Assembly: GCF_034058155.1 (NCBI RefSeq)
Contig: NZ_CP139148.1
Location: 1,674,001-1,738,000 of the forward strand
Reading direction: 5' to 3'
Source: Flavobacterium sp. KACC 22761
GTDB taxonomy: Bacteria > Bacteroidota > Bacteroidia > Flavobacteriales > Flavobacteriaceae
Length of the DNA stretch: 64,000 nt
The translations under genes and the position numbers were made by a program. Shown here piece by piece: positions 1 to 64,000 of the stretch (its first letter is position 1; each line of letters begins with the position of its first letter). The notes under the pieces are model-generated. The model saw nothing but the letters and a program-made list of their open reading frames with translations, was not told the DNA's origin and ran no database searches.

Positions 1-1227
1 TATCAAGGAATTTACCGTGCAAATCAAGTTTTGACAAATGTTCCAGAGATACAATTTGAAGATGCGGCGCTTAAAAACAGAATTTTAGGACAGGCTTATT
101 TTTTAAGAGGTTTATATTTTTTCCACGCAGTAAACATGTTTAAAAATGTTCCGTTGCCAACAGAAATCAAACTTTACACGCCACAAAAAACAGAAGCAGA
201 AGGATGGGCTCAAGTTATTGCTGATTTTAAAGCTGCTGCCGAATTATTACCAACATCATATGACGCAATTACAGGAATAGATAAAGGTCAAAAAGGACGT
301 GCTACAAAAGGTGCCGCTCTTGGATATTTAGGAAAAGCATATTTGTTCACTAAAGATTTTGCAAACGCAAAAACAACGTTTAAACAAGTAATTGATTTGG
401 GAGTTTACTCTTTAGTTTCAAACTATCGTGACAACTTTACTACAGCAAATGAAAACAATTCTGAGTCTCTTTTTGAAGTGCAATTCAGTAGAGATGCTGG
501 AGGAGTTGATTTAGGATGGGGCGGTGCGCCAGCTTCAGGTTGGGGGAAAACATCTGCACGTGCAATTACATATGCGCCAAGAGCTTTTGGATGGACAGAC
601 GTTCAACCTTCATGGGCATTGTTTAATGAATATCAGCAAGAAAAAACAAAAACAGGAGCTGTTGATCCTCGTTTAGACGCTACTATTTTTTACAACAAAC
701 CAGGTGGCATGCAATTATATGGTAAAGATTTTGCTACTTTTTATGCAACGAGTCCAGCCGATTTAAATGATATCTTCTGCAGAAAATATCAAAATTCTGA
801 CGGTCAGTTTGCCGATGAATACGATTGGAGATCGGGAATCAACGAGCGTTTGTTAAGATATGCCGATATTCTTTTGATGTATGCAGAATGCTTAAACGAA
901 ACAGGAGATACTCCGGGTGCTTACACTTATATTCAAATGGTAAGAAACAGAGTCAATTTGCCTGATTTAGCAACCGCAAAACCAGGATTGACTCAGGCTC
1001 AAATGAGAGATCAAATTGGTCACGAAAGATTCTTGGAATTCCCTCTTGAAGGACACCGTTTTGATGATATCCGTCGTTGGGGCTGGCTTCAGGATGCTAC
1101 AAAATTGGCTTGGTTGAAAACAAGAGATGCAGAATTCAATTCCTATGCGCCAGGAAGAGAATATTTCCCAATTCCACAATTGGAAATGGATAACAATCCG
1201 GGAACAAAACAAAATGATAGTTATTAA
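1..1227 (+). CDS. SusD/RagB-family outer-membrane glycan-binding lipoprotein, C-terminal part
   Basis: The reading frame is open from base 1 and the gene starts before the window, so about 408 C-terminal residues are visible. Near the edge it reads YQGIYRANQVLTNVP, typical of the TPR-like helices of SusD proteins. It ends with a RagB/SusD-type C-terminus (GHRFDDIRRWGW, then YFPIPQLEMDNNPG). SusD proteins sit on the cell surface as lids on SusC TonB-dependent transporters and bind oligosaccharides. The following genes are all arabinan-directed, so arabino-oligosaccharides are the likely ligand (inference). The partner susC is expected just upstream, outside the window. The first in-frame start-like codon, TTG at 31, is internal and not the real start. 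Confidence 0.93.
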   Translation, partial: YQGIYRANQVLTNVPEIQFEDAALKNRILGQAYFLRGLYFFHAVNMFKNVPLPTEIKLYTPQKTEAEGWAQVIADFKAAAELLPTSYDAITGIDKGQKGRATKGAALGYLGKAYLFTKDFANAKTTFKQVIDLGVYSLVSNYRDNFTTANENNSESLFEVQFSRDAGGVDLGWGGAPASGWGKTSARAITYAPRAFGWTDVQPSWALFNEYQQEKTKTGAVDPRLDATIFYNKPGGMQLYGKDFATFYATSPADLNDIFCRKYQNSDGQFADEYDWRSGINERLLRYADILLMYAECLNETGDTPGAYTYIQMVRNRVNLPDLATAKPGLTQAQMRDQIGHERFLEFPLEGHRFDDIRRWGWLQDATKLAWLKTRDAEFNSYAPGREYFPIPQLEMDNNPGTKQNDSY

Positions 1228-1309
1228 AAATAGTTTGCAGTTACAGTTTTCACTGAGACCGAGACTGAAAACTGCGACTAAATAATATTTTGAATTAGTT
1301 AGAATACCT

Positions 1310-1350
1310 AATATCATATGGCAGATTTATAAAGTTTGCCATGTGATATT
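1310..1350 (+). terminator. Stem-loop between the susD-like gene and the GH43 gene
   Basis: Two 14-nt arms (1310-1323 and 1337-1350) pair with one mismatch around a short loop. No clear T-tract follows, so it may be an mRNA-stabilising or processing hairpin and not a strong terminator. A smaller 9-bp inverted repeat (CAGTTTTCA / TGAAAACTG) lies at about 1246-1275. Nothing else is seen in the 187-bp spacer. Confidence 0.5.
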
Positions 1351-1414
1351 ATCTTTAAAAGAGAATGAGATTATAGAGAGATTAAATTATTAACATTTAC
1401 TAAAATTATTACAA

Positions 1415-2425
1415 ATGAAAACAATTACAAGTTTGGTTTTATTAGCATTATTATTAGGAAGTTGTCAAAATGAAGATACTATAATCCCTTCGAATGATGA
1501 GGCATCTGCAGTTGTAGAAACTCAAAATTCTCAGGTAAAAAATTTAACAGCAAAAACAGTTAGCGGAAATGTTCCTTCGCATGACCCTAGCACAATTGTA
1601 AAAAGCGGTGTCAATTATTATGTTTTTACAACAGGTGATAACATTCCGATGACATATTCAACAAATTTAACAAGTTGGACTTGGGGAACATCAGTTTTCT
1701 CTTCTACACCAAGTTGGATTTCAGGTTACGTACCAGGTTTCGGCAAAAATTTCTGGGCCCCAGATGTAGCATGGTTTAATAATCGATGGAACATGTATTA
1801 TTCTTGTTCCTCTTTTGGATCAGCGACTTCAGCCATTGGATTGGTAACTACGCCTGCAATTTCTCAAAGCGCAGGAACAACCTGGACAGACAGAGGCGTT
1901 GTAGTTTCTTCTTCTTCAGCTTCAGATGTAAATGCAATCGATCCTTCCATTTTAGTTGACGGAAGCAATGTTTATATGGCTTATGGCTCTTGGCATGCCG
2001 GAATTGGAGTTGTTCCAATAAACGTTTCAACAGGAAAACCTAGTGCAACAAGAACAATAGTTGCGGGAGGAAACGGCGCATCATGGGAAGCGCCTTGTTT
2101 GATCAAAGAAGGAAGTTACTATTATATGTTTGTAAACAGAGGAACTTGCTGTAACGGTGTTAATAGCACTTATTACATTGTAGTTGGACGCTCAACAAAT
2201 GTATATGGACCTTATTTGGATAAAAACGGAGTAGCTTTAACAAATGGCGGAGGCACAACTGTTTTAGCAACGCAAGGAAATTATATTGGCCCTGGACATT
2301 TGTCAAGAATTTCCGGAACCCAAAAAGGATCTGTTCATTATTATGACGGAGCTGACAGCGGAAATCCAAAACTAGAAATTGTATATTTTACATGGTCATC
2401 AGGGTGGCCTACACTTTCTTATTAA
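1415..2425 (+). CDS. GH43 endo-arabinanase-like lipoprotein
   Basis: The 336-aa protein begins with a lipoprotein signal (LLLGSC, Cys17), so it should be anchored to a membrane and probably surface-exposed. The five-bladed GH43 propeller residues are visible: the catalytic base in HDPS (Asp57), the pKa-modulating Asp in AIDPS (about residue 175) and the acid Glu in WEAP (about residue 226). The WAPDVAWF segment is typical of the arabinan endo-1,5-alpha-L-arabinanase branch, which cuts internal alpha-1,5 links of the arabinan backbone. It follows the SusD gene and precedes a GH51 gene, in keeping with surface depolymerisation before uptake. Exact GH43 subfamily and endo versus exo action are inferred. 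Confidence 0.88.
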   Translation: MKTITSLVLLALLLGSCQNEDTIIPSNDEASAVVETQNSQVKNLTAKTVSGNVPSHDPSTIVKSGVNYYVFTTGDNIPMTYSTNLTSWTWGTSVFSSTPSWISGYVPGFGKNFWAPDVAWFNNRWNMYYSCSSFGSATSAIGLVTTPAISQSAGTTWTDRGVVVSSSSASDVNAIDPSILVDGSNVYMAYGSWHAGIGVVPINVSTGKPSATRTIVAGGNGASWEAPCLIKEGSYYYMFVNRGTCCNGVNSTYYIVVGRSTNVYGPYLDKNGVALTNGGGTTVLATQGNYIGPGHLSRISGTQKGSVHYYDGADSGNPKLEIVYFTWSSGWPTLSY

Positions 2426-2436
2426 TTTTAATATTT

Positions 2437-2464
2437 AGAGGAAAGTTTGTAAAAGCTTTCCTCT
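2437..2464 (+). terminator. Hairpin after GH43
   Basis: AGAGGAAAG and CTTTCCTCT form a perfect 9-bp stem with a 10-nt loop, 12 nt after the stop codon. The following TTATAA is a poor T-tract, so this is likely a weak terminator or partial attenuator upstream of the GH51 gene. Confidence 0.55.
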
Positions 2465-2486
2465 TTATAAACTTTAAAAAACCATT

Positions 2487-4034
2487 ATGAAAAAAGCACT
2501 TTTAATCACCTTTCTTATTACTCTTTGTAATCAGGTTAGTTTTGCCCAAAATCAAACCACAGTTGTTACCATTAAAAATAATGCTGATGCTCCGGTAATC
2601 AACAAAAATATTTACGGGCATTTTGCCGAACATTTAGGACGCTGTATTTACGGCGGATTTTTTGTTGGAGACACTTCAAAAATACCAAACACAAATGGAG
2701 TAAGAAATGACATTATTACTGCTTTAAAAGAATTAAAAATTCCGAATTTAAGATGGCCTGGTGGCTGTTTTGCTGACACTTACCACTGGAAAGACGGAAT
2801 TGGACCAAAAGAACAAAGACCAACTATTGTAAACAAATGGTGGGGTGGTGTAACAGAAGACAACAGTTTTGGAACTCATGATTTCCTAAATATGTGTGAA
2901 CTTCTTGGAGCGGAACCTTACTTATCAGGAAATGTTGGAAGCGGAACCGTGCAGGAATTGGCGGATTGGGTTCAGTACACCAATTTTGGAGGCAAAAGCC
3001 CGATGAGCGATTTACGTGTAAAAAATGGAAGAAAAGAACCTTGGAAGGTTAAATTCTGGGGAATTGGAAATGAAGCTTGGGGATGCGGAGGAAATATGAC
3101 AGCAGAATATTATGCTGGAGAATACCGAAAATTTGCAACATTCATGTCAGATTGGGAAAATACTGGTGGACTAACACGTATTGCATCAGGTTCAAACGGT
3201 GATGACTATAACTGGACAGAGGTCTTGATGAAAAACATTCCAACAAATATGTTAGGCGGACTTGGAGTACATCATTATGCTGTAATTGAATGGGCTAAAA
3301 AAGGCGATGACAGAGATTTTACTGAAGAAGGTTATTTCAAAACCATGAAATCGGCTTTAAAAATGGAAGAGTTGGTTACAAAGCATTCGGCTATAATGGA
3401 CAAATACGATCCTCAGAAAAAAGTAGCCATGATGGTTGACGAATGGGGAGGCTGGTACGAAGTGGAGAAAGGAACAAATCCTGGTTTCTTATATCAGCAA
3501 AACACAATGCGTGATGCAGTTTTGGCTGGATCAACTTTGAATATTTTCAACAATCACGCTGACAGAGTTAAAATGGCAAACTTAGCACAATGTGTAAATG
3601 TTTTGCAGGCTGTAATCTTAACAGATAAAGCAAAAATGATCACAACGCCAACATATCATGTAATGAAAATGTACAGCGTTCATCAAGATGCAAAATTATT
3701 ACCTGTAAGTTTCAATTCTCCAAACTATACTTTTAACGGAGAAACACTTCCTGCAGTTTCAGCTTCAGCTTCAAAAGACAAAAACGGTGCGGTTCATATT
3801 TCTTTGGTAAATGTGGATGCTAAAAACAAAAACAAAATAGAAATTGATGTAAATGAACTAGGTGTTAAAAACTTCACAGGAACAGTTTTAACATCGGCTA
3901 AATTACAAGATTACAATTCATTCGATACACCAAACAAAATTGTTCCGGCAGTTTTTAAAGGTTTCGAAAACAAAAAAGGAAAACTTGAAATCACAATTCC
4001 TCCTTTCTCAGTTGTGGTGTTAGAAGGAAAATAA
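2487..4034 (+). CDS. GH51 alpha-L-arabinofuranosidase (short form)
   Basis: This 515-aa protein has an N-terminal signal peptide ending near SFAQ, so it is exported. It matches GH51 retaining arabinofuranosidases. The acid/base Glu lies in GIGNEAWG (about residue 195) and the nucleophile Glu in VDEWGGWYE (about residue 319), followed by a beta-sandwich C-terminal domain. It would remove terminal alpha-L-arabinofuranose from arabinan side chains or oligosaccharides. It is 12 nt from the next gene, suggesting one transcript. The second GH51 in this locus (10519-12504) is longer because of an extra N-terminal module, so the two are not simple duplicates. Confidence 0.93.
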   Translation: MKKALLITFLITLCNQVSFAQNQTTVVTIKNNADAPVINKNIYGHFAEHLGRCIYGGFFVGDTSKIPNTNGVRNDIITALKELKIPNLRWPGGCFADTYHWKDGIGPKEQRPTIVNKWWGGVTEDNSFGTHDFLNMCELLGAEPYLSGNVGSGTVQELADWVQYTNFGGKSPMSDLRVKNGRKEPWKVKFWGIGNEAWGCGGNMTAEYYAGEYRKFATFMSDWENTGGLTRIASGSNGDDYNWTEVLMKNIPTNMLGGLGVHHYAVIEWAKKGDDRDFTEEGYFKTMKSALKMEELVTKHSAIMDKYDPQKKVAMMVDEWGGWYEVEKGTNPGFLYQQNTMRDAVLAGSTLNIFNNHADRVKMANLAQCVNVLQAVILTDKAKMITTPTYHVMKMYSVHQDAKLLPVSFNSPNYTFNGETLPAVSASASKDKNGAVHISLVNVDAKNKNKIEIDVNELGVKNFTGTVLTSAKLQDYNSFDTPNKIVPAVFKGFENKKGKLEITIPPFSVVVLEGK

Positions 4035-4046
4035 AAAAATATAAAG

Positions 4047-5672
4047 ATGAAAAAATCAAATTCCATTCTAAAAACAACACCGTATATCGGATTGTTTTTA
4101 GGTGTGTTATTGGTGTTTGGCTGTTCAAGTGACAGTCCTGACACTCCAGTAACTCCAGATCCGCCTGTGGTGGTTGACCCGCCAGTGGTTACGCCGGCTT
4201 TTCCCGGACCGACTTATGCAGATAATTATACTTCAATTTCGAGTTGGGGAAGCAGATCGCAATGGAATTTGGCCAATGTGCACGATCCATCGGTAGAAAA
4301 ATCTGGAGAATATTATTATATGTACCAAACCGATGCTTCTTATGGAAATGCGCACGAAGGCAACGGGCATTTTTTTTACAGAAGATCAAAAGATTTAATC
4401 AATTGGGAATTCATGGGATCATCAATGACTCAGGCTCCGGCTTGGGTAAAAGATTCTTTGAACAATAAAAGAGCAAGAATGAATCCAGCTCTTCCTCCAA
4501 TCACAAATCCGAGTTACGGATATTGGGCACCATGCGTTCGAAAAGTGGGGAATGTTTTCAGAATGTACTACAGCATTGTAGTTACGAATCCAATTACAGG
4601 AACAGATACCAATACATCTTGGTCAGAACGTGCTTTTATCGGTTTGGCTGAAACTACAGATTTGGCTTCAAATAATTGGGTTGATAAAGGAATGGTAGTT
4701 TGTTCAGAACCTGACGGCGTGAAAAGCTACGTTCGAAATGGAGCAAACGATTGGGATGCCTATTTTAAATTCAATGCGATCGATCCAAGTTTTATTCAGA
4801 CTCCAGAAGGCGATCAATATTTAATTTACGGTTCATGGCATTCCGGAATTGCCGCTTTGAAATTAGATCCAGCAACAGGAAAACCAGCAAAATTAAAAAC
4901 AATTGACGATTACGGAGTTCGAATTGCAGGACGTGGAAACGTAAGTACAAATCGTTGGCAAGCGCTCGAAGGGCCGGAAATTATCTACAATCCAGATACG
5001 CAATATTATTATTTGTTTTTGGCTTATGATGAATTATCGGTTGCGTATAACACGCGTGTGGCTCGTTCAAAAAACATTTTAGGACCATACTTGACCATCA
5101 GCGGAAGCAGTATTACAACTGGTGCTGAATGTTATCCAATGGTTACGCATCCGTACCAATTCAAAAATCATACGGGCTGGGTTGGATTTTCACATTGTGC
5201 GGTTTTCCAAAATCCAGATACGAAGCAATGGTATTATGCTTCTCAAGCGCGTTTGCCGGAAGGCGTTCCAGGAATTGCAGTTTCAAATGCTGTAATGATG
5301 GGCCATGTTCGCGCCATTCAATGGACAGAAGATGGCTGGCCAGTTGTCGAAGCAGAACGTTACGCAGGTGTTCCAGCAACAACAATTACAGAGGCAAATT
5401 TCATTGGAACTTGGGAACAAATTACAATGAACTATCAATACAAAACCATGCAAAAAGCAGGAACAATTTATTTGACTGCCGATAAAAAAGTGAGTGGAGA
5501 TGCTACAGGAACTTGGTCATACGACAGCTCTAAAAAAGTTTTAACGGTAAATGGAGTAAAATGTAATGTATCTGATGCCTGGGATTGGGAATTGTCAACC
5601 AGAAAAGTAACCCTGAGTTATTCTGGATATACCGGCGCAGGATTGCCAGTTTGGGGTAAAAAGATTAATTAG
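4047..5672 (+). CDS. GH43 arabinanase-like lipoprotein with C-terminal add-on domain
   Basis: The 541-aa protein carries a lipobox (LLVFGC, Cys26) followed by a Pro/Thr/Asp-rich linker, typical of surface lipoproteins. The GH43 catalytic core shows VHDPS (about residue 78), NAIDPS (about 243) and LEGPE (about 307). It is longer than the other GH43 proteins here because of roughly 90 extra C-terminal residues (GTWEQITMNY onward) that look like a small beta domain. That combination resembles larger endo-arabinanases, but the role of the add-on is not clear. A run of 8-bp tandem repeats begins at its stop codon. Confidence 0.87.
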   Translation: MKKSNSILKTTPYIGLFLGVLLVFGCSSDSPDTPVTPDPPVVVDPPVVTPAFPGPTYADNYTSISSWGSRSQWNLANVHDPSVEKSGEYYYMYQTDASYGNAHEGNGHFFYRRSKDLINWEFMGSSMTQAPAWVKDSLNNKRARMNPALPPITNPSYGYWAPCVRKVGNVFRMYYSIVVTNPITGTDTNTSWSERAFIGLAETTDLASNNWVDKGMVVCSEPDGVKSYVRNGANDWDAYFKFNAIDPSFIQTPEGDQYLIYGSWHSGIAALKLDPATGKPAKLKTIDDYGVRIAGRGNVSTNRWQALEGPEIIYNPDTQYYYLFLAYDELSVAYNTRVARSKNILGPYLTISGSSITTGAECYPMVTHPYQFKNHTGWVGFSHCAVFQNPDTKQWYYASQARLPEGVPGIAVSNAVMMGHVRAIQWTEDGWPVVEAERYAGVPATTITEANFIGTWEQITMNYQYKTMQKAGTIYLTADKKVSGDATGTWSYDSSKKVLTVNGVKCNVSDAWDWELSTRKVTLSYSGYTGAGLPVWGKKIN

Positions 5673-5726
5673 AAAATTAGAAAATTAGAAAATTAGAAAA
5701 TTAGAAAATTAGAAAATTAGAAAATT
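5671..5726 (+). repeat. Seven tandem copies of an 8-bp unit
   Basis: AGAAAATT is repeated exactly seven times (56 bp), beginning inside the TAG stop codon of the upstream GH43 gene. It is a simple-sequence repeat that could change length by slippage. Because one unit is 8 bp and the array follows the stop, length change would not alter the protein. Confidence 0.95.
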
Positions 5727-5770
5727 ACAATTTTTAAAATTCTAAAATAAAAATCTGCTCAATCTGCCAT

Positions 5771-5849
5771 CCCGATAACTATCGGGAGCGTGAGAAAAAA
5801 TAAGCCACAGATTTAGAAAAAATCATTTTAATCATTTAATCTGTGGCTA
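5771..5849 (+). terminator. Palindrome plus terminator-like stem before the GH43 gene
   Basis: CCCGATA-AC-TATCGGG (5771-5786) is a short palindrome whose core recurs at 24105-24118. It is followed by an 11-bp stem, AGCCACAGATT (5803-5813) with its complement ending at 5848, then a run of A. The stem could end transcription leftward or fold in the leader of the next gene. With the 8-bp array, this fills the 195-bp spacer. Confidence 0.55.
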
Positions 5850-5867
5850 AAAAAAAATAAAACGATA

Positions 5868-6812
5868 ATGAAAAACCTATTTACAAGCCTTTCCATTTTG
5901 CTTTTATCGATCGCAGGAATTGCACAATCGGTAAAATTCAATAATCCAATTATTAAGGATCAATACACAGGCGATCCTGCAGCATTGGTTTACAAGGATA
6001 AAGTGTATTTGTATGCCGGTCATGATGAAGCACCAAACGATTTTAATTTTTATAAGATGAACGAATGGGTTGTGTATTCTTCTTCTGATATGAAAAAATG
6101 GGAATCGCATCTGGTGCCATTAAAAGTTACTGATTTTAAATGGGCCAAAAGCGATGCCTGGGCTTCGCAGGTAATTGAAAGAAATGGAAAATTTTATTGG
6201 TATGTAACAGTTGAACATGGCACAATTCCTGGAAAATCAATTGGTGTTGCGGTTTCAGATAGTCCAATCGGACCTTTTAAAGATGCTTTAGGGAAAGCTT
6301 TAATTACAAATGACATGACCAAATTTACCGATATAAGCTGGGACGACATCGATCCGACGGTTTACATTGATACTGATGGACAAGCTTATTTGTTTTGGGG
6401 AAATACAGCCTGTCATTATGCAAAATTAAAAGAGAACATGACCGAAATAGATGGAGAAATTCATCAAATAAAACTTCCAAATTATACTGAAGCACCATGG
6501 ATTCACAAACATAAAGATTGGTATTATTTGTCGTACGCTTATGAATTCCCAGAGAAAATTGCCTACGCCATGAGCAAATCAATAAATGGTCCTTGGGAAT
6601 TTAAAGGAATTTTAAATGAATTGGCAGGAAACAGCAATACAAATCATCAGGCGATTATTGATTTTAAAGGGCAATCGTATTTTATTTATCATAACGGAGC
6701 GTCAATTCCGCATGGAGGAAGTTTCAGAAGATCGGTTTGTGTAGATAAATTGTATTATAACAAAGACGGAACAATGAAAAGAGTTGTAATGACATCTGAG
6801 GGGATTCAATAA
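5868..6812 (+). CDS. GH43-family glycosidase, exported
   Basis: The 314-aa protein has a signal peptide (cleavage near GIAQS) and a compact GH43 fold. The catalytic residues appear in YTGDPAAL (about residue 35), DDIDPTV (about 163) and TEAPWIH (about 206). Sequence style (YAGHDEA, a histidine-containing NTNHQAII segment) is that of the arabinofuranosidase/xylosidase-type GH43 enzymes and not of the endo-arabinanases at 1415 and 9274. It probably acts on oligosaccharides in the periplasm. Substrate is inferred from the neighbourhood. Confidence 0.85.
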   Translation: MKNLFTSLSILLLSIAGIAQSVKFNNPIIKDQYTGDPAALVYKDKVYLYAGHDEAPNDFNFYKMNEWVVYSSSDMKKWESHLVPLKVTDFKWAKSDAWASQVIERNGKFYWYVTVEHGTIPGKSIGVAVSDSPIGPFKDALGKALITNDMTKFTDISWDDIDPTVYIDTDGQAYLFWGNTACHYAKLKENMTEIDGEIHQIKLPNYTEAPWIHKHKDWYYLSYAYEFPEKIAYAMSKSINGPWEFKGILNELAGNSNTNHQAIIDFKGQSYFIYHNGASIPHGGSFRRSVCVDKLYYNKDGTMKRVVMTSEGIQ

Positions 6813-6948
6813 TTTTCAGTCACAGTCACGGTTTTCAGTTTTTACAGCTTATATGATCTAATAAGTTTACGCTTAACCAAAACTTAAATTGACTTAAATC
6901 ACTTACATGGTTTAAAAACGAAGTATTTTAACAATTATATTTTAACAC

Positions 6949-9264
6949 ATGGTTTTCTCATACATAAAAGAGCGTTTGAAAAAAACAACAACTAAATCAT
7001 TTTGTTTAGTTGCCGCTCTTTTAATTACTTTCTCTTCAATTGCCCAAATGCAGGAATTTAAATTGCAAGAGATAAAACTAACTAGTGGTCCTTTCAAAAA
7101 TGCTCAAAATGTTGATCTTAAATATTTATTAGACTTAAATCCAGACCGATTACTAGCACCTTATTTGATAGCTGCCGGCTTACCTACAAAAGCCGATAGA
7201 TATGGCAACTGGGAGAACATAGGTCTTGATGGACATATAGGAGGTCATTATTTAGCGGGATTATCTATGATGTATGCTTCTACGGGAAATGAAGAAATTA
7301 AAAGCCGATTGGATTATATGATTTCTGAATTGGCTCGTTGTCAGGAAAAGGATGGTACGGGTTATGTTGGAGGTATTCCTGAAGGAAAAGTCTTTTGGGA
7401 TAGAATTCACAAAGGAGATATAGACGGTAGTGGTTTTGGTTTAAATAATACCTGGGTTCCAATCTACAATATTCATAAACTTTTTGCAGGCTTAATTGAT
7501 GCGTATAATTATACCGGTAATGAAAAGGCAAAAGAAATTGTAATAAAATTAGGCGATTGGTTTATCGAATTGATCCGACCTCTTTCTGATGAGCAAATTC
7601 AAAAAATTTTAAAAACAGAACATGGCGGTATAAATGAATCTTTTGCTGATTTATATACCATCACAAAAAACAAAAAATACCTTGAAACGGCTGAAAAACT
7701 TTCGCAAAAAGCCATTCTTGATCCATTAATTAAAAAGGAAGACAAACTAACGGGCTTACATGCTAATACGCAAATACCAAAAGTTATTGGTTTTGAGAAA
7801 ATTGGAAAGCTATCAAATAATGAACAATGGTCTGATGCTGCGCAGTTTTTTTGGAAAAATGTCACCGAAAAAAGAACTGTCGCTTTTGGAGGAAATAGCG
7901 TTGCGGAACATTTCAATCCTATAGATGATTTTAGTGGTATGCTAAAATCAAATCAAGGTCCTGAAACTTGTAATTCCTATAATATGGAACGTTTAAGTAA
8001 AGCATTGTTTTTAGACAAAAATGATGTGAGTTACCTTGATTTTTATGAGCGTACACTTTACAATCACATTCTTTCCAGCCAAGAGCCTAATAAAGGTGGG
8101 TTTGTGTATTTTACTCCAATTCGACCAAATCATTATCGTGTATATTCCCAACCAGAAACCAGCATGTGGTGTTGCGTCGGCACGGGACTTGAAAATCATT
8201 CTAAATATGGAGAATTAATTTATAGCCATTCAGAGCATGATATTTTTGTAAATCTTTTTATTCCATCCACTTTAAATTGGAAGGAAAAAGGAATAGAATT
8301 AGAGCAAACCACAAAATTTCCTTATGAAAACAATACTGAGATTGTTCTAAAACTTAAAAATTCTAAATCTTTTGTTTTGAATATTCGTTATCCAAAATGG
8401 GCAACGAATTTCGAAATTTTAGTCAACGGAAAATTGCAAAAAACAGATACCAAACCAGCTAACTATGTAAGTCTGGCAAGAAAATGGAAATCAGGAGATA
8501 AAATAACTATTGCATTCCAGACTTCAACTCATTTGGAAAAGTTGCCTGATGGCTCTAATTGGGCCGCATTTGTAACTGGTCCTATTGTATTAGCTGCTAA
8601 AACCTCTACTGATAATTTAGATGGTTTGTTTGCCGATGATAGTCGAATGGGACATGTTGCTCAAGGAAAATATGTTTCGTTAGACAAAGCCTATGCACTA
8701 GTAGGAGAAGAGGGAAGTTTTGTTTCAAAACTTAAAGATTTAGGCAATATGCGCTTTAAGTTAGATTCATTAGAATTACAACCTTTTTTTGAAATACACG
8801 ATGCCCGTTATCAGATGTATTTTCAAACCTATAAACCAGAAGAGTACAAAGAAAAACAAGCATTGTTAAAACAACAAGAAATCGAAGCTATGGCTATTGA
8901 AGCTAATACGGTCGATAAAATAAATTGTGGAGAACAACAGCCCGAAGTAGATCACCATTATAAAGGAGAAAAAAGTGAATCGGGCTATGAGGAAGATGGT
9001 TTTTGGAGAAATACCAGCTCTTATATTTCCTATCAAATGATAAATAAAAATCTAGAGGGAAAATATATTGAAATTAGTTTTTTAGGAGATTTTAAAACGG
9101 ATAACCTTGATGTTTTTATTAATGAAAAACCTGCTGCAATTGTGGCAAAAAAAGACAAGATAATTCAATTCAAATTAGACAATACTCAAATTATTAATTT
9201 AAGTATTAAGTCTAAAGATGGCAAAAAAACGTCTAAAATTTCTCAAATAAGAATTGTTAAATAA
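6949..9264 (+). CDS. GH127 beta-L-arabinofuranosidase
   Basis: The 771-aa protein has a signal sequence (AALLITFSSIAQ) and the alpha/alpha-toroid architecture of the family formerly called DUF1680. The metal/nucleophile motif is present: GPETCNSYNM (Glu about 339, Cys about 341) and WCCVGTGLENH (adjacent cysteines about 407-408). In characterised GH127 enzymes one of these cysteines is the nucleophile and the others bind zinc. It would release beta-linked L-arabinofuranose. A C-terminal module of about 110 residues (INCGEQQPEVDHHY onward) extends beyond the core. It is 9 nt from the next GH43 gene. Confidence 0.92.
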   Translation: MVFSYIKERLKKTTTKSFCLVAALLITFSSIAQMQEFKLQEIKLTSGPFKNAQNVDLKYLLDLNPDRLLAPYLIAAGLPTKADRYGNWENIGLDGHIGGHYLAGLSMMYASTGNEEIKSRLDYMISELARCQEKDGTGYVGGIPEGKVFWDRIHKGDIDGSGFGLNNTWVPIYNIHKLFAGLIDAYNYTGNEKAKEIVIKLGDWFIELIRPLSDEQIQKILKTEHGGINESFADLYTITKNKKYLETAEKLSQKAILDPLIKKEDKLTGLHANTQIPKVIGFEKIGKLSNNEQWSDAAQFFWKNVTEKRTVAFGGNSVAEHFNPIDDFSGMLKSNQGPETCNSYNMERLSKALFLDKNDVSYLDFYERTLYNHILSSQEPNKGGFVYFTPIRPNHYRVYSQPETSMWCCVGTGLENHSKYGELIYSHSEHDIFVNLFIPSTLNWKEKGIELEQTTKFPYENNTEIVLKLKNSKSFVLNIRYPKWATNFEILVNGKLQKTDTKPANYVSLARKWKSGDKITIAFQTSTHLEKLPDGSNWAAFVTGPIVLAAKTSTDNLDGLFADDSRMGHVAQGKYVSLDKAYALVGEEGSFVSKLKDLGNMRFKLDSLELQPFFEIHDARYQMYFQTYKPEEYKEKQALLKQQEIEAMAIEANTVDKINCGEQQPEVDHHYKGEKSESGYEEDGFWRNTSSYISYQMINKNLEGKYIEISFLGDFKTDNLDVFINEKPAAIVAKKDKIIQFKLDNTQIINLSIKSKDGKKTSKISQIRIVK

Positions 9265-9273
9265 AAAATAATC

Positions 9274-10257
9274 ATGCAATTGTATACCAAAATAAAATCA
9301 GTATTCTCGATCCTATTTATTTTAACGGGATCTGCAGTAATAGCACAAGATATTGTTGTTCACGATCCGGTTGTGATCAAACAAAAAGACACTTATTATT
9401 TATATTGTACCGGAAATGGAATCAGCGTTTTTAGTTCAAAAGATTTAAAAAAATGGGACAAACAGCCACAGGTTTTCAAAGACAAACCCGTTTGGGCTGA
9501 TGGTGTTGCAGCCGATTTCAAGAATCATATTTGGGCACCCGATATTTCATTCCATAATAATATCTATTATCTCTATTATTCGGTTTCGGCTTTCGCCAAA
9601 AATACTTCGGCGATTGGCGTTGCGACTAATACAACATTAGATCCATCTGATAAAAATTACAAATGGGTCGATCAAGGAATTGTCATTCAATCACAGCCTA
9701 ATCGTGACATGTGGAATGCCATTGATCCGAATTTGGTTTTTGATGAAAACAATATACCTTGGCTTTCATTTGGCTCTTTTTGGGAAGGATTGAAAATGGT
9801 AAAATTAAATCCCGACCTAAAATCCATTGCCCAGCCTCAAGAATGGCATACGATCTCAAAACGAAAAAGAACTTTTGAACTAGCCGATTCAGATCCTGGC
9901 GATGGCGCACTTGAAGCTCCATTTATCTTTAAGAAAAACGGTTATTACTATCAATTTCTTTCTTGGGATTTGTGTTGCCGTGGCGAAAAAAGTACTTATA
10001 AAGTTGTGGTTGGAAGATCAAAAAATGCAACCGGACCTTATATCGATAAAGACGGAAAACCATTAAACGAAGGTGGAGGAAGTATTGTAGTTCAAGGTGA
10101 CGAAAATTATTTTGGTGTTGGACACAACAGCGCTTATACATTTGATGGTAAAGATTACATTTTTTATCACGCTTATGAAAAGAAAACGAACGGAACACCA
10201 AGATTAGTAGTAAAAGAAATGAAATGGGATACTGATTTATGGCCTGTCTTAAAATAG
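9274..10257 (+). CDS. GH43 arabinan endo-1,5-alpha-L-arabinosidase
   Basis: The 327-aa exported protein (signal ends near VIAQD) has the GH43 core almost from its mature N-terminus: VVHDPVV, HIWAPDISF, MWNAIDPNL and LEAPFIF carry the expected catalytic residues. It contains a CCRGEKSTYKVVVGRS stretch similar to the CCNGVNSTYYIVVGRS stretch of the first GH43 enzyme (1415-2425), so these two are probably paralogues with endo-arabinanase activity. It shares a short spacer with GH127. Confidence 0.9.
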   Translation: MQLYTKIKSVFSILFILTGSAVIAQDIVVHDPVVIKQKDTYYLYCTGNGISVFSSKDLKKWDKQPQVFKDKPVWADGVAADFKNHIWAPDISFHNNIYYLYYSVSAFAKNTSAIGVATNTTLDPSDKNYKWVDQGIVIQSQPNRDMWNAIDPNLVFDENNIPWLSFGSFWEGLKMVKLNPDLKSIAQPQEWHTISKRKRTFELADSDPGDGALEAPFIFKKNGYYYQFLSWDLCCRGEKSTYKVVVGRSKNATGPYIDKDGKPLNEGGGSIVVQGDENYFGVGHNSAYTFDGKDYIFYHAYEKKTNGTPRLVVKEMKWDTDLWPVLK

Positions 10258-10347
10258 AATATAGATTATAGAAAATAGAACAAAGAAGCAAGATTTTAGA
10301 CTATTTAGATAAAAGATCAAAATAGATCTGCCTAATCTGCGAGAGAA

Positions 10348-10433
10348 AATTTAAACACAGAGCTATGTTAATTTTAAATAAATGAAAATGCCTTTTTTAA
10401 ACAAAGCAAACTATGATTCTATGTGTTTAAATT
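10348..10433 (+). other. Intergenic stem-loop
   Basis: AATTTAAACACA (10348-10359) and its exact complement (10422-10433) form a 12-bp stem around a 62-nt loop. It lies in a 261-bp spacer that otherwise holds only low-complexity AT-rich sequence. No T-tract follows. It may stabilise the upstream mRNA or be a decayed repeat. Confidence 0.5.
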
Positions 10434-10518
10434 AAAGCCACACTAAAAAAAAAATAAAATTAAAAACCCGTTTTATCCGCGTCATCCGCGTGCCATAGAA
10501 CACATTAATTATAAAAAA

Positions 10519-12504
10519 ATGAAGTCCAATTTAATTACAAAAATTACCCTTTGTGGTTTATTGCTGAACGGCATTTATGCATCGGCACAAAAAAATAATC
10601 TTCAGGTTGATGTTGCAAAAACAGTAACCAAAATCGAACCAACAATGTACGGTGTGTTTTTTGAAGACATCAATTTTGCTGCAGATGGCGGATTGTATGC
10701 CGAGATGATCAAAAACAGATCATTCGAATTTCAGTTTCCAATGATGGGATGGAATGAGCCAAACAGTGACCGTCATAAATTAAATACACAATCAGGAATT
10801 GCAAATGTGATTCAGTATTCTCAAAAAGGGACAAATCATAATTATTGCCGAGTAACAATTAACGATGCAAACGGTTATGAGTTGATTAATGAAGGCTTTA
10901 GAGGAATGGGGCTTAAAAAAGATTTGAAATACAATTTGTCTTTGAAAGCAGCAAAAATTTCTGGAAATATTTCAAAAATCAAATTTCAGTTTATTGACAA
11001 AAACAACAAAGTTTTGGGTGAAACTTCAATCGTTCCAAATTCTAAAGATTGGTCAAATTATACGGCTCAATTGACATCTTCTGCAACTGAAGCAAAAGGA
11101 AAATTGAAAATTACTTTTGAAGGAAATGGAGTTATCGATTTAGATAATATTTCGCTTTTCCCTGAAGATACCTGGAAAGGAAGAAAAAACGGAATGCGTG
11201 CTGATTTAGTACAATTATTATACGATTTAAAACCAGGATTTTTACGTTTCCCTGGCGGATGTATTGTTGAAGGAAGAACTTTGGCAGAACGCTACCAATG
11301 GAAAAAATCGGTTGGAAATGTTGAAGACAGAGAAACGGCGGTTAACCGTTGGAATATGGAATTCAAACACAGACCAGCACCAGATTATTTCCAAAGCTTT
11401 GGTTTAGGATTTTTTGAATATTTCCAGCTTGCGGAAGATATTGGAGCATCTCCGCTTCCAATTTTGAGCTGTGGAATGGCGTGCCAATTTAATACAGGAG
11501 AATTAGTTCCGATGGACCAAATCGATCCTTATGTGCAGGATGCTTTGGACTTGATCGAATTTGCAAATGGCGATGTTGCCACAGCTTGGGGTAAATTAAG
11601 ATCAGATATGGGACACCCAAAACCATTCAATTTAAAACTTATTGGAGTTGGAAATGAGCAATGGGGACCAGATTATATTGAGCGTTTCAAAGTATTCCAA
11701 AAAGCAATAAAAGCAAAATATCCAAATATCACGATTGTGTCTGGAACAGGGCCTTTCCCTGATGGAGATTATTTTGATTATGGTATGAAAGAACTTAAAA
11801 GCTTGAATGCTGAAATTGTTGACGAACATTATTACAAAGATCCAGCTTGGTTCCGTAAAAATGTAACGCGTTATGATAATTACGACCGTAAAGGACCAAA
11901 AATCTTCGCAGGAGAATATGCAGCGCAAAGTGTGGCAATCGCAAGTCCGGAGAATAAAAACAACTGGGAATGTGCTTTTTCTGAAGCCGCTTTCATGACA
12001 GGAATGGAGCGAAATGCTGAAGTGGTTCATTTAACATCTTACGCGCCGTTATTGGCACATGTTGAGGGTTGGCAATGGACTCCAGATATGATTTGGTTCA
12101 ACAATTTACAGTCGTATGGAACACCAAATTATTATGTACAAAAACTGTTTTCTAATAATAAAGGAACTGATTTAATCACTATTACAAAAGACGGAAAAGC
12201 AGTAATTGGACAAAATGATTTGTTTGCATCGGCGGTAAAAGATGTGAATACGAAAGAAGTAATCTTGAAAATTGTTAATGCTTCAAGTTCGGCTCAAAAT
12301 GTTTCAATTGATTTAAAAGGAGCAAGATTAGACTCAAAAGGAACGGCAGTTACTTTGAAAGGCGATGGCATAAATGATGAAAATTCGTTTGAAGCTCCAA
12401 CTAAAATTAGTCCAAAAGAAAGCGAATTTAAAGTGAGCGGAAGCAAAGTTCAGTATGATTTTGCACCATACTCAGTTACAGTTTTGAAAATTAAGATGAA
12501 ATAA
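10519..12504 (+). CDS. GH51 alpha-L-arabinofuranosidase with N-terminal carbohydrate-binding-like module
   Basis: The 661-aa protein has a signal peptide (GIYASAQ) and starts with the GH51 hallmark GVFFEDINFAADGGLYAEMI. A carbohydrate-binding-like insert follows at about residues 80-215. The catalytic barrel then carries the acid/base Glu in GVGNEQWG (about residue 378) and the nucleophile Glu in FAGEYAAQS (about residue 465). A C-terminal beta domain ends the protein. It acts on terminal alpha-L-arabinofuranosyl groups. It is the last exported enzyme before the cytoplasmic ara genes. Confidence 0.93.
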   Translation: MKSNLITKITLCGLLLNGIYASAQKNNLQVDVAKTVTKIEPTMYGVFFEDINFAADGGLYAEMIKNRSFEFQFPMMGWNEPNSDRHKLNTQSGIANVIQYSQKGTNHNYCRVTINDANGYELINEGFRGMGLKKDLKYNLSLKAAKISGNISKIKFQFIDKNNKVLGETSIVPNSKDWSNYTAQLTSSATEAKGKLKITFEGNGVIDLDNISLFPEDTWKGRKNGMRADLVQLLYDLKPGFLRFPGGCIVEGRTLAERYQWKKSVGNVEDRETAVNRWNMEFKHRPAPDYFQSFGLGFFEYFQLAEDIGASPLPILSCGMACQFNTGELVPMDQIDPYVQDALDLIEFANGDVATAWGKLRSDMGHPKPFNLKLIGVGNEQWGPDYIERFKVFQKAIKAKYPNITIVSGTGPFPDGDYFDYGMKELKSLNAEIVDEHYYKDPAWFRKNVTRYDNYDRKGPKIFAGEYAAQSVAIASPENKNNWECAFSEAAFMTGMERNAEVVHLTSYAPLLAHVEGWQWTPDMIWFNNLQSYGTPNYYVQKLFSNNKGTDLITITKDGKAVIGQNDLFASAVKDVNTKEVILKIVNASSSAQNVSIDLKGARLDSKGTAVTLKGDGINDENSFEAPTKISPKESEFKVSGSKVQYDFAPYSVTVLKIKMK

Positions 12505-12605
12505 TCGCAACATAATAAATGTAAATCATACGTTTATTGGTTTTTTAGATTCAAAATACTTGATTTTGATGCATTATTTGTAAAAATTAAGGAGCCTGTT
12601 TTTAT

Positions 12606-12649
12606 TAAGTGTTTTTTATACACTTATAAATGAATTATATTTATATTTG
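12606..12649 (+). promoter_or_regulatory. araB promoter with palindromic operator candidate
   Basis: TATATTTG (12642-12649) matches the Bacteroidetes TAnnTTTG box, 22 nt upstream of araB. Just upstream, TAAGTGT-N7-ACACTTA (12606-12626) is a perfect 7-bp inverted repeat over the expected -33 region, well placed for a repressor or activator of arabinose catabolism. No regulator gene is present nearby, so the binding protein is unknown. Confidence 0.6.
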
Positions 12650-12671
12650 TGAACAATAAAACAAATTTAGA

Positions 12672-14363
12672 ATGAAAAATTACGTAATAGGATTGGACTA
12701 CGGAACAGATTCTGTTCGAGCGGTGCTAATAGACACTGAAAATGGGCAAGAGCTGGCATCGAACGTTTCTCATTATAAAAGATGGAAAAACAAGCAATAT
12801 TGTGACGCCTCTATAAATCAATTTCGCCAACATCCTTTGGATCATATCGAAGGATTAGAAATCACGATTCAAAATGTTGTAAAAGAAAGCAAAGTGGATC
12901 CATCATTGGTTCGCGGAATTTGTATTGATACAACGGGATCTTCTCCGGTTCCAGTTACAAAAGACGGAACGCCATTAGCATTGACAAAAGGTTTTGAAGA
13001 AAACCCAAATGCGATGATGGTTTTGTGGAAAGATCACACTTCTATAAACGAAGCCAATGAAATCAACGAACTTGCAGTTAGCTGGGGTGGAGAAGACGTT
13101 ACAAAATACGTAGGAGGAATTTACTCTTCTGAATGGTTTTGGGCAAAAATTCTTCACATTGCAAGACAAGACGAAGCGGTTCGAAATGCTGCATATACTT
13201 GGATGGAGCACTGCGATTTAATGACGTATTTATTAATCGAAGATAAAGATCTAAAAACATTCAAAAGAAGCCGTTGCGCTGCAGGTCACAAAGCCATGTG
13301 GCACACAGACTGGAACGGATTGCCGCCAGTTGAATTCTTAGAAAAATTACATCCATATTTAGCGCAACTTCGAGGAAACTTATACGATGAAACTTATACA
13401 TCCGATTTAGTTGCTGGAAAATTAAGCCAAGAATGGGCAGATCGCTTAGGACTTTCAACAGAAACAGTAATTGCTGTTGGAACTTTCGATGCGCATTCTG
13501 GAGCAGTTGGAGCTAAAATTGAAGAAAATACTTTGGTTCGTGTTATGGGAACTTCAACTTGTGATATTCTGGTTGGTTCTTATGATGAGGTTGGAACAAA
13601 AACCGTTCGCGGCATCTGCGGACAAGTTGATGGTTCTGTTATTCCAGGATTTATTGGTTTGGAAGCAGGACAATCTGCTTTTGGAGATTTATTGGCTTGG
13701 TACAAGGAATTATTGATGTGGCCAACAGAACATTTATTAGGTGCTTCATCTCTTTTAAATGATGCTCAAAAAGAACAACTAAGAGAAGAATTCAGCGATA
13801 AATTAATTGTAGAATTGACTAAAGAAGCAGAGAAAATTCCGGTTTCAGAAAGTCTTCCAATTGCATTAGATTGGATTAACGGGCGACGAACTCCAGATGC
13901 AAACCAAGAAGTAAAAAGCGCGATTTCAAATCTTTCATTAGGAACAAAGGCGCCACATATTTTTAAAGCTTTAGTAAACGCAATTTGCTTTGGAGCGAAG
14001 AAAATTGTAGATCGTTTTGAAGAAGAAGGTGTAAAAATCGACAGCGTTATCGGAATTGGTGGTGTTGCTCGTAAATCTCCTTTCATCATGCAGACTTTGG
14101 CGAATGTTTTAAACAAGCCCATTAAAATAGCAGCTTCAGACCAAACTCCGGCTTTAGGAGCAGCAATTTATGCAGCCGTTGCGGCCGGAATTTATCCAAA
14201 TGTAATCGAAGCAAGCCAGAAAATCGGAAGTGATTTTGACGGAGAATTTTTCCCTCAATTAGATAAAGTAGTTGCTTATAATAAGTTGCTGATTGCTTAC
14301 GAACAATTAAGTGCTTTTGCAGATCCAACAATTAAAATTTCTCAAAATGAGTTCTCAGTATAA
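12672..14363 (+). CDS. araB: L-ribulokinase
   Basis: The 563-aa FGGY-family kinase starts with the phosphate-binding motif GLDYGTDSVRAVLID. It contains the second ATP-domain motif GTSTCDIL and a C-terminal IGIGGVARKSPFIMQ segment typical of AraB. It phosphorylates L-ribulose to L-ribulose 5-phosphate in the cytoplasm. Length agrees with other AraB proteins (about 560 aa). The gene is first of araB-araD-araA and overlaps araD by 17 nt, so the two are probably translationally coupled. No signal peptide is present, in contrast to the upstream hydrolases. Confidence 0.96.
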   Translation: MKNYVIGLDYGTDSVRAVLIDTENGQELASNVSHYKRWKNKQYCDASINQFRQHPLDHIEGLEITIQNVVKESKVDPSLVRGICIDTTGSSPVPVTKDGTPLALTKGFEENPNAMMVLWKDHTSINEANEINELAVSWGGEDVTKYVGGIYSSEWFWAKILHIARQDEAVRNAAYTWMEHCDLMTYLLIEDKDLKTFKRSRCAAGHKAMWHTDWNGLPPVEFLEKLHPYLAQLRGNLYDETYTSDLVAGKLSQEWADRLGLSTETVIAVGTFDAHSGAVGAKIEENTLVRVMGTSTCDILVGSYDEVGTKTVRGICGQVDGSVIPGFIGLEAGQSAFGDLLAWYKELLMWPTEHLLGASSLLNDAQKEQLREEFSDKLIVELTKEAEKIPVSESLPIALDWINGRRTPDANQEVKSAISNLSLGTKAPHIFKALVNAICFGAKKIVDRFEEEGVKIDSVIGIGGVARKSPFIMQTLANVLNKPIKIAASDQTPALGAAIYAAVAAGIYPNVIEASQKIGSDFDGEFFPQLDKVVAYNKLLIAYEQLSAFADPTIKISQNEFSV

Positions 14364-15048
14364 AGATTTAAAACAAGAATGTTACGAAGCTAATATGCAG
14401 CTAAATGCATTGAATTTGGTGGTTTATACATTCGGAAATGTAAGCGCTGTTGACAGAAAAAATGGTGTTTTTGCCATTAAGCCAAGCGGTGTTCCTTATG
14501 AAGATTTAAAACCTGAAGATATTGTAATTGTCGATTTTGATAATAATGTTATTGAAGGAACGATGCGTCCGTCGTCAGACACCAAAACGCATGCTTATTT
14601 ATATAAAAACTGGCCAAATATTGGAGGTGTTGCGCATACACACGCAACGTATTCGGTTGCTTGGGCACAGGCACAGCAGGATATTCCAATTTTCGGAACA
14701 ACACATGCCGATCATTTAACAGCTGATATTCCGTGTGCGCCCCCGATGGCAGATCATTTAATTGAAGGAAACTACGAACACAATACCGGAATTCAGATTT
14801 TGGATTGTTTCAAAGAAAAAAATCTTTCGTACGAAGAAGTAGAAATGATTTTGATAGGAAATCACGGCCCATTCGCTTGGGGAAAAAATGCTGCAAAAGC
14901 GGTTTACAATAGCAAAGTTCTGGAAGTTGTAGCAGAAATGGCCTACCTGACTTTGCAAATAAATCCAAACGCACCAAGATTAAAAGATTCATTAATTAAG
15001 AAACATTACAACCGTAAACACGGAAAAGATTCGTATTACGGACAGTAA
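14347..15048 (+). CDS. araD: L-ribulose-5-phosphate 4-epimerase
   Basis: The start chosen is the ATG at 14347 (MSSQYKDLK), giving 233 aa; a longer frame from 14311 would lie deep inside araB and adds non-conserved residues. It is a class II aldolase-fold protein with TFGNVSA, the zinc histidines in GVAHTHATYSVAWAQ and a third in the NHGPFAWGK region. It converts L-ribulose 5-phosphate to D-xylulose 5-phosphate, the entry to the pentose phosphate pathway. It overlaps araB by 17 nt. Confidence 0.95.
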   Translation: MSSQYKDLKQECYEANMQLNALNLVVYTFGNVSAVDRKNGVFAIKPSGVPYEDLKPEDIVIVDFDNNVIEGTMRPSSDTKTHAYLYKNWPNIGGVAHTHATYSVAWAQAQQDIPIFGTTHADHLTADIPCAPPMADHLIEGNYEHNTGIQILDCFKEKNLSYEEVEMILIGNHGPFAWGKNAAKAVYNSKVLEVVAEMAYLTLQINPNAPRLKDSLIKKHYNRKHGKDSYYGQ

Positions 15049-15127
15049 TGATTTTAGATTTTAGAGTGCAGATTTTAGATTATCTGCAAAACGATTAAAC
15101 AATTCAACAAATAAACGATTAAACAAA

Positions 15128-16636
15128 ATGATAGATATATCTCAAAAAGAAGTATGGTTTGTAGTAGGAAGCCAAGAATTATACGGTGAAGAAACACTAA
15201 GAAAAGTAGCAGAACATTCGCAGATTATTGCAAAAGGATTAGACGCTTCATCTTCAATTCCGGTAAAAGTGGTTTATAAAGATGTGGTAAAATCGCCTTC
15301 ACAGATTTTAGATGTTTGTTTGGCAGCAAACTCTGAGAAAAACTGTATCGGAATTATTGCTTGGATGCACACTTTTTCACCAGCAAAAATGTGGATTGGA
15401 GGTTTGAGTATTTTGAAAAAGCCATTATGCCACTTGCATACACAATACAATGCTGAAATTCCATGGGGAAGCATCGACATGGATTTCATGAACTTAAATC
15501 AATCGGCTCACGGAGATCGTGAATTCGGTTTCATTATGTCTCGATTACGCAAAAAACGTAAAGTAGTTGTAGGCCACTGGGAAGATCAGAGAGTTCAAAA
15601 ACAATTAGGAATCTGGTCAAGAGTCGTTTTAGGTTGGGATGAACTTCAAAACTTAAAAGTAGCTCGTATTGGAGACAATATGCGTGAAGTTGCCGTTACA
15701 GAAGGCGATAAAGTGGAGGCTCAAATTCGTTTTGGAATGTCGGTAAACGGATACGATTCTTCAGACGTTACAAAACATATTGAGAAAGTAACAGATAAAC
15801 AATTGGCTGATTTATTAGCTGTTTATGAGTCTTCTTATAACTTAACAGATTCTTTAAAAGAAGGTGGCGCACAAAGAAGTTCTTTGGTTGAAGCTGCAAA
15901 AATCGAATTAGGTTTAAGAGCTTTCCTTGAAGAAGGAGGTTTCGGAGCTTTTACAGATACTTTCGAAAACCTTGGTGTTTGGAAACAATTACCAGGAATC
16001 GCAACACAAAGATTAATGGCTGATGGTTATGGTTTTGGTGGAGAAGGAGACTGGAAAACAGCTGCAATGGTTAGAGCTTTAAAAGTAATGTGTGTTGGTT
16101 TAGAAGGAGGAACTTCTTTCATGGAAGATTATACGTACCATTTTACACCACAAAAATCATACGTTTTAGGTTCTCACATGTTGGAAATCTGTCCATCTAT
16201 TGCTGATGGAAAACCTTCTTGCGAAGTGCATCCATTAGGAATCGGAGGAAAAGAAGATCCAGCTCGTTTGGTATTCAATTCGCCTGCAGGTGATGCAATT
16301 AATGTTTCATTGGTTGATATGGGAACTCGTTTCCGTTTGATCGTGAACGAAGTGGAAGCCGTTAAACCAATGGCAGAATTGCCGAAACTTCCAGTTGCTC
16401 GCGTTCTTTGGGATTGTAAACCAAATTTAGAAGTGGCAGCAACAGCTTGGATTTTGGCAGGTGGAGCGCATCACACGGTTTACAGCCAATCAATTACAAC
16501 AGAATATATGGAAGATTTTGCAGACATTGCCGGAATCGAATTGTTGGTAATTGACGAGAAAACTACTGTAAGAGAGTTTAAAGATAAAATCAACGCAAAC
16601 GAAGCGTATTATCATTTGTTTCAACACGGACTATAA
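15128..16636 (+). CDS. araA: L-arabinose isomerase
   Basis: The 502-aa protein matches AraA throughout: N-terminal [17 protein letters not shown], and the metal/catalytic residues in GEGDWKTAA (Glu), [12 protein letters not shown] (Glu), [12 protein letters not shown] (His) and [10 protein letters not shown] (His). It interconverts L-arabinose and L-ribulose in the cytoplasm using a divalent metal such as Mn2+. It lies 79 nt after araD. The spacer has a small GCAGAT/ATCTGC stem but no strong terminator, so co-transcription is likely. Confidence 0.97.
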
Positions 16637-16639
16637 ATT

Positions 16640-16733
16640 AGTCATAAAGTCAAAAGTCGAAAGTCTAAAGTGAAAAAGATTTAGTTACTTTGAGGAAAAG
16701 ACTTTATGACTTTCGACTTTTGACTTTATGACT
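16640..16733 (+). repeat. Perfect 26-bp inverted repeat between araA and galM
   Basis: Bases 16640-16665 are exactly complementary to 16708-16733, with a 42-nt loop. The arms are built from near-repeats of AAAGTC. No T-tract follows, so it is better read as an mRNA-end hairpin or a mobile palindromic repeat than as a classical terminator. Confidence 0.9.
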
Positions 16734-16760
16734 TTTAACTAACTAAAAAATAAACCATTT

Positions 16761-17945
16761 ATGAATGCATTAAAACGTTGTGTTTTCGGATTGAGCCTTT
16801 TGAGTTTGGCTGCAGTTTCTGTTCAATGTAAAGGCGATAAAAAAGCTGACACAGAAAAAGTTGCAACTGATGAAAAAGCATTAGTTACAATCGACAAATC
16901 AGAATATGGAACTACTGCCAAAGGCGAAAAAGTAGAAAGCTATAAACTGAAAAACCAAAATGGGATGGAAGTTGATATCATCACTTTTGGTGGAAGAATT
17001 ACAGATTTGAAAGTGCCAAATAAAGCGGGTGTTTCAGAAAATGTAGTAATCGGATTCAGTTCTTTGGCTCAATATGAAAAAGAGAATCCTTTCTTTGGAG
17101 CTTTAATCGGAAGATACGGAAACCGAATTGCAAAAGGTAAATTTTCTTTAGACGGAAAAGACTATCAATTAGCAATCAACAATGCACCAAATGCTTTGCA
17201 TGGAGGTCCGCAAGGATTTTTTAATGTGGTTTGGAAAGCAGAAGAGGTTAAATCTGGCGAAACTGCTTCTTTAAAATTATCTTATGTAAGTAAAGATATG
17301 GAAGAAGGATATCCGGGAACTTTGAAAGTTTTTGTGACTTATACATTGACAAATGATAATCAGTTCGAAGTTTTATACGAAGCAACAACAGACAAGAAAA
17401 CGGTTGTAAACTTGACACAACATTCTTATTTCAACTTATCTGGAGATTTTACAAAAACAATCTTAGATCACGAATTGACTTTAAATGCAGATAAATTAGT
17501 TCCGGTAGATGCGACTTTAATTCCGACAGGAAAATTAGACGATGTTGCAGGAACTCCTTTTGATTTCAGAACGCCAAAATTAATTGGAAAAGACATCAAT
17601 GCTAAAAATGAGCAGTTAGAAAGAGGAAAAGGCTATGATCACTGTTGGGTATTGAACAATCCTGAAAAAGGAAAAACAATTATTGCAAAAGTATACCACG
17701 CAACAAGCGGAAGAGTTATGGAAATGACAACAGACGAACCTGGAATTCAGTTTTACTCAGGAAATTTCCTTGACGGAACGTTGCCAATGCCAAACGGTGG
17801 AACTTTTGCACACAGAACAGGATTATGTCTAGAAACAGAACATTATCCAGATTCTCCAAACCAGAAAAATTTCCCAACAACGGTTTTAAACCCGGGAGAA
17901 AATTATAAAACTAAAACTACTTTTAAGTTTTCTGTTCAAAAATAA
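16761..17945 (+). CDS. galM: Aldose 1-epimerase (mutarotase), probable lipoprotein
   Basis: The 394-aa protein has a lipobox-like N-terminus (LLSLAAVSVQC) followed by a charged linker, so it is predicted to be exported and lipidated, as in many Bacteroidetes mutarotases. Family motifs are clear: GRYGNRIAKGKF, the catalytic histidines in NALHGG and LTQHSYFNLSG, and ETEHYPDSPNQKNFP near the end. It interconverts alpha and beta anomers of aldoses, here most likely released arabinose. It closes the arabinose locus. Confidence 0.93.
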   Translation: MNALKRCVFGLSLLSLAAVSVQCKGDKKADTEKVATDEKALVTIDKSEYGTTAKGEKVESYKLKNQNGMEVDIITFGGRITDLKVPNKAGVSENVVIGFSSLAQYEKENPFFGALIGRYGNRIAKGKFSLDGKDYQLAINNAPNALHGGPQGFFNVVWKAEEVKSGETASLKLSYVSKDMEEGYPGTLKVFVTYTLTNDNQFEVLYEATTDKKTVVNLTQHSYFNLSGDFTKTILDHELTLNADKLVPVDATLIPTGKLDDVAGTPFDFRTPKLIGKDINAKNEQLERGKGYDHCWVLNNPEKGKTIIAKVYHATSGRVMEMTTDEPGIQFYSGNFLDGTLPMPNGGTFAHRTGLCLETEHYPDSPNQKNFPTTVLNPGENYKTKTTFKFSVQK

Positions 17946-17983
17946 TCTTTAGAATTTGTTTAGTTAGTTCTAATTCTCTGAAA

Positions 17984-18018
17984 AACCTCGAAAGTTAATT
18001 GGCTTTCGAGGTTTTTTT
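17984..18018 (+). terminator. Rho-independent terminator after galM
   Basis: AACCTCGAAAG and CTTTCGAGGTT form a perfect 11-bp stem with an 8-nt loop, running into a T7 tract. This is the clear end of the arabinose transcription unit. Confidence 0.92.
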
Positions 18019-18060
18019 ATTTGTAGTCTGCAGTTTAATAAAGTAAGTTTTTTTAAATCT

Positions 18061-18116
18061 CGCAAAGTCGCGAAGGCGCAAAGTTTTTATTTTCTTTGCG
18101 ACTCTGCGACTTTGCG
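18061..18116 (+). repeat. Interrupted inverted repeat upstream of osmC
   Basis: CGCAAAGTCGC (18061-18071) pairs with GCGACTTTGCG (18106-18116), and an inner CGCAAAG/CTTTGCG pair extends the stem. The low-complexity CGCAAAG motif is of the kind dispersed between genes in Flavobacterium genomes. No coding potential. Confidence 0.7.
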
Positions 18117-18174
18117 TGATTAATTGATTCGCAGTTTATAAAATCTTAACTTAGCGTCAGTAAAAACAAGCAAA

Positions 18175-18633
18175 ATGAAACATCTATTCAAAGCAGAGTT
18201 AAATTGGAATTCAAAAAAAGAAGAAAATCCATCTTCAAAAATTTCCAGCAAAACCCATCAAGTAAAAATTGAAGGAAAACCAACTTTAGACGTTTCGGCA
18301 GCAAAAGCTTTCAAAGGCGATCCGTCATTATATAATCCCGAAGATTTATTGTTAAGCAGTTTGATTTCCTGCCACATGATGTCCTACTTGTATGTCTGCT
18401 CTCAAAACGGAATAGAAGTTCTTGAATATTCAGATAATGCCGAAGCAACATTAGAAGTTTCTTCCGACGGAAGCGGACGTTTTGTTGAAGTAAAATTATT
18501 TCCGAAAGTAAAAATTTCAAATCCAGATAAAATTGAATTGGCTTTAGAACTGCATCAGAAAGCAAATCAATTGTGTTTTATTGCTAATTCGTGCAATTTT
18601 CCTGTTTTGCATGAGGCGAGTTGTGAAATATGA
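18175..18633 (+). CDS. OsmC/Ohr-family peroxiredoxin, last codons replaced by an IS
   Basis: The 152-aa cytoplasmic protein has the OsmC fold and both redox cysteines: SLISCHMMSY (about residue 63) and NSCNFPVLHEASC (about 143). OsmC-type proteins reduce organic hydroperoxides. The stop codon TGA (18631-18633) is the first three bases of the inserted IS element. Joining the flanks across the 3-bp target duplication gives GAA ATA GTA TAA, so the original protein ended Glu-Ile-Val-stop. The insertion removed only the final Val. The enzyme should still work, but the original terminator at 20031 is now 1.4 kb away. Confidence 0.9.
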   Translation: MKHLFKAELNWNSKKEENPSSKISSKTHQVKIEGKPTLDVSAAKAFKGDPSLYNPEDLLLSSLISCHMMSYLYVCSQNGIEVLEYSDNAEATLEVSSDGSGRFVEVKLFPKVKISNPDKIELALELHQKANQLCFIANSCNFPVLHEASCEI

Positions 18634-18678
18634 CTAGTCCTAAATAATCGATACAGATTATTAGACAAATATATTTAA

Positions 18679-19545
18679 TTAAACACCTGTAAGAACTTTT
18701 TTTGCAGGTGTTTTTGTTTTATAAGTTCTCATTTCTACTATGTTTTGTTTGTGCATTTGATTGGGTGTTAGCATATAATTAGAATAATGGGGTCTTTCAT
18801 TATTATAAACCTCAATTGCATCTTTTATTAAAATCTTCATCACAGCAAGTTGCTGATTAAATTTATCAATATTAAATTCTTGTTTTAAAATTCCATTTAT
18901 TCTCTCCGCCACTGCATTTTCATAAGGATCAGAGTTTTGTGTCATACTGCATCTTATATTGTTTTTATATAATAGTTTTTGATATTGATCAGAACAATAC
19001 TGAAGTCCTCTATCTGAATGGTGGATTAATGTTTTTCCTTTGTCTCGGCGCTGTTTTATTGCATTTTTTAAAGCTGTTAAACTGCTTTTAGTATTCATAT
19101 TATCTGCCACATAAAAACCCATTATTTTTTTAGAGTAAGCATCTGTTATAAGACTTAAATAACATGGATTCTCTCTTTTTCCGACATAAGTTATGTCTGA
19201 TACCCAGACTTGTTCTGGTCTGCAGATTTTTAAATCCAATATTAGATTCTCATGCTTTCTAAATCTATGATGAGAGTTTGTTGTTATATGATAAGAACGC
19301 CTAGGTGTTATTAATAAATGATTAGCTCTAAGTATATCTATAAATTTATCCCTGCCGATTTTGAGTTGATTCAATTGGATTTTTAAAAGATAATACAGTT
19401 TTTTTGCCCCTATTCGGGGCATTGTATTTCTAATTTTCAAAACCAGACTAATAACTTCTGAGGCAATAAGCTTTCTGGAACTGGTTCTTTTTATTCTTCG
19501 ATAATAAACCTGTCTGTCTATCCCGAACAAAGTACAGGCAAACAT
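18679..19545 (-). CDS. IS3-family transposase OrfB (DDE integrase catalytic subunit)
   Basis: The 288-aa protein contains the retroviral-integrase-type DDE core: Asp in VWVSDITYV, Asp in LIHHSDRGLQY and Glu in NAVAERINGILKQEF, with the spacing typical of IS3. An HTH_21-like N-terminal part precedes it (GIDRQVYYRRIKR). Its ATG overlaps the OrfA stop (TAATG), so translation can be coupled; programmed frameshifting to make an OrfAB fusion, common in IS3 elements, cannot be judged from reading alone. Confidence 0.95.
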   Translation of the reverse strand: MFACTLFGIDRQVYYRRIKRTSSRKLIASEVISLVLKIRNTMPRIGAKKLYYLLKIQLNQLKIGRDKFIDILRANHLLITPRRSYHITTNSHHRFRKHENLILDLKICRPEQVWVSDITYVGKRENPCYLSLITDAYSKKIMGFYVADNMNTKSSLTALKNAIKQRRDKGKTLIHHSDRGLQYCSDQYQKLLYKNNIRCSMTQNSDPYENAVAERINGILKQEFNIDKFNQQLAVMKILIKDAIEVYNNERPHYSNYMLTPNQMHKQNIVEMRTYKTKTPAKKVLTGV

Positions 19546-19979
19546 TATTGTTTGTTGATGTTCTTCTTTAAAATGTTCGATTGTTCGGGTGGTGAGTTTT
19601 TTCGAATGTCAATTTGATATTCTTTTTCTGCTATATCAATCATCATATCGAAAATAATAGCTTTTTTATCGGCAACGTAAGCCTGCTGTTCTAAAAATGA
19701 TTTTTGTTTTTCTAATAATTTCACTTTGGCTTCAAGTTCCATTATTTTTTGTTCAGGAGATTTTGGCATAGCAGAAGGTGTTTGATTGTCCCAATCAAAG
19801 TTACCAAATTTTCGAAGCCATTGAACGATTGTAGAACGGGACTGAATGGCATAATCTTTTTTAACCTGGGAAATTGAAATTCTTCCTTGTTCTATTTCCT
19901 GAACAATTTGAAGCTTAAAAGACATGCTGTAATCTTTTTGGGTGCGCTTTACATAGCGTAATTCTTGATCTTTTTCCAT
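19545..19979 (-). CDS. IS3-family transposase OrfA (HTH subunit)
   Basis: The 144-aa protein has an N-terminal helix-turn-helix (SFKLQIVQEIEQGRISISQVKKDYAIQSRSTIVQWLRKFG), followed by a heptad-type coiled coil (QKIMELEAKVKLLEKQKSFLEQQ) used for OrfA/OrfB assembly. It binds the IS ends and regulates transposition. It is first in the IS transcript, immediately inside the right inverted repeat. Confidence 0.93.
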   Translation of the reverse strand: MEKDQELRYVKRTQKDYSMSFKLQIVQEIEQGRISISQVKKDYAIQSRSTIVQWLRKFGNFDWDNQTPSAMPKSPEQKIMELEAKVKLLEKQKSFLEQQAYVADKKAIIFDMMIDIAEKEYQIDIRKNSPPEQSNILKKNINKQ

Positions 19980-20030
19980 AATGATACTTTTTGTGTATCG
20001 CTATTTCAGGACAAGACAATAGTATAAATG

Positions 20031-20064
20031 AAAAACCTCTTCCTTAATAAGAAGAGGTTTTTTT
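20031..20064 (+). terminator. Original osmC terminator, now beyond the IS
   Basis: AAAAACCTCTTC and GAAGAGGTTTTT form a 12-bp stem with an 8-nt loop and T-tract. It lies 7 nt after the reconstructed original osmC stop (20025), so it was the osmC terminator before the IS inserted. The stem is A/T symmetrical and can also end the minus-strand arsC transcript. Confidence 0.85.
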
Positions 20065-20073
20065 ATGCCGTAA

Positions 20074-20493
20074 TTAAGTTAAATTTTCTTCAACAAAACT
20101 TTTGCAATATTCTTTTATCAGCTGTCTTACATTTCTAAATTGCTCCATTATTTCTAAATCTGTTCCAGATGCTTTTGCAGGATCAGGAAAATTATAGTGA
20201 AATTTAAGTGCCATAGTTGGAAAAAACGGACATCGTTCTTTAGCATTATCGCACACCGTTATTACATAATCAAAGTCAATATTGGTGTATTCGTCAATAT
20301 GGTTAGAGGTATGATTTGAAATGTCTATGCCATCTTCTTGCATTATTGAAATGGCTTTCGGATTAACTCCATGAATTTCTACTCCAGCACTGTAAACTAC
20401 CGCTTTGTTGCCTGCAAAATATCTCATATAGCCTTCTGCAATTTGGCTTCTGCAGCTATTTCCCGTACAAAGTATTAATATTTTCTTTTCCAT
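20074..20493 (-). CDS. arsC: Arsenate reductase / low-molecular-weight tyrosine phosphatase family
   Basis: Starting at ATG 20493 (MEKKILILCTGNSC) the protein has 139 aa; the longer frame from 20505 uses a TTG inside the upstream small gene. The P-loop CTGNSCRS and the paired cysteines of TVCDNAKERCP are those of thioredoxin-coupled ArsC enzymes, which reduce arsenate to arsenite through a Cys cascade. It ends the minus-strand operon led by an ArsR regulator. The start is 4 nt after the preceding 41-aa gene. No arsenite efflux gene is visible in the window. Confidence 0.9.
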   Translation of the reverse strand: MEKKILILCTGNSCRSQIAEGYMRYFAGNKAVVYSAGVEIHGVNPKAISIMQEDGIDISNHTSNHIDEYTNIDFDYVITVCDNAKERCPFFPTMALKFHYNFPDPAKASGTDLEIMEQFRNVRQLIKEYCKSFVEENLT

Positions 20494-20497
20494 AATT

Positions 20498-20623
20498 TTA
20501 AACAAACAGCCAAATGATGTTTATGATGCAGAATTTTGGGTCAAAGCCAAAAATGAGTTGCAACACAACAACAGCTGTGGTGATAATAATTGGTTTTTTG
20601 TATTTAATAAGTTTTCCTTTCAT
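20498..20623 (-). CDS. 41-aa single-span membrane peptide in the ars-type operon
   Basis: ATG at 20623 to TAA at 20498 encodes a Lys-rich start (MKGKLIKYKKP), one hydrophobic span (IIITTAVVVLQLIFGF) and a hydrophobic tail (CIINIIWLFV). It begins one base after the DUF6428 stop and ends 4 nt before the arsC ATG, spacing that indicates coupled translation. I do not recognise the family. A small membrane subunit tied to arsenic handling is only an inference from position. Confidence 0.65.
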   Translation of the reverse strand: MKGKLIKYKKPIIITTAVVVLQLIFGFDPKFCIINIIWLFV

Positions 20624-20624
20624 G

Positions 20625-21095
20625 TTAGCAACATCCAGAATTCGGAGTACAGCATGAAGAATCATTATTTAATTCGACTAATTTGATTTTTTGTTTTTCA
20701 GCTGGAATTCCGCAAGCGTCTTGTGCTAGACAAGCAGTTTTTTTATTTTGAAGAATAAAAGTTTTTCCGTTAAAAGCAAGATCGTATTTTCCAATCGTGT
20801 CGCTTTGGTATTCTACTTCGATTTCAAGATCTTCAATATTTAGCTTGTCTTCTGAAAGCTCAATGATGTGCAATAATTTAGCAGGTTTTAAGCGATGTTC
20901 AAAATCGTTTGCATTCCAAAGCTGAAAATTGACAACTTTTTCATTTCTGATAACACCACCACAATCTATGAAATGTTTTGTGATGCTTCCAACTTCAGTT
21001 ACATGAAAATGTTCAGGTACAAAAGTTCCGTTTTCTAATTGAAATTCAACATTGTCTAATGTTGGTAAAATCTTTTTTATTTCTGATAATTTCAT
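20625..21095 (-). CDS. DUF6428-family protein with Cys-rich tail
   Basis: The 156-aa soluble protein has no signal peptide. It matches a family commonly found between arsR and arsC in Bacteroidetes. The C-terminus is CCTPNSGCC, with another pair in CLAQDACG, so a thiol-based metalloid-binding or sensing role is plausible. No enzymatic motif is recognised. It lies between arsR and the 41-aa peptide, all on the minus strand. Confidence 0.75.
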   Translation of the reverse strand: MKLSEIKKILPTLDNVEFQLENGTFVPEHFHVTEVGSITKHFIDCGGVIRNEKVVNFQLWNANDFEHRLKPAKLLHIIELSEDKLNIEDLEIEVEYQSDTIGKYDLAFNGKTFILQNKKTACLAQDACGIPAEKQKIKLVELNNDSSCCTPNSGCC

Positions 21096-21118
21096 TTTTT
21101 ATAGTTTATTGTTTTAAT

Positions 21119-21128
21119 GCAATATTGC
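21119..21128 (-). promoter_or_regulatory. Second ArsR-type half-palindrome, between arsR and DUF6428
   Basis: GCAATATTGC is a perfect 10-bp palindrome in the 56-bp spacer downstream of arsR. It shares the AATATTGC core with the operator upstream of arsR, so it may be a second binding site controlling the rest of the operon. Confidence 0.5.
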
Positions 21129-21151
21129 GATAATAAATGGTAAAAAAATGC

Positions 21152-21478
21152 CTAACAGCATTTTGATTTCGAAATAGTGGCTGAGATATTTAAAATATAA
21201 GCACTCAAAATATCAATTGTTTTTTCGTCAAGACAATAACAAATTGCATTTCCTGAAATGTTTCCTTTGATAATACCAGCATTTTTTAATTCTTTCAAAT
21301 GTTGAGAAACTGTCGGCTGAGCAAGTGGGAGTTCATTAACAATATCGCCACAAATACATTCGTTGACTTTAAGCAAATATTCTATTATTGCAATTCTTGC
21401 AGGATGTCCTAATGCTTTTGCGATCGTTGCGATTTGATTTTGTGCCTCTGTAAAATGTTCTGTTTTTGTGGCTCCCAT
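21152..21478 (-). CDS. arsR: ArsR/SmtB-family transcriptional repressor
   Basis: The 108-aa winged-helix protein has the ArsR core: ALGHPARIAIIEYLL, then the metalloid-binding region NECICGDIV, the recognition helix PLAQPTVSQHLKELKNAGII and a beta-wing. ArsR proteins leave DNA when arsenite binds cysteines; here CIC and a C-terminal KCC are candidates. A palindrome (AATATTGCAATATT) lies 13 nt upstream of its start, consistent with autoregulation. Confidence 0.93.
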   Translation of the reverse strand: MGATKTEHFTEAQNQIATIAKALGHPARIAIIEYLLKVNECICGDIVNELPLAQPTVSQHLKELKNAGIIKGNISGNAICYCLDEKTIDILSAYILNISATISKSKCC

Positions 21479-21490
21479 TTTGTTTAATTT

Positions 21491-21504
21491 AATATTGCAA
21501 TATT
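21491..21504 (-). promoter_or_regulatory. Probable ArsR operator
   Basis: AATATTGCAATATT is a perfect 14-bp palindrome immediately upstream of arsR. Its position over the expected promoter and its AATATTGC core, repeated at 21119-21128, fit an ArsR/SmtB operator. Confidence 0.65.
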
Positions 21505-21600
21505 ACGATTAAAATATTAACAGACAAAAATTATTTGTAAAAATAAGATAAACAGTGAATTGTATTGTATGTGGTTTGCTAAAGAAAAGTAGTAAAATGA

Positions 21601-21630
21601 AAAAACCTCTTCGGTTAAGAAGAGGTTTTT
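21601..21630 (-). terminator. Terminator of tRNA-Leu
   Basis: AAAAACCTCTTC and GAAGAGGTTTTT form a 12-bp stem with a 6-nt loop, 3 nt past the tRNA 3' end on the minus strand. The arms are identical to those of the osmC terminator at 20031. Confidence 0.88.
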
Positions 21631-21632
21631 CG

Positions 21633-21712
21633 TACCCGGAGCCGGAGTCGAACCGGCACGGTTTCCCACAGGTGTTTGAGACCAGCGCGTCTACCAATTC
21701 CGCCATCCGGGC
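21633..21712 (-). tRNA. tRNA-Leu (CAA anticodon)
   Basis: On the minus strand the sequence starts GCCCGGATGGCGGAATTGG and has a Leu-type long variable arm. The anticodon loop is CTCAAAC (anticodon CAA), the T-arm has GGTTCGACTCC, and it ends with CCGGGTA. No CCA is encoded. The anticodon stem seems to contain one U-U mismatch and the acceptor starts with a G-U pair. A TAnnTTTG box for it lies at 21797-21804 (minus strand TACATTTG). Confidence 0.93.
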
Positions 21713-21870
21713 TTAGCAGACGAAAAAATAATCAAAAGCGATTATTTTAACGCAATAGAACGAAGTCATAAATGATGTCGTTCCTTTAACACGGTGCAAA
21801 TGTAAAAAATAAAATTAAACATTCTAATAAAAATACTTAAATTTTTTACTTTCAGTGTCAATAAATTTTA

Positions 21871-21878
21871 TAAATTTG
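21871..21878 (+). promoter_or_regulatory. prs promoter -7 box
   Basis: TAAATTTG followed by C matches the Bacteroidetes TAnnTTTG consensus, about 120 nt upstream of the chosen prs start. The long 5' leader has no obvious riboswitch fold. Confidence 0.55.
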
Positions 21879-21999
21879 CAGCTCGTTAAAACGACGCACA
21901 CACAACTAACTACAACCGAGGCAAATACATCTAAAAGGCGAAAACAAAAAAAGTTTAGCTTATTTGATGGAAAGTTTCGGAATAAAACAACAAATTATA

Positions 22000-22941
22000 A
22001 TGTCGCACCTAGAACCAGAAGCTAAAATTTTTGCTTGTTCACAAAGTGTTTATCTTGCAGAAAAAATTGCAGAGCAGTACGGAATTCCGTTAGGAAAAGT
22101 AACGATGTCAACGTATAGTGATGGAGAATTTCAGCCATCTTACGAAGAATCAATTAGAGGTTTACGAGTATTCATCGTATGTTCAACTTTCCCATCGGCA
22201 GATAATTTGATGGAATTGTTATTAATGATTGATGCTGCAAAACGCGCATCAGCAAGACATATTACAGCTGTTATGCCTTATTTTGGTTGGGCAAGACAGG
22301 ATAGAAAAGACAAACCAAGAGTTCCAATTGGAGCTAAGTTAGTAGCAAACCTATTAACAGCTGCAGGAGCAACAAGAATCATGACAATGGATCTGCATGC
22401 AGACCAAATTCAAGGATTCTTTGAAAAACCAGTAGATCATTTATTTGCATCTACAATCTTTTTGCCTTACGTGCAAAGTTTGAATTTAGAAAATTTGACC
22501 ATTGCATCTCCAGACATGGGAGGATCAAAAAGAGCTTATGCTTATTCTAAGTTTTTAGAATCAGATGTTGTAATCTGTTACAAACAAAGAAAAGCAGCCA
22601 ACGTTATCGACACTATGGAATTGATTGGTGAAGTAAAAGGTCGTAACGTAATCTTAGTAGACGACATGATCGATACAGGAGGAACTTTGGCGAAAGCAGC
22701 CGACCTTATGATCGAAAAAGGAGCGCTGAGTGTAAGAGCAATTTGTACACACGCTATTTTATCAGGCGGAGCGTATGAAAAAATTGAAAATTCAAAATTA
22801 ACAGAATTGATCGTAACCGATTCAATCCCGTTAAAGAAACATTCAGACAAGATTAGAGTAGTGAGTTGTGCACCTCTTTTCGCAGAAGTTATGCACATGG
22901 TGCACCACAACAATTCAATTAGCGGAAAATTCATTATGTAA
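22000..22941 (+). CDS. prs: Ribose-phosphate pyrophosphokinase (PRPP synthetase)
   Basis: The start is set at ATG 22000 (MSHLEPEAKIF), giving 313 aa, the usual length; the open frame to 21964 begins at a TTG and adds non-conserved residues. Motifs: YFGWARQDRKDKPRVPIGAKLVA, MDLHADQIQGFFEKPVDHL, and the PRPP-binding loop VDDMIDTGGTLAKAA. It makes PRPP from ribose 5-phosphate and ATP for nucleotide synthesis. rplY follows 51 nt downstream, an arrangement common in Flavobacteriia. Confidence 0.96.
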   Translation: MSHLEPEAKIFACSQSVYLAEKIAEQYGIPLGKVTMSTYSDGEFQPSYEESIRGLRVFIVCSTFPSADNLMELLLMIDAAKRASARHITAVMPYFGWARQDRKDKPRVPIGAKLVANLLTAAGATRIMTMDLHADQIQGFFEKPVDHLFASTIFLPYVQSLNLENLTIASPDMGGSKRAYAYSKFLESDVVICYKQRKAANVIDTMELIGEVKGRNVILVDDMIDTGGTLAKAADLMIEKGALSVRAICTHAILSGGAYEKIENSKLTELIVTDSIPLKKHSDKIRVVSCAPLFAEVMHMVHHNNSISGKFIM

Positions 22942-22992
22942 TTTTCGCTAAGACAAATAAGAATATTTATTTAATAACTATATTTTTTTACA

Positions 22993-23604
22993 ATGAAATC
23001 GATTACAATTAAAGGATCAGAAAGAGAAAGCGTGGGCAAAGTGTCAACTAAAGCCTTACGTAATGCTGGAGCGGTTCCTTGCGTGTTATACGGAGGAAAT
23101 CAAGCAGTACACTTCTCAGCAGACGCTGCAGCGTTCAAAAACTTGGTTTACACTCCAAACGCACACACAGTTGTGATTGAGCTTGGAAAAGGAAAATCAT
23201 TCAATGCAATTTTGCAAGATATCCAAGTTCACCCAGTTACTGACAAAATTTTACACATCGACTTCTTCCAATTGTTTGATGACAAAGAAATCACAATGGA
23301 AGTTCCTGTGAAAATCGTTGGTACATCTAAAGGTGTTCTTGCGGGAGGTGTTTTACGTTTGAACCAACGTAAATTAAAAGTGAAAGCTTTACCAGCAAAT
23401 CTTCCTGATTTCGTTGAAGCTGACATCACTCCACTTGAAATGGGTAACAAATTATACGTTACTAAAGTTGGAAAACCAGAGTACAAAATTATGCACCCAG
23501 ACAACACTGTTGTTTGTCAAGTGAGAATCTCTCGTGCTGCTATGAAAGCTGCTCAAGAGGCTGCAAAAGCTGCAAAAGCTCCTGCAAAAGGAAAGAAAAA
23601 ATAA
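22993..23604 (+). CDS. rplY: 50S ribosomal protein bL25, Ctc long form
   Basis: The 203-aa protein has the 5S-rRNA-binding L25 domain at the N-terminus ([29 protein letters not shown]) and the TL5/Ctc beta domain after about residue 95. It ends in an Ala/Lys-rich tail ([13 protein letters not shown]). It binds 5S rRNA in the large subunit. It is probably co-transcribed with prs and ends before a strong terminator. Confidence 0.97.
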
Positions 23605-23621
23605 TTTTTTTCAAACTATAC

Positions 23622-23656
23622 AAAAAGCCTCAATCTTTCGATTGGGGCTTTTTTTT
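23622..23656 (+). terminator. Terminator of prs-rplY
   Basis: AAAAGCCTCAAT and ATTGGGGCTTTT form a stem with one U-G pair and a 6-nt loop, followed by a T8 run. Confidence 0.9.
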
Positions 23657-23707
23657 GGAAGATTCTAAGATGCTAAGGTTCTGAGAAGCTAAGTTTTTTT
23701 CATTGCT

Positions 23708-24118
23708 GTCAGGCTGAGCGAAGTCGAAGCCATTTTAAAATTATCTAATTATCATATTCTCTAATTGTCGCATTAATAATTTTTTGAAGCAGAAAATCTC
23801 CGTTTTCAAAAGAAGTAACGTTCCTGCCATCTGCTATATCTTTTCCCTGCTAAAGGAGCAGGAAAAAGGATGCCGCTTCTGTCAGGGCTAACTAGAAAAT
23901 ATCTTTTTCATAAGATTTGAAAGAAACATTAGATATGTCAGGCTGAGCGAAGTCGAAGCCCGCAAAAAGTATGGAATTTAGATTGTCGATCTTCTTTGTG
24001 GTCCTTCGACTTCGCTCAGGATGACATAAAAACGGCATAAAATCAGTGCAAAACAGTTTAAATCTGCTTAATCCGTGCGCCATTTCTAGCGTTCTTAGCA
24101 TGTACCGATAGCTATCGG
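23708..24118 (+). repeat. Dispersed GCGAAGTCGAAG-type repeats in a gene-free stretch
   Basis: The 555 bp between the rplY terminator and pth encodes no credible protein. The same 24-nt unit, containing CTGAGCGAAGTCGAAG, occurs at 23708-23731 and 23937-23960 and inverted at 24001-24025. The last two can pair into a long hairpin. A CCGATAGCTATCGG palindrome lies at 24105-24118. Such units are typical dispersed intergenic repeats of Flavobacterium. Confidence 0.85.
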
Positions 24119-24211
24119 GATTGCGACCTTTGCAGTTAAATCACGCCAACAGATAATTATCTAATTTTCACATTTTCAAATTATCTAATTGCCACATTCT
24201 CTAATTAATCT

Positions 24212-24219
24212 TACTTTTG
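24212..24219 (+). promoter_or_regulatory. pth promoter -7 box
   Basis: TACTTTTG followed by C matches TAnnTTTG. It ends only 5 nt before the ATG at 24225, so a transcript from here would be leaderless for that start or have a leader of about 60 nt for the ATG at 24288. Confidence 0.6.
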
Positions 24220-24224
24220 CAATC

Positions 24225-24854
24225 ATGATAAAATGGATAACAAAACTGTTTTCATCAATACCAAAGGAAGAGAGCACAGAAGACAATATGAAAAAATACT
24301 TAATTGTAGGATTAGGAAATATAGGCGCCGAATACGTAAACACGAGACACAATATCGGATTTAAAGTACTAGACTTTTTAGCTAAAAAAGAAAGTCTTTC
24401 ATTTGAAACCGTAAAATTGGGCGCTTTGGCAGAATATAAATTTAAAGGAAGAACTTTTTTTCTTTTAAAGCCAAACACTTATATGAACCTGAGCGGAAAA
24501 GCAGTGAAATATTGGATGGATAAAGAAAATATTCCGTTAGAGAATGTTTTAGTAATTACAGACGATTTAAATCTTTCATTCGGAACAATCCGAATCAAGC
24601 CAAAGGGAAGCGACGGAGGTCATAACGGACTTAAAAACATCAATTTGGTTTTAAATACACAAAACTATACTCGTTTTAGATTCGGAATCAGCGATCAATT
24701 CAAAAAAGGCCAACAAGTTGATTATGTTTTAGGAGAATGGAACGATGAAGAAAATTCGAAATTGCCTGAAAGATTAGAAATTTCATCTGAAATCATAAAA
24801 TCTTTTGGAACTGCCGGTTTAGAAAATACAATGACAGCTTTCAACGGAAAGTAA
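24225..24854 (+). CDS. pth: Peptidyl-tRNA hydrolase
   Basis: From ATG 24225 the protein is 209 aa; from ATG 24288 (MKKYLIVGLGNIG) it is 188 aa, the length and start of most Pth enzymes. I list the longer form because its frame is intact and begins with a plausible basic segment (MIKWITKLF), but the very close promoter leaves the start uncertain. Family motifs are clear: GLGNIGAEYVNTRHNIGF with the catalytic His, KPNTYMNLSG, DDLNLSFG and GSDGGHNGLKN. It recycles peptidyl-tRNAs released from stalled ribosomes. Confidence 0.94.
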   Translation: MIKWITKLFSSIPKEESTEDNMKKYLIVGLGNIGAEYVNTRHNIGFKVLDFLAKKESLSFETVKLGALAEYKFKGRTFFLLKPNTYMNLSGKAVKYWMDKENIPLENVLVITDDLNLSFGTIRIKPKGSDGGHNGLKNINLVLNTQNYTRFRFGISDQFKKGQQVDYVLGEWNDEENSKLPERLEISSEIIKSFGTAGLENTMTAFNGK

Positions 24855-24993
24855 ATATTTTCAGGTGTTTAACGTTTAAAAAAACAATTTATCGATTAAT
24901 TTAATTGAATTATAACTAAATAGTATTTTCAATTCCAAAGTTAAATGTCTAAATTTGGAATAAATTATTATAAACAATAAAAATCCTAATATC

Positions 24994-25605
24994 ATGGCTT
25001 TTGAATTACCACAATTACCTTATGCATATGATGCATTAGAACCACATATTGATGCACGTACAATGGAAATCCATCATACAAAGCACCACAATGCATACAC
25101 TACAAATCTTAATGCAGCTATCGCTGGAACAGATTTAGAAGGAAAAACAATCGAAAATATCTTGATCAACTTAGATAAATCAAATGCAGCAGTTCGTAAC
25201 AATGGTGGAGGTTTCTACAACCACAACTTATTCTGGACTGTAATGTCTCCAAACGGAGGAGGATTGCCAACAGGTGATTTGTTAGCTGCAATTGAGTCTT
25301 CTTTCGGATCTTTCGAAGAATTTAAAGCAAAATTTGCTAAAGCTGGAGCAACTCAATTTGGTTCTGGATGGGCTTGGTTAACAGTTCAAAAAGGAGGGAA
25401 ATTAGAAGTTGTAGGTACTCCAAATCAAGATAATCCATTAATGCCAGAAGTTGCTGGTCACGGTGGAACTCCAATCTTAGGAATGGACGTTTGGGAGCAC
25501 GCTTACTACTTGAACTACCAAAACAGAAGACCAGATTATATCGAAGCTTTCTTTAGCGTAATCAACTGGACAGAAGTTGCAAGAAGATTTGCTTTAGATA
25601 AATAA
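24994..25605 (+). CDS. sod: Superoxide dismutase, Fe/Mn family
   Basis: The 203-aa protein begins [20 protein letters not shown]. The metal ligands are His in MEIHHTKHH, His in [11 protein letters not shown], and Asp and His in [17 protein letters not shown] is also diagnostic. It has no signal peptide and is cytoplasmic. Metal choice (Fe, Mn or either) cannot be settled by reading. A TAAATTTG promoter box lies at 24950-24957. A nested hairpin terminator follows the stop codon. Confidence 0.96.
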
Positions 25606-25705
25606 GAAAATAGAGCATAGAAAATAGAAAAAAGACGAGTGCCAAAAGGTGCTCGTCTTTTTTTATGGTCATTTTTTAAAAGTCTTTATTCTATGCTCTA
25701 TTTTC
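25606..25705 (+). terminator. Nested terminator after sod
   Basis: An inner GC-rich stem, GACGAG...CTCGTC with a T7 tract (25628-25664), is enclosed by a perfect 16-bp outer stem (25606-25621 with 25690-25705) that starts right after the stop codon. The inner stem is the functional terminator. Confidence 0.85.
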
Positions 25706-25731
25706 TTTTCTCTAAAAAAAAAAAAAGAAAT

Positions 25732-25801
25732 AAAAAAGGCGGAATCTCTTCCGCCTTTTTTGCCCCAAATCTACCATAAACTTAACCTACTAATGTTATG
25801 G
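25732..25801 (-). ncRNA. Putative small RNA, copy 1 of 3
   Basis: On the minus strand a 5' stem (CCATAA with TTATGG), a short linker GTAGATTTGGGGCAA and a GGCGGAA/TTCCGCC hairpin followed by U6 make a compact RNA of about 70 nt. The block of 45 nt ending at the 5' side is identical in all three copies. A degenerate -7 box (TACATTTA on the minus strand, 25807-25814) lies exactly 5 nt upstream, as in the other copies. Confidence 0.55.
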
Positions 25802-26029
25802 TTCAGTAAATGTATGATGACAATATTTTAAAAAAAACTTTTTTAGACGAATGGCAAATATATCCGATGAAGTAAAAAAGAAGGTAGTATTAAGTATTAA
25901 GATTAGAGTATTAAGAAAATTGTGTAGGCTAGAATATTAAAAAAAGAATTGCTTAGTTAATCGTTCGTCTGTTTTTAACTTATCTTCTTAATACTTCAAT
26001 CTTAATTCTCTTTCTAAAAAAAAGAAAAT

Positions 26030-26099
26030 AAAAAAGGCGGAATCTCTTCCGCCTTTTTTGCCCCAAATCTACCATAAACTTAACCTACTAATGTTATGG
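26030..26099 (-). ncRNA. Putative small RNA, copy 2 of 3
   Basis: It is the same as copy 1 over the 45-nt core and the terminator hairpin (GGCGGAA 26036-26042, TTCCGCC 26047-26053). The degenerate -7 box TACATTTA is at 26105-26112. Between copies 1 and 2 (about 25870-26015) lies an imperfect inverted repeat of about 23 bp built from ATTAAGATT and GTATTAAGAA. Confidence 0.55.
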
Positions 26100-26213
26100 T
26101 TCAGTAAATGTATGGCGACTATATTTTATAAAAAAACTTTTTAGATGAATGGTCAATATTTTCGACGAAGTGATTCTAATAAGTTGTTTTGTAAATACTT
26201 ATCCGAATAAAAT

Positions 26214-26283
26214 AAAAAAGGTGGAATTGCTTCCACCCTTTTTGCCCCAAATCTACCATAAACTTAACCTACTAATGTTATGG
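26214..26283 (-). ncRNA. Putative small RNA, copy 3 of 3, with consensus promoter
   Basis: The 45-nt core is identical to copies 1 and 2. The terminator stem is GGTGGAA/TTCCACC in place of GGCGGAA/TTCCGCC: both sides changed together, keeping pairing. Such a compensatory change supports a functional RNA hairpin. This copy alone has a full promoter, and lies closest to the 3' end of purF on the same strand. Confidence 0.6.
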
Positions 26284-26288
26284 TATTC

Positions 26289-26320
26289 CAAAAGTATTGT
26301 AGCTTTTCATTTTTACCAAA
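26289..26320 (-). promoter_or_regulatory. Promoter of putative small RNA copy 3
   Basis: On the minus strand TTTG (26317-26320) and TACTTTTG (26289-26296) are separated by 20 nt, a good match to the Bacteroidetes -33/-7 pattern. Initiation about 6-8 nt downstream would start the RNA at its first stem. Confidence 0.65.
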
Positions 26321-26383
26321 GAAATAGGATGAACGGCAAAAATAATCGATGAAATGCACAAATTAACTTTTCATTAATAGTTT

Positions 26384-28282
26384 TTAGTAAGCTCTAGCGT
26401 CTTTTCCTTCGTAAAAATTCATGAATGCACGATTCACAACACGGTTTCCTCCAGGAGTTGGATAATCTCCTGTAAAGTACCAATCTCCTAAATTTTTAGG
26501 ACATGCTTTGTGTAAATCATCTACGGTTTGGAAAATGATTTTTACTTCGGCATTAATTTCTGGAGAGCTTAACATTTCAGCTATTTTTTCTGAAATCTCC
26601 TCATCTGTAAATTGATCGTATATTGCGGTAACATAATTAACGACATCTTTATCTGCGAAATTTTCTTGTGCTTTACATTTAGCATAAACTTCATCTACAA
26701 TATGGTACAAGTTTCTTTCTTTTAATAAAGCAAGAGCGGCTCTAAAAGCAACCAGACCTTCTAGTTTTGCCATATCAATTCCGTAACAATCCGGGTAACG
26801 GATTTGTGGTGCCGATGAAACAATTACGATACGTTTTGGTTTCAAACGATCCATCATTTTAATGATACTCATTTTTAATGTAGTACCACGAACAATACTG
26901 TCGTCGATAATAACCAAGTTGTCTTCTGGTTTAATTACACCATACGTAACGTCGTAAACGTGAGCGACCAAATCATCACGGCTGCTGTCTTCAGTGATAA
27001 AAGTTCTAAGTTTAGCGTCTTTAATCGCTACTTTTTCTGTACGTATTTTGACAGACAAAAGCTCCTGAAGTGTTTCTGCAGTTAATGTATTTCTATTTTC
27101 TAGAATATAATTGTTTTTTCTTTGGTTTAAGAAATCCTGAGCAGCTTCAACTAAACCATAAAAAGAAGTTTCGGCTGTATTTGGAATATAAGAGAAAACA
27201 GTGTTGTCTGTATCGCTGTCAATCGCTTTAAGAACCGCAGGTAAAATTAATTTTCCTAAATCTTTACGTTCTTGGTAGATTTCAGCATCACTTCCTCTTG
27301 AGAAATAGATTCTTTCAAAAGAACAAGCCTTTTTAACGGTTGGTTCCAAGATTTGGTTCATAGAAACTTTTCCGTTTTTCTTGATAATCAACGCGTTTCC
27401 TGGATCGATTTCTTGAACGCTTTCAAAAGGAACATTGAATACCGTTTGAATAACTGGTCTTTCAGAAGCTACAACTACTACTTCATCATCTTGATAAAAA
27501 TAAGCTGGACGAATTCCTGCTGGATCTCTAAAAACAAAAGCGTCACCATGACCTAATAAACCAGCCATTGCATAACCGCCATCTAAGTTTTTAGCTGAAC
27601 GAGCTAGAATTTTAGCAATATCCAAACGCTCTGCAATTACCGGAGAAGCTTCTCTTTTTGAATAACCTTCAGCTTTACAGTCTTGGTACAATTGCATAAC
27701 TTCTTTGTCTAAGAAGTGACCAATTTTTTCCATTACTGTTACAGTATCCGCCATTTCTTTTGGATGCTGTCCTAATTCAACAAGATTTTCGAAAAGTTCT
27801 TTAACATTTGTCATGTTGAAGTTTCCTGCCAAAATCAAGTTACGGTGCATCCAGTTGCTTTGACGCAAGAATGGGTGCACACTTTCAATGCTGTTTTTTC
27901 CGAAAGTTCCATAACGAACGTGACCTAAAAACAATTCTCCTACATAAGGAATGTTTGCTTTTAGTTCTTTCATATTGTCTCCCAATTCAGGATGCGCTTT
28001 TAGTTCTTCACTAACGCGCTCATTGATTTGTTTGAAAACATCTTGTATTGGTTGAGCATGATTAGAACGAACTCTGCTGATGTAGCGCTGTCCAGGTTCA
28101 ACATCCAATTTAATGCTTGCAAAACCAGCTCCGTCTTGTCCGCGGTTGTGCTGTTTTTCCATCATTAAATACATCTTCTGGATTCCGTAGAAAGCAGTTC
28201 CGTATTTTTCTTTATAATATTCAAGCGGTTTTAGTAGTCTAACTAAGGCTATACCACATTCGTGTTTTAAAGCGTCGCTCAT
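26384..28282 (-). CDS. purF: Amidophosphoribosyltransferase (glutamine PRPP amidotransferase), long Bacteroidetes form
   Basis: The 632-aa protein has an N-terminal class II glutamine amidotransferase domain. The nucleophile is Cys9 in HECGIALVRL, so eight residues would be removed or the Cys is used internally. NRGQDGAGF and GHVRYGTFG follow. The C-terminal phosphoribosyltransferase domain has the PRPP loop VIIDDSIVRGTT. It makes 5-phosphoribosylamine, the first step of purine synthesis. It lies downstream of a PfkB-family kinase on the minus strand but a terminator separates them. Confidence 0.9.
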   Translation of the reverse strand: MSDALKHECGIALVRLLKPLEYYKEKYGTAFYGIQKMYLMMEKQHNRGQDGAGFASIKLDVEPGQRYISRVRSNHAQPIQDVFKQINERVSEELKAHPELGDNMKELKANIPYVGELFLGHVRYGTFGKNSIESVHPFLRQSNWMHRNLILAGNFNMTNVKELFENLVELGQHPKEMADTVTVMEKIGHFLDKEVMQLYQDCKAEGYSKREASPVIAERLDIAKILARSAKNLDGGYAMAGLLGHGDAFVFRDPAGIRPAYFYQDDEVVVVASERPVIQTVFNVPFESVQEIDPGNALIIKKNGKVSMNQILEPTVKKACSFERIYFSRGSDAEIYQERKDLGKLILPAVLKAIDSDTDNTVFSYIPNTAETSFYGLVEAAQDFLNQRKNNYILENRNTLTAETLQELLSVKIRTEKVAIKDAKLRTFITEDSSRDDLVAHVYDVTYGVIKPEDNLVIIDDSIVRGTTLKMSIIKMMDRLKPKRIVIVSSAPQIRYPDCYGIDMAKLEGLVAFRAALALLKERNLYHIVDEVYAKCKAQENFADKDVVNYVTAIYDQFTDEEISEKIAEMLSSPEINAEVKIIFQTVDDLHKACPKNLGDWYFTGDYPTPGGNRVVNRAFMNFYEGKDARAY

Positions 28283-28332
28283 TGTTTTTTTGTTATTTGT
28301 GTGTTGTTGTAAGTTGTGTGTATTAACGTAAT

Positions 28333-28360
28333 AAAAAAAGCCCCGTTTTATCCGAGGCTC
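28333..28360 (-). terminator. Terminator of the PfkB kinase gene
   Basis: On the minus strand GAGCCTCG and CGGGGCT pair with one U-G pair around a 7-nt loop, followed by T7. It lies 8 nt after the kinase stop and upstream of purF, so purF needs read-through or its own promoter, which I could not see. Confidence 0.75.
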
Positions 28361-28367
28361 TTAGGCA

Positions 28368-29291
28368 TTATATTTCTATGTCAAACTGAGTTAACGACTT
28401 AAATTGTTGTAATCGAATCGCTACTTCGGCTTTGCTTAAATTTTCCATCCTTTCAGTTCCAAATTTCTCTACGCAGAACGAAGCTAAATTTGAACCGTAA
28501 ATAATTGCATTTTTCATGTTTCCAAAAGAAATGTTTTCACTCTGTGCAATAAATCCAGAGAAACCACCTGCAAAAGTGTCTCCTGCTCCTGTTGGGTCAA
28601 AAACATCTTCTAATGGTAAAGCTGGTGCAAAGAAAACTTCTCTGTTGTGGAATAAAAGTGCGCCATGTTCTCCTTTTTTGATTACCACATATTTTGGTCC
28701 CATGTCTTGGATTTTAGCAGCAGCTTTTACTAATGAATATTCTCCAGAAAGTTGTCTTGCTTCTTCGTCATTGATTGTAATAACATCTACACGTTTGATA
28801 ACGTCTAATAATTCCGGAAGAGCGCAGTCCATCCAAAAGTTCATAGTGTCTAAAACTACTAATTTTGGTTTTTTCTCCATTTGATCTAAAACACTACTTT
28901 GAACCAATGGATGTAAGTTTCCTAACATTACAACATCAGCATCTTTGTAGTTTTGAGGAACTTTTGGCTGAAAATCAGCTAAAACGTTCAACTCCGTTAC
29001 AAGAGTGTCTCTAGAATTTAAATCGTTGTGGTATAAACCGCTCCAGAAAAAAGTCTTTCCTCCTTTTACAATTTCGATACCAGAGATATCAATATTTTTT
29101 GAAGTTAAAAGATCTAAATGTTCTTGAGGGAAATCGTCGCCAACTACAGAAACAATGGCCGATTGCAAGTTAAAAAATGACGCTGATAATCCGATGTAGG
29201 TTGCAGCACCACCTAAAATTTTATCTGTTTTTCCGAAAGGAGTTTCAATCGCGTCGAAAGCAACTGTTCCAACAATCAATAGTTTATTCAT
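28368..29291 (-). CDS. PfkB/ribokinase-family sugar or nucleoside kinase
   Basis: The 307-aa protein has the family's two signatures: GGAATYIGLSAS near the N-terminus and the anion-hole/catalytic-base motif DPTGAGDTFAGGF near residue 240. It phosphorylates a sugar, nucleoside or similar alcohol, but the substrate is not evident; proximity to purF suggests, weakly, a nucleoside-related substrate. It has its own strong promoter upstream. Confidence 0.88.
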   Translation of the reverse strand: MNKLLIVGTVAFDAIETPFGKTDKILGGAATYIGLSASFFNLQSAIVSVVGDDFPQEHLDLLTSKNIDISGIEIVKGGKTFFWSGLYHNDLNSRDTLVTELNVLADFQPKVPQNYKDADVVMLGNLHPLVQSSVLDQMEKKPKLVVLDTMNFWMDCALPELLDVIKRVDVITINDEEARQLSGEYSLVKAAAKIQDMGPKYVVIKKGEHGALLFHNREVFFAPALPLEDVFDPTGAGDTFAGGFSGFIAQSENISFGNMKNAIIYGSNLASFCVEKFGTERMENLSKAEVAIRLQQFKSLTQFDIEI

Positions 29292-29314
29292 TTTATGAAT
29301 TTCGAATTAGGGTG

Positions 29315-29345
29315 CAAAGATACTTCATAAGTTACAATATTGCAA
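29315..29345 (-). promoter_or_regulatory. Promoter of the PfkB kinase gene
   Basis: On the minus strand TTG (29343-29345) and TATCTTTG (29315-29322) are 20 nt apart, an excellent Bacteroidetes promoter 23 nt upstream of the start codon. The rest of the 322-bp spacer to 29613 shows nothing further. Confidence 0.75.
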
Positions 29346-29613
29346 CGGTTTGGGTTCTCAAAATTTTCTTAAAAAAACGACACCAATTTCGGACTGAAAA
29401 TACTGTAAATGAATCGGTTAAAATCTGTTTTTTATGAGGTTCAAAATAGATTTTTCAGAATTAATCTGCAACTTTTTCGAAAATAACTGCGAATATTTTA
29501 CAGCTAATTATTTTGTATAAGTTTCTTATATGTGGAAAGTCTTTTTCTCCTCATTTAAAGAGTCAAGAATTGTAGTGGAGTTATTTTTATTTTTTTACTT
29601 ATTATGCGTCGCC

Positions 29614-30516
29614 TTATTTTATATTTTTTATCCATCTGATCGCATCCTTCATGGGTTCCTCAGATTTGGAAAATGCTGTATTGTGCCCCAAGTTTGGAAA
29701 TAATTTATATTCATAAGGTTTTCCTGTAGATTTTAATTTATCTAGATATTCGATTGATAGCTTCACAGGAACTTGAATATCTTTACCACCAAAAATCCAC
29801 AATCCCGGAATTGACAATTTAGAAAGAACATCTTTAGGATTCGTATCGATAAACTCGTATCTGTCTGGGTCATTGAATATATGTTTTCGGGCATCTTCTT
29901 CGGAATGCGCATCCCAAAAATTTTTATCTCCATTGGTGTAAAACTGGAATCTCAATTGTTCTTTAACCGTTATAAGAGCTCCGCTAAATAGGGTCATAAA
30001 TTTAACTTTCTTATTTTTCTCTGCCGCTAATGGAATGATCCATCCTGCTTGACTTCCGCCTATTAAACCGATTGATATTTTATTATTTGATAAAGATTTA
30101 GATAAAGCATTTATGGCAGCGCTTGCATCTAAAGACAAAAGAGTTAGATTGGCGAAATCAACATTGTTTGTTCCTACTTCAGGTCCTGCATACACACCTC
30201 CGGATTCTCCAACTCCGCGTTTGTCATACGTCAAAACTGCAATTCCGTTGTTGGCTAGAGTTGTAGCAAATTCGATCATTCTTTTTTCTTGTCCAGATCC
30301 ATGAACAATCACAACAGCAGCTTGTATGTTGTTAGGCGTAAAAACAGTTCCAGCGAGTGAAATTCCTTCGCTAACAAATTTTATTTCTTTAGTGGTAAAG
30401 TTTGATGGAGTTGCTACTGTAGAATTAGTTACAAAAAACAAGAATATTAAAAGCAAAGATGCCTTCGTTTTAAAATTTTGTAGCGATAGACTATTTTTGA
30501 TTTTACTTCTTTTCAT
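29614..30516 (-). CDS. Exported alpha/beta-hydrolase
   Basis: With ATG 30516 (MKRSKIKNS) as start it is 300 aa. The open frame to 30555 overlaps the upstream gene and starts with unlikely residues. A signal-like hydrophobic segment (ASLLLIFLFFVTNSTVA) precedes an alpha/beta-hydrolase fold: oxyanion region VIVHGSG, nucleophile Ser in GLIGGSQAGW, Asp in FGGKD, His in NLGHNTAF. It resembles dienelactone-hydrolase or prolyl-oligopeptidase-like esterases, substrate unknown. It is third in the ECF sigma operon. Confidence 0.85.
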   Translation of the reverse strand: MKRSKIKNSLSLQNFKTKASLLLIFLFFVTNSTVATPSNFTTKEIKFVSEGISLAGTVFTPNNIQAAVVIVHGSGQEKRMIEFATTLANNGIAVLTYDKRGVGESGGVYAGPEVGTNNVDFANLTLLSLDASAAINALSKSLSNNKISIGLIGGSQAGWIIPLAAEKNKKVKFMTLFSGALITVKEQLRFQFYTNGDKNFWDAHSEEDARKHIFNDPDRYEFIDTNPKDVLSKLSIPGLWIFGGKDIQVPVKLSIEYLDKLKSTGKPYEYKLFPNLGHNTAFSKSEEPMKDAIRWIKNIK

Positions 30517-30532
30517 TTCTTTTAAAACGGTG

Positions 30533-30928
30533 TTACAACTGATACTTCTTATCAAAATAATTTTTTAAAACGCCAATTTGAATCAGCATCATAATAGGAA
30601 CAATCAAAAAGGCATACAAAATGTTTTTTGAAATATGGATTCCCGAAAAGATTGCTGCGATTTTGTCAGTGTATGTTTTGTCAATTTCTAAATTAGTTTC
30701 TGCTCCCGAAAAAAGAAAATTGTAAACAATCAAAAGGACTGTCACAGTTCCAATAAAAATCCACATTGATGTTGAAATCAAAGGTTTGTAAGGTTTTATT
30801 TTTGCTTTATCGGCAACAAGAATTTGCGACATCAAGTTTGAAGTAAAGTCGGCTGATGGCGATTGCAAAGTGTTTTCGCTCATCATTTTATCAATAAGAT
30901 TTTCTAGGTTTTTATCGCTCTCTTTCAT
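30533..30928 (-). CDS. Two-span membrane protein in ECF sigma operon, candidate anti-sigma factor
   Basis: The 131-aa protein has a cytoplasmic N-terminus of about 50 residues (MKESDKNLENLIDKMM) and two membrane spans (about 54-72 and 101-121). It overlaps the sigma factor gene by 17 nt. Small membrane proteins co-translated with ECF sigma factors are usually their anti-sigma factors. No classical zinc anti-sigma motif (HxxxCxxC) is present, so this is a positional inference. Confidence 0.65.
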   Translation of the reverse strand: MKESDKNLENLIDKMMSENTLQSPSADFTSNLMSQILVADKAKIKPYKPLISTSMWIFIGTVTVLLIVYNFLFSGAETNLEIDKTYTDKIAAIFSGIHISKNILYAFLIVPIMMLIQIGVLKNYFDKKYQL

Positions 30929-31499
30929 AATATTCTACTATTTCGGGTTCCAACTGCGTTTTTAAAATGGTGGCTAATTTTTGTCGGCTTCTAAATAATT
31001 TCACTTTGACATTGTTAGCATTTATATTCATGATTTTTCCAATTTCTTCTAAGCTTTGATCTTCAAAATAAAAAAGCGTCAACAAAAAATTATCATCACT
31101 TGGTAATAATTTTAAGCATTTTTGAATGGCCTGCTTTCGTTCAATGTCTTCTAAAGCACTCAAAGCATTTTCCATGGTTTTGACTAAATGCGATGAAAAT
31201 TCATCTATGGAAATGTTTAAATCTTCTTTTTTGTTTTTCTTTAAACGATCTAAGCAGGTATTGTAAGATATTTTATAAATCCAGGTTGAAAATTTAGAAT
31301 CGCCTTTAAACTTGCTCAACGAATTAAATGCTTTTATAAAAGTATCTTGCGCGGCTTCCTCAGCTTCTTCTCGGTTTTTGACCATTTTGAGCGACAATGT
31401 AAAAATCATATCCTTATAACGATCGACAAGCACGGCAAACAAATTTGTTTCGCCCTGCAGGATTCTGTCGATATAATGTTGATCATTTAAAGTGCTCAT
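30912..31499 (-). CDS. ECF-subfamily RNA polymerase sigma factor
   Basis: The 195-aa protein shows region 2 (DMIFTLSLKMVKNREEAEEAAQDTFIKAFNSLSKFKG, then FSTWIYKISYNTCLD) and region 4 (LPSDDNFLLTLFYFEDQSLEEIGKIMNINANNVKVKLFRSRQKL). It heads a three-gene operon with a membrane protein and a hydrolase. Its promoter is identical in both boxes and spacing to one reading the other way at 31705-31735, so autoregulation is likely. Confidence 0.93.
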   Translation of the reverse strand: MSTLNDQHYIDRILQGETNLFAVLVDRYKDMIFTLSLKMVKNREEAEEAAQDTFIKAFNSLSKFKGDSKFSTWIYKISYNTCLDRLKKNKKEDLNISIDEFSSHLVKTMENALSALEDIERKQAIQKCLKLLPSDDNFLLTLFYFEDQSLEEIGKIMNINANNVKVKLFRSRQKLATILKTQLEPEIVEYYERER

Positions 31500-31504
31500 A
31501 TTGT

Positions 31505-31535
31505 ATAGGACGACGGTTTGTTTGTTTAGGTTACA
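31505..31535 (-). promoter_or_regulatory. ECF-type promoter of the sigma operon
   Basis: On the minus strand TGTAACC (31529-31535), 16 nt, then CGTCCTAT (31505-31512). The same two boxes with the same spacing occur on the plus strand at 31705-31735. CGT-containing -10 and AAC-containing -35 elements are usual for ECF sigma factors. Confidence 0.75.
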
Positions 31536-31564
31536 AGAAAATTGAAATAATTTTCAATTTTATA

Positions 31565-31678
31565 AAATTCCAAATTCCAATGTTGGATCAGTTGGAACTT
31601 TGTCAAAGTTGGGAATGCAAAAAAAAAAAACATACTCAAAATTAACTGATTATCAGTAAGTTTTGGAATTTGGAATTT
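31565..31678 (+). repeat. 16-bp inverted repeat between the divergent promoters
   Basis: AAATTCCAAATTCCAA (31565-31580) is exactly complementary to 31663-31678. It sits between the two ECF-type promoters in a 268-bp spacer with no other gene. Confidence 0.7.
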
Positions 31679-31704
31679 GTTTTTTGAAATTTTTTGCAAA
31701 AAGC

Positions 31705-31735
31705 TGTAACCTCGATTTAAAAGGTGTCGTCCTAT
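31705..31735 (+). promoter_or_regulatory. ECF-type promoter of the DUF6249 gene
   Basis: TGTAACC (31705-31711), 16 nt, then CGTCCTAT (31728-31735), 32 nt upstream of the DUF6249 start. It matches the divergent sigma-operon promoter exactly. Confidence 0.75.
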
Positions 31736-31767
31736 GGAGTATCAATCAATTAAAAAAACATAAAATC

Positions 31768-32115
31768 ATGGGACCACAAGTATTAGTACCTCTTAGCCTT
31801 TTTGCAATGATCTTTGGGATCGTTTATCTAATTTATTCAACAAGAAATAGAGAGCGTTTGGCTCTTATAGAAAAAGGTGTTGATGCCAGTATATTTTTAA
31901 AAGGAGCTGAAAAAGGAGCTCCAGCTTGGAAAATATTTGTTATAAATTCTGCTTTTCTTTTAATCGGGATTGGTATAGGAATGTATATTGCTCTGTTCAT
32001 TACAACTTATACTGATATGAATTCAGATGTTGTTTATCCAGCAACAATCATTACAATGTCTGGAGTTGGTTTGCTTGTTGGATTCAATAGAGCCAAAGAT
32101 TTGGATAAAGAATAA
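31768..32115 (+). CDS. DUF6249-like small membrane protein, probable sigma regulon member
   Basis: The ATG at 31768 (MGPQVLVPLSLF) gives 115 aa; the longer frame from 31663 would start upstream of the promoter. Three hydrophobic spans are visible (about 4-22, 52-72 and 85-103) around a basic segment (STRNRERLALIEKG). That RxxLIEKG pattern is common in DUF6249-type proteins. Function unknown. The shared promoter suggests control by the ECF sigma factor next door. Confidence 0.8.
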   Translation: MGPQVLVPLSLFAMIFGIVYLIYSTRNRERLALIEKGVDASIFLKGAEKGAPAWKIFVINSAFLLIGIGIGMYIALFITTYTDMNSDVVYPATIITMSGVGLLVGFNRAKDLDKE

Positions 32116-32135
32116 GTAAGAGTTTAAGTTAGTGC

Positions 32136-32168
32136 AAAAAACGCATCAATAATTTGATGCGTTTTTTT
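32136..32168 (+). terminator. Bidirectional terminator between DUF6249 and rnhA
   Basis: AAAAAACGCATCA and TGATGCGTTTTTT form a perfect stem with a T7 tract on the plus strand and the matching tract on the minus strand. It separates two convergent genes and ends at the rnhA stop. Confidence 0.9.
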
Positions 32169-32643
32169 ATTCTTTAGATCCAATGGTTTCATAATATTCA
32201 TCAACAGAAAGTTTCGGTTGCATTGACGCCATTACAGCCAATTGGTCACAGCGCTCATTTTGCGGATGATTGTTATGGCCTTTTATCCATTTAAAATCTA
32301 CTTGATGTTTTCGGTAGGATATTAAAAAACGTTTCCATAAATCGGGATTTTTGCGTCCGACAAATTTCTTCTTTTCCCAACCCAAAACCCATTTTTTTTC
32401 GACAGAATCAACGACATATTTAGAATCGGAAATTACTAAAACCTTCATATTCGGTTTTTTTAGTTTTTCTAAGCCAACAATTACAGCAAGAAGTTCCATT
32501 CTGTTGTTAGTGGTTAAACGAAAACCTTCGTAGAATTCTTTTTTATGTGGAGTTCCAACCAATTCCATCACGACCCCATAACCTCCATTTCCTGGATTTC
32601 CTTTTGCGGCGCCATCTGTATATATATGTACTTCGTGATTCAT
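32167..32643 (-). CDS. rnhA: Ribonuclease HI
   Basis: The 158-aa protein carries the RNase H DEDD residues: Asp in IYTDGAAKGNPGNGGYG, Glu in NNRMELLAVIVGL, Asp in VISDSKYVVDSV, and the late Asp in NERCDQLA. It degrades RNA in RNA-DNA hybrids in the cytoplasm. Length matches the family. purN lies 76 nt upstream on the same strand. Confidence 0.95.
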   Translation of the reverse strand: MNHEVHIYTDGAAKGNPGNGGYGVVMELVGTPHKKEFYEGFRLTTNNRMELLAVIVGLEKLKKPNMKVLVISDSKYVVDSVEKKWVLGWEKKKFVGRKNPDLWKRFLISYRKHQVDFKWIKGHNNHPQNERCDQLAVMASMQPKLSVDEYYETIGSKE

Positions 32644-32718
32644 TTAATTTTAGATTTCAGATTTTAGATTTCAGAATGATCTAAAATTGATTTTTGTAAT
32701 TGATTTTTGAATTTGATT

Positions 32719-33282
32719 TTATTCTTCTAATATTCTATGAATAATCTCAGGAAAATGTTTTTGTTCCAATTCATGAATTTTTTCTGCTACTGTTTCCGGT
32801 GTATCTTCGTCTGTTAATGCTACATTGGCTTGGAAGATAATACCGCCTTCATCATAATTTTCATTTACATAATGAATAGAGATTCCTGTTTCTTTTTCCT
32901 TATTGTTAACTATAGCTCTGTGTATGTGCATTCCGTACATTCCTTTGCCTCCATAATTAGGTAAAAGCGCTGGATGAATGTTGATTATTTTATTAGGATA
33001 TTTCTCGATTATATTTTCAGGGAATTTTAGCAAAAATCCGGCAAGAACTATCAGATCCGGGTCGATTTCTTGTATTTTTTGTAGTACATTTCGCTCTAAA
33101 AGTTCGTTTTTTGAGAAGATTTCAACCGGAATTTGATGATTTTTTGCTCTTTCAATCACTTTTGCCGAAGCATTATTTGTAAAGACCGAAACGACCTTTG
33201 CAATTTGAGTGTTCGAAAAATATTTTATAATGTTCTCTGCGTTAGTTCCTGATCCTGAGGCGAAAACGATAATTTTTTTCAT
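32719..33282 (-). CDS. purN: Phosphoribosylglycinamide formyltransferase
   Basis: The 187-aa protein starts with the GART phosphate-binding motif FASGSGTNAENI. The catalytic block follows: VLAGFLLKFPENII, then INIHPALLPNYGGKGMYGMHIH with the essential Asn and His, and YDEGGIIFQANV with the Asp. It transfers a formyl group from 10-formyl-THF to GAR in purine synthesis. The acpP gene is divergent. Confidence 0.95.
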   Translation of the reverse strand: MKKIIVFASGSGTNAENIIKYFSNTQIAKVVSVFTNNASAKVIERAKNHQIPVEIFSKNELLERNVLQKIQEIDPDLIVLAGFLLKFPENIIEKYPNKIINIHPALLPNYGGKGMYGMHIHRAIVNNKEKETGISIHYVNENYDEGGIIFQANVALTDEDTPETVAEKIHELEQKHFPEIIHRILEE

Positions 33283-33419
33283 AAAGTTGTGTGTTTTGAG
33301 AATGCAAAAAACGGAATAAAAAACGAAAATAAATAGCTTTAAAACGGCTTTCTTGAAATTAATTTTATAAATTAGTGTTACATTTATTAACTAAATCGTG
33401 GTTTTAAAATAAAGTTTTT

Positions 33420-33427
33420 TATTTTTG
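33420..33427 (+). promoter_or_regulatory. acpP promoter -7 box
   Basis: TATTTTTG followed by C fits TAnnTTTG, 30 nt upstream of acpP. Transcription of purN starts on the opposite strand of the same 175-bp spacer. Confidence 0.6.
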
Positions 33428-33457
33428 CCAACAAATTAAATTCTAAAATTAAAGATT

Positions 33458-33694
33458 ATGTCAGACATTGCATCAAGAGTAAAAGCGATTATCGTAGACA
33501 AATTAGGTGTTGACGAAAACGAAGTTGTAACAGAAGCAAGCTTCACTAATGATTTAGGAGCTGACTCATTAGACACTGTTGAGCTTATTATGGAATTCGA
33601 AAAAGAATTTGATATTCAAATTCCAGACGATCAAGCAGAAAACATTGCTACTGTAGGTCAAGCTATTTCTTATATCGAGGAAGCAAAAAAATAA
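33458..33694 (+). CDS. acpP: Acyl carrier protein
   Basis: The 78-aa acidic protein has the phosphopantetheine attachment site [15 protein letters not shown] (Ser about residue 38). It carries acyl chains during fatty acid synthesis. fabF and rnc follow, the usual bacterial order, but a long hairpin separates acpP from fabF, allowing acpP to be expressed at a higher level. Confidence 0.98.
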
Positions 33695-33701
33695 TAATAC
33701 C

Positions 33702-33794
33702 ACACCCGATTTTTAAAAATTCCAAATTTAAATTTCCAAATCCCAAAGTTGGAATTTGTTTTTTGAAAAATTGGAATTTTTAAAAATCGGGTGT
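33702..33794 (+). terminator. 24-bp perfect hairpin after acpP
   Basis: Bases 33702-33725 are exactly complementary to 33771-33794, beginning ACACCCGAT. The stem encloses a second AAATT/AATTT-type pairing and is followed by a T-rich tract. It probably ends or attenuates acpP transcription before fabF. The rest of the 238-bp spacer up to fabF is AT-rich with no gene. Confidence 0.8.
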
Positions 33795-33932
33795 TATTAT
33801 TTTTTTTAAAATTAAAATTCGATTGATTTTCAATCAATAAGATATATTTATATTGTAATGCCCATGGCTCTTAAGTAACATTATGTTAAGAAAGCGTGGG
33901 TTTTATTTGTTTAAAGTACAAAATACAAATTT

Positions 33933-35186
33933 ATGGCATTAAGGCGAGTTGTTGTAACAGGATTAGGTGCACTTACTCCTATAGGGAATAATATCCAAGA
34001 ATATTGGAATGCACTTGTGAATGGAGTAAGCGGAGCCGCTCCTATCACATATTATGATACAGAGAAGCATAAAACGAAATTTGCCTGCGAAGTAAAAAAC
34101 TTCAATATTGAAGATTACATGGATCGCAAGGAATCTCGAAGACTAGATAAATTTGCTCAATATGCAATTGCTGCCAGTGATGAAGCTATTAAAGATGCTG
34201 GAATCACAAATGATAACGTAAACAAACAAAGAGTTGGTGTTATCTGGGGAGCAGGTATTGGCGGTTTAGAGACTTTTCAAGAAGAAGTAATGTATTATGC
34301 GAAAGGCGATGGAACCCCAAAATTCAATCCGTTTTTTATTCCAAAAATGATCGCTGATATCGCTCCTGCACATATTTCTATGCGTAATGGCTATATGGGA
34401 CCAAATTATACGACAGTTTCTGCATGTGCATCATCAGCAAATGCGCTAATTGATGCTTTCAACTACATTCGTTTAGGAATGTGTGATGTTATCGTATCTG
34501 GAGGTTCTGAAGCTGCTGTTACCATTGCAGGTATGGGAGGTTTTAGCTCAATGCACGCTTTATCTACAAGAAATGAAAGTCCAGAAACAGCTTCAAGACC
34601 TTTTGACGCAACTAGAGATGGTTTCGTTTTAGGAGAAGGAGCAGGAGCTTTGGTTCTTGAAGATTATGAGCATGCAAAAGCAAGAGGTGCAAAAATCTAT
34701 TGCGAAATTGGTGGTGGCGGAATGTCATCTGATGCGTACCACTTAACAGCGCCACATCCAGAAGGAATTGGAGTTATTGCCGTAATGGAAAATACTTTAA
34801 GAGATGCTGGAATGAAGCCTGAAGATGTTGATCATATCAATACTCACGGAACTTCGACTCCATTAGGAGACGTTGCGGAGTTAAAAGCAATTAGTGCAGT
34901 TTTTGGTGATCATGCTAAAAATATCAATATCAATTCAACAAAATCAATGACAGGACACTTGCTTGGTGCTGCTGGAGCTATTGAGGCAATTGCTTCAATT
35001 TTGGCAATGCAACACGGAATTGTTCCTCCAACGATTAATCATAGTGTTGTGGATGAAAAAATCGATCCATCTTTGAATCTTACCTTAAACAAACCTCAAA
35101 AAAGAGAGGTAAATGTTGCGATGAGCAACACGTTTGGATTTGGTGGACACAATGCTTGTGTATTGTTTAAAAAATTCGTTGACTAA
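33933..35186 (+). CDS. fabF: Beta-ketoacyl-ACP synthase II
   Basis: The 417-aa condensing enzyme has the Cys-His-His triad: VSACASSANA, NTHGTSTPLGD and KSMTGHLLGAAGAIE. It elongates acyl-ACP with malonyl-ACP in the cytoplasm. rnc follows 9 nt downstream, so the two are one transcript. Confidence 0.98.
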   Translation: MALRRVVVTGLGALTPIGNNIQEYWNALVNGVSGAAPITYYDTEKHKTKFACEVKNFNIEDYMDRKESRRLDKFAQYAIAASDEAIKDAGITNDNVNKQRVGVIWGAGIGGLETFQEEVMYYAKGDGTPKFNPFFIPKMIADIAPAHISMRNGYMGPNYTTVSACASSANALIDAFNYIRLGMCDVIVSGGSEAAVTIAGMGGFSSMHALSTRNESPETASRPFDATRDGFVLGEGAGALVLEDYEHAKARGAKIYCEIGGGGMSSDAYHLTAPHPEGIGVIAVMENTLRDAGMKPEDVDHINTHGTSTPLGDVAELKAISAVFGDHAKNININSTKSMTGHLLGAAGAIEAIASILAMQHGIVPPTINHSVVDEKIDPSLNLTLNKPQKREVNVAMSNTFGFGGHNACVLFKKFVD

Positions 35187-35195
35187 TTTTCGTAT

Positions 35196-35936
35196 ATGAA
35201 TATTATCAAAAAAATATTTTCTAAATCCCGTTCTCTAGAAGACGGGATTTTTTTTGACACTATTCAGAAAATTCTTGGTTTTCCGCCTGTCAATATTGAT
35301 TTTTATAGAAAAGCCTTTACACATCGTTCATCAAATAAGTTAGATGAACATGGACAACCCATAAATTACGAACGATTGGAATTTTTAGGTGATGCCATGT
35401 TAAGTGCTGTAATTGCTGCACATTTATTTAATAAAGCACCAAACGGAGACGAAGGGTATTTGACAAAAATGCGATCTAAAATAGTGAGCCGCGAACATTT
35501 GAATGAACTCGGAAAAGATTTGAATTTGGTTCGCTTTGTGGAGAGCAAAGTACCAATTCAGCATTTTGGAGAAAACATACACGGTAATATTTTCGAGTCA
35601 TTAGTTGGTGCAATTTATTTAGACAAAGGATATTCTTTCTGCGAGCGTTTTATTCAAAAAAGAGTAATTACGCCTTATGTTGATATCGCCCGTTTGGAAG
35701 GAAAAGTTATCAGTTATAAAAGTTTGGTTATCGAATGGTGTCAGAAAGAAAAAAGAGTTTTTCATTACGACATTTTTGAGGATAACGGTATTGACGGTCA
35801 GCGCTTATTTGGCGTAAAACTGAGCATTGACAATAAAGTAATCGCTAGAGCGCGTGCAACTTCAAAAAAGAAGGCAGAAGAGAAAGCATCACAAAGAGCT
35901 TATTTTGCATTTCAGGAGAAAATAGACAAGAAATAG
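35196..35936 (+). CDS. rnc: Ribonuclease III
   Basis: The 246-aa protein has the RNase III catalytic signature ERLEFLGDAMLSAV, the second acidic patch NIFESLVGAIYLDKG, and a C-terminal double-stranded RNA-binding domain (about residues 170-243, ending SKKKAEEKASQRAYFAF). It processes rRNA precursors and structured mRNAs. It is co-transcribed with fabF. Confidence 0.97.
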   Translation: MNIIKKIFSKSRSLEDGIFFDTIQKILGFPPVNIDFYRKAFTHRSSNKLDEHGQPINYERLEFLGDAMLSAVIAAHLFNKAPNGDEGYLTKMRSKIVSREHLNELGKDLNLVRFVESKVPIQHFGENIHGNIFESLVGAIYLDKGYSFCERFIQKRVITPYVDIARLEGKVISYKSLVIEWCQKEKRVFHYDIFEDNGIDGQRLFGVKLSIDNKVIARARATSKKKAEEKASQRAYFAFQEKIDKK

Positions 35937-36061
35937 CTACAAATTTGCTGTAACTATCTTAAAGCTATAACGTTTTCGTTTATAAATTAACAAAAACAAC
36001 CACGTCATAACTATTGATGCTCCGTTAGAAATAGTATATTTACAACTTGATTTTTCATGAC

Positions 36062-36550
36062 ATGGCTATTCATAGATTGGATTTAGACGAATTTGACGAA
36101 ATTGATTATTATTTAATGGCAATTCATACTTCATTAGAAGATTATAGATTGGCCTATTTTATCAATAAAATCCTTCCGATAAACTTAAGTAAGAGCAAAA
36201 ACGAGATTCATGCTCAGACTAAAGAAGGAGAGGCAAATTTTTCTAGATTTTATTATTATGATTCCGAAAAAGCAGTTTCATGGAATTTAATTCAGAATAA
36301 AAATGAAATCATTTCAGTGAGTACAAATGATTTCCAGAATTTGTTTTCTAATGAAACAAGCGAGGTTTCAACAACAATTCATTTACTTCCTGAATTCAAA
36401 AAAGTAGATTTTTTCCTGAAAATAGAGAATAGCGAGGAAACTCTAAATTTTTCAGAAATTCAACAACAATTAAATACCATAGAGAGTGTTGCGGCTATTT
36501 ATGCCGTCGATACAAATAAAATAAAATCAAAAAACAATCTAATTTTTTAA
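36062..36550 (+). CDS. IPExxxVDY-family protein
   Basis: Starting at ATG 36062 (MAIHRLDLDEFDEIDY) the protein is 162 aa; the open frame to 36047 begins with a TTG. The family motif is present as LPEFKKVDFFLKI, a variant of IPExxxVDYFL. This small family is typical of Bacteroidetes and often precedes pyk, as here (5-nt gap). Its biochemical role is unknown. Confidence 0.85.
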   Translation: MAIHRLDLDEFDEIDYYLMAIHTSLEDYRLAYFINKILPINLSKSKNEIHAQTKEGEANFSRFYYYDSEKAVSWNLIQNKNEIISVSTNDFQNLFSNETSEVSTTIHLLPEFKKVDFFLKIENSEETLNFSEIQQQLNTIESVAAIYAVDTNKIKSKNNLIF

Positions 36551-36555
36551 AAAAA

Positions 36556-37989
36556 ATGTTAACAAACAAGAAAACCAAAATTGTTGCTACACTTGGTCCC
36601 GCATGTAGTACAAGAGAGATTATCAAGGATATGATCGAGGCAGGGGTTAATGTGTTTAGAATCAATTTTTCGCATGCAGATTACGAAGGAGTAAAAGAAA
36701 AAATCGATATCATTAGAGGCTTAAATGAAGAGTTTGGTTATACAACAGCAATCCTTGGAGATTTGCAAGGACCAAAACTTAGAGTTGGAGTAATGGAAGA
36801 AGGAACAGTAGTACACGATGGAGACGAAATCACTTTTACTACTGCTGAAGATATTATCGGAACATCAAAAAGAGTGTTCATGAAATATCAAAATTTCCCA
36901 AATGATGTGAATCCGGGAGAGCGTATTTTGCTTGATGATGGTAAACTTATTTTCGAAATTGTTTCTACAGATAAAAAGACAGAAGTTGTTGCTAAAGTTA
37001 TTCAAGGTGGAGAATTAAAATCTAAAAAAGGAGTTAATCTTCCAAACACAAAAATTTCTTTACCAGCTTTAACAGAAAAAGATATTGCAGATGCTATTTT
37101 TGCAATCGAACAAAAAGTAGACTGGATCGCACTTTCATTCGTGAAAACTCCACGCGATTTACAAGATTTGCAAGAGTTAATTGCAAAACATTCAGAAGTA
37201 AAAATCCCAATTATTGCTAAAATTGAAATGCCAGAAGCTCTTGAGAACATGGACAAAATTGTAGCGTATTGCGATGGTTTAATGGTTGCTCGTGGAGATC
37301 TTGGTGTTGAGCTTCCTGCTCACGAAGTTCCTTTGGTACAAAAAGATTTGATCAGAAGAGCTAAAACAGCTAGAATTCCGGTTATCGTTGCGACACAAAT
37401 GATGGAAACAATGATTACAAGTTTGACTCCAACAAGAGCAGAAGTAAACGACGTTGCAAACTCTGTAATGGATGGTGCTGATGCTGTAATGTTGTCTGGA
37501 GAAACTGCAACAGGAAATTATCCAGTTCAAGTAATTCAAAAAATGGCGCAAATTTGTGAAGCTGTAGAAAACTCTCCGCTTATTCAAGTGCCTCAAAATA
37601 CACCACAAATTAAAACGAAACGTTTTGTTACTAAAACAGTTTGCCACCAAGCAGCTTTATTAGCAAATGAAATCAATGCAAAAGCGATTTGTACTTTGAC
37701 AAACAGCGGTTATACAGCATTCCAAATTTCAGCTTGGAGACCATCATCAGCTCACATTTTGGTATTTACTTCAAACAGAAGAATCTTAACACAATTGAAT
37801 TTATTATGGGGAGTTAAATCTTTCTACTATGATAATGAAGAAAGTACAGATGATACTGTAACTGATGTAAACAAAATTGCAGTTGATAAAGGATATGCAA
37901 CAAAAGGTGATTATTTGATCAACCTTGCTGCGATGCCAATTAAAGATAAAGGAATGGTGAATACCATGAGAGTTTCTGAAATAGAATAG
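36556..37989 (+). CDS. pyk: Pyruvate kinase
   Basis: The 477-aa protein has ATLGPACSTREII with the N-terminal barrel motif, FRINFSHADYEG, the catalytic Lys/metal site IIAKIEMPEALENMD, MVARGDLGVELP and the MDGADAVMLSGETATGNYP block. The C-terminal allosteric domain is shorter than in enteric enzymes. It makes pyruvate and ATP from phosphoenolpyruvate. A strong terminator follows. Confidence 0.97.
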   Translation: MLTNKKTKIVATLGPACSTREIIKDMIEAGVNVFRINFSHADYEGVKEKIDIIRGLNEEFGYTTAILGDLQGPKLRVGVMEEGTVVHDGDEITFTTAEDIIGTSKRVFMKYQNFPNDVNPGERILLDDGKLIFEIVSTDKKTEVVAKVIQGGELKSKKGVNLPNTKISLPALTEKDIADAIFAIEQKVDWIALSFVKTPRDLQDLQELIAKHSEVKIPIIAKIEMPEALENMDKIVAYCDGLMVARGDLGVELPAHEVPLVQKDLIRRAKTARIPVIVATQMMETMITSLTPTRAEVNDVANSVMDGADAVMLSGETATGNYPVQVIQKMAQICEAVENSPLIQVPQNTPQIKTKRFVTKTVCHQAALLANEINAKAICTLTNSGYTAFQISAWRPSSAHILVFTSNRRILTQLNLLWGVKSFYYDNEESTDDTVTDVNKIAVDKGYATKGDYLINLAAMPIKDKGMVNTMRVSEIE

Positions 37990-38010
37990 TCATCTTTTTT
38001 AAGATATACT

Positions 38011-38040
38011 AAAAGCCATTCGAGAGAATGGCTTTTTTTT
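38011..38040 (+). terminator. Terminator after pyk
   Basis: AAAAGCCATTC and GAATGGCTTTT form a perfect 11-bp stem with a 4-nt loop and T8 tract. Confidence 0.93.
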
Positions 38041-38177
38041 GTTCCTTTTTGAACATTTAATTGCATTTGTTTAATGAAAAAAATGGTATGTTTTCGAACA
38101 CAAAATAATATTAGCCTTTTTTGTTCAATAAATTTTGTTAAATGCTATAACAAATAGTTGAATTTTTCTTTTTTAAC

Positions 38178-38329
38178 GTTTCATTTTATAAAATGAAACC
38201 ATCTCATGGCTTTAAAATGCAACGGACAGTTTTTTTATTAGTTAATTTTGAGTTGCTTAAATAAAAATTAAGAAAATTCTTGTTTTCAAATTCCATAAAT
38301 CTTTAATTAAAGTAAAATTTGAAAACAAG
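38178..38329 (+). other. Palindromes in the 384-bp spacer before the sulfatase
   Basis: A perfect 22-bp palindrome (38178-38199, half-site GTTTCATTTTA) and a 14-bp stem (CTTGTTTTCAAATT at 38279-38292 with its complement at 38316-38329) lie in this AT-rich stretch. They could be regulator sites for the downstream cluster. No protein-coding potential is seen. Confidence 0.5.
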
Positions 38330-38424
38330 GATTTTTGTTAATGGTTTTTATTGGAAAAAGCTCAAGCACTTTGTTATTTGTAAATGCGACTATTAAAACA
38401 ATTATATAAATAAACTTTATTGCC

Positions 38425-40092
38425 ATGAAACAAAGTAAACTTAGAAATGCCATAATGCTTTTTGCATTAGTATGCTTCACGGTTGTTCAGGTGAATGCTC
38501 AAAAAAAACCTAATATTTTAATACTATGGGGTGATGATATTGGAACTACCAATATTAGTGCTTACAGTGATGGAGTAATGGGTTATACAACCCCAAATAT
38601 TGATCGTTTAGCTAATGAAGGACTTCGTTTTCTTCATTATTATGGGGAGCAGAGCTGTACCGCAGGACGTGCCGCTTTTTTAACAGGACAACATGGTCTT
38701 AGAACCGGACTTACAAAAGTAGGTTATCCAGGAGCGCCGATGGGAATTAGTCAGTTAGATCCTTCTATTGGAGGAATTATGAAAAGCCTTGGTTATGCTA
38801 CAGGTCAGTTTGGTAAAAATCACGTTGGAGATCGCAATGAAAATCTGCCAACAGTGAATGGTTTTGATGAATTCTTTGGAAATCTGTATCACTTAAATGC
38901 AGAAGAAGAACCAGAATTGCCAGATTATCCTAAAGATCCAGAATATTTGAAAAAATTTGGACCAAGAGGAGTTTTAAAATGTACTGCAACAAATGTTGAT
39001 GATGCAACAACTGACCCACGTTTTGGAAGAGTTGGAAAACAAAAAATCGAAGATACAGGAGCGCTTACTAAAAAAAGAATGGAAACCATAGATGACGAAA
39101 CTTCTGCAGCAGCAATTGATTACATCAAAAGGCAAGTTGCAGCTGGAAAACCATTTTTCTGCTGGTTTAATGCTACTCGTATGCACCTTCGAACACACGT
39201 TAGAGCAGAACACAGGGGCAGATATACACATGGAGACAGTGAATATATTGACGGTATGATTGAACATGACGAAACGATCGGAAGTATTTTAAAAGCATTA
39301 GATGATCTAGGAATTGCTGACAACACTATTGTGGTTTATTCGACAGATAATGGTCCTCATATGAATACATGGCCTGATGCGGCAATGACACCATTCCGTT
39401 CAGAAAAAAACACGAACTGGGAAGGAGCTTTCCGTGTGCCTTGTATTGTGCGATGGCCAGGTGTTATTAAACCAGGAACCCTTACTAACGAATTAATGAG
39501 TCATAACGACTGGATGCCAACTCTGGCTTCAATTGCCGGTGAACCAGATTTAGTTAATAAACTTTTAAAGGGCTATTCTGCAAACGGAAAATCATACAAA
39601 GTACATTTAGATGGTTTTGATCAAAGTAATTTTTTAAGAGGCAAAACGCAAAAAAGTGCCAGAGATAAATTCTTCTATACAGATGATGATGGTCTTTTGG
39701 TTGGTCTAAGAGAAGGAGATTATAAATATGTTTTTGCAGAACAGCGCATGCAGGGAACATTGGGAGTTTGGGGTGAGCCTTTTACTAAATTGCGTTTGCA
39801 GAAAATATTCAATCTATATCAAGACCCATTTGAGAGAGCCGATATAACCTCAAATACGTACTGGGATTGGGTAATGAATCATGTTCAGATGGTGTATGGT
39901 GCTATATATGATGTTGGTGTATTTGCCCAAACATTTAAAGATTATCCACCAAGATCAATACCGCCAAGTTTCTCTGCTTATACTATTATGGAAGAAGCAA
40001 TGAAAGATATCAAGGCGCAAAAGTATATTGAGCAAAACGTTCTTCCTAAGTTAAAAGAAGAAGCACAAGACGCTCCAAAAAAGAAAAAATAA
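38425..40092 (+). CDS. Exported arylsulfatase
   Basis: The 555-aa protein has a signal peptide (CFTVVQVNAQ) and the alkaline-phosphatase-like sulfatase fold. The metal site ILWGDDIG and the formylglycine motif CTAGRAAFLTG (Cys about residue 75) are present; Cys-type sulfatases need a maturase, which is not in the window. A later metal site is VVYSTDNGPHMNTWPD. It hydrolyses sulfate esters, substrate unknown. The tail is Lys-rich (APKKKK). It heads a cluster of secreted proteins. Confidence 0.92.
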   Translation: MKQSKLRNAIMLFALVCFTVVQVNAQKKPNILILWGDDIGTTNISAYSDGVMGYTTPNIDRLANEGLRFLHYYGEQSCTAGRAAFLTGQHGLRTGLTKVGYPGAPMGISQLDPSIGGIMKSLGYATGQFGKNHVGDRNENLPTVNGFDEFFGNLYHLNAEEEPELPDYPKDPEYLKKFGPRGVLKCTATNVDDATTDPRFGRVGKQKIEDTGALTKKRMETIDDETSAAAIDYIKRQVAAGKPFFCWFNATRMHLRTHVRAEHRGRYTHGDSEYIDGMIEHDETIGSILKALDDLGIADNTIVVYSTDNGPHMNTWPDAAMTPFRSEKNTNWEGAFRVPCIVRWPGVIKPGTLTNELMSHNDWMPTLASIAGEPDLVNKLLKGYSANGKSYKVHLDGFDQSNFLRGKTQKSARDKFFYTDDDGLLVGLREGDYKYVFAEQRMQGTLGVWGEPFTKLRLQKIFNLYQDPFERADITSNTYWDWVMNHVQMVYGAIYDVGVFAQTFKDYPPRSIPPSFSAYTIMEEAMKDIKAQKYIEQNVLPKLKEEAQDAPKKKK

Positions 40093-40105
40093 AATAGAAA
40101 TAATT

Positions 40106-40140
40106 AAAAGAAACAGGACATAAAAAGTCCTGTTTCTTTT
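40106..40140 (+). terminator. Hairpin after the sulfatase
   Basis: AAAAGAAACAGGAC and GTCCTGTTTCTTTT form a perfect 14-bp stem with a 7-nt loop and a short T-tract, so it probably ends or attenuates sulfatase transcription. Confidence 0.8.
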
Positions 40141-40157
40141 CACTAATAATATTTGTT

Positions 40158-41174
40158 ATGTATAAAAAAATAGTACTAATCTCAATGCTTCTTTTTTTAT
40201 TTGTATCCTGCAAAAAATCAGAAGAGAACACTGCTGTAACTCCAAAAGACAGTACGTCCACGGTTGCAACAAGTGGCGACCCATTGCCAAGCTGGAACGA
40301 CGGCCCTTTAAAAAAAGACATTATTGCTTACGTTGAAAAAGTAACTAAAGAAGGAAGTCCAGATTTTATTCCAGTAGAAAATAGAATTGCCACTTTTGAT
40401 AATGATGGAACACTTTGGGCCGAAAAACCTCTTGCTCAAGAATTATTTGCTTTTTACCGAGTTAAAAAAATGGTCGAAGCAAATCCTGAATTAGCAAAAA
40501 AGCAACCTTTTAAAGCGGTTATCGAAAAAGACAAAACCTATTTTGAAAAAGGAGGAGACAAAGCACTTGTTGAGCTAGTTGCGGCAACACACACCGGAAT
40601 GACAGAAGATGAATTTGAAACTTCGGCCAAAGACTTTTATGCTGGTGCAACATATCCTGGAAAAAATGTTCCATTAAAACAAATCAGATACCAGCCACAA
40701 TTAGAGCTTTTAAATTATTTGCGTGCAAATGGTTTCAAAACTTTTATTGTAACTGGAGGAACGGTTGAATTTGTACGTGCTATAGCTCCGGATTTTTACG
40801 GAATTCCAAAAGATCAGGTTGTTGGAACTTCTTTCAAATACAAATTTGACGATGCTAAAAATGCAGTGGTAAGAGAACCGGCTTTAAATCATTTTAATGA
40901 TAAAGAAGGAAAACCTGTTGCAATACAATTAGAAATTGGACAACGTCCTATTTTTGCCTGCGGAAACGAAGGCGGGGCAGGAGATCTTGCCATGTTGAGA
41001 TATTCTTCGGGAAGCAAATATCCATCTTTTCAGTTAATTGTAAACCATAACGATTCTATAAGAGAATACAATTATCAGGAAAAAGATAATCTTTCGTTAA
41101 ACACTGCTGCAAAATACAAATATCATGTTGTAAGCATGAAGGACGACTGGAAAAAAGTTTTTGCCGATAAATAA
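40158..41174 (+). CDS. HAD-superfamily phosphatase lipoprotein
   Basis: The 338-aa protein has a lipobox (LFLFVSC, Cys17). The HAD motif I is FDNDGTLW, motif II is in FIVTGGTVEF, and motif IV in ACGNEGGAGDLAML. It is of the phosphoserine-phosphatase-like type with a large cap insert. It is expected to be a periplasmic or surface phosphatase. Its position next to a sulfatase is shared with the other cluster members, but the substrate is unknown. Confidence 0.83.
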   Translation: MYKKIVLISMLLFLFVSCKKSEENTAVTPKDSTSTVATSGDPLPSWNDGPLKKDIIAYVEKVTKEGSPDFIPVENRIATFDNDGTLWAEKPLAQELFAFYRVKKMVEANPELAKKQPFKAVIEKDKTYFEKGGDKALVELVAATHTGMTEDEFETSAKDFYAGATYPGKNVPLKQIRYQPQLELLNYLRANGFKTFIVTGGTVEFVRAIAPDFYGIPKDQVVGTSFKYKFDDAKNAVVREPALNHFNDKEGKPVAIQLEIGQRPIFACGNEGGAGDLAMLRYSSGSKYPSFQLIVNHNDSIREYNYQEKDNLSLNTAAKYKYHVVSMKDDWKKVFADK

Positions 41175-41226
41175 TTGGAGTTTCATCAGAAATCAAAGCC
41201 TATTATAAATCTTTAAAAGAATTATT

Positions 41227-42048
41227 ATGAACCGCACTAGAATATATTTCGCAGCAAAATTTTTATTCAGTATATTTTTAATTCTTTTAAATTTTTCAGC
41301 TTTCGCACAAGAAGAGAAAGCAGGAGCGAGTGCTCAGGAACTTGCTGACAAAATGGCAAATCCTGTGGCAAGTTTAATTAGTGTTCCGTTGCAAAATAAT
41401 CTTACTTATGGAATTGGTGCTTATAACGGATCAAAATATCAGATTAATATACAGCCCGTTGTTCCTTTTAAATTAAGTGAAAATCTGAATTTAATTACGC
41501 GTTATATACTTCCAGTCGTAGATCAGCAGGATGTGACAGGAGAAAACACACATGAGTTTGGATTGAGCGATGCAACCGTAACCGCTTTTTTTGCTCCTAA
41601 AACTAAAGGAATTATCCTCGGAGCTGGTCCTGCTTTTTTAGTGCCAACTGCGACAGAAAAACTTTTAGGAACAGAAAAATTCGGAATTGGACCCAGCGTT
41701 TTGGTCATGCATCAAGGAAAAGGACTTTCTATAGGTTTTTTGGCCAATCAAATTTGGTCTGTTGCAGGAAATGCTGATCGTGCTGATTTTAATCAGTTTT
41801 ACACGCAAATATTCTTAACGCATAGTTATAAAAGCGGTGCAAGTTTAGGGATTACTTCAGAAATTACTCAGAATTGGCAAGGAAATACAACACTAATTAC
41901 TGTTAGTCCAAATGTTGGTGCAATTACAAAATTAGGAGGTCAGACGATGCAATTTGCAGTTATGCCTTTAATTCCTGTTGTTGGCCATTCAAACATAAGA
42001 CCAGATTGGGGCTTAAGAGCAGTGGTAGCGTTTATATTTCCGCAATAA
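41227..42048 (+). CDS. Outer-membrane beta-barrel-like protein
   Basis: The 273-aa protein has a signal peptide (ILLNFSAFAQ) and alternating hydrophobic strands ending in a terminal VVAFIFPQ. It resembles the transporter-like barrels related to MetA-pathway phenol degradation proteins. Channel or structural function is inferred only from the fold pattern. It lies 52 nt after the HAD gene. Confidence 0.65.
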   Translation: MNRTRIYFAAKFLFSIFLILLNFSAFAQEEKAGASAQELADKMANPVASLISVPLQNNLTYGIGAYNGSKYQINIQPVVPFKLSENLNLITRYILPVVDQQDVTGENTHEFGLSDATVTAFFAPKTKGIILGAGPAFLVPTATEKLLGTEKFGIGPSVLVMHQGKGLSIGFLANQIWSVAGNADRADFNQFYTQIFLTHSYKSGASLGITSEITQNWQGNTTLITVSPNVGAITKLGGQTMQFAVMPLIPVVGHSNIRPDWGLRAVVAFIFPQ

Positions 42049-42064
42049 CTTTAGCTTAGCTTAA

Positions 42065-42193
42065 ATATCTCTCGCAAAAAAAAATACTTATGGCTCTGTA
42101 GCTATTTATTTTGGTGGAATAGCTCCAGCTGAAAAAGAATCAAATTGGGTTCCGACAGCTCCAAAAGGAAAACTTGGAAAATGGGAGATTTAA
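42065..42193 (+). pseudogene. C-terminal remnant of a DUF1214/DUF1254-type protein
   Basis: The frame NTYGSVAIYFGGIAP, then ESNWVPTAPKGK, resembles the C-terminal part of DUF1254/DUF1214 proteins (GSVTIYFG...P...SNW). There is no upstream domain and no good start. It ends GKLGKWEI, without the usual family ending. The remnant sits where an intact member is often found beside sulfatase and DUF2252 genes, so a gene was probably lost here. Confidence 0.6.
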
Positions 42194-42216
42194 CAGAAGT
42201 AAAATAAATCACTCGA

Positions 42217-43617
42217 ATGGCAGAAAATGAAACAGATAGTGCCGAAAGTTTTTTTGATCGATTAGCATCAAAAGCAGAACGCTATGACAATGGTGCGGCG
42301 ATCAGGAAAGAAGTGCCTCGTTCTTCACATCAGGAATGGACACCTCCTGACGATCGTGAAGATCCAGTAACTATTTTATTAAAAACCAGTATTGGAAGAA
42401 TTGAAGATTTACTTCCTATTCGATATAGAAGAATGATTGAATCGCCTTTTGCTTTTTTTAGAGGTGCTGCGGCAATAATGGCGGCAGATTTAGTCAATAC
42501 ACCAAATACAGGAGTGAATTTACAGCTTTGCGGCGATTGTCATTTAATGAATTTTGGCGGTTTTGCAACTCCAGAACGCAAGTTGGTTTTTGATATTAAC
42601 GATTTTGATGAAACATTTCAAGGACCTTGGGAATGGGATGTAAAAAGACTGGCAACAAGTTTTGCAATAGCCGGAAAATGGCGAAAATTTTCAACAAAAG
42701 ACTGCAAAGCATTCGCATGGCATGTTGCCGATAGTTATAAAAGACATATGCTGGATTATAGTAAATTATCGGCACTTCAAATCTGGTATGCTGATATTGA
42801 CTTAACGGAGCTTATTGATCTTGGAAAAGATGAAGAATTGAAAGAATTTCAGCAGAAACGAATAAAAAAGGCAGCCGAATCTATCGCTCATGAAAAAGAA
42901 TTTGCAAAAATGACGTATTTAGATGGAACTCGTGCCAAAATAAAAGATGATCCGCCCTTGATTTATCATCCATCTAGAGATGAAGTTAGTTATGCAATGC
43001 GAGAAGCCAAACAGGTTCACAAAAGATATGTCGAATCATTGCCAGAAGACAAACAGATATTATTGAGCCGATATACAATGCATGATTTTGCCATAAAAGT
43101 TGTAGGTGTAGGAAGCGTAGGAACGCTTTGTGGTATCAGTTTATTAATGTCGGCAACAGGAGAGCCTATTTTTTTGCAATTTAAAGAAGCTAGAAAAAGC
43201 GTGTTAGAATCAAATGTAAAAATCAAGGCTAAATATTCGCATCAAGGCGAGCGAATTGTAATGGGACAAAAATTAATGCAATCAGCCCCAGATATGTTTT
43301 TAGGCTGGACTAATGATGATAAAGGAAAGTATTTTTATATCCGTCAGCTTCGCGATGCTAAAATAAAACCGGTCATTGAAATTATGAAATCTGAAAACAT
43401 GGAAGATTACGCAAAAGCCTGCGGATGGGCACTCGCAAGGGCACATGCACGATCTGGCGACCCGTCGATTTTATCAGGTTACATTGGAAATAACAATGAG
43501 TTTGCCAATGCAATTGCTAAATTTTCGATGTTATACGCACATCAAAATGAATTGGATTACAATAAAATGGTCGAAGCTGTTAAAGATGGCCGATTGCCAA
43601 TTTCAGCAGAAGTATAA
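42217..43617 (+). CDS. DUF2252-family protein
   Basis: The 466-aa protein has no signal peptide. The family pattern is clear: RMIESPFAFFRGAAAIMAADL, LCGDCHLMNFGGFATPERKLVFDINDFDET, WEWDVKRLATSF, and LARAHARSGDP near the end. The H-x-x-N and DxND elements look like those of kinase-fold (aminoglycoside-phosphotransferase-like) proteins, so phosphoryl transfer is possible; no substrate is known. It is part of the sulfatase cluster. Confidence 0.88.
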   Translation: MAENETDSAESFFDRLASKAERYDNGAAIRKEVPRSSHQEWTPPDDREDPVTILLKTSIGRIEDLLPIRYRRMIESPFAFFRGAAAIMAADLVNTPNTGVNLQLCGDCHLMNFGGFATPERKLVFDINDFDETFQGPWEWDVKRLATSFAIAGKWRKFSTKDCKAFAWHVADSYKRHMLDYSKLSALQIWYADIDLTELIDLGKDEELKEFQQKRIKKAAESIAHEKEFAKMTYLDGTRAKIKDDPPLIYHPSRDEVSYAMREAKQVHKRYVESLPEDKQILLSRYTMHDFAIKVVGVGSVGTLCGISLLMSATGEPIFLQFKEARKSVLESNVKIKAKYSHQGERIVMGQKLMQSAPDMFLGWTNDDKGKYFYIRQLRDAKIKPVIEIMKSENMEDYAKACGWALARAHARSGDPSILSGYIGNNNEFANAIAKFSMLYAHQNELDYNKMVEAVKDGRLPISAEV

Positions 43618-43893
43618 TTGACGAAACTTACAGGTTCAAATTAAATAAAAGAGATTTTAAAAAATCAAAACTTCAGAGATGAAATTCATTAGACATCATA
43701 AGTAAGATTTTTTGCAATAAACTATGTTAATTAAAGAAAATAATATACCTTTAGGTTATATTAAAGTGTTGTTTAATAGTACTTTGTGTTAATTTAACAC
43801 TGAATTTACATTGCTTTAATGCCCCAAAGATTTATTTTGATTTTAATACATTCAAGTTAAACTAATTTAATTATTAATTTAAATACCACAACA

Positions 43894-44475
43894 ATGAATA
43901 TTAAAAGAACAAATCTTCACCTAATTCCGTTAGTTTTATTGGGATTATTTTACAGTTGTTCTCCTACTGTAAAAGTCACCACTGATTATGATCACGCAGC
44001 CAATTTCAGTCAATACAAAACTTTTACAGTATATGATTTGAAAGCTCAAGAAGGTCAAGTAAATCAATTAAATGTGGATCGTGTTGCAAAAGCCATTCGT
44101 GCTGAAATGACTGCCAAAGGATTTGTCGAATCTTCTGATAATCCAGATTTAAAAGTAAATGCAGTTTCTATATTAAAAAACAAAACTCAAGTTACAGCCG
44201 ATACTAATTTTTATGGCTATGGCGGAATGTATCGCCCATACGGATATTGGGGCGGTGGCGCTATGATGGGCGGTGGTACTACAACATTTAATTCATACGA
44301 TTATGTTGATGGTTCGCTTGTAATTGATATTGTTTCTACTAAAACACAAAAATTGGTTTGGCAAGGAATTGGAAATGCTCAAATTGACAGCAAACCAGAC
44401 AATCCAGAAGAATTTATTGCTGGTGCAATTAAGAAAATCTTAGAAGGCTTTCCCCCAGGTCTCGCTAAAAAATAA
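43894..44475 (+). CDS. DUF4136-family lipoprotein
   Basis: The 193-aa protein has a lipobox (LLGLFYSC, Cys22) and the DUF4136 pattern: VTTDYDHAANFSQYKTF at the start, NPDLKVNAV in the middle, then a Gly/Tyr-rich loop (YGYGGMYRPYGYWGGGAMMGGG) and GSLVIDIVSTKTQKLVWQGIG. Such proteins are envelope lipoproteins of unknown function. The 276-bp spacer before it shows no gene. Confidence 0.88.
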   Translation: MNIKRTNLHLIPLVLLGLFYSCSPTVKVTTDYDHAANFSQYKTFTVYDLKAQEGQVNQLNVDRVAKAIRAEMTAKGFVESSDNPDLKVNAVSILKNKTQVTADTNFYGYGGMYRPYGYWGGGAMMGGGTTTFNSYDYVDGSLVIDIVSTKTQKLVWQGIGNAQIDSKPDNPEEFIAGAIKKILEGFPPGLAKK

Positions 44476-44504
44476 CTTATAAATTTATTTCTATAAAAAG
44501 CCAA

Positions 44505-44536
44505 AATACTTATCTGGTCGTTTCCAGATAAGTATT
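44505..44536 (+). terminator. Hairpin after DUF4136 gene
   Basis: AATACTTATCTGG and CCAGATAAGTATT form a perfect 13-bp stem with a 6-nt loop. The T-tract is weak, so termination may be partial. Confidence 0.65.
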
Positions 44537-44617
44537 GCTTTATCGGTTATGGTACATTACTTTCTTTTAAATTTTTAAGAGAAAGGGCAATTATTAATTT
44601 ATTAAAACAACTAATAT

Positions 44618-45802
44618 ATGCTTGATATAGTACTCTCTCTTTTCTTTTTTATGGCTACAATGATAGGTCTTGCAACATCATTCATGGTGTTGTTTTCTAA
44701 AAAAAATTATTCCAAGAGTTTCTTTTTAGGACTGTTTTTGTTTAGCCTAGCTGTTGTCAGTGTATATAATTTTTATTTGTCGGCAAACGTGCTTAGTTTT
44801 TTCCCCGATTTCTTTATGATCACGAAATCTTTTATGTTTTTGGTAGCGCCTTGTGCTTTTCTGTATATCCGAAATTTATTGTTTACAGAACGTATCTTTC
44901 AAAAATATGATTGGCTTCATTTTGTGCCTTTCCTTGTTTATTTTGGATTGACATTTTGCGTTTGGATTGGAAATTTTGCTGATTTTCCATTGGCACAAAG
45001 CATTTCAGATAAAATCAAAAGCCCATTTTCAATGTTAAGCTTGTCGATTTGGCTTATTTATGCATTTTGCCAAACCATGATGGTTTTAAATTATGATTTA
45101 GAAAAATTCAAAAAAAATCATTTAAACCGAACAAAAATTTTAAACTGGATACGAGTTTATAATTTGATGATATTGTTTATGTTTTCAGCACTTTTTGTGC
45201 ATTATTTTTTAGTAAGCAGCGTTTATACCGTTGATTTGTCTTGTTATGTTTTAATTTCATTTGTGCTGATCTTCACAGTGGGTTGGCTTTACTTTAATCC
45301 TAATATATTTTATGATTCAGGCACAAATGAGATTAACGATAACCTTGAAATTATCGAAGAAAAATTATTGCTAATACAAGAAAATGAAGCAAAAAATGTG
45401 TTGCCGATTGTAAAAGATCTAACAATCGAAAAAAAACAACAATACGTGCAACAATTGGAAGAAATTTTTGCATCAAAAGAACTTTTCCTTAAAAAAGATT
45501 TGGTCATCAGAGATATTGCTGACGAAACAGGAATATCGGTGCACCATCTTTCGAATTTAATAAATTCTGAATTTGGACTTCATTTTCAAGACTACGTAAA
45601 CTTGAAAAGAATTGAATATTTCAAAGAAAAAATTAACGATCCAGAATGGAAAGACCTTTCTCTTGAAGGAATGGCTTGGGGATCTGGCTTTAAATCGAGA
45701 ACAACTTGCTTTAGAGCTTTTATCAAACACACCGGAAAATCACCTTCAGAATATTTTAAAGTGACCAGAATGAATCCAGAAAAACGCATACAAATTATCT
45801 GA
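44618..45802 (+). CDS. Membrane-bound AraC-family transcriptional regulator
   Basis: The 394-aa protein has about seven hydrophobic spans in residues 1-230, then a linker and a C-terminal AraC-type DNA-binding domain with two HTH motifs (LVIRDIADETGISVHHLSNLINSEFG and LSLEGMAWGSGFKSRTTCFRAFIKHTGKSPSEY). Such fusions sense a membrane or envelope signal and act on nearby genes. It probably controls the flanking barrel genes or the sulfatase cluster (inference). Confidence 0.87.
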   Translation: MLDIVLSLFFFMATMIGLATSFMVLFSKKNYSKSFFLGLFLFSLAVVSVYNFYLSANVLSFFPDFFMITKSFMFLVAPCAFLYIRNLLFTERIFQKYDWLHFVPFLVYFGLTFCVWIGNFADFPLAQSISDKIKSPFSMLSLSIWLIYAFCQTMMVLNYDLEKFKKNHLNRTKILNWIRVYNLMILFMFSALFVHYFLVSSVYTVDLSCYVLISFVLIFTVGWLYFNPNIFYDSGTNEINDNLEIIEEKLLLIQENEAKNVLPIVKDLTIEKKQQYVQQLEEIFASKELFLKKDLVIRDIADETGISVHHLSNLINSEFGLHFQDYVNLKRIEYFKEKINDPEWKDLSLEGMAWGSGFKSRTTCFRAFIKHTGKSPSEYFKVTRMNPEKRIQII

Positions 45803-45874
45803 AATCCTATTCAAACTGATTGAATTAGTTTATAGACATAATGTCAAGCCTAATTAATTTAAAATATTAAAACA

Positions 45875-46852
45875 ATGAAAACGAAATTAGATCAGTATAG
45901 AAAAATCCAGAAATCAGGTATTGTATTTTCAATCTTAATGATGTGTTTTTCGGGAAATGCACAACTTAAAGGAGGGCACATCCTTGGTTCTTCTGGATTG
46001 CAGTCAGGAACGCAGGCTCCAGAAAATATGCTGACCGTATATGTGCCTGGATATTTTTATGAAGCAGGTTCTTTAAGGAATGCTGATGGAGACAAATCTA
46101 TCGCAAATCCAGATATTAATATGTTTTTAACTGGTGTGGGTGCAAATTATGTGACTGATTTTAAGATTCTTGGAGCAAATTATGGGGCGACTCTTTTGGT
46201 AGCTTTTGCATCAAATACGATTCAAGGAAGTTATGTAGATTCAAAAAGTTCTTTTGCTTTTACTGACATGCTTGTACAGCCCATTCAATTAGGCTGGCAT
46301 CATAAAAGAGCAGATTTTGTTTTTAGTTATCAATTGTATCTTCCTACCGGAAAATATGAGTTCGGAGGCAGTGACAACAGCGGATTGGGAATGTTCATGA
46401 ACGAATTTTCAGGAGGAACGACTTTGTTTTTTAATGACAAAAAAACAACTCATTTCTCGATTTTGGCCGCTTATGAAATCAATGGCAAAAAGAAAGATAC
46501 TAACATAAAAACGGGAGATATTTTAAGTATCGAAGGAGGTTTAGGCAAAACTTTTTATACGATGAACGCCGAGAAAACTGCGCCAACTGGAATTTTTAAT
46601 GCGGGATTAATATATTATCTACAGTATAAAGTATCAAATGATGAAATACCGGCAGGCACGTTGCTTTTGGAGCCGCATAAAGACAGAGTTGGAGCTTTGG
46701 GCGCTGAGGTAAATTATTTTCATATTGGGTGTAAAACGACAGCAGGACTGCGCTGGGTTTCAGAGATTGGAGCTGTTAACAGATTTCAGGGAAATACTTT
46801 TTTTGTAACACTTGCGCATGTATTTAGTTTTCAAAAAGAACAACCGAAATAA
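45875..46852 (+). CDS. Outer-membrane MetA-pathway phenol degradation-like barrel
   Basis: The 325-aa protein has an N-terminal export signal (MMCFSGNAQ). Its pattern (GGHILGSSGLQSGTQAPENMLTVYVPGYFYEAG, then LPTGKYEFGGSDNSGLGMFMNEFSGGTTLFF) is that of the SphA/Phenol_MetA_deg family. These are outer-membrane barrels thought to import hydrophobic compounds. It is 72 nt after the AraC-type regulator and 35 nt before the next barrel gene. Confidence 0.75.
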   Translation: MKTKLDQYRKIQKSGIVFSILMMCFSGNAQLKGGHILGSSGLQSGTQAPENMLTVYVPGYFYEAGSLRNADGDKSIANPDINMFLTGVGANYVTDFKILGANYGATLLVAFASNTIQGSYVDSKSSFAFTDMLVQPIQLGWHHKRADFVFSYQLYLPTGKYEFGGSDNSGLGMFMNEFSGGTTLFFNDKKTTHFSILAAYEINGKKKDTNIKTGDILSIEGGLGKTFYTMNAEKTAPTGIFNAGLIYYLQYKVSNDEIPAGTLLLEPHKDRVGALGAEVNYFHIGCKTTAGLRWVSEIGAVNRFQGNTFFVTLAHVFSFQKEQPK

Positions 46853-46887
46853 TTAATTTTCTATTTACAGGTAAAACATATTTTGCA

Positions 46888-48090
46888 ATGAAGAAAAAGG
46901 CTCTTTTTGATCGAATTAGTATTTGGAAAACGAGATTAATTATCGCTGTGTTTCTCTTGTCCTATACCGGAATGTTTTCGCAGACAACAACAGCAACAAC
47001 AGCACAAACGCCCAAAAATATGCGTTTTAAAGATTCTCTTGATGGCGCTGTCGATTTAAGTAATTTCCTGATCTACGCAAATGGATTTCTTGTAGTTCCT
47101 GCTATTATTTCTGAACCGGCTTTAGGAGGATTTGGAGGAGCTTTGGCACCTATTTTTCTTAAGAAACATGCTCCAGTAATAGATGAAGACGGAAAAAAAC
47201 GTTTTATAAATCCAGATATAACGGGAGGACTCGGAATGTACACGGCCAATAATAGCTGGATGGCAGGGGCTTTTCGTTCGGCAACATTAATAAAACCAAA
47301 AATATTATATCGTGTCGCAGCGGCTTACGGAGACATTAATTTGTCTTTCTATGCTAATAATTTGCCTTCTGGAAATGATCAGGAATTCAAACTAAATTTT
47401 AGGTCTAGCATTTTTTATACACAATGGTTAAAGCAATTTAAAAATGCAAAATGGAGTGCTGGCCCGCAATATTTGTTTTTAAATTCTAAAATAAATTTGC
47501 CAGACTTTAATCTTCCGCCTCCGTTTGTTAAACCTGGCGACATTAACAGTACGGTAAGTCAGTTAGGAGGAGCGCTTCAATTTGACGGTCGCGACAATAT
47601 ATTTACACCAGATAAGGGAATACGCATTCAATCAGATTTCTTTTGGTCAGACAAAGGAATCGGAAGTGATTATAATTCTTGGCGTGTCAATTTATCAGCA
47701 ATAGGTTATTATCCAATAACAGACAAATTAATAGGTGGGCTCAGGATTGAAGGAGAGCAGGCGTTTGGGAGTCCGCCTTTTTATTTAAGACCCGGAATTA
47801 ATTTACGAGGAATTCCAACGGCTCGTTATCAAGGAAAAACCAGTATTGTAAACGAACTGGAGTTTCGCTGGGATTTGTATCGAAGATGGAGTTTAATGGG
47901 ATTTGGCGGTCTTGCAAGTGCTTTTGATGATTGGGATCAAGCTTTTGCCAAACCTGTCGTTTATAGTTACGGAACAGGTTTTAGATATTTAATAGCCCGA
48001 AAGTTTAAACTGAGAATGGGAGTAGATGTTGCAAAAGGAAATGAAGATTGGGCTTATTATATTGTTTTTGGAAGCAATTGGATGAGGTAA
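46888..48090 (+). CDS. BamA/TamA-type outer-membrane barrel without POTRA domains
   Basis: The 400-aa protein has a signal peptide (YTGMFSQ) and an Omp85-like C-terminal barrel: GGALQFDGRDNIFTPDKGIRIQSDFF, RPGINLRGIPTARYQGKTSIVNELEFRWDLYRRWSLMGFGG. Only about 25 residues lie between the signal peptide and the barrel, too few for POTRA domains, so it is a surface-antigen-like minimal member. Role unknown; perhaps a lipid or hydrophobic-compound channel of this cluster. Confidence 0.78.
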   Translation: MKKKALFDRISIWKTRLIIAVFLLSYTGMFSQTTTATTAQTPKNMRFKDSLDGAVDLSNFLIYANGFLVVPAIISEPALGGFGGALAPIFLKKHAPVIDEDGKKRFINPDITGGLGMYTANNSWMAGAFRSATLIKPKILYRVAAAYGDINLSFYANNLPSGNDQEFKLNFRSSIFYTQWLKQFKNAKWSAGPQYLFLNSKINLPDFNLPPPFVKPGDINSTVSQLGGALQFDGRDNIFTPDKGIRIQSDFFWSDKGIGSDYNSWRVNLSAIGYYPITDKLIGGLRIEGEQAFGSPPFYLRPGINLRGIPTARYQGKTSIVNELEFRWDLYRRWSLMGFGGLASAFDDWDQAFAKPVVYSYGTGFRYLIARKFKLRMGVDVAKGNEDWAYYIVFGSNWMR

Positions 48091-48131
48091 AATTTTTTGA
48101 TAAAAGTAACAAAGTAACAAAGTAAATAGTG

Positions 48132-48160
48132 AAACTCCCGACAGTTATTGTCGGGAGTTT
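48132..48160 (+). terminator. Hairpin ending the sulfatase-region cluster
   Basis: AAACTCCCGACA and TGTCGGGAGTTT form a perfect 12-bp stem with a 5-nt loop. The following GTTGTTTATT is a moderate T-tract. The rest of the 323-bp spacer to 48413 is AT-rich and carries no other feature I can support. Confidence 0.75.
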
Positions 48161-48413
48161 GTTGTTTATTTCTTCCAGTTATAAAGCATTTAAAAAAAAG
48201 TGATATTTTAAGAAAAAATTACCTAATTACCTGAATTGAAAAATTATCTAATTAGAAAAACAGATTACATTATTTGTAAGGTTTTAATGCTTAATAAAAA
48301 TATTGTATAAAAATTAACGAAAAAATAATAGTTTTTTTAACTGATATTTAATTGATTTGTAACAAAAATAAAATTAGACGACTGATAAGTCAACTTATTT
48401 AAATCTTTTGATT

Positions 48414-49610
48414 ATGTATAAAAATACAATGAAATCAGTTTTTGCTGCATCTGCATTTTTGATTGGAGTAGGCGGCTGTTTTGCGCAAGACATTTTAGTA
48501 AATTCATTAAAGTTGAATGCAAGTGATAAAAGTAAAGAGAACTTTAAATTCACTGAAGTGGTTAACTTAGGGACAACATCAGTAAAAGCACAGGGATCTT
48601 CGGGAACTTGCTGGAGTTATTCGACAAACTCATTTTTAGAGTCAGAAATGATTCGTTTAGGAAAACAGCCAGTAGAGTTGTCTCAAATTTACTCAGCGCG
48701 AAATGTGTATGTTGAAAAAGGAATCAATTATGTTCGTATGCATGGTGCGATCACGCTTGGCGATGGTGGTGCATTGCACGATGTAATCAATATGTATAAA
48801 AAATACGGAACTGTTCCAAGAGAAGTTTACACAGGATTAAACTACGGAACAGACAAAAATAAGTTTGCTGAAATGGCCGCGCTTATCGAAGGAGTGCTTT
48901 CAGCAGTAGTTAAAAACCCAAATGGTGAATTGACGCCAAACTGGCAAAAAGCATACGCTGCAGTTATTGATTCTTATTTAGGAAAAGTGCCGGAAAACTT
49001 TAACTACAAAGGAAAAAACTATACACCGCAATCTTTTGCTAAAGAAGTTGTGGGAATTAATCCAGATGATTATGTAGAAATGTCATCGTTTACAAATACG
49101 CCGTACTACCAAAAAACGACGATGATGGTGCCAGACAATTGGTCATTGGATCAAGTTTACAATGTAAAATTGAATGATATGACAGATGTTATTGATAATG
49201 CTTTGAAAAAAGGATATACAGTAGCTTGGGCAACAGATGTTAGTGAAAAAAGCTTTAGCTGGAAAAATGGTGTAGCTTATGTTCCAACGAAAAAATTCGA
49301 TGACATGACCGCTGAAGAAAAAGCAGACATGTTCAACGGACCAAAACCAGAACCAGAAATTACTCCAGAAATGCGTCAAGCAGCGTTTGATAACTACACT
49401 ACAACAGACGACCACGGAATGCATATTATTGGTATTGCAAAAGACCAAACTGGAAAAGAATATTATATCGTGAAAAATTCTTGGGGAGAAACCAACGACT
49501 ACAAAGGTTTCTTGTTTGTAACTAAGAATTTCGTAAAATATAAAACTACAGCATTATTAGTAAACAAAGGCGGAATTCCTGCTGAGATTGCAAAGAAATT
49601 AGGGGTTTAA
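48414..49610 (+). CDS. Exported C1-family (bleomycin hydrolase-like) aminopeptidase
   Basis: Start is ATG 48414 (MYKNTMKSVF), 398 aa; the upstream TTG at 48408 adds only two residues. A signal sequence (FLIGVGGCFAQ) is unusual for this mostly cytosolic family but common in Bacteroidetes. The papain-like triad is visible: Cys in QGSSGTCWSYSTNSFLESE, His in DDHGMHIIGI and Asn in VKNSWGE. It would trim peptides from their N-termini in the periplasm or outside. A strong terminator follows. Confidence 0.9.
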   Translation: MYKNTMKSVFAASAFLIGVGGCFAQDILVNSLKLNASDKSKENFKFTEVVNLGTTSVKAQGSSGTCWSYSTNSFLESEMIRLGKQPVELSQIYSARNVYVEKGINYVRMHGAITLGDGGALHDVINMYKKYGTVPREVYTGLNYGTDKNKFAEMAALIEGVLSAVVKNPNGELTPNWQKAYAAVIDSYLGKVPENFNYKGKNYTPQSFAKEVVGINPDDYVEMSSFTNTPYYQKTTMMVPDNWSLDQVYNVKLNDMTDVIDNALKKGYTVAWATDVSEKSFSWKNGVAYVPTKKFDDMTAEEKADMFNGPKPEPEITPEMRQAAFDNYTTTDDHGMHIIGIAKDQTGKEYYIVKNSWGETNDYKGFLFVTKNFVKYKTTALLVNKGGIPAEIAKKLGV

Positions 49611-49633
49611 TTTTATTCCGATTTTAAAAATAG

Positions 49634-49668
49634 AAAAAGCGCTACAAGTAATTGTGGCGCTTTTTTTT
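49634..49668 (+). terminator. Terminator after the C1 peptidase
   Basis: AAAAAGCGCTACAA and TTGTGGCGCTTTTT form a stem with one U-G pair and a T8 tract. Confidence 0.9.
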
Positions 49669-49810
49669 ATGCATTTTTTGGCTTAAAATGTTTAAAAACC
49701 GTATTTAAACGTCTTTTAAGGTTGTTTGTGGGTTAAATAAATATAAAAAGCGAACTATAACTACCTTTGTACTAGATTTTTATAATTGACAACAACTTAA
49801 TCCAGTTATC

Positions 49811-50503
49811 ATGAAAAATTATACAGAAATTTTTGTGACGATTATTTGTGTTGTTCCTTTTAGTTGCTTCGCGCAGCTTACAGCCTCAAAAACTCCTGTT
49901 ATTGCGGCGGCTGGAAAAGCACAAGTACAAACAGACAAGAAAGCAGATGATGGTCTTGTTATAGAAGCTTACTATGTTGAAGAAACAATTAATATGACTT
50001 TTGGCAGAAGAGTTACAAAATATGAAGTTTCAAAACTAGATATGGTTAACACATACGATCTGGGCCCAAATAACACTAGAACTGTAACTCCAATTTACAG
50101 AAAGCCTAAATTAAAACAAACAGAAGTGCCATTGATGTCAAAAGTGGTAATCGACATTCCTGACGAAAAAGTAGAGCCGGTAAAAGTTGCAGTAGCGCGC
50201 CCAGCAGAAACTGCAAAATACATTGATATAGATATTTCAAAAACGTATGGTAAAGTGATCGATAAAGGCTATAAAAACGCTGATATGCTCAAAAAAGTAG
50301 CCGACAAATCCTATTTTGAAGATGACATGGAATCGGCGGCGAAATATTATGCTGAATTGATTGAAGTAACCAAAAATCTAGATCCAATCTATTATTATCG
50401 TTACGCCGAATCATTAAAAGCAATCAATCAGCCAGAAAAAGCAAATGAGATGATGGTTTTGTTTGAAAGTAAAAACTTAAACAATAAAGTAGCTAAGCAA
50501 TAA
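49811..50503 (+). CDS. Exported protein with C-terminal TPR-like segment
   Basis: The 230-aa protein has a signal peptide (VVPFSCFAQ). The middle part is rich in Val/Pro/Lys. The C-terminal 80 residues (YKNADMLKKVADKSYFEDDMESAAKYYAELIEVTKNLDPIYYYRYAESLKAINQPEKANEMM) look like two tetratricopeptide repeats, used for protein contacts. I do not recognise the family. A TACCTTTG promoter box lies at 49762-49769. Confidence 0.75.
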   Translation: MKNYTEIFVTIICVVPFSCFAQLTASKTPVIAAAGKAQVQTDKKADDGLVIEAYYVEETINMTFGRRVTKYEVSKLDMVNTYDLGPNNTRTVTPIYRKPKLKQTEVPLMSKVVIDIPDEKVEPVKVAVARPAETAKYIDIDISKTYGKVIDKGYKNADMLKKVADKSYFEDDMESAAKYYAELIEVTKNLDPIYYYRYAESLKAINQPEKANEMMVLFESKNLNNKVAKQ

Positions 50504-50538
50504 AAAGAAGCATGAAAAAATAACTTTACATTATAAGC

Positions 50539-50574
50539 AAAAAAAAGACGATCATTTGATCGTCTTTTTTTTTT
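50539..50574 (+). terminator. Bidirectional terminator
   Basis: AAAAAGACGATCA and TGATCGTCTTTTT form a strong stem with long A and T tracts on both sides. It ends the 49811 gene on the plus strand and the tRNA-Asn pair on the minus strand. Confidence 0.93.
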
Positions 50575-50577
50575 AAG

Positions 50578-50651
50578 CTCCCCCTCTTGGGCTCGAACCA
50601 AGGACCCTCTGATTAACAGTCAGATGCTCTAACCAACTGAGCTAAGGAGGA
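50578..50651 (-). tRNA. tRNA-Asn (GTT), copy 1
   Basis: The minus-strand sequence starts TCCTCCTTAGCTCAGTTGG and has the anticodon stem-loop TCTGA-CTGTTAA-TCAGA (anticodon GTT) and T-arm GGTTCGAGCC. It ends AGGGGGAG. The acceptor pairs fully with one U-G. No CCA is encoded. Identical to the copy at 50690. Confidence 0.96.
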
Positions 50652-50689
50652 ATCACCTTAAAGGTAAATATGTTTGCTAAAAAAAGTTG

Positions 50690-50763
50690 CTCCCCCTCTT
50701 GGGCTCGAACCAAGGACCCTCTGATTAACAGTCAGATGCTCTAACCAACTGAGCTAAGGAGGA
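50690..50763 (-). tRNA. tRNA-Asn (GTT), copy 2
   Basis: Base-for-base identical to the copy at 50578-50651, 38 nt upstream of it on the minus strand. Both are probably one transcript ending at 50539-50574. Confidence 0.96.
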
Positions 50764-50849
50764 AAGTGTTGCTCTTTTTAGCGAGTGCAAATATAATCGA
50801 TTTTTTAGTTTCTCAAAAATATTTTCACTCTTTTTCTTAATTTTTTTTT

Positions 50850-52190
50850 CTACTTCGTAATTGCCTTATAAATATCGTTTCCGTTTGCGAACAAAAGCAA
50901 TGCTATAAGTAGTACAAACCCAACCATTTGGGCGTTTTCAAGGAATTTATCGCTTGGTTTTTTGCCACTAATAATTTCGTATAATAAAAACATCACATGA
51001 CCGCCATCAAGAGCCGGAATTGGCAATAAATTCATTACTCCAAGCATAATTGACAATAAAGCGGTGATTGACCAGAAAGTTTCCCAGCTCCAAGTATCAG
51101 GAAAAACATTGTAAATCGCGGCAAAACCACCTACTTGTTTGTAAGCTTTTGTTTCTGGATTAAAAATCATTTTTAATTGTTTTCCATAACCTACCAAACG
51201 ATCTTTACCTTTCGCAAGTCCAACAGGAATAGATTCCAGAAAAGTATATTCTTTAGTACTTACTTTGTAGTATCCTAGTTTTTCTAATGATTTGATGTCT
51301 AAACCACCAGCAACAACACCTAATGTTCCTTTTGCAGAAACCTTAACTGTGATTGGAGTTTGTTTTAAATCACGCAAAACAACAGCAGGAATTGTTTTTC
51401 CTTTATTTGCACTTAAAATTGATTTAACCTGATCATAATATTTAGCTTCTTGTCCATTTAATGTAACAAGTAAATCTTTTGGTTTAAGCGAAGTGTTTTG
51501 CGAATCATCTTGAATGCTTCCAATGACAAAAGGCATTCGGGTATCGATTAGAAGACCTTTTTCGTGTTTAGATAACTGATCCACAAAATCAGTTGGCATT
51601 TTGATGGTTTTCTGTTGTCCGTTTCTTTCAATTAAAATTTCTTTCGCTACAATAACCTTCGAATTGATATCATTGTCAAAATTTTCAATCTTTTGTCCAT
51701 CAATAGAAATAATTTTATCTCCTGTATGTATTCCAATTTTTTCAATTGCAGGATTAGTTACCCACACACCATCTTTCAAGTCAGTGTTTGCAATGTATGT
51801 ATCGCCATAAACAAAAGCCATTCCTATATAAATAATAAAAGCCAAGATAAAGTTTACGGTAACACCGCCAAGCATAATAATCAAACGCTGCCAAGCCGGT
51901 TTAGAACGAAATTCCCATGGCTGAGGAGGCAAAGCCATTTGTTCTTTGTCCATACTTTCATCGATCATTCCAGAGATTTTCACATAACCACCAAGCGGAA
52001 GCCATCCAATCCCGTATTCTGTTTCGCCGATTTTCTTTTTTAATAGAGAATATTTAACATCAAAAAACAAGTAAAATTTTTCGACTCTGGTTTTGAATAA
52101 TTTAGCAGGGATAAAATGCCCTAATTCATGAAGAATAATAAGTAAAGATAAACTCAATAGAAATTGAGAGAGTTTGATAACTATATCCAT
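50850..52190 (-). CDS. rseP: RIP metalloprotease (site-2 protease)
   Basis: The 446-aa membrane protein has the M50 zinc motif LHELGHFIPAKLF near its N-terminus and the second metal site NLLPIPALDGGHVMFLL near residue 395. Between them are a membrane span and one or two PDZ domains (KDGVWVTNPAIEKIGIHTGDKIISIDGQKI). It cuts anti-sigma factors or signal peptides within the membrane. A TACTTTTG promoter box lies at 52219-52226 on the minus strand. The 299-bp spacer to 52489 otherwise shows nothing. Confidence 0.94.
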   Translation of the reverse strand: MDIVIKLSQFLLSLSLLIILHELGHFIPAKLFKTRVEKFYLFFDVKYSLLKKKIGETEYGIGWLPLGGYVKISGMIDESMDKEQMALPPQPWEFRSKPAWQRLIIMLGGVTVNFILAFIIYIGMAFVYGDTYIANTDLKDGVWVTNPAIEKIGIHTGDKIISIDGQKIENFDNDINSKVIVAKEILIERNGQQKTIKMPTDFVDQLSKHEKGLLIDTRMPFVIGSIQDDSQNTSLKPKDLLVTLNGQEAKYYDQVKSILSANKGKTIPAVVLRDLKQTPITVKVSAKGTLGVVAGGLDIKSLEKLGYYKVSTKEYTFLESIPVGLAKGKDRLVGYGKQLKMIFNPETKAYKQVGGFAAIYNVFPDTWSWETFWSITALLSIMLGVMNLLPIPALDGGHVMFLLYEIISGKKPSDKFLENAQMVGFVLLIALLLFANGNDIYKAITK

Positions 52191-52489
52191 TTTATAATTT
52201 TAGTTCGTATTTAACGCACAAAAGTAACGTTTTAAAATTTAATTTAAGACCGCAATATAATACTTAAGGTTTTAAATGTTTGTTAATAATTAGGCTTAGT
52301 TTTTTTTAAAGTAAAGCTGGGCTTGTTTTGTACTCTTAGTATTAGTAATCTATTCAGTCTGAATGTTACAAATGTCTTATTCTGATACTTCTAAAACTTA
52401 TAAAAAGCATTTTTTGAAAAAATCTATTTTAAATTCCATTTTTTAAAAGGGAATTACCAAACTGATTGTTTAATTGATTTTTAAGTGAC

Positions 52490-52810
52490 ATGAATTTTAT
52501 CAAGCAAATCGAAAGAATGAAAAAGATTCACAAACTAATTTGTGGAGAAAAAACAGGTGCGCCAATTGCTTTTGCTCGAAAACTTCATTTAAGCAGAAGC
52601 CAACTCTATAATGAATTAGAGGTAATAAAAGAACTTGACGCTCCCATTAAATACTGCAAAAAACGAGAAACTTTTTATTACGAAACTCCATTTGAATTAG
52701 TGTTAAGTTATTCGTTCAAAATAATTAAAAATGATGAATCTAAAGAGATTTTTGGTGGCACAAACCTCCGTCCAATTTTATTAGACGGAAGTATGATAGG
52801 TTTGCTATAA
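52490..52810 (+). CDS. Small HTH DNA-binding protein, candidate regulator of the GG-peptide island
   Basis: The 106-aa cytoplasmic protein has an HTH at about residues 25-48 (PIAFARKLHLSRSQLYNELEVIKEL), then a short beta-rich tail ending LRPILLDGSMIGLL. It precedes the first GG-leader peptide pair by 66 nt. Its 3' end contains the inverted repeat and promoter box of that pair. Partial copies of this 3' end precede the other three pairs and the final ABC genes. Regulation of the peptides is inferred, not shown. Family not recognised. Confidence 0.75.
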   Translation: MNFIKQIERMKKIHKLICGEKTGAPIAFARKLHLSRSQLYNELEVIKELDAPIKYCKKRETFYYETPFELVLSYSFKIIKNDESKEIFGGTNLRPILLDGSMIGLL

Positions 52811-52876
52811 CAAAATACTTGTCTACAAAATGATTTTGTTGAAATTTATTAATTAACCATTTAAATTTTTAATGTT
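52764..52876 (+). promoter_or_regulatory. Cassette A: peptide-pair promoter inside the HTH gene 3' end
   Basis: An imperfect inverted repeat (ACCTCCGTC at 52764-52772, GACGGAAGT at 52784-52792) is followed by a TAnnTTTG box, TAGGTTTG (52797-52804), which overlaps the last HTH codons. The leader then runs to the peptide ATG at 52877. Sequence homologous to the same span recurs at 54704, 57433 and 61355. Confidence 0.7.
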
Positions 52877-53005
52877 ATGAATTTGGAAAAAATGAATTTA
52901 GTTGAGCTAAATGCTCAGGAAGTTGAAGAAATTGAAGGAGGTTTTCTTTTAGAAATTCTTGCAGGAATTATCATCGGTGCGCTTGCTTATTTATTAACGA
53001 CGTAA
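52877..53005 (+). CDS. GG-leader peptide A1 (class II bacteriocin-like)
   Basis: A 42-aa peptide. The leader MNLEKMNLVELNAQEVEEIEGG ends in a double glycine with the Leu/Glu spacing recognised by C39 peptidases. The predicted core is 20 residues, very hydrophobic (FLLEILAGIIIGALAYLLTT), with a G-x-x-x-G helix-packing motif. Such cores usually insert into membranes. It is the first of a pair, 10 nt before A2. Confidence 0.85.
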   Translation: MNLEKMNLVELNAQEVEEIEGGFLLEILAGIIIGALAYLLTT

Positions 53006-53015
53006 AAGAAATATT

Positions 53016-53150
53016 ATGATAGATTTAAAAAAATTTGAGGTTGTTGAAATACCCCTAGAACAACAAAAAGAAATTTCAGGAGGATTTATGTGGGGATTAG
53101 CTTTTTTAGTGGCTTTAGGTGTAAGACTCCTTTTAGACGTGCTTGACTAG
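53016..53150 (+). CDS. GG-leader peptide A2
   Basis: A 44-aa peptide with leader ending QQKEISGG and a 21-residue core starting FMWGLAFLV and ending LLLDVLD. The core is amphiphilic at its end and hydrophobic elsewhere. It follows A1 on the same transcript, an arrangement like that of two-peptide bacteriocins. Confidence 0.82.
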   Translation: MIDLKKFEVVEIPLEQQKEISGGFMWGLAFLVALGVRLLLDVLD

Positions 53151-53300
53151 CAATTATAATTGCATAATAGTTAAACTCTCCTTGGTCATTTATTTTAACT
53201 ATTAAATAAAAACTATCCAGTATTTGAATAAAATTTAGTTGCAAAATTTTTCAAAGCTTTATTTTAAATATTGGATAGGATTTTTAAAAATTATTTATAA

Positions 53301-54539
53301 ATGAAATATATTTTTAGTATCATATTTTTTTCATTGTTGTTTATAAGTAATGCACAATCAAAATACTATAATTACAACATTTATGATGGAAAAGATTATC
53401 TATTTACGATGTCTCAAAGCAACGATTTAATGTTGAATTCAATACGATATATTGGGCAGGAAATAAATAATTCAGAAATTACAAAAAAAGAAGAAAAATT
53501 ATATTCAGCGAGTTTGTTGATTTTTACTTCTTTAATTGGACAGGCACTTACACACGAAGCAGGTCATAAATCAGTGCTTTCCGAACTTGGAATTGGAAGC
53601 GTCAGCAAACCATTTTTTGATAAAAATTTAGTTGCAAAAGTAACAGGAGTAACTGATGAGAGTCTGATTAATTTAAGGGATAATAATTTGCCAAATTATA
53701 TAAGACTTCATACAGCGGGATTAGAGTCGGATTATGCTTATTTAAGAAAATCAGATATGTATTTTAATTTTAATGAAGAAAGTTACAAAGTTCTTTATCC
53801 AGACTATTTGATGAGAAAATTAGGAGCTCAATTATATTATTTTAGTTCTTTTTACAATTCGACAACAAGAATTAAGGAAACAGATAGTAAAGAACTTAAT
53901 CGAGATGTCGTCGGAAATGATGTATATGGGATGATCCGTCATTTACATAGACCCTCAATGGAGTTTTATCGTTATACTCAAAGAAAGGATTTAACTGATG
54001 AAGAAAAATCGTACGCTAAGAGGATTGGATATTTTTCATTGATTAATTTTTTAAATCCAAATATTTGGAAGTTGGGAAATTATAAATTGTCAAAAGATGT
54101 AGTAGGCAATTTTTCAGTTAATTACTCTTTAGCTCCATTTGGATATTTTACAGAACAAAATGCATATTTACAAATTAAAGATAAATATAAAATAAATCCT
54201 TATTTCCGTCAATATTTTAATAAAAGCTACACTTTTTTTGCAGGCGGACTTGCTCTGCATAATTATTCTTTTAATGATGAAAAATATTTATTGAATTCTT
54301 CTTTGGATTTTTGGGAGCAGCCAAAAAAATTAGAATTTAGAGCAAAGGAAGCAGAGTTTGGTGTTGGTATAAAATCGGAATTTGCAATTAGATTTTCAAA
54401 AGGAAAAGATGATTCGAAACCAACAACATATTTTAATTTAGGAATGTCATATAAAACAGCGGGTTTTATTCCTGAAGCACCTTCTCTTTCAGAAGATTTT
54501 CAAGTCCATCTAGGAATTATACTATCTGTCAAAAAATAA
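53301..54539 (+). CDS. Exported HExGH zinc-site protein of the GG-peptide island
   Basis: The 412-aa protein has a signal peptide (LLFISNAQ) and a zinc-protease-like motif HEAGH (His85, Glu86, His89) preceded by a hydrophobic helix. A possible third ligand is Glu in HTAGLESDYAYL. The C-terminal 150 residues have alternating beta strands ending LGIILSVKK, like an outer-membrane barrel. I do not recognise the family. A maturation or immunity protease acting on the nearby peptides is one possibility; it lies 150 nt after pair A. Confidence 0.6.
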   Translation: MKYIFSIIFFSLLFISNAQSKYYNYNIYDGKDYLFTMSQSNDLMLNSIRYIGQEINNSEITKKEEKLYSASLLIFTSLIGQALTHEAGHKSVLSELGIGSVSKPFFDKNLVAKVTGVTDESLINLRDNNLPNYIRLHTAGLESDYAYLRKSDMYFNFNEESYKVLYPDYLMRKLGAQLYYFSSFYNSTTRIKETDSKELNRDVVGNDVYGMIRHLHRPSMEFYRYTQRKDLTDEEKSYAKRIGYFSLINFLNPNIWKLGNYKLSKDVVGNFSVNYSLAPFGYFTEQNAYLQIKDKYKINPYFRQYFNKSYTFFAGGLALHNYSFNDEKYLLNSSLDFWEQPKKLEFRAKEAEFGVGIKSEFAIRFSKGKDDSKPTTYFNLGMSYKTAGFIPEAPSLSEDFQVHLGIILSVKK

Positions 54540-54585
54540 GTTATAGAAGATTTCTGGGAAATTTGAAACTATTAAATAAGTAAAA

Positions 54586-54645
54586 ATGAAAGAAATTTCT
54601 ATTGACTCAAAAAAAGTACTTCAGGTATTTTTTGATAAGGAATAA
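54586..54645 (+). pseudogene. 5' fragment of a DUF3267 gene copy
   Basis: The first 11 codons read MKEISIDSKKV, identical in protein to the start of the intact DUF3267 gene at 56387. The frame then diverges and stops after 19 residues. It is a truncated duplicate left by a rearrangement. Confidence 0.7.
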
Positions 54646-54703
54646 TTATTACGTATTTCAGAAATATTTTTAGTGAAAAATAGATAAAAAAAGAAAAGGC
54701 TTT

Positions 54704-54814
54704 ACTCCGTCCAATTTTATTAGACAAAACTCTGATAAGGTTGCTCTAAAAAAATAGTTCTCGAGAAAATGGTTTTGTTGAAAATTTATTAATTAATCTT
54801 TTAAATTTTAAATT
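54704..54814 (+). promoter_or_regulatory. Cassette B: degenerate HTH-3'-end cassette
   Basis: Homologous to cassette A (CTCCGTCCAATTTTATTAGAC at its core) but the right arm is lost (GACAAAACT) and the -7 box is weakened to TAAGGTTG (54736-54743). A TTCTCGAGAA palindrome, shared with cassettes C and D, lies at about 54758-54767. It precedes the two broken peptide genes, so this module seems inactive. Confidence 0.75.
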
Positions 54815-54952
54815 ATGAGTTTACAAGAATTGAATTTAGTTGAGCTTAATTCATAGGAACAAAAGGAATTTGAAGGAGGCTTTTTACCTCTTTTAGCGGT
54901 AGGAGCACTATTGTTATTTACAAGTTGTGTTCCGTGTCCAGCAGATAAATAA
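54815..54952 (+). pseudogene. GG-leader peptide B1, nonsense mutation in leader
   Basis: MSLQELNLVELNS is followed by TAG (54854-54856), then EQKEFEGG and a core starting FLPLLAVGALLLFTSC and ending VPCPADK. In relatives the TAG position is CAG-like (Gln) or similar. Without the stop it would be a normal 45-aa GG peptide. Confidence 0.8.
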
Positions 54953-54978
54953 ATTAATAATCTTAAAAAAATAATAAA

Positions 54979-55132
54979 ATGAATTTAGAAAATTTAAATA
55001 TTGTAGAGCTTAATTTTTCAGAGATAGAAGAAATTGAAGGTGGATTTATACCTCCTTTTGTTAGGAGCATGCTTACTTTTAGGTGGTTGCGTTGCTTATA
55101 AACCAGCGGTTGATCCGGCAAGAGATCGTTAG
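54979..55132 (+). pseudogene. GG-leader peptide B2, frameshifted in the core
   Basis: The leader MNLENLNIVELNFSEIEEIEGG is intact. In frame the core reads FIPPFVRSM and stops at 55101. Shifting frame at the CCTCCTTTT run (about 55053) gives LLLGACLLLGGCVAYK and a stop at 55132, which resembles the B1 core. A one-base indel is the simplest explanation. Confidence 0.8.
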
Positions 55133-55177
55133 TAATTTTGAGGGATTTAAACATCCCTCAATTTATACAATTCTATT

Positions 55178-55768
55178 ATGAATGCAAAAACAATATTAAT
55201 TTGTATTCTGATTTTTATTTCTAGAGTAGCTGACTTGTATACAACACTGCTGGCGGCACAATTTTCGACGAAAAATTTTCATAAAGAAGAACAAAATTTA
55301 ATTGTAAAAATAACTTCAATGAGTATGAAAACATTTTTTATTATGGAAATAATTTTAGCAGGTTTAGTAATAGGATGCTATTTGTTGTATTTAAAAAACA
55401 GGAATTTATTTGAAATAAAAACTTTCAATTTAAAGCAATACATAAACATGTATTTTTTTAATAAAACCACTACTGAAATAAAAGATTGGCTTACTTATAT
55501 TAACTTAAAAAAAATACTTGTTTTGTTTGGTTCTTGTGTGCCAGTTTACATAATAACAACAAGTATTTTGTTTTCATTGAATAACTATTGGGTAAGTTTA
55601 TATAAAGAGAATAATCAGACAGCAATCAAATATTATTTGTCATTAAATAAATATTATTTTTTTGACTTTATAATTTTTGTTTTCCCTATAATATTAATAA
55701 TTCTTTTGTTGATACATAAGTTGGATAATGAATTTGAGAATAACAAAATATCAAAAATGGTCTATTGA
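55178..55768 (+). CDS. Four-span membrane protein of unknown function
   Basis: The 196-aa protein has hydrophobic segments at about 5-25, 52-75, 112-135 and 158-180, separated by basic loops. It ends with a charged tail. No family recognised. It lies 45 nt after the broken pair B and may be an immunity or accessory membrane protein of that module (inference from position). Base composition is very AT-rich like its neighbours. Confidence 0.6.
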   Translation: MNAKTILICILIFISRVADLYTTLLAAQFSTKNFHKEEQNLIVKITSMSMKTFFIMEIILAGLVIGCYLLYLKNRNLFEIKTFNLKQYINMYFFNKTTTEIKDWLTYINLKKILVLFGSCVPVYIITTSILFSLNNYWVSLYKENNQTAIKYYLSLNKYYFFDFIIFVFPIILIILLLIHKLDNEFENNKISKMVY

Positions 55769-55800
55769 AGTTAAGACTTATAATTTCGAAAATAAAAAAA

Positions 55801-55876
55801 ATGTAATGAAAGTGAGTTAAACCAAATAGAAGGAGGGTTTGGGAATTATTCTATGCAATTAAAAAATAAATATTAA
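55801..55876 (+). pseudogene. Degraded GG-leader peptide with start out of frame
   Basis: One frame reads NESELNQIEGGFGNYS and continues to a stop at 55874-55876, but the nearby ATG (55801) is one base out of frame. A single-base deletion would restore MNESELNQIEGG. The stop overlaps the ATG of the following lipoprotein gene (TAATG), which suggests the frame was once translated. Confidence 0.6.
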
Positions 55877-56352
55877 TGTCAATTACTATGGCGTCATATA
55901 CAACAATAATAAAGCTAATTGTATTTTCTTTTGTAATTCTTTTATTGTCTTCGTGCGCCTTAAAAGCAATTCCTTCTCAATATACTCCTGTTAAGGATGG
56001 TTTTGAAAATGTTGAATTAGATAAACTTGGCAATGGGAAAGTCTTGATTTATAATGGAGCAGATATTTTACATAAAATGGATAATACAGCTAGATTGAAC
56101 ATTTGGATAGATAATAATTCTTTAGGGCAATTAAAAGCAAGTGAATATGTCATTATAGATTTGCGCGAGGGAAATTATAATTTTAAAGTTCAACATTTAG
56201 ATATGGTAAATATTCGAAGTAATCATAAGGTTGAAATTGATAGTAAAATAAAAGTCATCAAAATCAAACCGACTATAACTTCAAATAAATTAGAGATTAT
56301 AAATGAGTTGCCTCAGAACTTTAATAAGTTCAGCTATACTAACAAGATATAA
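55876..56352 (+). CDS. Lipoprotein of the GG-peptide island
   Basis: The 158-aa protein has a lipobox (VILLLSSC). The middle part (GKVLIYN, ARLNIWIDNNSLGQLKASEYVIIDLREGNYNFKVQ) resembles DUF2846-type lipoproteins with a small beta-sandwich. A start at ATG 55888 (MASYTT) is also possible. It may be an immunity lipoprotein, as seen in other bacteriocin systems; that is inference. Confidence 0.65.
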   Translation: MSITMASYTTIIKLIVFSFVILLLSSCALKAIPSQYTPVKDGFENVELDKLGNGKVLIYNGADILHKMDNTARLNIWIDNNSLGQLKASEYVIIDLREGNYNFKVQHLDMVNIRSNHKVEIDSKIKVIKIKPTITSNKLEIINELPQNFNKFSYTNKI

Positions 56353-56386
56353 AAAACTGATTTTATCTCCTCCATTTTAATTAACT

Positions 56387-56959
56387 ATGAAAGAAATTTC
56401 AATTGATTCAAAAAAAGTACAATTGTGGGGAATACTAATAAGCATTCCGATTATTTTAGTTTTTCTATTAATCTTGTTTTTTAATTGGGGTGAAGTATTT
56501 AATCAAAATTTAAAAGATATAAAAGCTTCAATTCAAATCTTTGATAGTAAAATAGCAAATACCATTTTAATTTTTTTGGTTCCAAATTTAATCATTTTTA
56601 CAGCCATAATTGTTCACGAACTTATTCACGGTTTTTTTATGGCACTTTTTTCAAAAAAAGGATGGAAATCGGTGAAATTTGGGTTTATAAAAAAGCACTT
56701 AATGCCTTTTGCAAACTGCACAGAACCTTTGAAATCAAAAAAAATGTTGATTGTTTCACTTTCGCCTTTCTTTATATTAGGATTATTACCATCAATTTAT
56801 GGCTTTCTGTTTAAGGATTTGGTTTTTTTATTTATTGGTTTTTCTATGACTTTAGGAGCTGTTGGCGATTTTATTTATGCCTATTTGATATTAAAAGCGG
56901 GTTTGAATCATACATTATTAGATCATAAGAGCCAAGTTGGTTTTATAATCATAGATTAA
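56387..56959 (+). CDS. DUF3267-family membrane metalloprotease-like protein
   Basis: The 190-aa protein has four hydrophobic spans and the zincin motif VHELIHGFF (His77, Glu78, His81). A later GAVGDFIYA segment supplies an Asp, as in the M50-like DUF3267 family (putative zincins). It could process or inactivate membrane-inserted peptides. A truncated 5' copy of the same gene lies at 54586, after module A. Confidence 0.78.
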   Translation: MKEISIDSKKVQLWGILISIPIILVFLLILFFNWGEVFNQNLKDIKASIQIFDSKIANTILIFLVPNLIIFTAIIVHELIHGFFMALFSKKGWKSVKFGFIKKHLMPFANCTEPLKSKKMLIVSLSPFFILGLLPSIYGFLFKDLVFLFIGFSMTLGAVGDFIYAYLILKAGLNHTLLDHKSQVGFIIID

Positions 56960-56970
56960 AAGTATCAAAA

Positions 56971-57216
56971 ATGATTGAACAAAAAAGAAAAATGTCAGTT
57001 CACAAAGGTGGTAAGGAAGAGGCCGTGGTTCTAAAAATGTTATTAGATAGTTTCTCCATTCAGGTCTTTTAAGATTCATCGTTATTGTCTGTTTTTAATC
57101 CGTGGGGAGTTTTGGTTGGGGATGTTGATTCCGTAAAATTAAAGGTAAAAGAAGAAGATTATAATGAAGCAAAGACAATAATTGACAATTATCATTCTGG
57201 GAAATACATCATATAA
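56971..57216 (+). pseudogene. DUF2007-like gene with internal stop
   Basis: The frame MIEQKRKMSVHKGGKEEAVV, followed by LKMLLDSFSIQVF, stops at TAA (57070-57072) and then continues in the same frame to 57216 (DSSLSVFNPWGVLVGDV, VKEEDYNEAKTIIDNY). The whole resembles DUF2007 putative signal-transducing proteins. One nonsense mutation explains the break. Confidence 0.65.
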
Positions 57217-57234
57217 TTTATTATAAATTCTAAA

Positions 57235-57412
57235 TTGAACTACATAAATTTAGGTTCAGATCCAAAAAACAACTTTGAAAATTTTAGCTCATAAAGCAAA
57301 TCCAAAAGCTTTTCAATTCATTTGATTATTCTTTTAACTACTGTCGCTTTTCGAGATTATTGCCAATAATTAAAGTAGATATAAGTAGTTTAAATAAGGA
57401 GTCATTCGGGAT
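57235..57412 (+). pseudogene. 5' remnant of a second hlyD gene
   Basis: Broken frames read LGSDPKNNFENF, then KSFSIHLIILL, then LLPIIKVDISS. They align in order with FSLDPINTLENL, KSFSIYLVIVL and LLPLINIDISS of the intact HlyD at 58029. It carries internal stops and at least one frameshift. It is a decayed start of a duplicated exporter gene, lying just before cassette C. Confidence 0.75.
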
Positions 57413-57432
57413 AAAATAATTTCGGCAGTTTA

Positions 57433-57543
57433 ACTTCCGTCCAATTTTATTAGACGGAAGTCTAATAAGTTTGCTATAACAAAATGTTCTCGAGAAAATG
57501 ATTTTGTTGAAATTTATTAATTAACTATTTTAATTTTAAAATT
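57433..57543 (+). promoter_or_regulatory. Cassette C: promoter of peptide pair C
   Basis: A perfect 9-bp inverted repeat (ACTTCCGTC 57433-57441, GACGGAAGT 57453-57461) with an 11-nt loop, then TAAGTTTG (57466-57473), then a TTCTCGAGAA palindrome and the leader. The HTH coding frame is no longer present upstream; only the 3' end portion is kept. Confidence 0.78.
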
Positions 57544-57693
57544 ATGAATTTAGAAGAATTGAATTTAGTAGAACTTGATGTTCAGGAATCGAAAGAAATT
57601 GAAGGGGGCTTTGGCATATTGTTTATCGCCGCTCATATTTTTGCGCTTGGCGTATATAATGGCTATAAATCAGCAGAAGCTAGTGCTCATTAA
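57544..57693 (+). CDS. GG-leader peptide C1
   Basis: A 49-aa peptide: leader MNLEELNLVELDVQESKEIEGG and a 27-residue core beginning FGILFIAAHIFALGVYNGYK. Hydrophobic first half, polar tail with histidines. First of pair C. Confidence 0.87.
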   Translation: MNLEELNLVELDVQESKEIEGGFGILFIAAHIFALGVYNGYKSAEASAH

Positions 57694-57716
57694 TTAATAA
57701 ATTAATATATATAAAT

Positions 57717-57878
57717 ATGGAAACGAGAGATTATGCAGTTATAGAATTAACTCAAGATGAGATTCAAGAGGTAGAGGGAGGATGGTTGCCAGTTGTTCTT
57801 GGCGGTATAGCCATTGCAGCCGCTGTTTACGGTGCAGGACGTGCTTGTGGGGAAGCTTTATACTATGCAACTCATTAA
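57717..57878 (+). CDS. GG-leader peptide C2
   Basis: A 53-aa peptide: leader METRDYAVIELTQDEIQEVEGG and a 31-residue core beginning WLPVVLGGIAIAAAVYGAG, with one Cys. The Gly/Ala-rich core with GxxxG-like spacing is typical of pore-forming class II bacteriocins. It lies 23 nt after C1. Confidence 0.87.
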   Translation: METRDYAVIELTQDEIQEVEGGWLPVVLGGIAIAAAVYGAGRACGEALYYATH

Positions 57879-57970
57879 TATTTTGAATATAGGGACTAGG
57901 TTCGTGTTTTTTAAAATTCCAAAGTTGAGTGTCATTTTACATAACACTTAATAAATAATATCTGGACAAA

Positions 57971-58010
57971 AACACTACAATGGCTTAAGGCTATTGTAGT
58001 GTTTCTTTTT
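57971..58010 (+). terminator. Terminator after peptide pair C
   Basis: AACACTACAAT (57971-57981) and ATTGTAGTGTT (57993-58003) form a perfect 11-bp stem, followed by a T-rich tract (TTTCTTTTT). It contains the GTG at 57999, which argues against that codon as the hlyD start. Confidence 0.85.
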
Positions 58011-58028
58011 CAAAAGAAAATTACTTTA

Positions 58029-59171
58029 ATGAATTTCAGTTTAGATCCAATAAATACTCTTGAAAATCTTATTAGAAAAAATAAAACAAAGAGTTTTTCA
58101 ATATATCTCGTTATTGTTTTGGCAATTCTAATTTTCTTAGGACTACTTCCTTTAATTAACATAGATATCAGTAGTCAAAGTCGCGGAATAATTCGTAGTA
58201 AAACAGATAATGTTCCTGTTACAACAATTGTGAGCGGAAGGGTTAACTGGATAGCTCTAAAGAACAATATTTTTGTAAAAAAGGGCGATACACTTTTAAA
58301 AATATCCAAAGAAAACCTAGAAAGTGATAAAAGAACTCAAGATATATTATCAAATTCTACTTCTTCCTTGCTAGAAGATATTTCAAATCTTTTACAAAAT
58401 AAAACTTCGCAATTGGAGACTTCTACAGCACGTGAAGATTTATTCAAATTTCAATCAGGAAAAAAGGAACTGCAAAGTAAAATTTCGCAAGCGCAAGTAA
58501 ATTATGATCGCAATAAAATTCTTTATGATAAAGATATTATTGCAAAAGCAGATTTCGAAAAACTGGAATATGAATTACGATTAACCAAGCATTCATTGCA
58601 AAATTATATAAGTCAACAGAAAGCAACATGGGAAAACCAGAAAAGAGATTTGGAAGAACGATTGAAAAATCTTAACGGAACTGTTGCCAAAATAAATGTA
58701 GAGGCAAATAATTATTTTGTTTTAGCACCAATTTCGGGCACTATCGAAAATTATTCTGGAGTTCAAAATGGTTCTTTTATAAATGCGTCACAAGCTGTTG
58801 CGACCATTTCTTCAGCAGATCATCTTATTGTTGAAAGTAATGTCGCTCCCAATGATATTGGTCTGATAAAGAAAAACCAAAAAGTAAAATTTCAATTGGA
58901 TGCATTCAATTACAATCAATGGGGATTGTTGGAAGGAAAGGTAATTGATATCGACCGTAATATTACGATGCAGGGCGATCAGGCTTTTTTTAAGGTGCGA
59001 TGTTCTTTAGATTCTAAAACTTTACGTTTAAAGTCGGGTTACAAAACCGATGTTTCAAAGGGAATGACTTTAACTACAAGATACATAGTTACCCGCAGAA
59101 GTTTATTCGAATTGTTGTTTGATAAAATTGACGATTGGCTAAACCCAAAACAACTACCAAATAGAAAATAA
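58029..59171 (+). CDS. HlyD-family membrane fusion protein of the peptide exporter
   Basis: The ATG at 58029 (MNFSLDPINTLENL) is chosen because the alternative GTG at 57999 lies within the terminator hairpin; this gives 380 aa. One membrane span (about residues 25-45) is followed by a biotinyl-lipoyl-like beta domain, a long coiled coil (about 100-220) and a barrel domain (FVLAPISGTIENYSGVQNGSF). It links the inner-membrane ABC exporter to an outer-membrane channel. Its stop is directly followed by the ABC ATG. Confidence 0.9.
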   Translation: MNFSLDPINTLENLIRKNKTKSFSIYLVIVLAILIFLGLLPLINIDISSQSRGIIRSKTDNVPVTTIVSGRVNWIALKNNIFVKKGDTLLKISKENLESDKRTQDILSNSTSSLLEDISNLLQNKTSQLETSTAREDLFKFQSGKKELQSKISQAQVNYDRNKILYDKDIIAKADFEKLEYELRLTKHSLQNYISQQKATWENQKRDLEERLKNLNGTVAKINVEANNYFVLAPISGTIENYSGVQNGSFINASQAVATISSADHLIVESNVAPNDIGLIKKNQKVKFQLDAFNYNQWGLLEGKVIDIDRNITMQGDQAFFKVRCSLDSKTLRLKSGYKTDVSKGMTLTTRYIVTRRSLFELLFDKIDDWLNPKQLPNRK

Positions 59172-61322
59172 ATGGCCTCGATAAAAATAAAACAACACGA
59201 TATTAAAGATTGTGGTGCAGCTTGTTTGGCATCTATTGGAAATCATTTCAAAGTTAATCTGCCCATAGCAAGGATACGTCAATACGCTAATACTGATAAA
59301 CGAGGCACTAATGTTTTAGGGATAATTGAAGCAGCTGAGAAAATGGGATTTACTGCAAAAGGAGTAAAAGGCGGTTTAGATTCTTTAGATAAAATTCCGC
59401 TTCCTGCTATTGCTCATATTATTACAAAAGAGCAGTTGCATCACTATGTGGTCATTTATAAGGTTGAAAAAAACGCCATTACAGTTATGGATCCGGGTTT
59501 GGGTAAAATGGAAACTTATACTATTGAAGATTTTCAAAAAATATGGTCAGGTGTTTTAATTCTTTTTGCGCCAAATGATGATTTTAAAATTAAAAACGAA
59601 AAAACTTCTCCAATAAAGAGATTTTGGAATTTAATTCAGCCACATAAAACTATTTTAATTCAGGCTCTAATTGGTGCCATTGTATTTACGGTTTTGGGAT
59701 TGGCAATGTCAATTTATATTCAAAAAATAACAGACTATGTTTTGGTTGATGGAAATAGAAATCTGCTCAATTTGCTTAGTGTTTCCATGATCGCAATTAT
59801 TCTTTTGCAAGCTTATATTGGTTCAAAGAAAAGTATTTTTGTAATGAAAACGGGTCAATTAATTGATGCCAAATTAATTTTGGGTTATTATAAACATTTG
59901 CTTCACCTGCCTCAGCGATTTTTTGATACGATGCAGATAGGAGAAATCACTTCTCGTATAAACGATGCTGTAAAAATTCGTTCTTTTATAAATGAAACGG
60001 CTATAGAAATGATTGTAAATGTCTTTATTGTCATTTTTTCATTTGCTTTAATGTTTACGTATTATTGGAAATTAGCTTTGGTCATTATTCTTGTAATTCC
60101 ATTTTATACATTGATTTATTTTCTCCTAAATAATTTCAACAAAAAAGTAGAACGAAACATTATGGAAAATGCCGCCGAATTACAAACCCAATTAGTAGAA
60201 AGTATCACACATGTAAGAACAGTAAAAGAATTTGGAATAGAAGATTTTTCAAATCTAAAAACAGAAAATAAATTTGTAAAACTTTTATTTACAACGTATA
60301 AATCTGGTTTAAATGTTGTTTTTGCTTCAACTTCGACGCAATTTTTGGCTTCTGCTTTTACCGTAATCTTAATGTGGATTGGTTCAGGATATGTAATTGA
60401 TAGAGCTATTACTCCAGGAGAATTATTTTCTTTTTATGCTTTAATAGGATATTTTACCTCGCCCGTAGCGTCTTTAATTGGTATGAATAAAACCGCACAG
60501 AATGCATTAATTGCTGCTGATAGGCTTTTTGAAATTATGGATTTAGAAAGAGAGGAAACGGAAAATAAGATCGAACTGCAAAAAGAAAACCTAGGAGACA
60601 TAAAATTTGAAAATATCTCATTCCGTTATGGATCTCGTATAGAGGTTTTTAAAAACTTTAATGCAGTATTTAAAAAGAATGAAACTACAGCCATAGTTGG
60701 AGAAAGTGGCAGTGGGAAAACAACTTTGATTTCTTTGCTTCAAAATTTATACCCAATAAAAGAGGGCAAAATTTTAATTGGGGAATATGATACTAAATTT
60801 ATTCACTATAAGAGTTTGCGTCAAATGATTGGAGTTATCCCACAACAGCTTAATTTATTTTCGGGGAATATTATCGAAAATATTGCTTTGGGAGATTCAT
60901 TTCCAAATATTCAAAGAATTTTAGATTTATCCCAACAATTGGGAATTACAGAGTTTGTAGAAAAACTTCCAAACGGTTTTGAAACGCAGATTGGTGAAAA
61001 CGGAGCAATGCTTTCTGGAGGACAAAAGCAAAGAATAGCTATTGCAAGAGCTATATATAAAAACCCTGAAATTTTATTGCTGGACGAAGCAACGTCATCA
61101 TTGGATACTAATTCAGAAAAAATTGTAAAAGGAGTTATTGATAATTTTAAATCACAGGGAAAAACGATTATAGTTATTGCGCATCGTTTAAGTACAATTG
61201 CAAATGCTGATACAATTTTGGTAATGAAAGAAGGAAATATTGTTGAATCTGGAAATCATTTGGATTTATTGGAACAAAAATTAGAATATTTTAATCTTTG
61301 GAATAAACAGAATTTACTTTAA
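59172..61322 (+). CDS. C39-peptidase ABC exporter for GG-leader peptides
   Basis: The 716-aa protein joins an N-terminal C39 cysteine peptidase (Gln8, Cys14 in KDCGAACL, His91 in LHHYVV, Asp107 in VMDPG), a membrane domain of about six spans (170-440) and an ATPase domain (Walker A GESGSGKTT about 510, signature LSGGQKQR about 613, Walker B ILLLDEAT, H-loop VIAHRLS). It cuts leaders after GG and exports the cores. All catalytic residues are intact, so the system should be functional. Confidence 0.95.
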   Translation: MASIKIKQHDIKDCGAACLASIGNHFKVNLPIARIRQYANTDKRGTNVLGIIEAAEKMGFTAKGVKGGLDSLDKIPLPAIAHIITKEQLHHYVVIYKVEKNAITVMDPGLGKMETYTIEDFQKIWSGVLILFAPNDDFKIKNEKTSPIKRFWNLIQPHKTILIQALIGAIVFTVLGLAMSIYIQKITDYVLVDGNRNLLNLLSVSMIAIILLQAYIGSKKSIFVMKTGQLIDAKLILGYYKHLLHLPQRFFDTMQIGEITSRINDAVKIRSFINETAIEMIVNVFIVIFSFALMFTYYWKLALVIILVIPFYTLIYFLLNNFNKKVERNIMENAAELQTQLVESITHVRTVKEFGIEDFSNLKTENKFVKLLFTTYKSGLNVVFASTSTQFLASAFTVILMWIGSGYVIDRAITPGELFSFYALIGYFTSPVASLIGMNKTAQNALIAADRLFEIMDLEREETENKIELQKENLGDIKFENISFRYGSRIEVFKNFNAVFKKNETTAIVGESGSGKTTLISLLQNLYPIKEGKILIGEYDTKFIHYKSLRQMIGVIPQQLNLFSGNIIENIALGDSFPNIQRILDLSQQLGITEFVEKLPNGFETQIGENGAMLSGGQKQRIAIARAIYKNPEILLLDEATSSLDTNSEKIVKGVIDNFKSQGKTIIVIAHRLSTIANADTILVMKEGNIVESGNHLDLLEQKLEYFNLWNKQNLL

Positions 61323-61354
61323 AGATTATTAATGAAGAAAAATAAATGCGTTTA

Positions 61355-61463
61355 ACTTCCGTCCAATTTTATTAGACGGAAGTATGATAAGTTTGCTATA
61401 ATAAAAACGTTCTCGAGAAAATGATTTTTGTTTTAAATTATTAATCATTTAAATTTTAAAGTT
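61355..61463 (+). promoter_or_regulatory. Cassette D: promoter of peptide pair D
   Basis: A perfect 9-bp inverted repeat (ACTTCCGTC 61355-61363, GACGGAAGT 61375-61383), TAAGTTTG (61388-61395) and the TTCTCGAGAA palindrome, closely matching cassette C. Confidence 0.78.
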
Positions 61464-61601
61464 ATGAATTTAGAAGAATTGAATTTAGCAGAGCTTAATG
61501 TTCATGAAGTCCAAGAAGTTGAAGGGGGTTGTCCAGTTTGTTTGTATTTACAGTGTGAATCACATGTAAAAGATTTTTTAAGAGGATTGTTTGACTTATA
61601 A
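61464..61601 (+). CDS. GG-leader peptide D1, Cys-rich core
   Basis: A 45-aa peptide: leader MNLEELNLAELNVHEVQEVEGG and a 23-residue core starting CPVCLYLQCES. The core opens with CxxC directly after the GG site and has a third Cys. This sets pair D apart from the hydrophobic pairs A and C. Confidence 0.85.
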   Translation: MNLEELNLAELNVHEVQEVEGGCPVCLYLQCESHVKDFLRGLFDL

Positions 61602-61614
61602 ATTTGAATAAATT

Positions 61615-61740
61615 ATGCTAGTAGAATTAAAAAACACAGAATTGGTTGAGATTAATGGAGGTTGTCAAGATTGTTACGATAATGGCGCTAAATTAAGAAA
61701 ATTAATAGGTATTGCTTGGGATGTTCTCATGGCTATTTAA
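61615..61740 (+). CDS. GG-leader peptide D2, Cys-rich core
   Basis: A 41-aa peptide with a short leader (MLVELKNTELVEINGG) and a 25-residue core starting CQDCYDNGAKL. As in D1, CxxC follows the GG site immediately. It lies 13 nt after D1. Confidence 0.8.
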   Translation: MLVELKNTELVEINGGCQDCYDNGAKLRKLIGIAWDVLMAI

Positions 61741-61748
61741 ATAAATAT

Positions 61749-61778
61749 AGAGGTTGTCTTAACAACCTCTTTTTATTT
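61749..61778 (+). terminator. Terminator after peptide pair D
   Basis: AGAGGTTGT and ACAACCTCT form a perfect 9-bp stem with a 4-nt loop, followed by TTTTTATTT. Confidence 0.85.
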
Positions 61779-61798
61779 GCTCAACTTAAATAAGAAAA

Positions 61799-62464
61799 AT
61801 GAACTATAGAAGTACAATTAATTACAGCTTAAAAGAGAAAGTACTAAAAGTAATAACTTCATATTTACTAGGTTTAAGTTTAATTATTATTACAGTATTA
61901 GTAATAATCTTGCCTCTCGATTTTATTATTACTAAATATCTTCATTTTGAATCTGTCAAAGAATTAATACATCAAACACAAAACAAATATGTTAAGTATC
62001 CTTTTTATATAACTGTCTTTATAGGTCCTATTATTGAGGAATTATTGTTTCGGTTATGCTTAATAGTTAACAGAAAAAATATCTCAATTTTTACAGGTTT
62101 TTTTTTGCATGAAATATTACGAAGACGTTTTATAAAACTAAATTTTCATGATGAATTATATTTCTATATAATTTTAATTGGTGTTTTTACTTTTTTACTT
62201 ACATGGAAATTTTTGACTCCAACGATTATTAATTCTATTGACAAGAAGCAAAATTGCTTAGTTTGGATTTCAATAATATTTTTTGGATTAATACATATTA
62301 CTAATATTAAGATTCTGCATTGGGAATTAGCGTTGTTTTATCCTTTTTATGTAATACCCCAAATGATCATGGGGTATTTTATTACTAATTTAAGATTAAA
62401 ATACGGTTTTTTATGGGGTCTGTCTTTGCATTCACTATTTAATTTTATTGCAATTATTATATAA
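61799..62464 (+). CDS. CPBP-family intramembrane metalloprotease
   Basis: The 221-aa membrane protein has the CPBP motifs: EELLFR (Glu80, Glu81, Arg85), FGLIHITN (about 163-170) and HSLFN near the C-terminus. CPBP (Abi) proteins are often bacteriocin immunity proteins or peptide-processing enzymes. It follows pair D after a terminator, so immunity to these peptides is a reasonable inference. Confidence 0.83.
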   Translation: MNYRSTINYSLKEKVLKVITSYLLGLSLIIITVLVIILPLDFIITKYLHFESVKELIHQTQNKYVKYPFYITVFIGPIIEELLFRLCLIVNRKNISIFTGFFLHEILRRRFIKLNFHDELYFYIILIGVFTFLLTWKFLTPTIINSIDKKQNCLVWISIIFFGLIHITNIKILHWELALFYPFYVIPQMIMGYFITNLRLKYGFLWGLSLHSLFNFIAIII

Positions 62465-62536
62465 TCAGAAATAAATTAGAAGCAACATTATTTTATTTAA
62501 ATGAAAATAAGAGTTTCATATTAACTGTAAAAAAAT

Positions 62537-62734
62537 ATGTCAAAATATAAACTAACTAAAAATGAAAGTCAAAGGATTGGAAAAGGGAAAAATGAAAATA
62601 TAATTTTCAATATTATTCTTTTCATTTTTCTATTAGTTGTTTTTTTTAAATGGAATTCAATTGACGACTTTTTTAATCATTTCTTTTTTTTTGGCGACTT
62701 CAAAATAAAAATTATCACATTCGTTATGTTATAG
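62537..62734 (+). CDS. Small putative membrane protein
   Basis: A 65-aa frame with a basic, polar N-terminus (MSKYKLTKNESQRIGKGKNEN) and a hydrophobic segment (IIFNIILFIFLLVVFFKW). The sequence is very AT-rich, so the frame could be chance. Its location fits a small immunity or accessory peptide. Family not recognised. Confidence 0.4.
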   Translation: MSKYKLTKNESQRIGKGKNENIIFNIILFIFLLVVFFKWNSIDDFFNHFFFFGDFKIKIITFVML

Positions 62735-62786
62735 TATTTATTAATGTTTAAAAAATAGCAGACTATACTAAAAAATATTTTTTTAA

Positions 62787-62900
62787 AGTAATATTAAGTT
62801 TTCTCTGAAAACGATAAAAGATGATGAATCAAAAGAAATTTTTGAAGGCTCAAACTTACGTCCAATTTTATTAGACGGAACTATAATTGTTATGACTTAA
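62787..62900 (+). pseudogene. Cassette E: 3' fragment of the HTH regulator gene
   Basis: The frame KTIKDDESKEIFEGSNLRPI, then LLDG, aligns with KIIKNDESKEIFGGTNLRPI then LLDG of the intact regulator. No start and no HTH remain. The inverted repeat is imperfect (CTTACGTC / GACGGAAC) and the -7 box is lost. No GG peptide follows. The permease starts at 62916 in the same frame. Confidence 0.78.
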
Positions 62901-62915
62901 CTACTAAGAAAAAAA

Positions 62916-63818
62916 TTGACCACAATCCTAAATTACTTGTTCCTGATCCGGTTTAGAAAATTAGTTTCTAAAGGCGATAATCTGGCAATATTTTTAATAG
63001 TACTTCTTTATTTAACAGTTGCATTTTTGATTTTTAAAAATTATGATTCCTTCAGAAATTACGTTCCCTTTCTTTTTGTCGATATTATAATTTATCATTT
63101 GCAAAGGTCAGATTTGGAACTTTTAAAAATGAAGAGAAATTATAAAGTAATCTTATTTACAGAATATATTATTTATTCATTTCCATTTTATCTGGTGCTT
63201 TTATTAAAAAGAGAGTTTGTTCCTATTGCGATAATTATTTTGTTTAAAATAGCATTGATTAGCGTACCTAGATTCAATCTCAAAATCATAAAATATCCTT
63301 TTGATACCTTTAATATTTACTGGCATATTTCTTTCAGAAAATACAAGATCATTTATATTCTTCCAGTATTGATTCTGGTCATTTTTATGGCAGTAAACAG
63401 CAATAATCAAAATCTTCAGTATGCCGTTTTTCTGGGTTTGTCTGTAATTGCTTGTGTTCCTTCATTCGAAAGAGAACAAATTGAAGAGATAAAGCAAAAT
63501 CCGTTTGATGCCGTAAAATATGTAAGATATCAGTTTAAAAATTCAATTATAAATACCGCTTATTTAATATTTCCAATAGCAATAACATTGTCTTTTTTAT
63601 TGCAATGGGAAAAAATGATATTCTTGATTTTTATATTTATAGCGCCTCTTTATAATCTGTTGTTAAAGTATATTTGTTTTAATAATAGCTTGTTACAGCA
63701 GATTTTCTTTGCCATTTTTATTACCGGAAGTATATTTTTATTTGGAGTTCCTTTTTTAGCGACGCCCATTATCTATAAAAAAGCGATTAAAACTTTAAAA
63801 CAATTAAAGGCATGCTAA
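62916..63818 (+). CDS. ABC transporter membrane subunit
   Basis: The 300-aa protein has about eight hydrophobic spans. The start is TTG 62916; no in-frame ATG occurs before residue 73, and an in-frame stop lies 16 nt upstream. The next gene, an ABC ATPase, overlaps its end by 7 nt, so the pair forms a transporter. It probably exports or removes peptides as a resistance pump, or takes part in secretion. Confidence 0.75.
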   Translation: MTTILNYLFLIRFRKLVSKGDNLAIFLIVLLYLTVAFLIFKNYDSFRNYVPFLFVDIIIYHLQRSDLELLKMKRNYKVILFTEYIIYSFPFYLVLLLKREFVPIAIIILFKIALISVPRFNLKIIKYPFDTFNIYWHISFRKYKIIYILPVLILVIFMAVNSNNQNLQYAVFLGLSVIACVPSFEREQIEEIKQNPFDAVKYVRYQFKNSIINTAYLIFPIAITLSFLLQWEKMIFLIFIFIAPLYNLLLKYICFNNSLLQQIFFAIFITGSIFLFGVPFLATPIIYKKAIKTLKQLKAC

Positions 63819-64000
63819 GGATTACTATTGATCAAAAGAAATACAAGGATAAATCGATATTAGAAAACATTAATATTATTATCTATCAACCAGGAATTTA
63901 CGGTGTTGTTGGGAAAAATGGTCAAGGCAAAACCACACTTTTTAAATGTATCGTAGGTTTAGAGAAGTTTAAAGGAAGTTGTTTTATAAATGATGAAAAG
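63812..64000 (+). CDS. ABC transporter ATPase, N-terminal part
   Basis: The 63 visible residues include the A-loop region and the Walker A motif GKNGQGKTTLFKCIVGL. The gene continues past the window edge. It overlaps the permease gene by 7 nt, a sign of coupled translation. Confidence 0.88.
   Translation, partial: MLRITIDQKKYKDKSILENINIIIYQPGIYGVVGKNGQGKTTLFKCIVGLEKFKGSCFINDEK

Follow-up and report, generated by a model that had tools for sequence, protein, structure and literature searches.

Analysis of a 64,000-nucleotide stretch of Flavobacterium sp. KACC 22761 (the window) revealed an island that, judged from its sequence, is probably a chromosomal class IIb-type bacteriocin/immunity locus, built from cassettes and located between rseP and an OYE-type oxidoreductase gene. 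The island begins at position 52490, ends 444 bases beyond the window and sits in the 12.3-kb interval between these two genes. All features described below lie on the + strand. A cassette would comprise an upstream element with a promoter-like TAnnTTTG motif, one or two peptides with a double-glycine (GG) leader and usually a subsequent cassette-specific accessory gene. The site was surveyed in 54 genomes of the genus that carry rseP and the OYE-type gene no more than 20 kb apart. It is empty in 43 genomes (gap of 89 to 638 bp), 8 genomes, including KACC 22761, carry a HlyD gene in the gap (4.7 to 12.3 kb), and 3 have a gap of 1.8 to 17.5 kb without HlyD. The earlier note had suggested a search for the same peptide/exporter sets in other Flavobacterium genomes; besides the 8 HlyD-containing sites, this search yielded the D cassette in Flavobacterium sp. 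ASV13 and an intact B-type pair in F. resistens. A recent plasmid origin is not supported, because the plasmid-borne relatives of the exporter (311 records, E ≤ 1e-100) all share less than 60% identity with it.

Each of the pairs A, C, and D consists of two ORFs of 41 to 53 aa with a GG leader, the leaders in the window being 16 to 23 aa long. The precursors are A1 (52877..53005; core FLLEILAGIIIGALAYLLTT; 22.2 bits against TIGR03949, cut-off 21.5), A2 (53016..53150; core FMWGLAFLVALGVRLLLDVLD; recognized as an ORF and by a looser leader scan), C1 (57544..57693; ORF, leader scan, and GxxxG), C2 (57717..57878; 29.5 bits against TIGR03949; GxxxG), D1 (61464..61601; core beginning with CPVC), and D2 (61615..61740; 16-aa leader, core beginning with CQDC). 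The looser scan detected all six intact precursors and the stricter scan detected five, missing A2. Over the 11.6-kb island, the stricter scan gave eight matches, of which two are false (within the regulator and within a membrane protein) and one is the broken B2, compared to a mean of 0.18 matches in 200 mononucleotide shuffles. Only A1 and C2 of the seven precursors scanned exceeded the TIGR03949 cut-off, the other five scoring below it or giving no match, and every match of the peptides to Pfam Bacteriocin_IIc was under the cut-off. The A and C peptides showed dN/dS values of 0.13 to 0.28 relative to two related loci (L017 and L031). Among the first set of relatives, 97 peptide groups comprised 51 pairs, 42 single peptides, and 4 triples, so the idea that there are always two peptides per module does not hold generally. 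No peptide was detected by the scan at 13 of 81 exporter loci, some of them on short contigs, which counts against the proposed reading.

The pairs, once exported, may insert as helix pairs into the membranes of related bacteria, as suggested by the GxxxG motifs. Comparison of 50 pairs revealed GxxxG in 30 first cores (shuffled mean, 13.9) and 28 second cores (shuffled mean, 15.0); the strict motif was present in both cores of 22 pairs (5.0 in shuffles), a number not reached in 1000 shuffles, although these figures overstate the evidence because shuffling destroys local composition and the relatives are not independent. In the window, both C cores carry the strict motif and A has one strict and one loose motif. 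Its absence from the D cores counts against a class IIb-type locus, as does the mean net charge of the cores, about -0.5 and -0.3. The best-known two-peptide bacteriocins are cationic.

Export and cleavage of all precursors would depend on a single HlyD/C39-ABC pair, as suggested by the protein families and the leaders. Both ORFs, already described as intact in the earlier note, are complete and matched by Pfam: the HlyD-family adaptor (58029..59171; 380 aa; HlyD_3, 1.4e-16) and the C39 peptidase/ABC exporter (59172..61322; 716 aa; Peptidase_C39, E 1.2e-37). The latter scored 512.6 bits against TIGR01193, slightly below the cut-off of 523.85. The exporter is the only one of the island and in that sense a dedicated one; judged by alignment span, the genome holds another four C39-type exporters, one of them near GG peptides of a different leader type (L011). 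The island opens with a regulator candidate of 106 aa (52490..52810), which appears helix-turn-helix-like by eye only and gave no match in Pfam or NCBIfam. Of the 22 named loci at the rseP-OYE site, 21 have a homologue of this gene ahead of the exporter.

An element of about 105 bp stands before each of the pairs A (52766..52872), B (54705..54811), C (57435..57541), and D (61357..61463). Copies B, C, and D were recognized by repeat family and core pattern. Copy A (repeat family D2) begins within the 3' end of the regulator candidate and has an altered palindrome core with 3 mismatches to the core pattern. A search of the 5.04-Mb genome with up to 3 mismatches returned four matches, one ahead of each pair. 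The palindromic core TTCTCGAGAA has AACAAAA/TTTTGTT arms and is replaced by other palindromes in other genera. Best-dyad scores were only slightly higher than those of shuffles (median 7.2 versus 6.0), with 23 of 96 exceeding the 95% point of the shuffles; dyad spacing varies in an alignment of 49 rows selected by us from 58 found among 96 starts, and Rfam gave no family at cut-off over the dyad. Although the dyad resembles a hairpin of a 5'UTR or the binding site of a repressor, neither is claimed here.

The earlier note had counted four GG-leader pairs. Three of them are intact, and B is dead. In B1 (54815..54952; intact relative L016:7010), an in-frame TAG at codon 14 lies ahead of the GG, and in B2 (54979..55132; intact relative L016:7173) the frame is lost just past the GG, the intact homologue of the pair being that of F. 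resistens (L016). A GG-leader remnant without start codon (ESELNQIEGG in the translated sequence) was found at about 55799..55876, and a gene-start fragment of a DUF3267 gene at 54577..54619 matches 56378-56420 at 88%. An interrupted DUF2007-like gene (56971..57216; 14.5 bits, under cut-off) has relatives of 81 to 86 aa that come after DUF3267 in other loci. A regulator-tail fragment (62801..62901; repeat family D3) marks the place where a single-peptide cassette would begin, and no peptide was found there. Like pair B, at least two other cassettes have lost their peptides and kept their putative immunity genes. The earlier note had missed the leader remnant, the two gene fragments, and the DUF2007-like gene, as well as the part of the island that lies outside the window.

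The accessory proteins (CPBP, DUF3267, HExGH, and others) may shield the producer by degrading or sequestering peptides. Candidates accompany A, B, and D; none is recognizable for C, which counts against this reading. The accessory of A-type pairs is an HExGH protein of 412 aa (53301..54539) with a signal peptide, a helical HEAGH domain, and barrel-like C-terminal strands (AlphaFold model, pLDDT 90.2). Its C terminus is described here only as barrel-like because a PDB search for its fold gave no match at E ≤ 0.001, the best being porins (E 5.5e-3, TMq 0.24). The accessory of B-type pairs is an intact membrane protein of 196 aa (55178..55768) without family match in Pfam or NCBIfam, 95% identical in nucleotides to its F. 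resistens counterpart (dN/dS 0.17). D-type pairs have a CPBP/Rce1-like membrane protease of 221 aa with an EELLFR motif (61799..62464; Pfam 23.5 bits, cut-off 22.4), and a 65-aa ORF (62537..62734) travels with this cassette. Orphan genes encode a lipoprotein-like protein of 158 aa (55876..56352), which comes after a single GG peptide in L028 and L033, a DUF3267 putative zincin membrane protein with HELIH (56387..56959; Pfam 84.3 bits), and an ABC permease candidate (62916..63818; start TTG, or ATG at 63129; no family match), whose relatives were placed by the scan behind a single GG peptide at 10 of 14 loci. An ABC ATPase gene (63812..64000) runs past the window and ends at L009:1444, 444 bases beyond. 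The four orphan genes showed dN/dS values of 0.08 to 0.17.

Core and accessory types are linked across genomes. The A-type core family occurs together with the HExGH accessory in the window, L017, L020, and L030, and the D-type core with CPBP in the window, L015, and L029. Cassettes with the same core shared the accessory cluster in 59 of 105 comparisons, compared to a shuffled mean of 7.6% and maximum of 20.8% (500 shuffles). Among 93 accessories, 28 matched CPBP, 10 DUF3267, and 10 ABC ATPase; membrane-protease families matched 38. The earlier proposal of a multi-pair system for secreted peptides with immunity candidates is supported by leaders, exporter, TIGR03949 (A1 and C2), GxxxG enrichment across many relatives, and core-accessory linkage, with three live pairs rather than four.

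The D cassette shares 96 to 99% identity with its counterpart in Flavobacterium sp. ASV13 (L015; pair 99%, CPBP 98%, 65-aa ORF 96% in nucleotides), whereas the five flanking genes share 80 to 92% (rseP 92%, regulator 80%, HlyD 82%, C39 86%, OYE 89%). In ASV13, the cassette stands on the opposite side of the exporter. In L017 and L020, the A-type cassettes come after the exporter; at 77 to 84% identity they are no closer than the flanks and provide evidence of position only. Cassette import and turnover fit better than the diversification in situ suggested earlier, because D is near-identical to a cassette located elsewhere in another species. Cassettes may enter and move via homologous recombination at the common upstream element and leader; for D, the shift of position and the identity contrast are observed.

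A decaying relic that has lost expression would also account for the breaks in pair B and the last cassette, the leader left behind without a start codon, and the interrupted DUF2007-like gene. This reading is improbable, since three pairs are undamaged, as are the adaptor and the exporter, and the peptides and accessories have dN/dS below 1 relative to relatives, although much of that divergence may predate recent decay. GG leaders and C39 exporters serve modified peptides too, and together with CxxC in both D cores this would suit precursors of RiPPs. No Pfam modification enzyme was found among ten island proteins and none recurred among 93 accessory ORFs, which makes RiPP precursors the least probable of the readings weighed here.

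That some or all of the peptides are signals (pheromones) is rather unlikely. A single peptide with a GTHxAY-like C terminus would here form a sensing unit with the ABC permease/ATPase and the regulator; accompanied by cl13/cl10, this peptide recurs in genomes ranging from Flavobacterium to Capnocytophaga (L076), in several cases with the regulator nearby, and in blp a GG pheromone uses the same exporter as the bacteriocins, according to the part of PMC4860687 on this locus. This single peptide is lost from the window, however, the pair cores are very diverse across species and come with specific accessory genes, and the Pfam scan of ten island proteins gave no histidine kinase, response regulator, two-component system, or pheromone match. 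The membrane proteases could instead be processing or export factors; a role of the CAAX protease SilX in bacteriocin production by S. anginosus has been studied (PMC9298176, in outline). Accessory families differ by cassette, whereas all cassettes share the exporter, which has a C39 peptidase of its own; pair C lacks an accessory, and the DUF3267, lipoprotein, and permease genes of the window remain though their peptides are gone. These points make a processing role unlikely, and the proteases are treated here as candidate immunity proteins.

The class IIb-type reading agrees with GG-leader precursors adjoining a C39 exporter and with side-by-side genes in A, C, and D (B is broken). As portrayed in passages of PMC4860687, the pneumococcal blp locus likewise has several GG-leader bacteriocins, CAAX and other membrane immunity genes, a common ABC exporter, large strain variation, and more immunity than bacteriocin genes. 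Unlike blp, the island lies in a Gram-negative phylum, shows no two-component system or pheromone among the ten proteins scanned, and has core families that remain linked to their own accessory gene, with DUF3267 and HExGH barrel-like accessories and, in relatives, decoy-like small peptides. Bacteroidetocins share the phylum Bacteroidota, the GG leader, and an exporter with a double-glycine peptidase domain; the portions of PMC6671954 on them describe a single peptide with a 15- to 16-aa leader and four Cys, a thiol oxidoreductase, and no immunity protein found. The island differs in having pairs, leaders of 16 to 23 aa, a HlyD adaptor, and cassette-specific immunity candidates; its six intact cores have 0 to 3 Cys, and the ten proteins gave no thiol oxidoreductase match. 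Leader length by itself would not bar D2 from the bacteroidetocins. The Caulobacter Cdz system, as outlined in PMC5380434, is also Gram-negative, two-component, and bacteriocin-like, with type I secretion, glycine-zipper motifs, and a small membrane immunity protein (CdzI); it differs in its 84- to 86-aa proteins, CdzC surface aggregates, and one pair, with no cassette array in that outline. Cassette-swapping bacteriocin/immunity loci with several pairs are known chiefly from pneumococci and lactic acid bacteria. The island would extend this type to Flavobacterium and the wider Bacteroidota, and it offers numerous naturally occurring combinations of core and accessory, served by a single exporter, for comparison.

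Leaderless membrane peptides of 33 to 49 aa come after C-type and other pairs in relatives, and they resemble the C-terminal portion of the bacteriocin that they accompany. It is conceivable, though tentative, that such single-TM copies guard many pairs as decoys retained in the inner membrane, poisoning helix pairing or receptor binding, that they change with the toxin and accumulate before HlyD as a resistance bank against other strains, and that pair C of the window has lost its decoy. Translation of four intervals revealed no decoy-like ORF, the top score of 42 belonging to an antisense frame with stops. A 20 × 20 decoy-core permutation gave a trace of 953 versus a maximum of 725 in 20000 permutations, a partly circular result, given that the 20 had been chosen for similarity, so the weight rests on the held-out test and the antisense control. 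In held-out genomes, the signal was weaker yet positive (smallest attainable p about 0.014); two matches are false, L146 there being a GG peptide and L047 of the first set looking like a DUF2007 fragment. A search of the L031 decoy peptide against the KACC 22761 genome returned no match, an empty answer that shows nothing. Producer survival of two-peptide bacteriocins is called poorly understood in passages of PMC6957408 and PMC8538875, and this question becomes directly testable with the cores, membrane proteases, and decoy-like peptides that form a series in nature. Small immunity peptides encoded after a GG pair include GIP of gallocin A (which in a model mimics the bacteriocin structurally, in sections of PMC10100652) and CbnZ (42 aa, one TM, N terminus inside, in sections of PMC6957408). 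Unlike these, the small ORFs of the Bacteroidota resemble the cognate core sequence, span several unrelated core families, and often occur 2 to 3 together; among the 20 decoys, the own core ranked first for 12, second for 6, and fifth for 2.

Analysis of the region in the window's own genome (5.04 Mb, one contig; window at G000:C1:1674001-1738000) revealed rseP (50850-52190, minus strand) as its left border and an OYE-type oxidoreductase gene, just past the window end (position 1477 of the continuation L009), as its right border. From rseP to OYE, the genes are a 106-aa regulator candidate, pair A of the double-glycine (GG) leader peptides, an HExGH protein, a broken pair B, a 196-aa membrane protein, a leader remnant, a lipoprotein, a DUF3267 protein, an interrupted DUF2007-like gene, pair C, HlyD, the C39-ABC exporter, pair D, a CPBP protein, a 65-aa ORF, a fragment of the regulator tail, an ABC permease candidate, and an ATPase. 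Two tRNA-Asn genes (50577-50763) are positioned beyond rseP, near the insertion site, and a Flavo-1 RNA (RF01705) is located at 23816-23893 on the minus strand.

The GG-peptide island is real but was in part mis-described by the earlier note, which counted four pairs: three of these (A, C, and D) are intact, and B is broken in both genes. B1 has an in-frame stop ahead of its GG, and B2 loses its frame directly after GG; an intact homologue of pair B is present in F. resistens (L016). A strict GG-leader scan of the island gave eight matches, five of them intact peptides, compared to 0.18 per shuffle (200 shuffles). The dN/dS values were 0.13 to 0.28 for the A and C peptide genes against the related stretches L017 and L031 and 0.16 for the D genes against L029; against Flavobacterium sp. 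ASV13 (L015), the D genes show too few changes to tell. Another C39-type exporter, its C-terminal part in another frame, is located at G000:C1:1104174-1106287 (L003, L011), near two GG peptides whose leaders belong to a different type (MKKLELIQMEN.GG).

An element of about 105 bp lies ahead of each pair (A, 52766-52872; B, 54705-54811; C, 57435-57541; D, 61357-61463), the first copy lying within the end of the regulator gene. The element carries a TAnnTTTG motif, which we take to be the Bacteroidota -7 box, altered in copy B, and a dyad centred on TTCTCGAGAA, altered in copy A. Its 22-base core has four genome matches at ≤3 mismatches, one ahead of each of A to D, and the element has no Rfam match. 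The dyad could be an operator or a 5'UTR hairpin. An inverted repeat, TTCCGTC..GACGGAA, is also present; in other genera, different palindromes (such as GTGCAC, TGCGCA, ACGCGT, and CTGCAG) lie ahead of the first peptide.

The D pair and its two followers are 96 to 99% identical in DNA to those of L015, where the cassette is positioned upstream of HlyD, compared to 92% for rseP, 80% for the regulator, 82% for HlyD, 86% for C39, and 89% for OYE. The 196-aa protein of B is 95% identical to that of F. resistens (HlyD, 81%), but the case is weaker than that of D because rseP is also 93% identical. In L017 and L020, the A-type cassettes, which include the HExGH protein, are found on the downstream side of the exporter. 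These sequence comparisons indicate that cassettes move between species and positions. The upstream element and the conserved first leader offer homology for recombination, which is the putative route.

An exporter-based scan retained 80 loci from 390 related stretches. By a distance rule, 22 of the 80 are flanked by rseP upstream and by OYE downstream, 21 of these with the regulator; the only reasons that the window does not qualify are that its OYE gene falls past its end and that rseP is 8 kb distant. Many other Flavobacterium exporter loci adjoin AraC-type and subtilase genes. Among 121 genus genomes searched for the flanking genes, rseP was matched in 108 and OYE in 84, of which 57 were carried over by hand; the comparison set comprised 56 genomes that had rseP together with an OYE match of orthologue-like quality, weaker matches being left out. 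Both genes share a contig in 55/56 and lie ≤20 kb apart in 54. The gap measures 89 to 638 bp in 43 of these 54, contains HlyD in 8 (own genome included; at 12.3 kb the longest), and spans 1.8 to 17.5 kb without HlyD in 3. HlyD was found in 39/299 genus genomes (E ≤ 1e-60; 4 of the 39 at only 33 to 34% identity), the HExGH protein in 5/299, and the exporter in 31/397 family and 23/395 order genomes (E ≤ 1e-200; overlapping samples, own genome counted).

Accessory genes, which follow the peptides in a cassette, were represented by 93 of 100 ORFs of at least 100 aa (7 were set aside because they were distant or resembled housekeeping genes). Family matches (E ≤ 0.001) comprised 28 CPBP, 10 DUF3267, and 10 ABC ATPase proteins. 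With a separate 120- to 450-aa cut and relatives that are not independent, HExxH occurred in 14/93 accessories versus 38/644 other ORFs and EExxxR in 22/93 versus 31/644. Cassettes of the same core family had an accessory cluster in common in 59/105 comparisons (shuffled mean, 7.6%). The HExGH protein was modelled (pLDDT 90.2) with a predicted signal peptide, helical domain, and C-terminal strands; it has 383 homologues, and the 120 listed are unnamed, hypothetical, or uncharacterised, bar one labelled "outer membrane protein beta-". Intact candidates without live peptides in the window are the 196-aa protein (B being dead), the lipoprotein, DUF3267, and the permease/ATPase. In our scan, counterparts follow a peptide in L028 and L033 (lipoprotein), peptides in 10/12 loci (DUF3267), and a single peptide in 10/14 loci (permease/ATPase). 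Loss of the toxin with putative protection kept is the pattern that immunity genes would show, though not proof.

Downstream of C-type pairs in relatives (L024, L031, L014, L029) lie small ORFs that lack a GG leader and have C-termini similar to the cognate core; the same arrangement is seen with unrelated pairs, among others in Capnocytophaga (L076), Cruoricaptor (L068), and F. davisii (L056). No such decoy-like peptide was found in the window. With non-cognate cassettes as the control, 7/42 cassettes of the first set reached p ≤ 0.02 and 16/42 p ≤ 0.05; in the held-out set (51 loci; 78 fetched, 27 duplicates left out), 5/30 and 7/30 did so. Two matches were false, a GG peptide in held-out L146 and a DUF2007-like ORF in first-set L047. 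For both sets, the sense strand gave 11/75 and 22/75, versus 2/78 at either threshold for the antisense control. Among 20 decoy-like ORFs, the N-side is positive in 19, and a strict GxxxG is present in 16. Nine dN/dS comparisons gave three values of 0.20 to 0.25 (one with dS 2.3), five of 0.47 to 1.07, and one unusable (saturated dS); coding constraint is therefore not uniform. By count, 20 of the loci listed have further ORFs that resemble these, some two or three. Small membrane ORFs without a leader, similar to the decoy-type peptides, occur in twos or threes in L014, L018, L062, L065, L066, L161, and L163.

Judged from sequence, the locus is best read as a variant of a blp-like bacteriocin/immunity system. 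The blp locus combines numerous GG peptides with a single exporter, immunity genes for CAAX and other membrane proteins, and fluid content (PMC4860687), and the island may be likened to it in each respect, its own membrane genes being immunity candidates. The island showed no sign of a two-component system. It is distinct from a bacteroidetocin locus (PMC6671954). GIP of gallocin (PMC10100652) is a structural precedent of decoy-type immunity and the only report of mimic immunity among the literature matches listed; these matches (subscription papers and preprints outside scope) include no report of such systems in Flavobacterium, Chryseobacterium, or Bacteroidetes.

Of the 97 peptide groups found in 68/81 loci, 51 are pairs, 42 are singles, and 4 are triples; the held-out loci have 56 groups, comprising 26 pairs, 21 singles, 8 triples, and one group of five. 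With one dubious pair set aside, GxxxG occurs in the first core of 30 and the second core of 28 of 50 pairs, and in both cores of 22 (shuffled means, 13.9, 15.0, and 5.0); it is absent from the window's D pair. D-type cores open with CxxC in both peptides, immediately following the GG (window 61464-61740; L015, L029, and L149, with CPVC and CQDC), possibly a metal site or disulfides. A single GG peptide whose C-terminus is GTHxAY-like, with the regulator ahead of it and genes for an ABC permease and an ATPase behind it, occurs in six loci from Flavobacterium to Capnocytophaga (L017, L020, L034, L047, L052, L076) and is a candidate pheromone.
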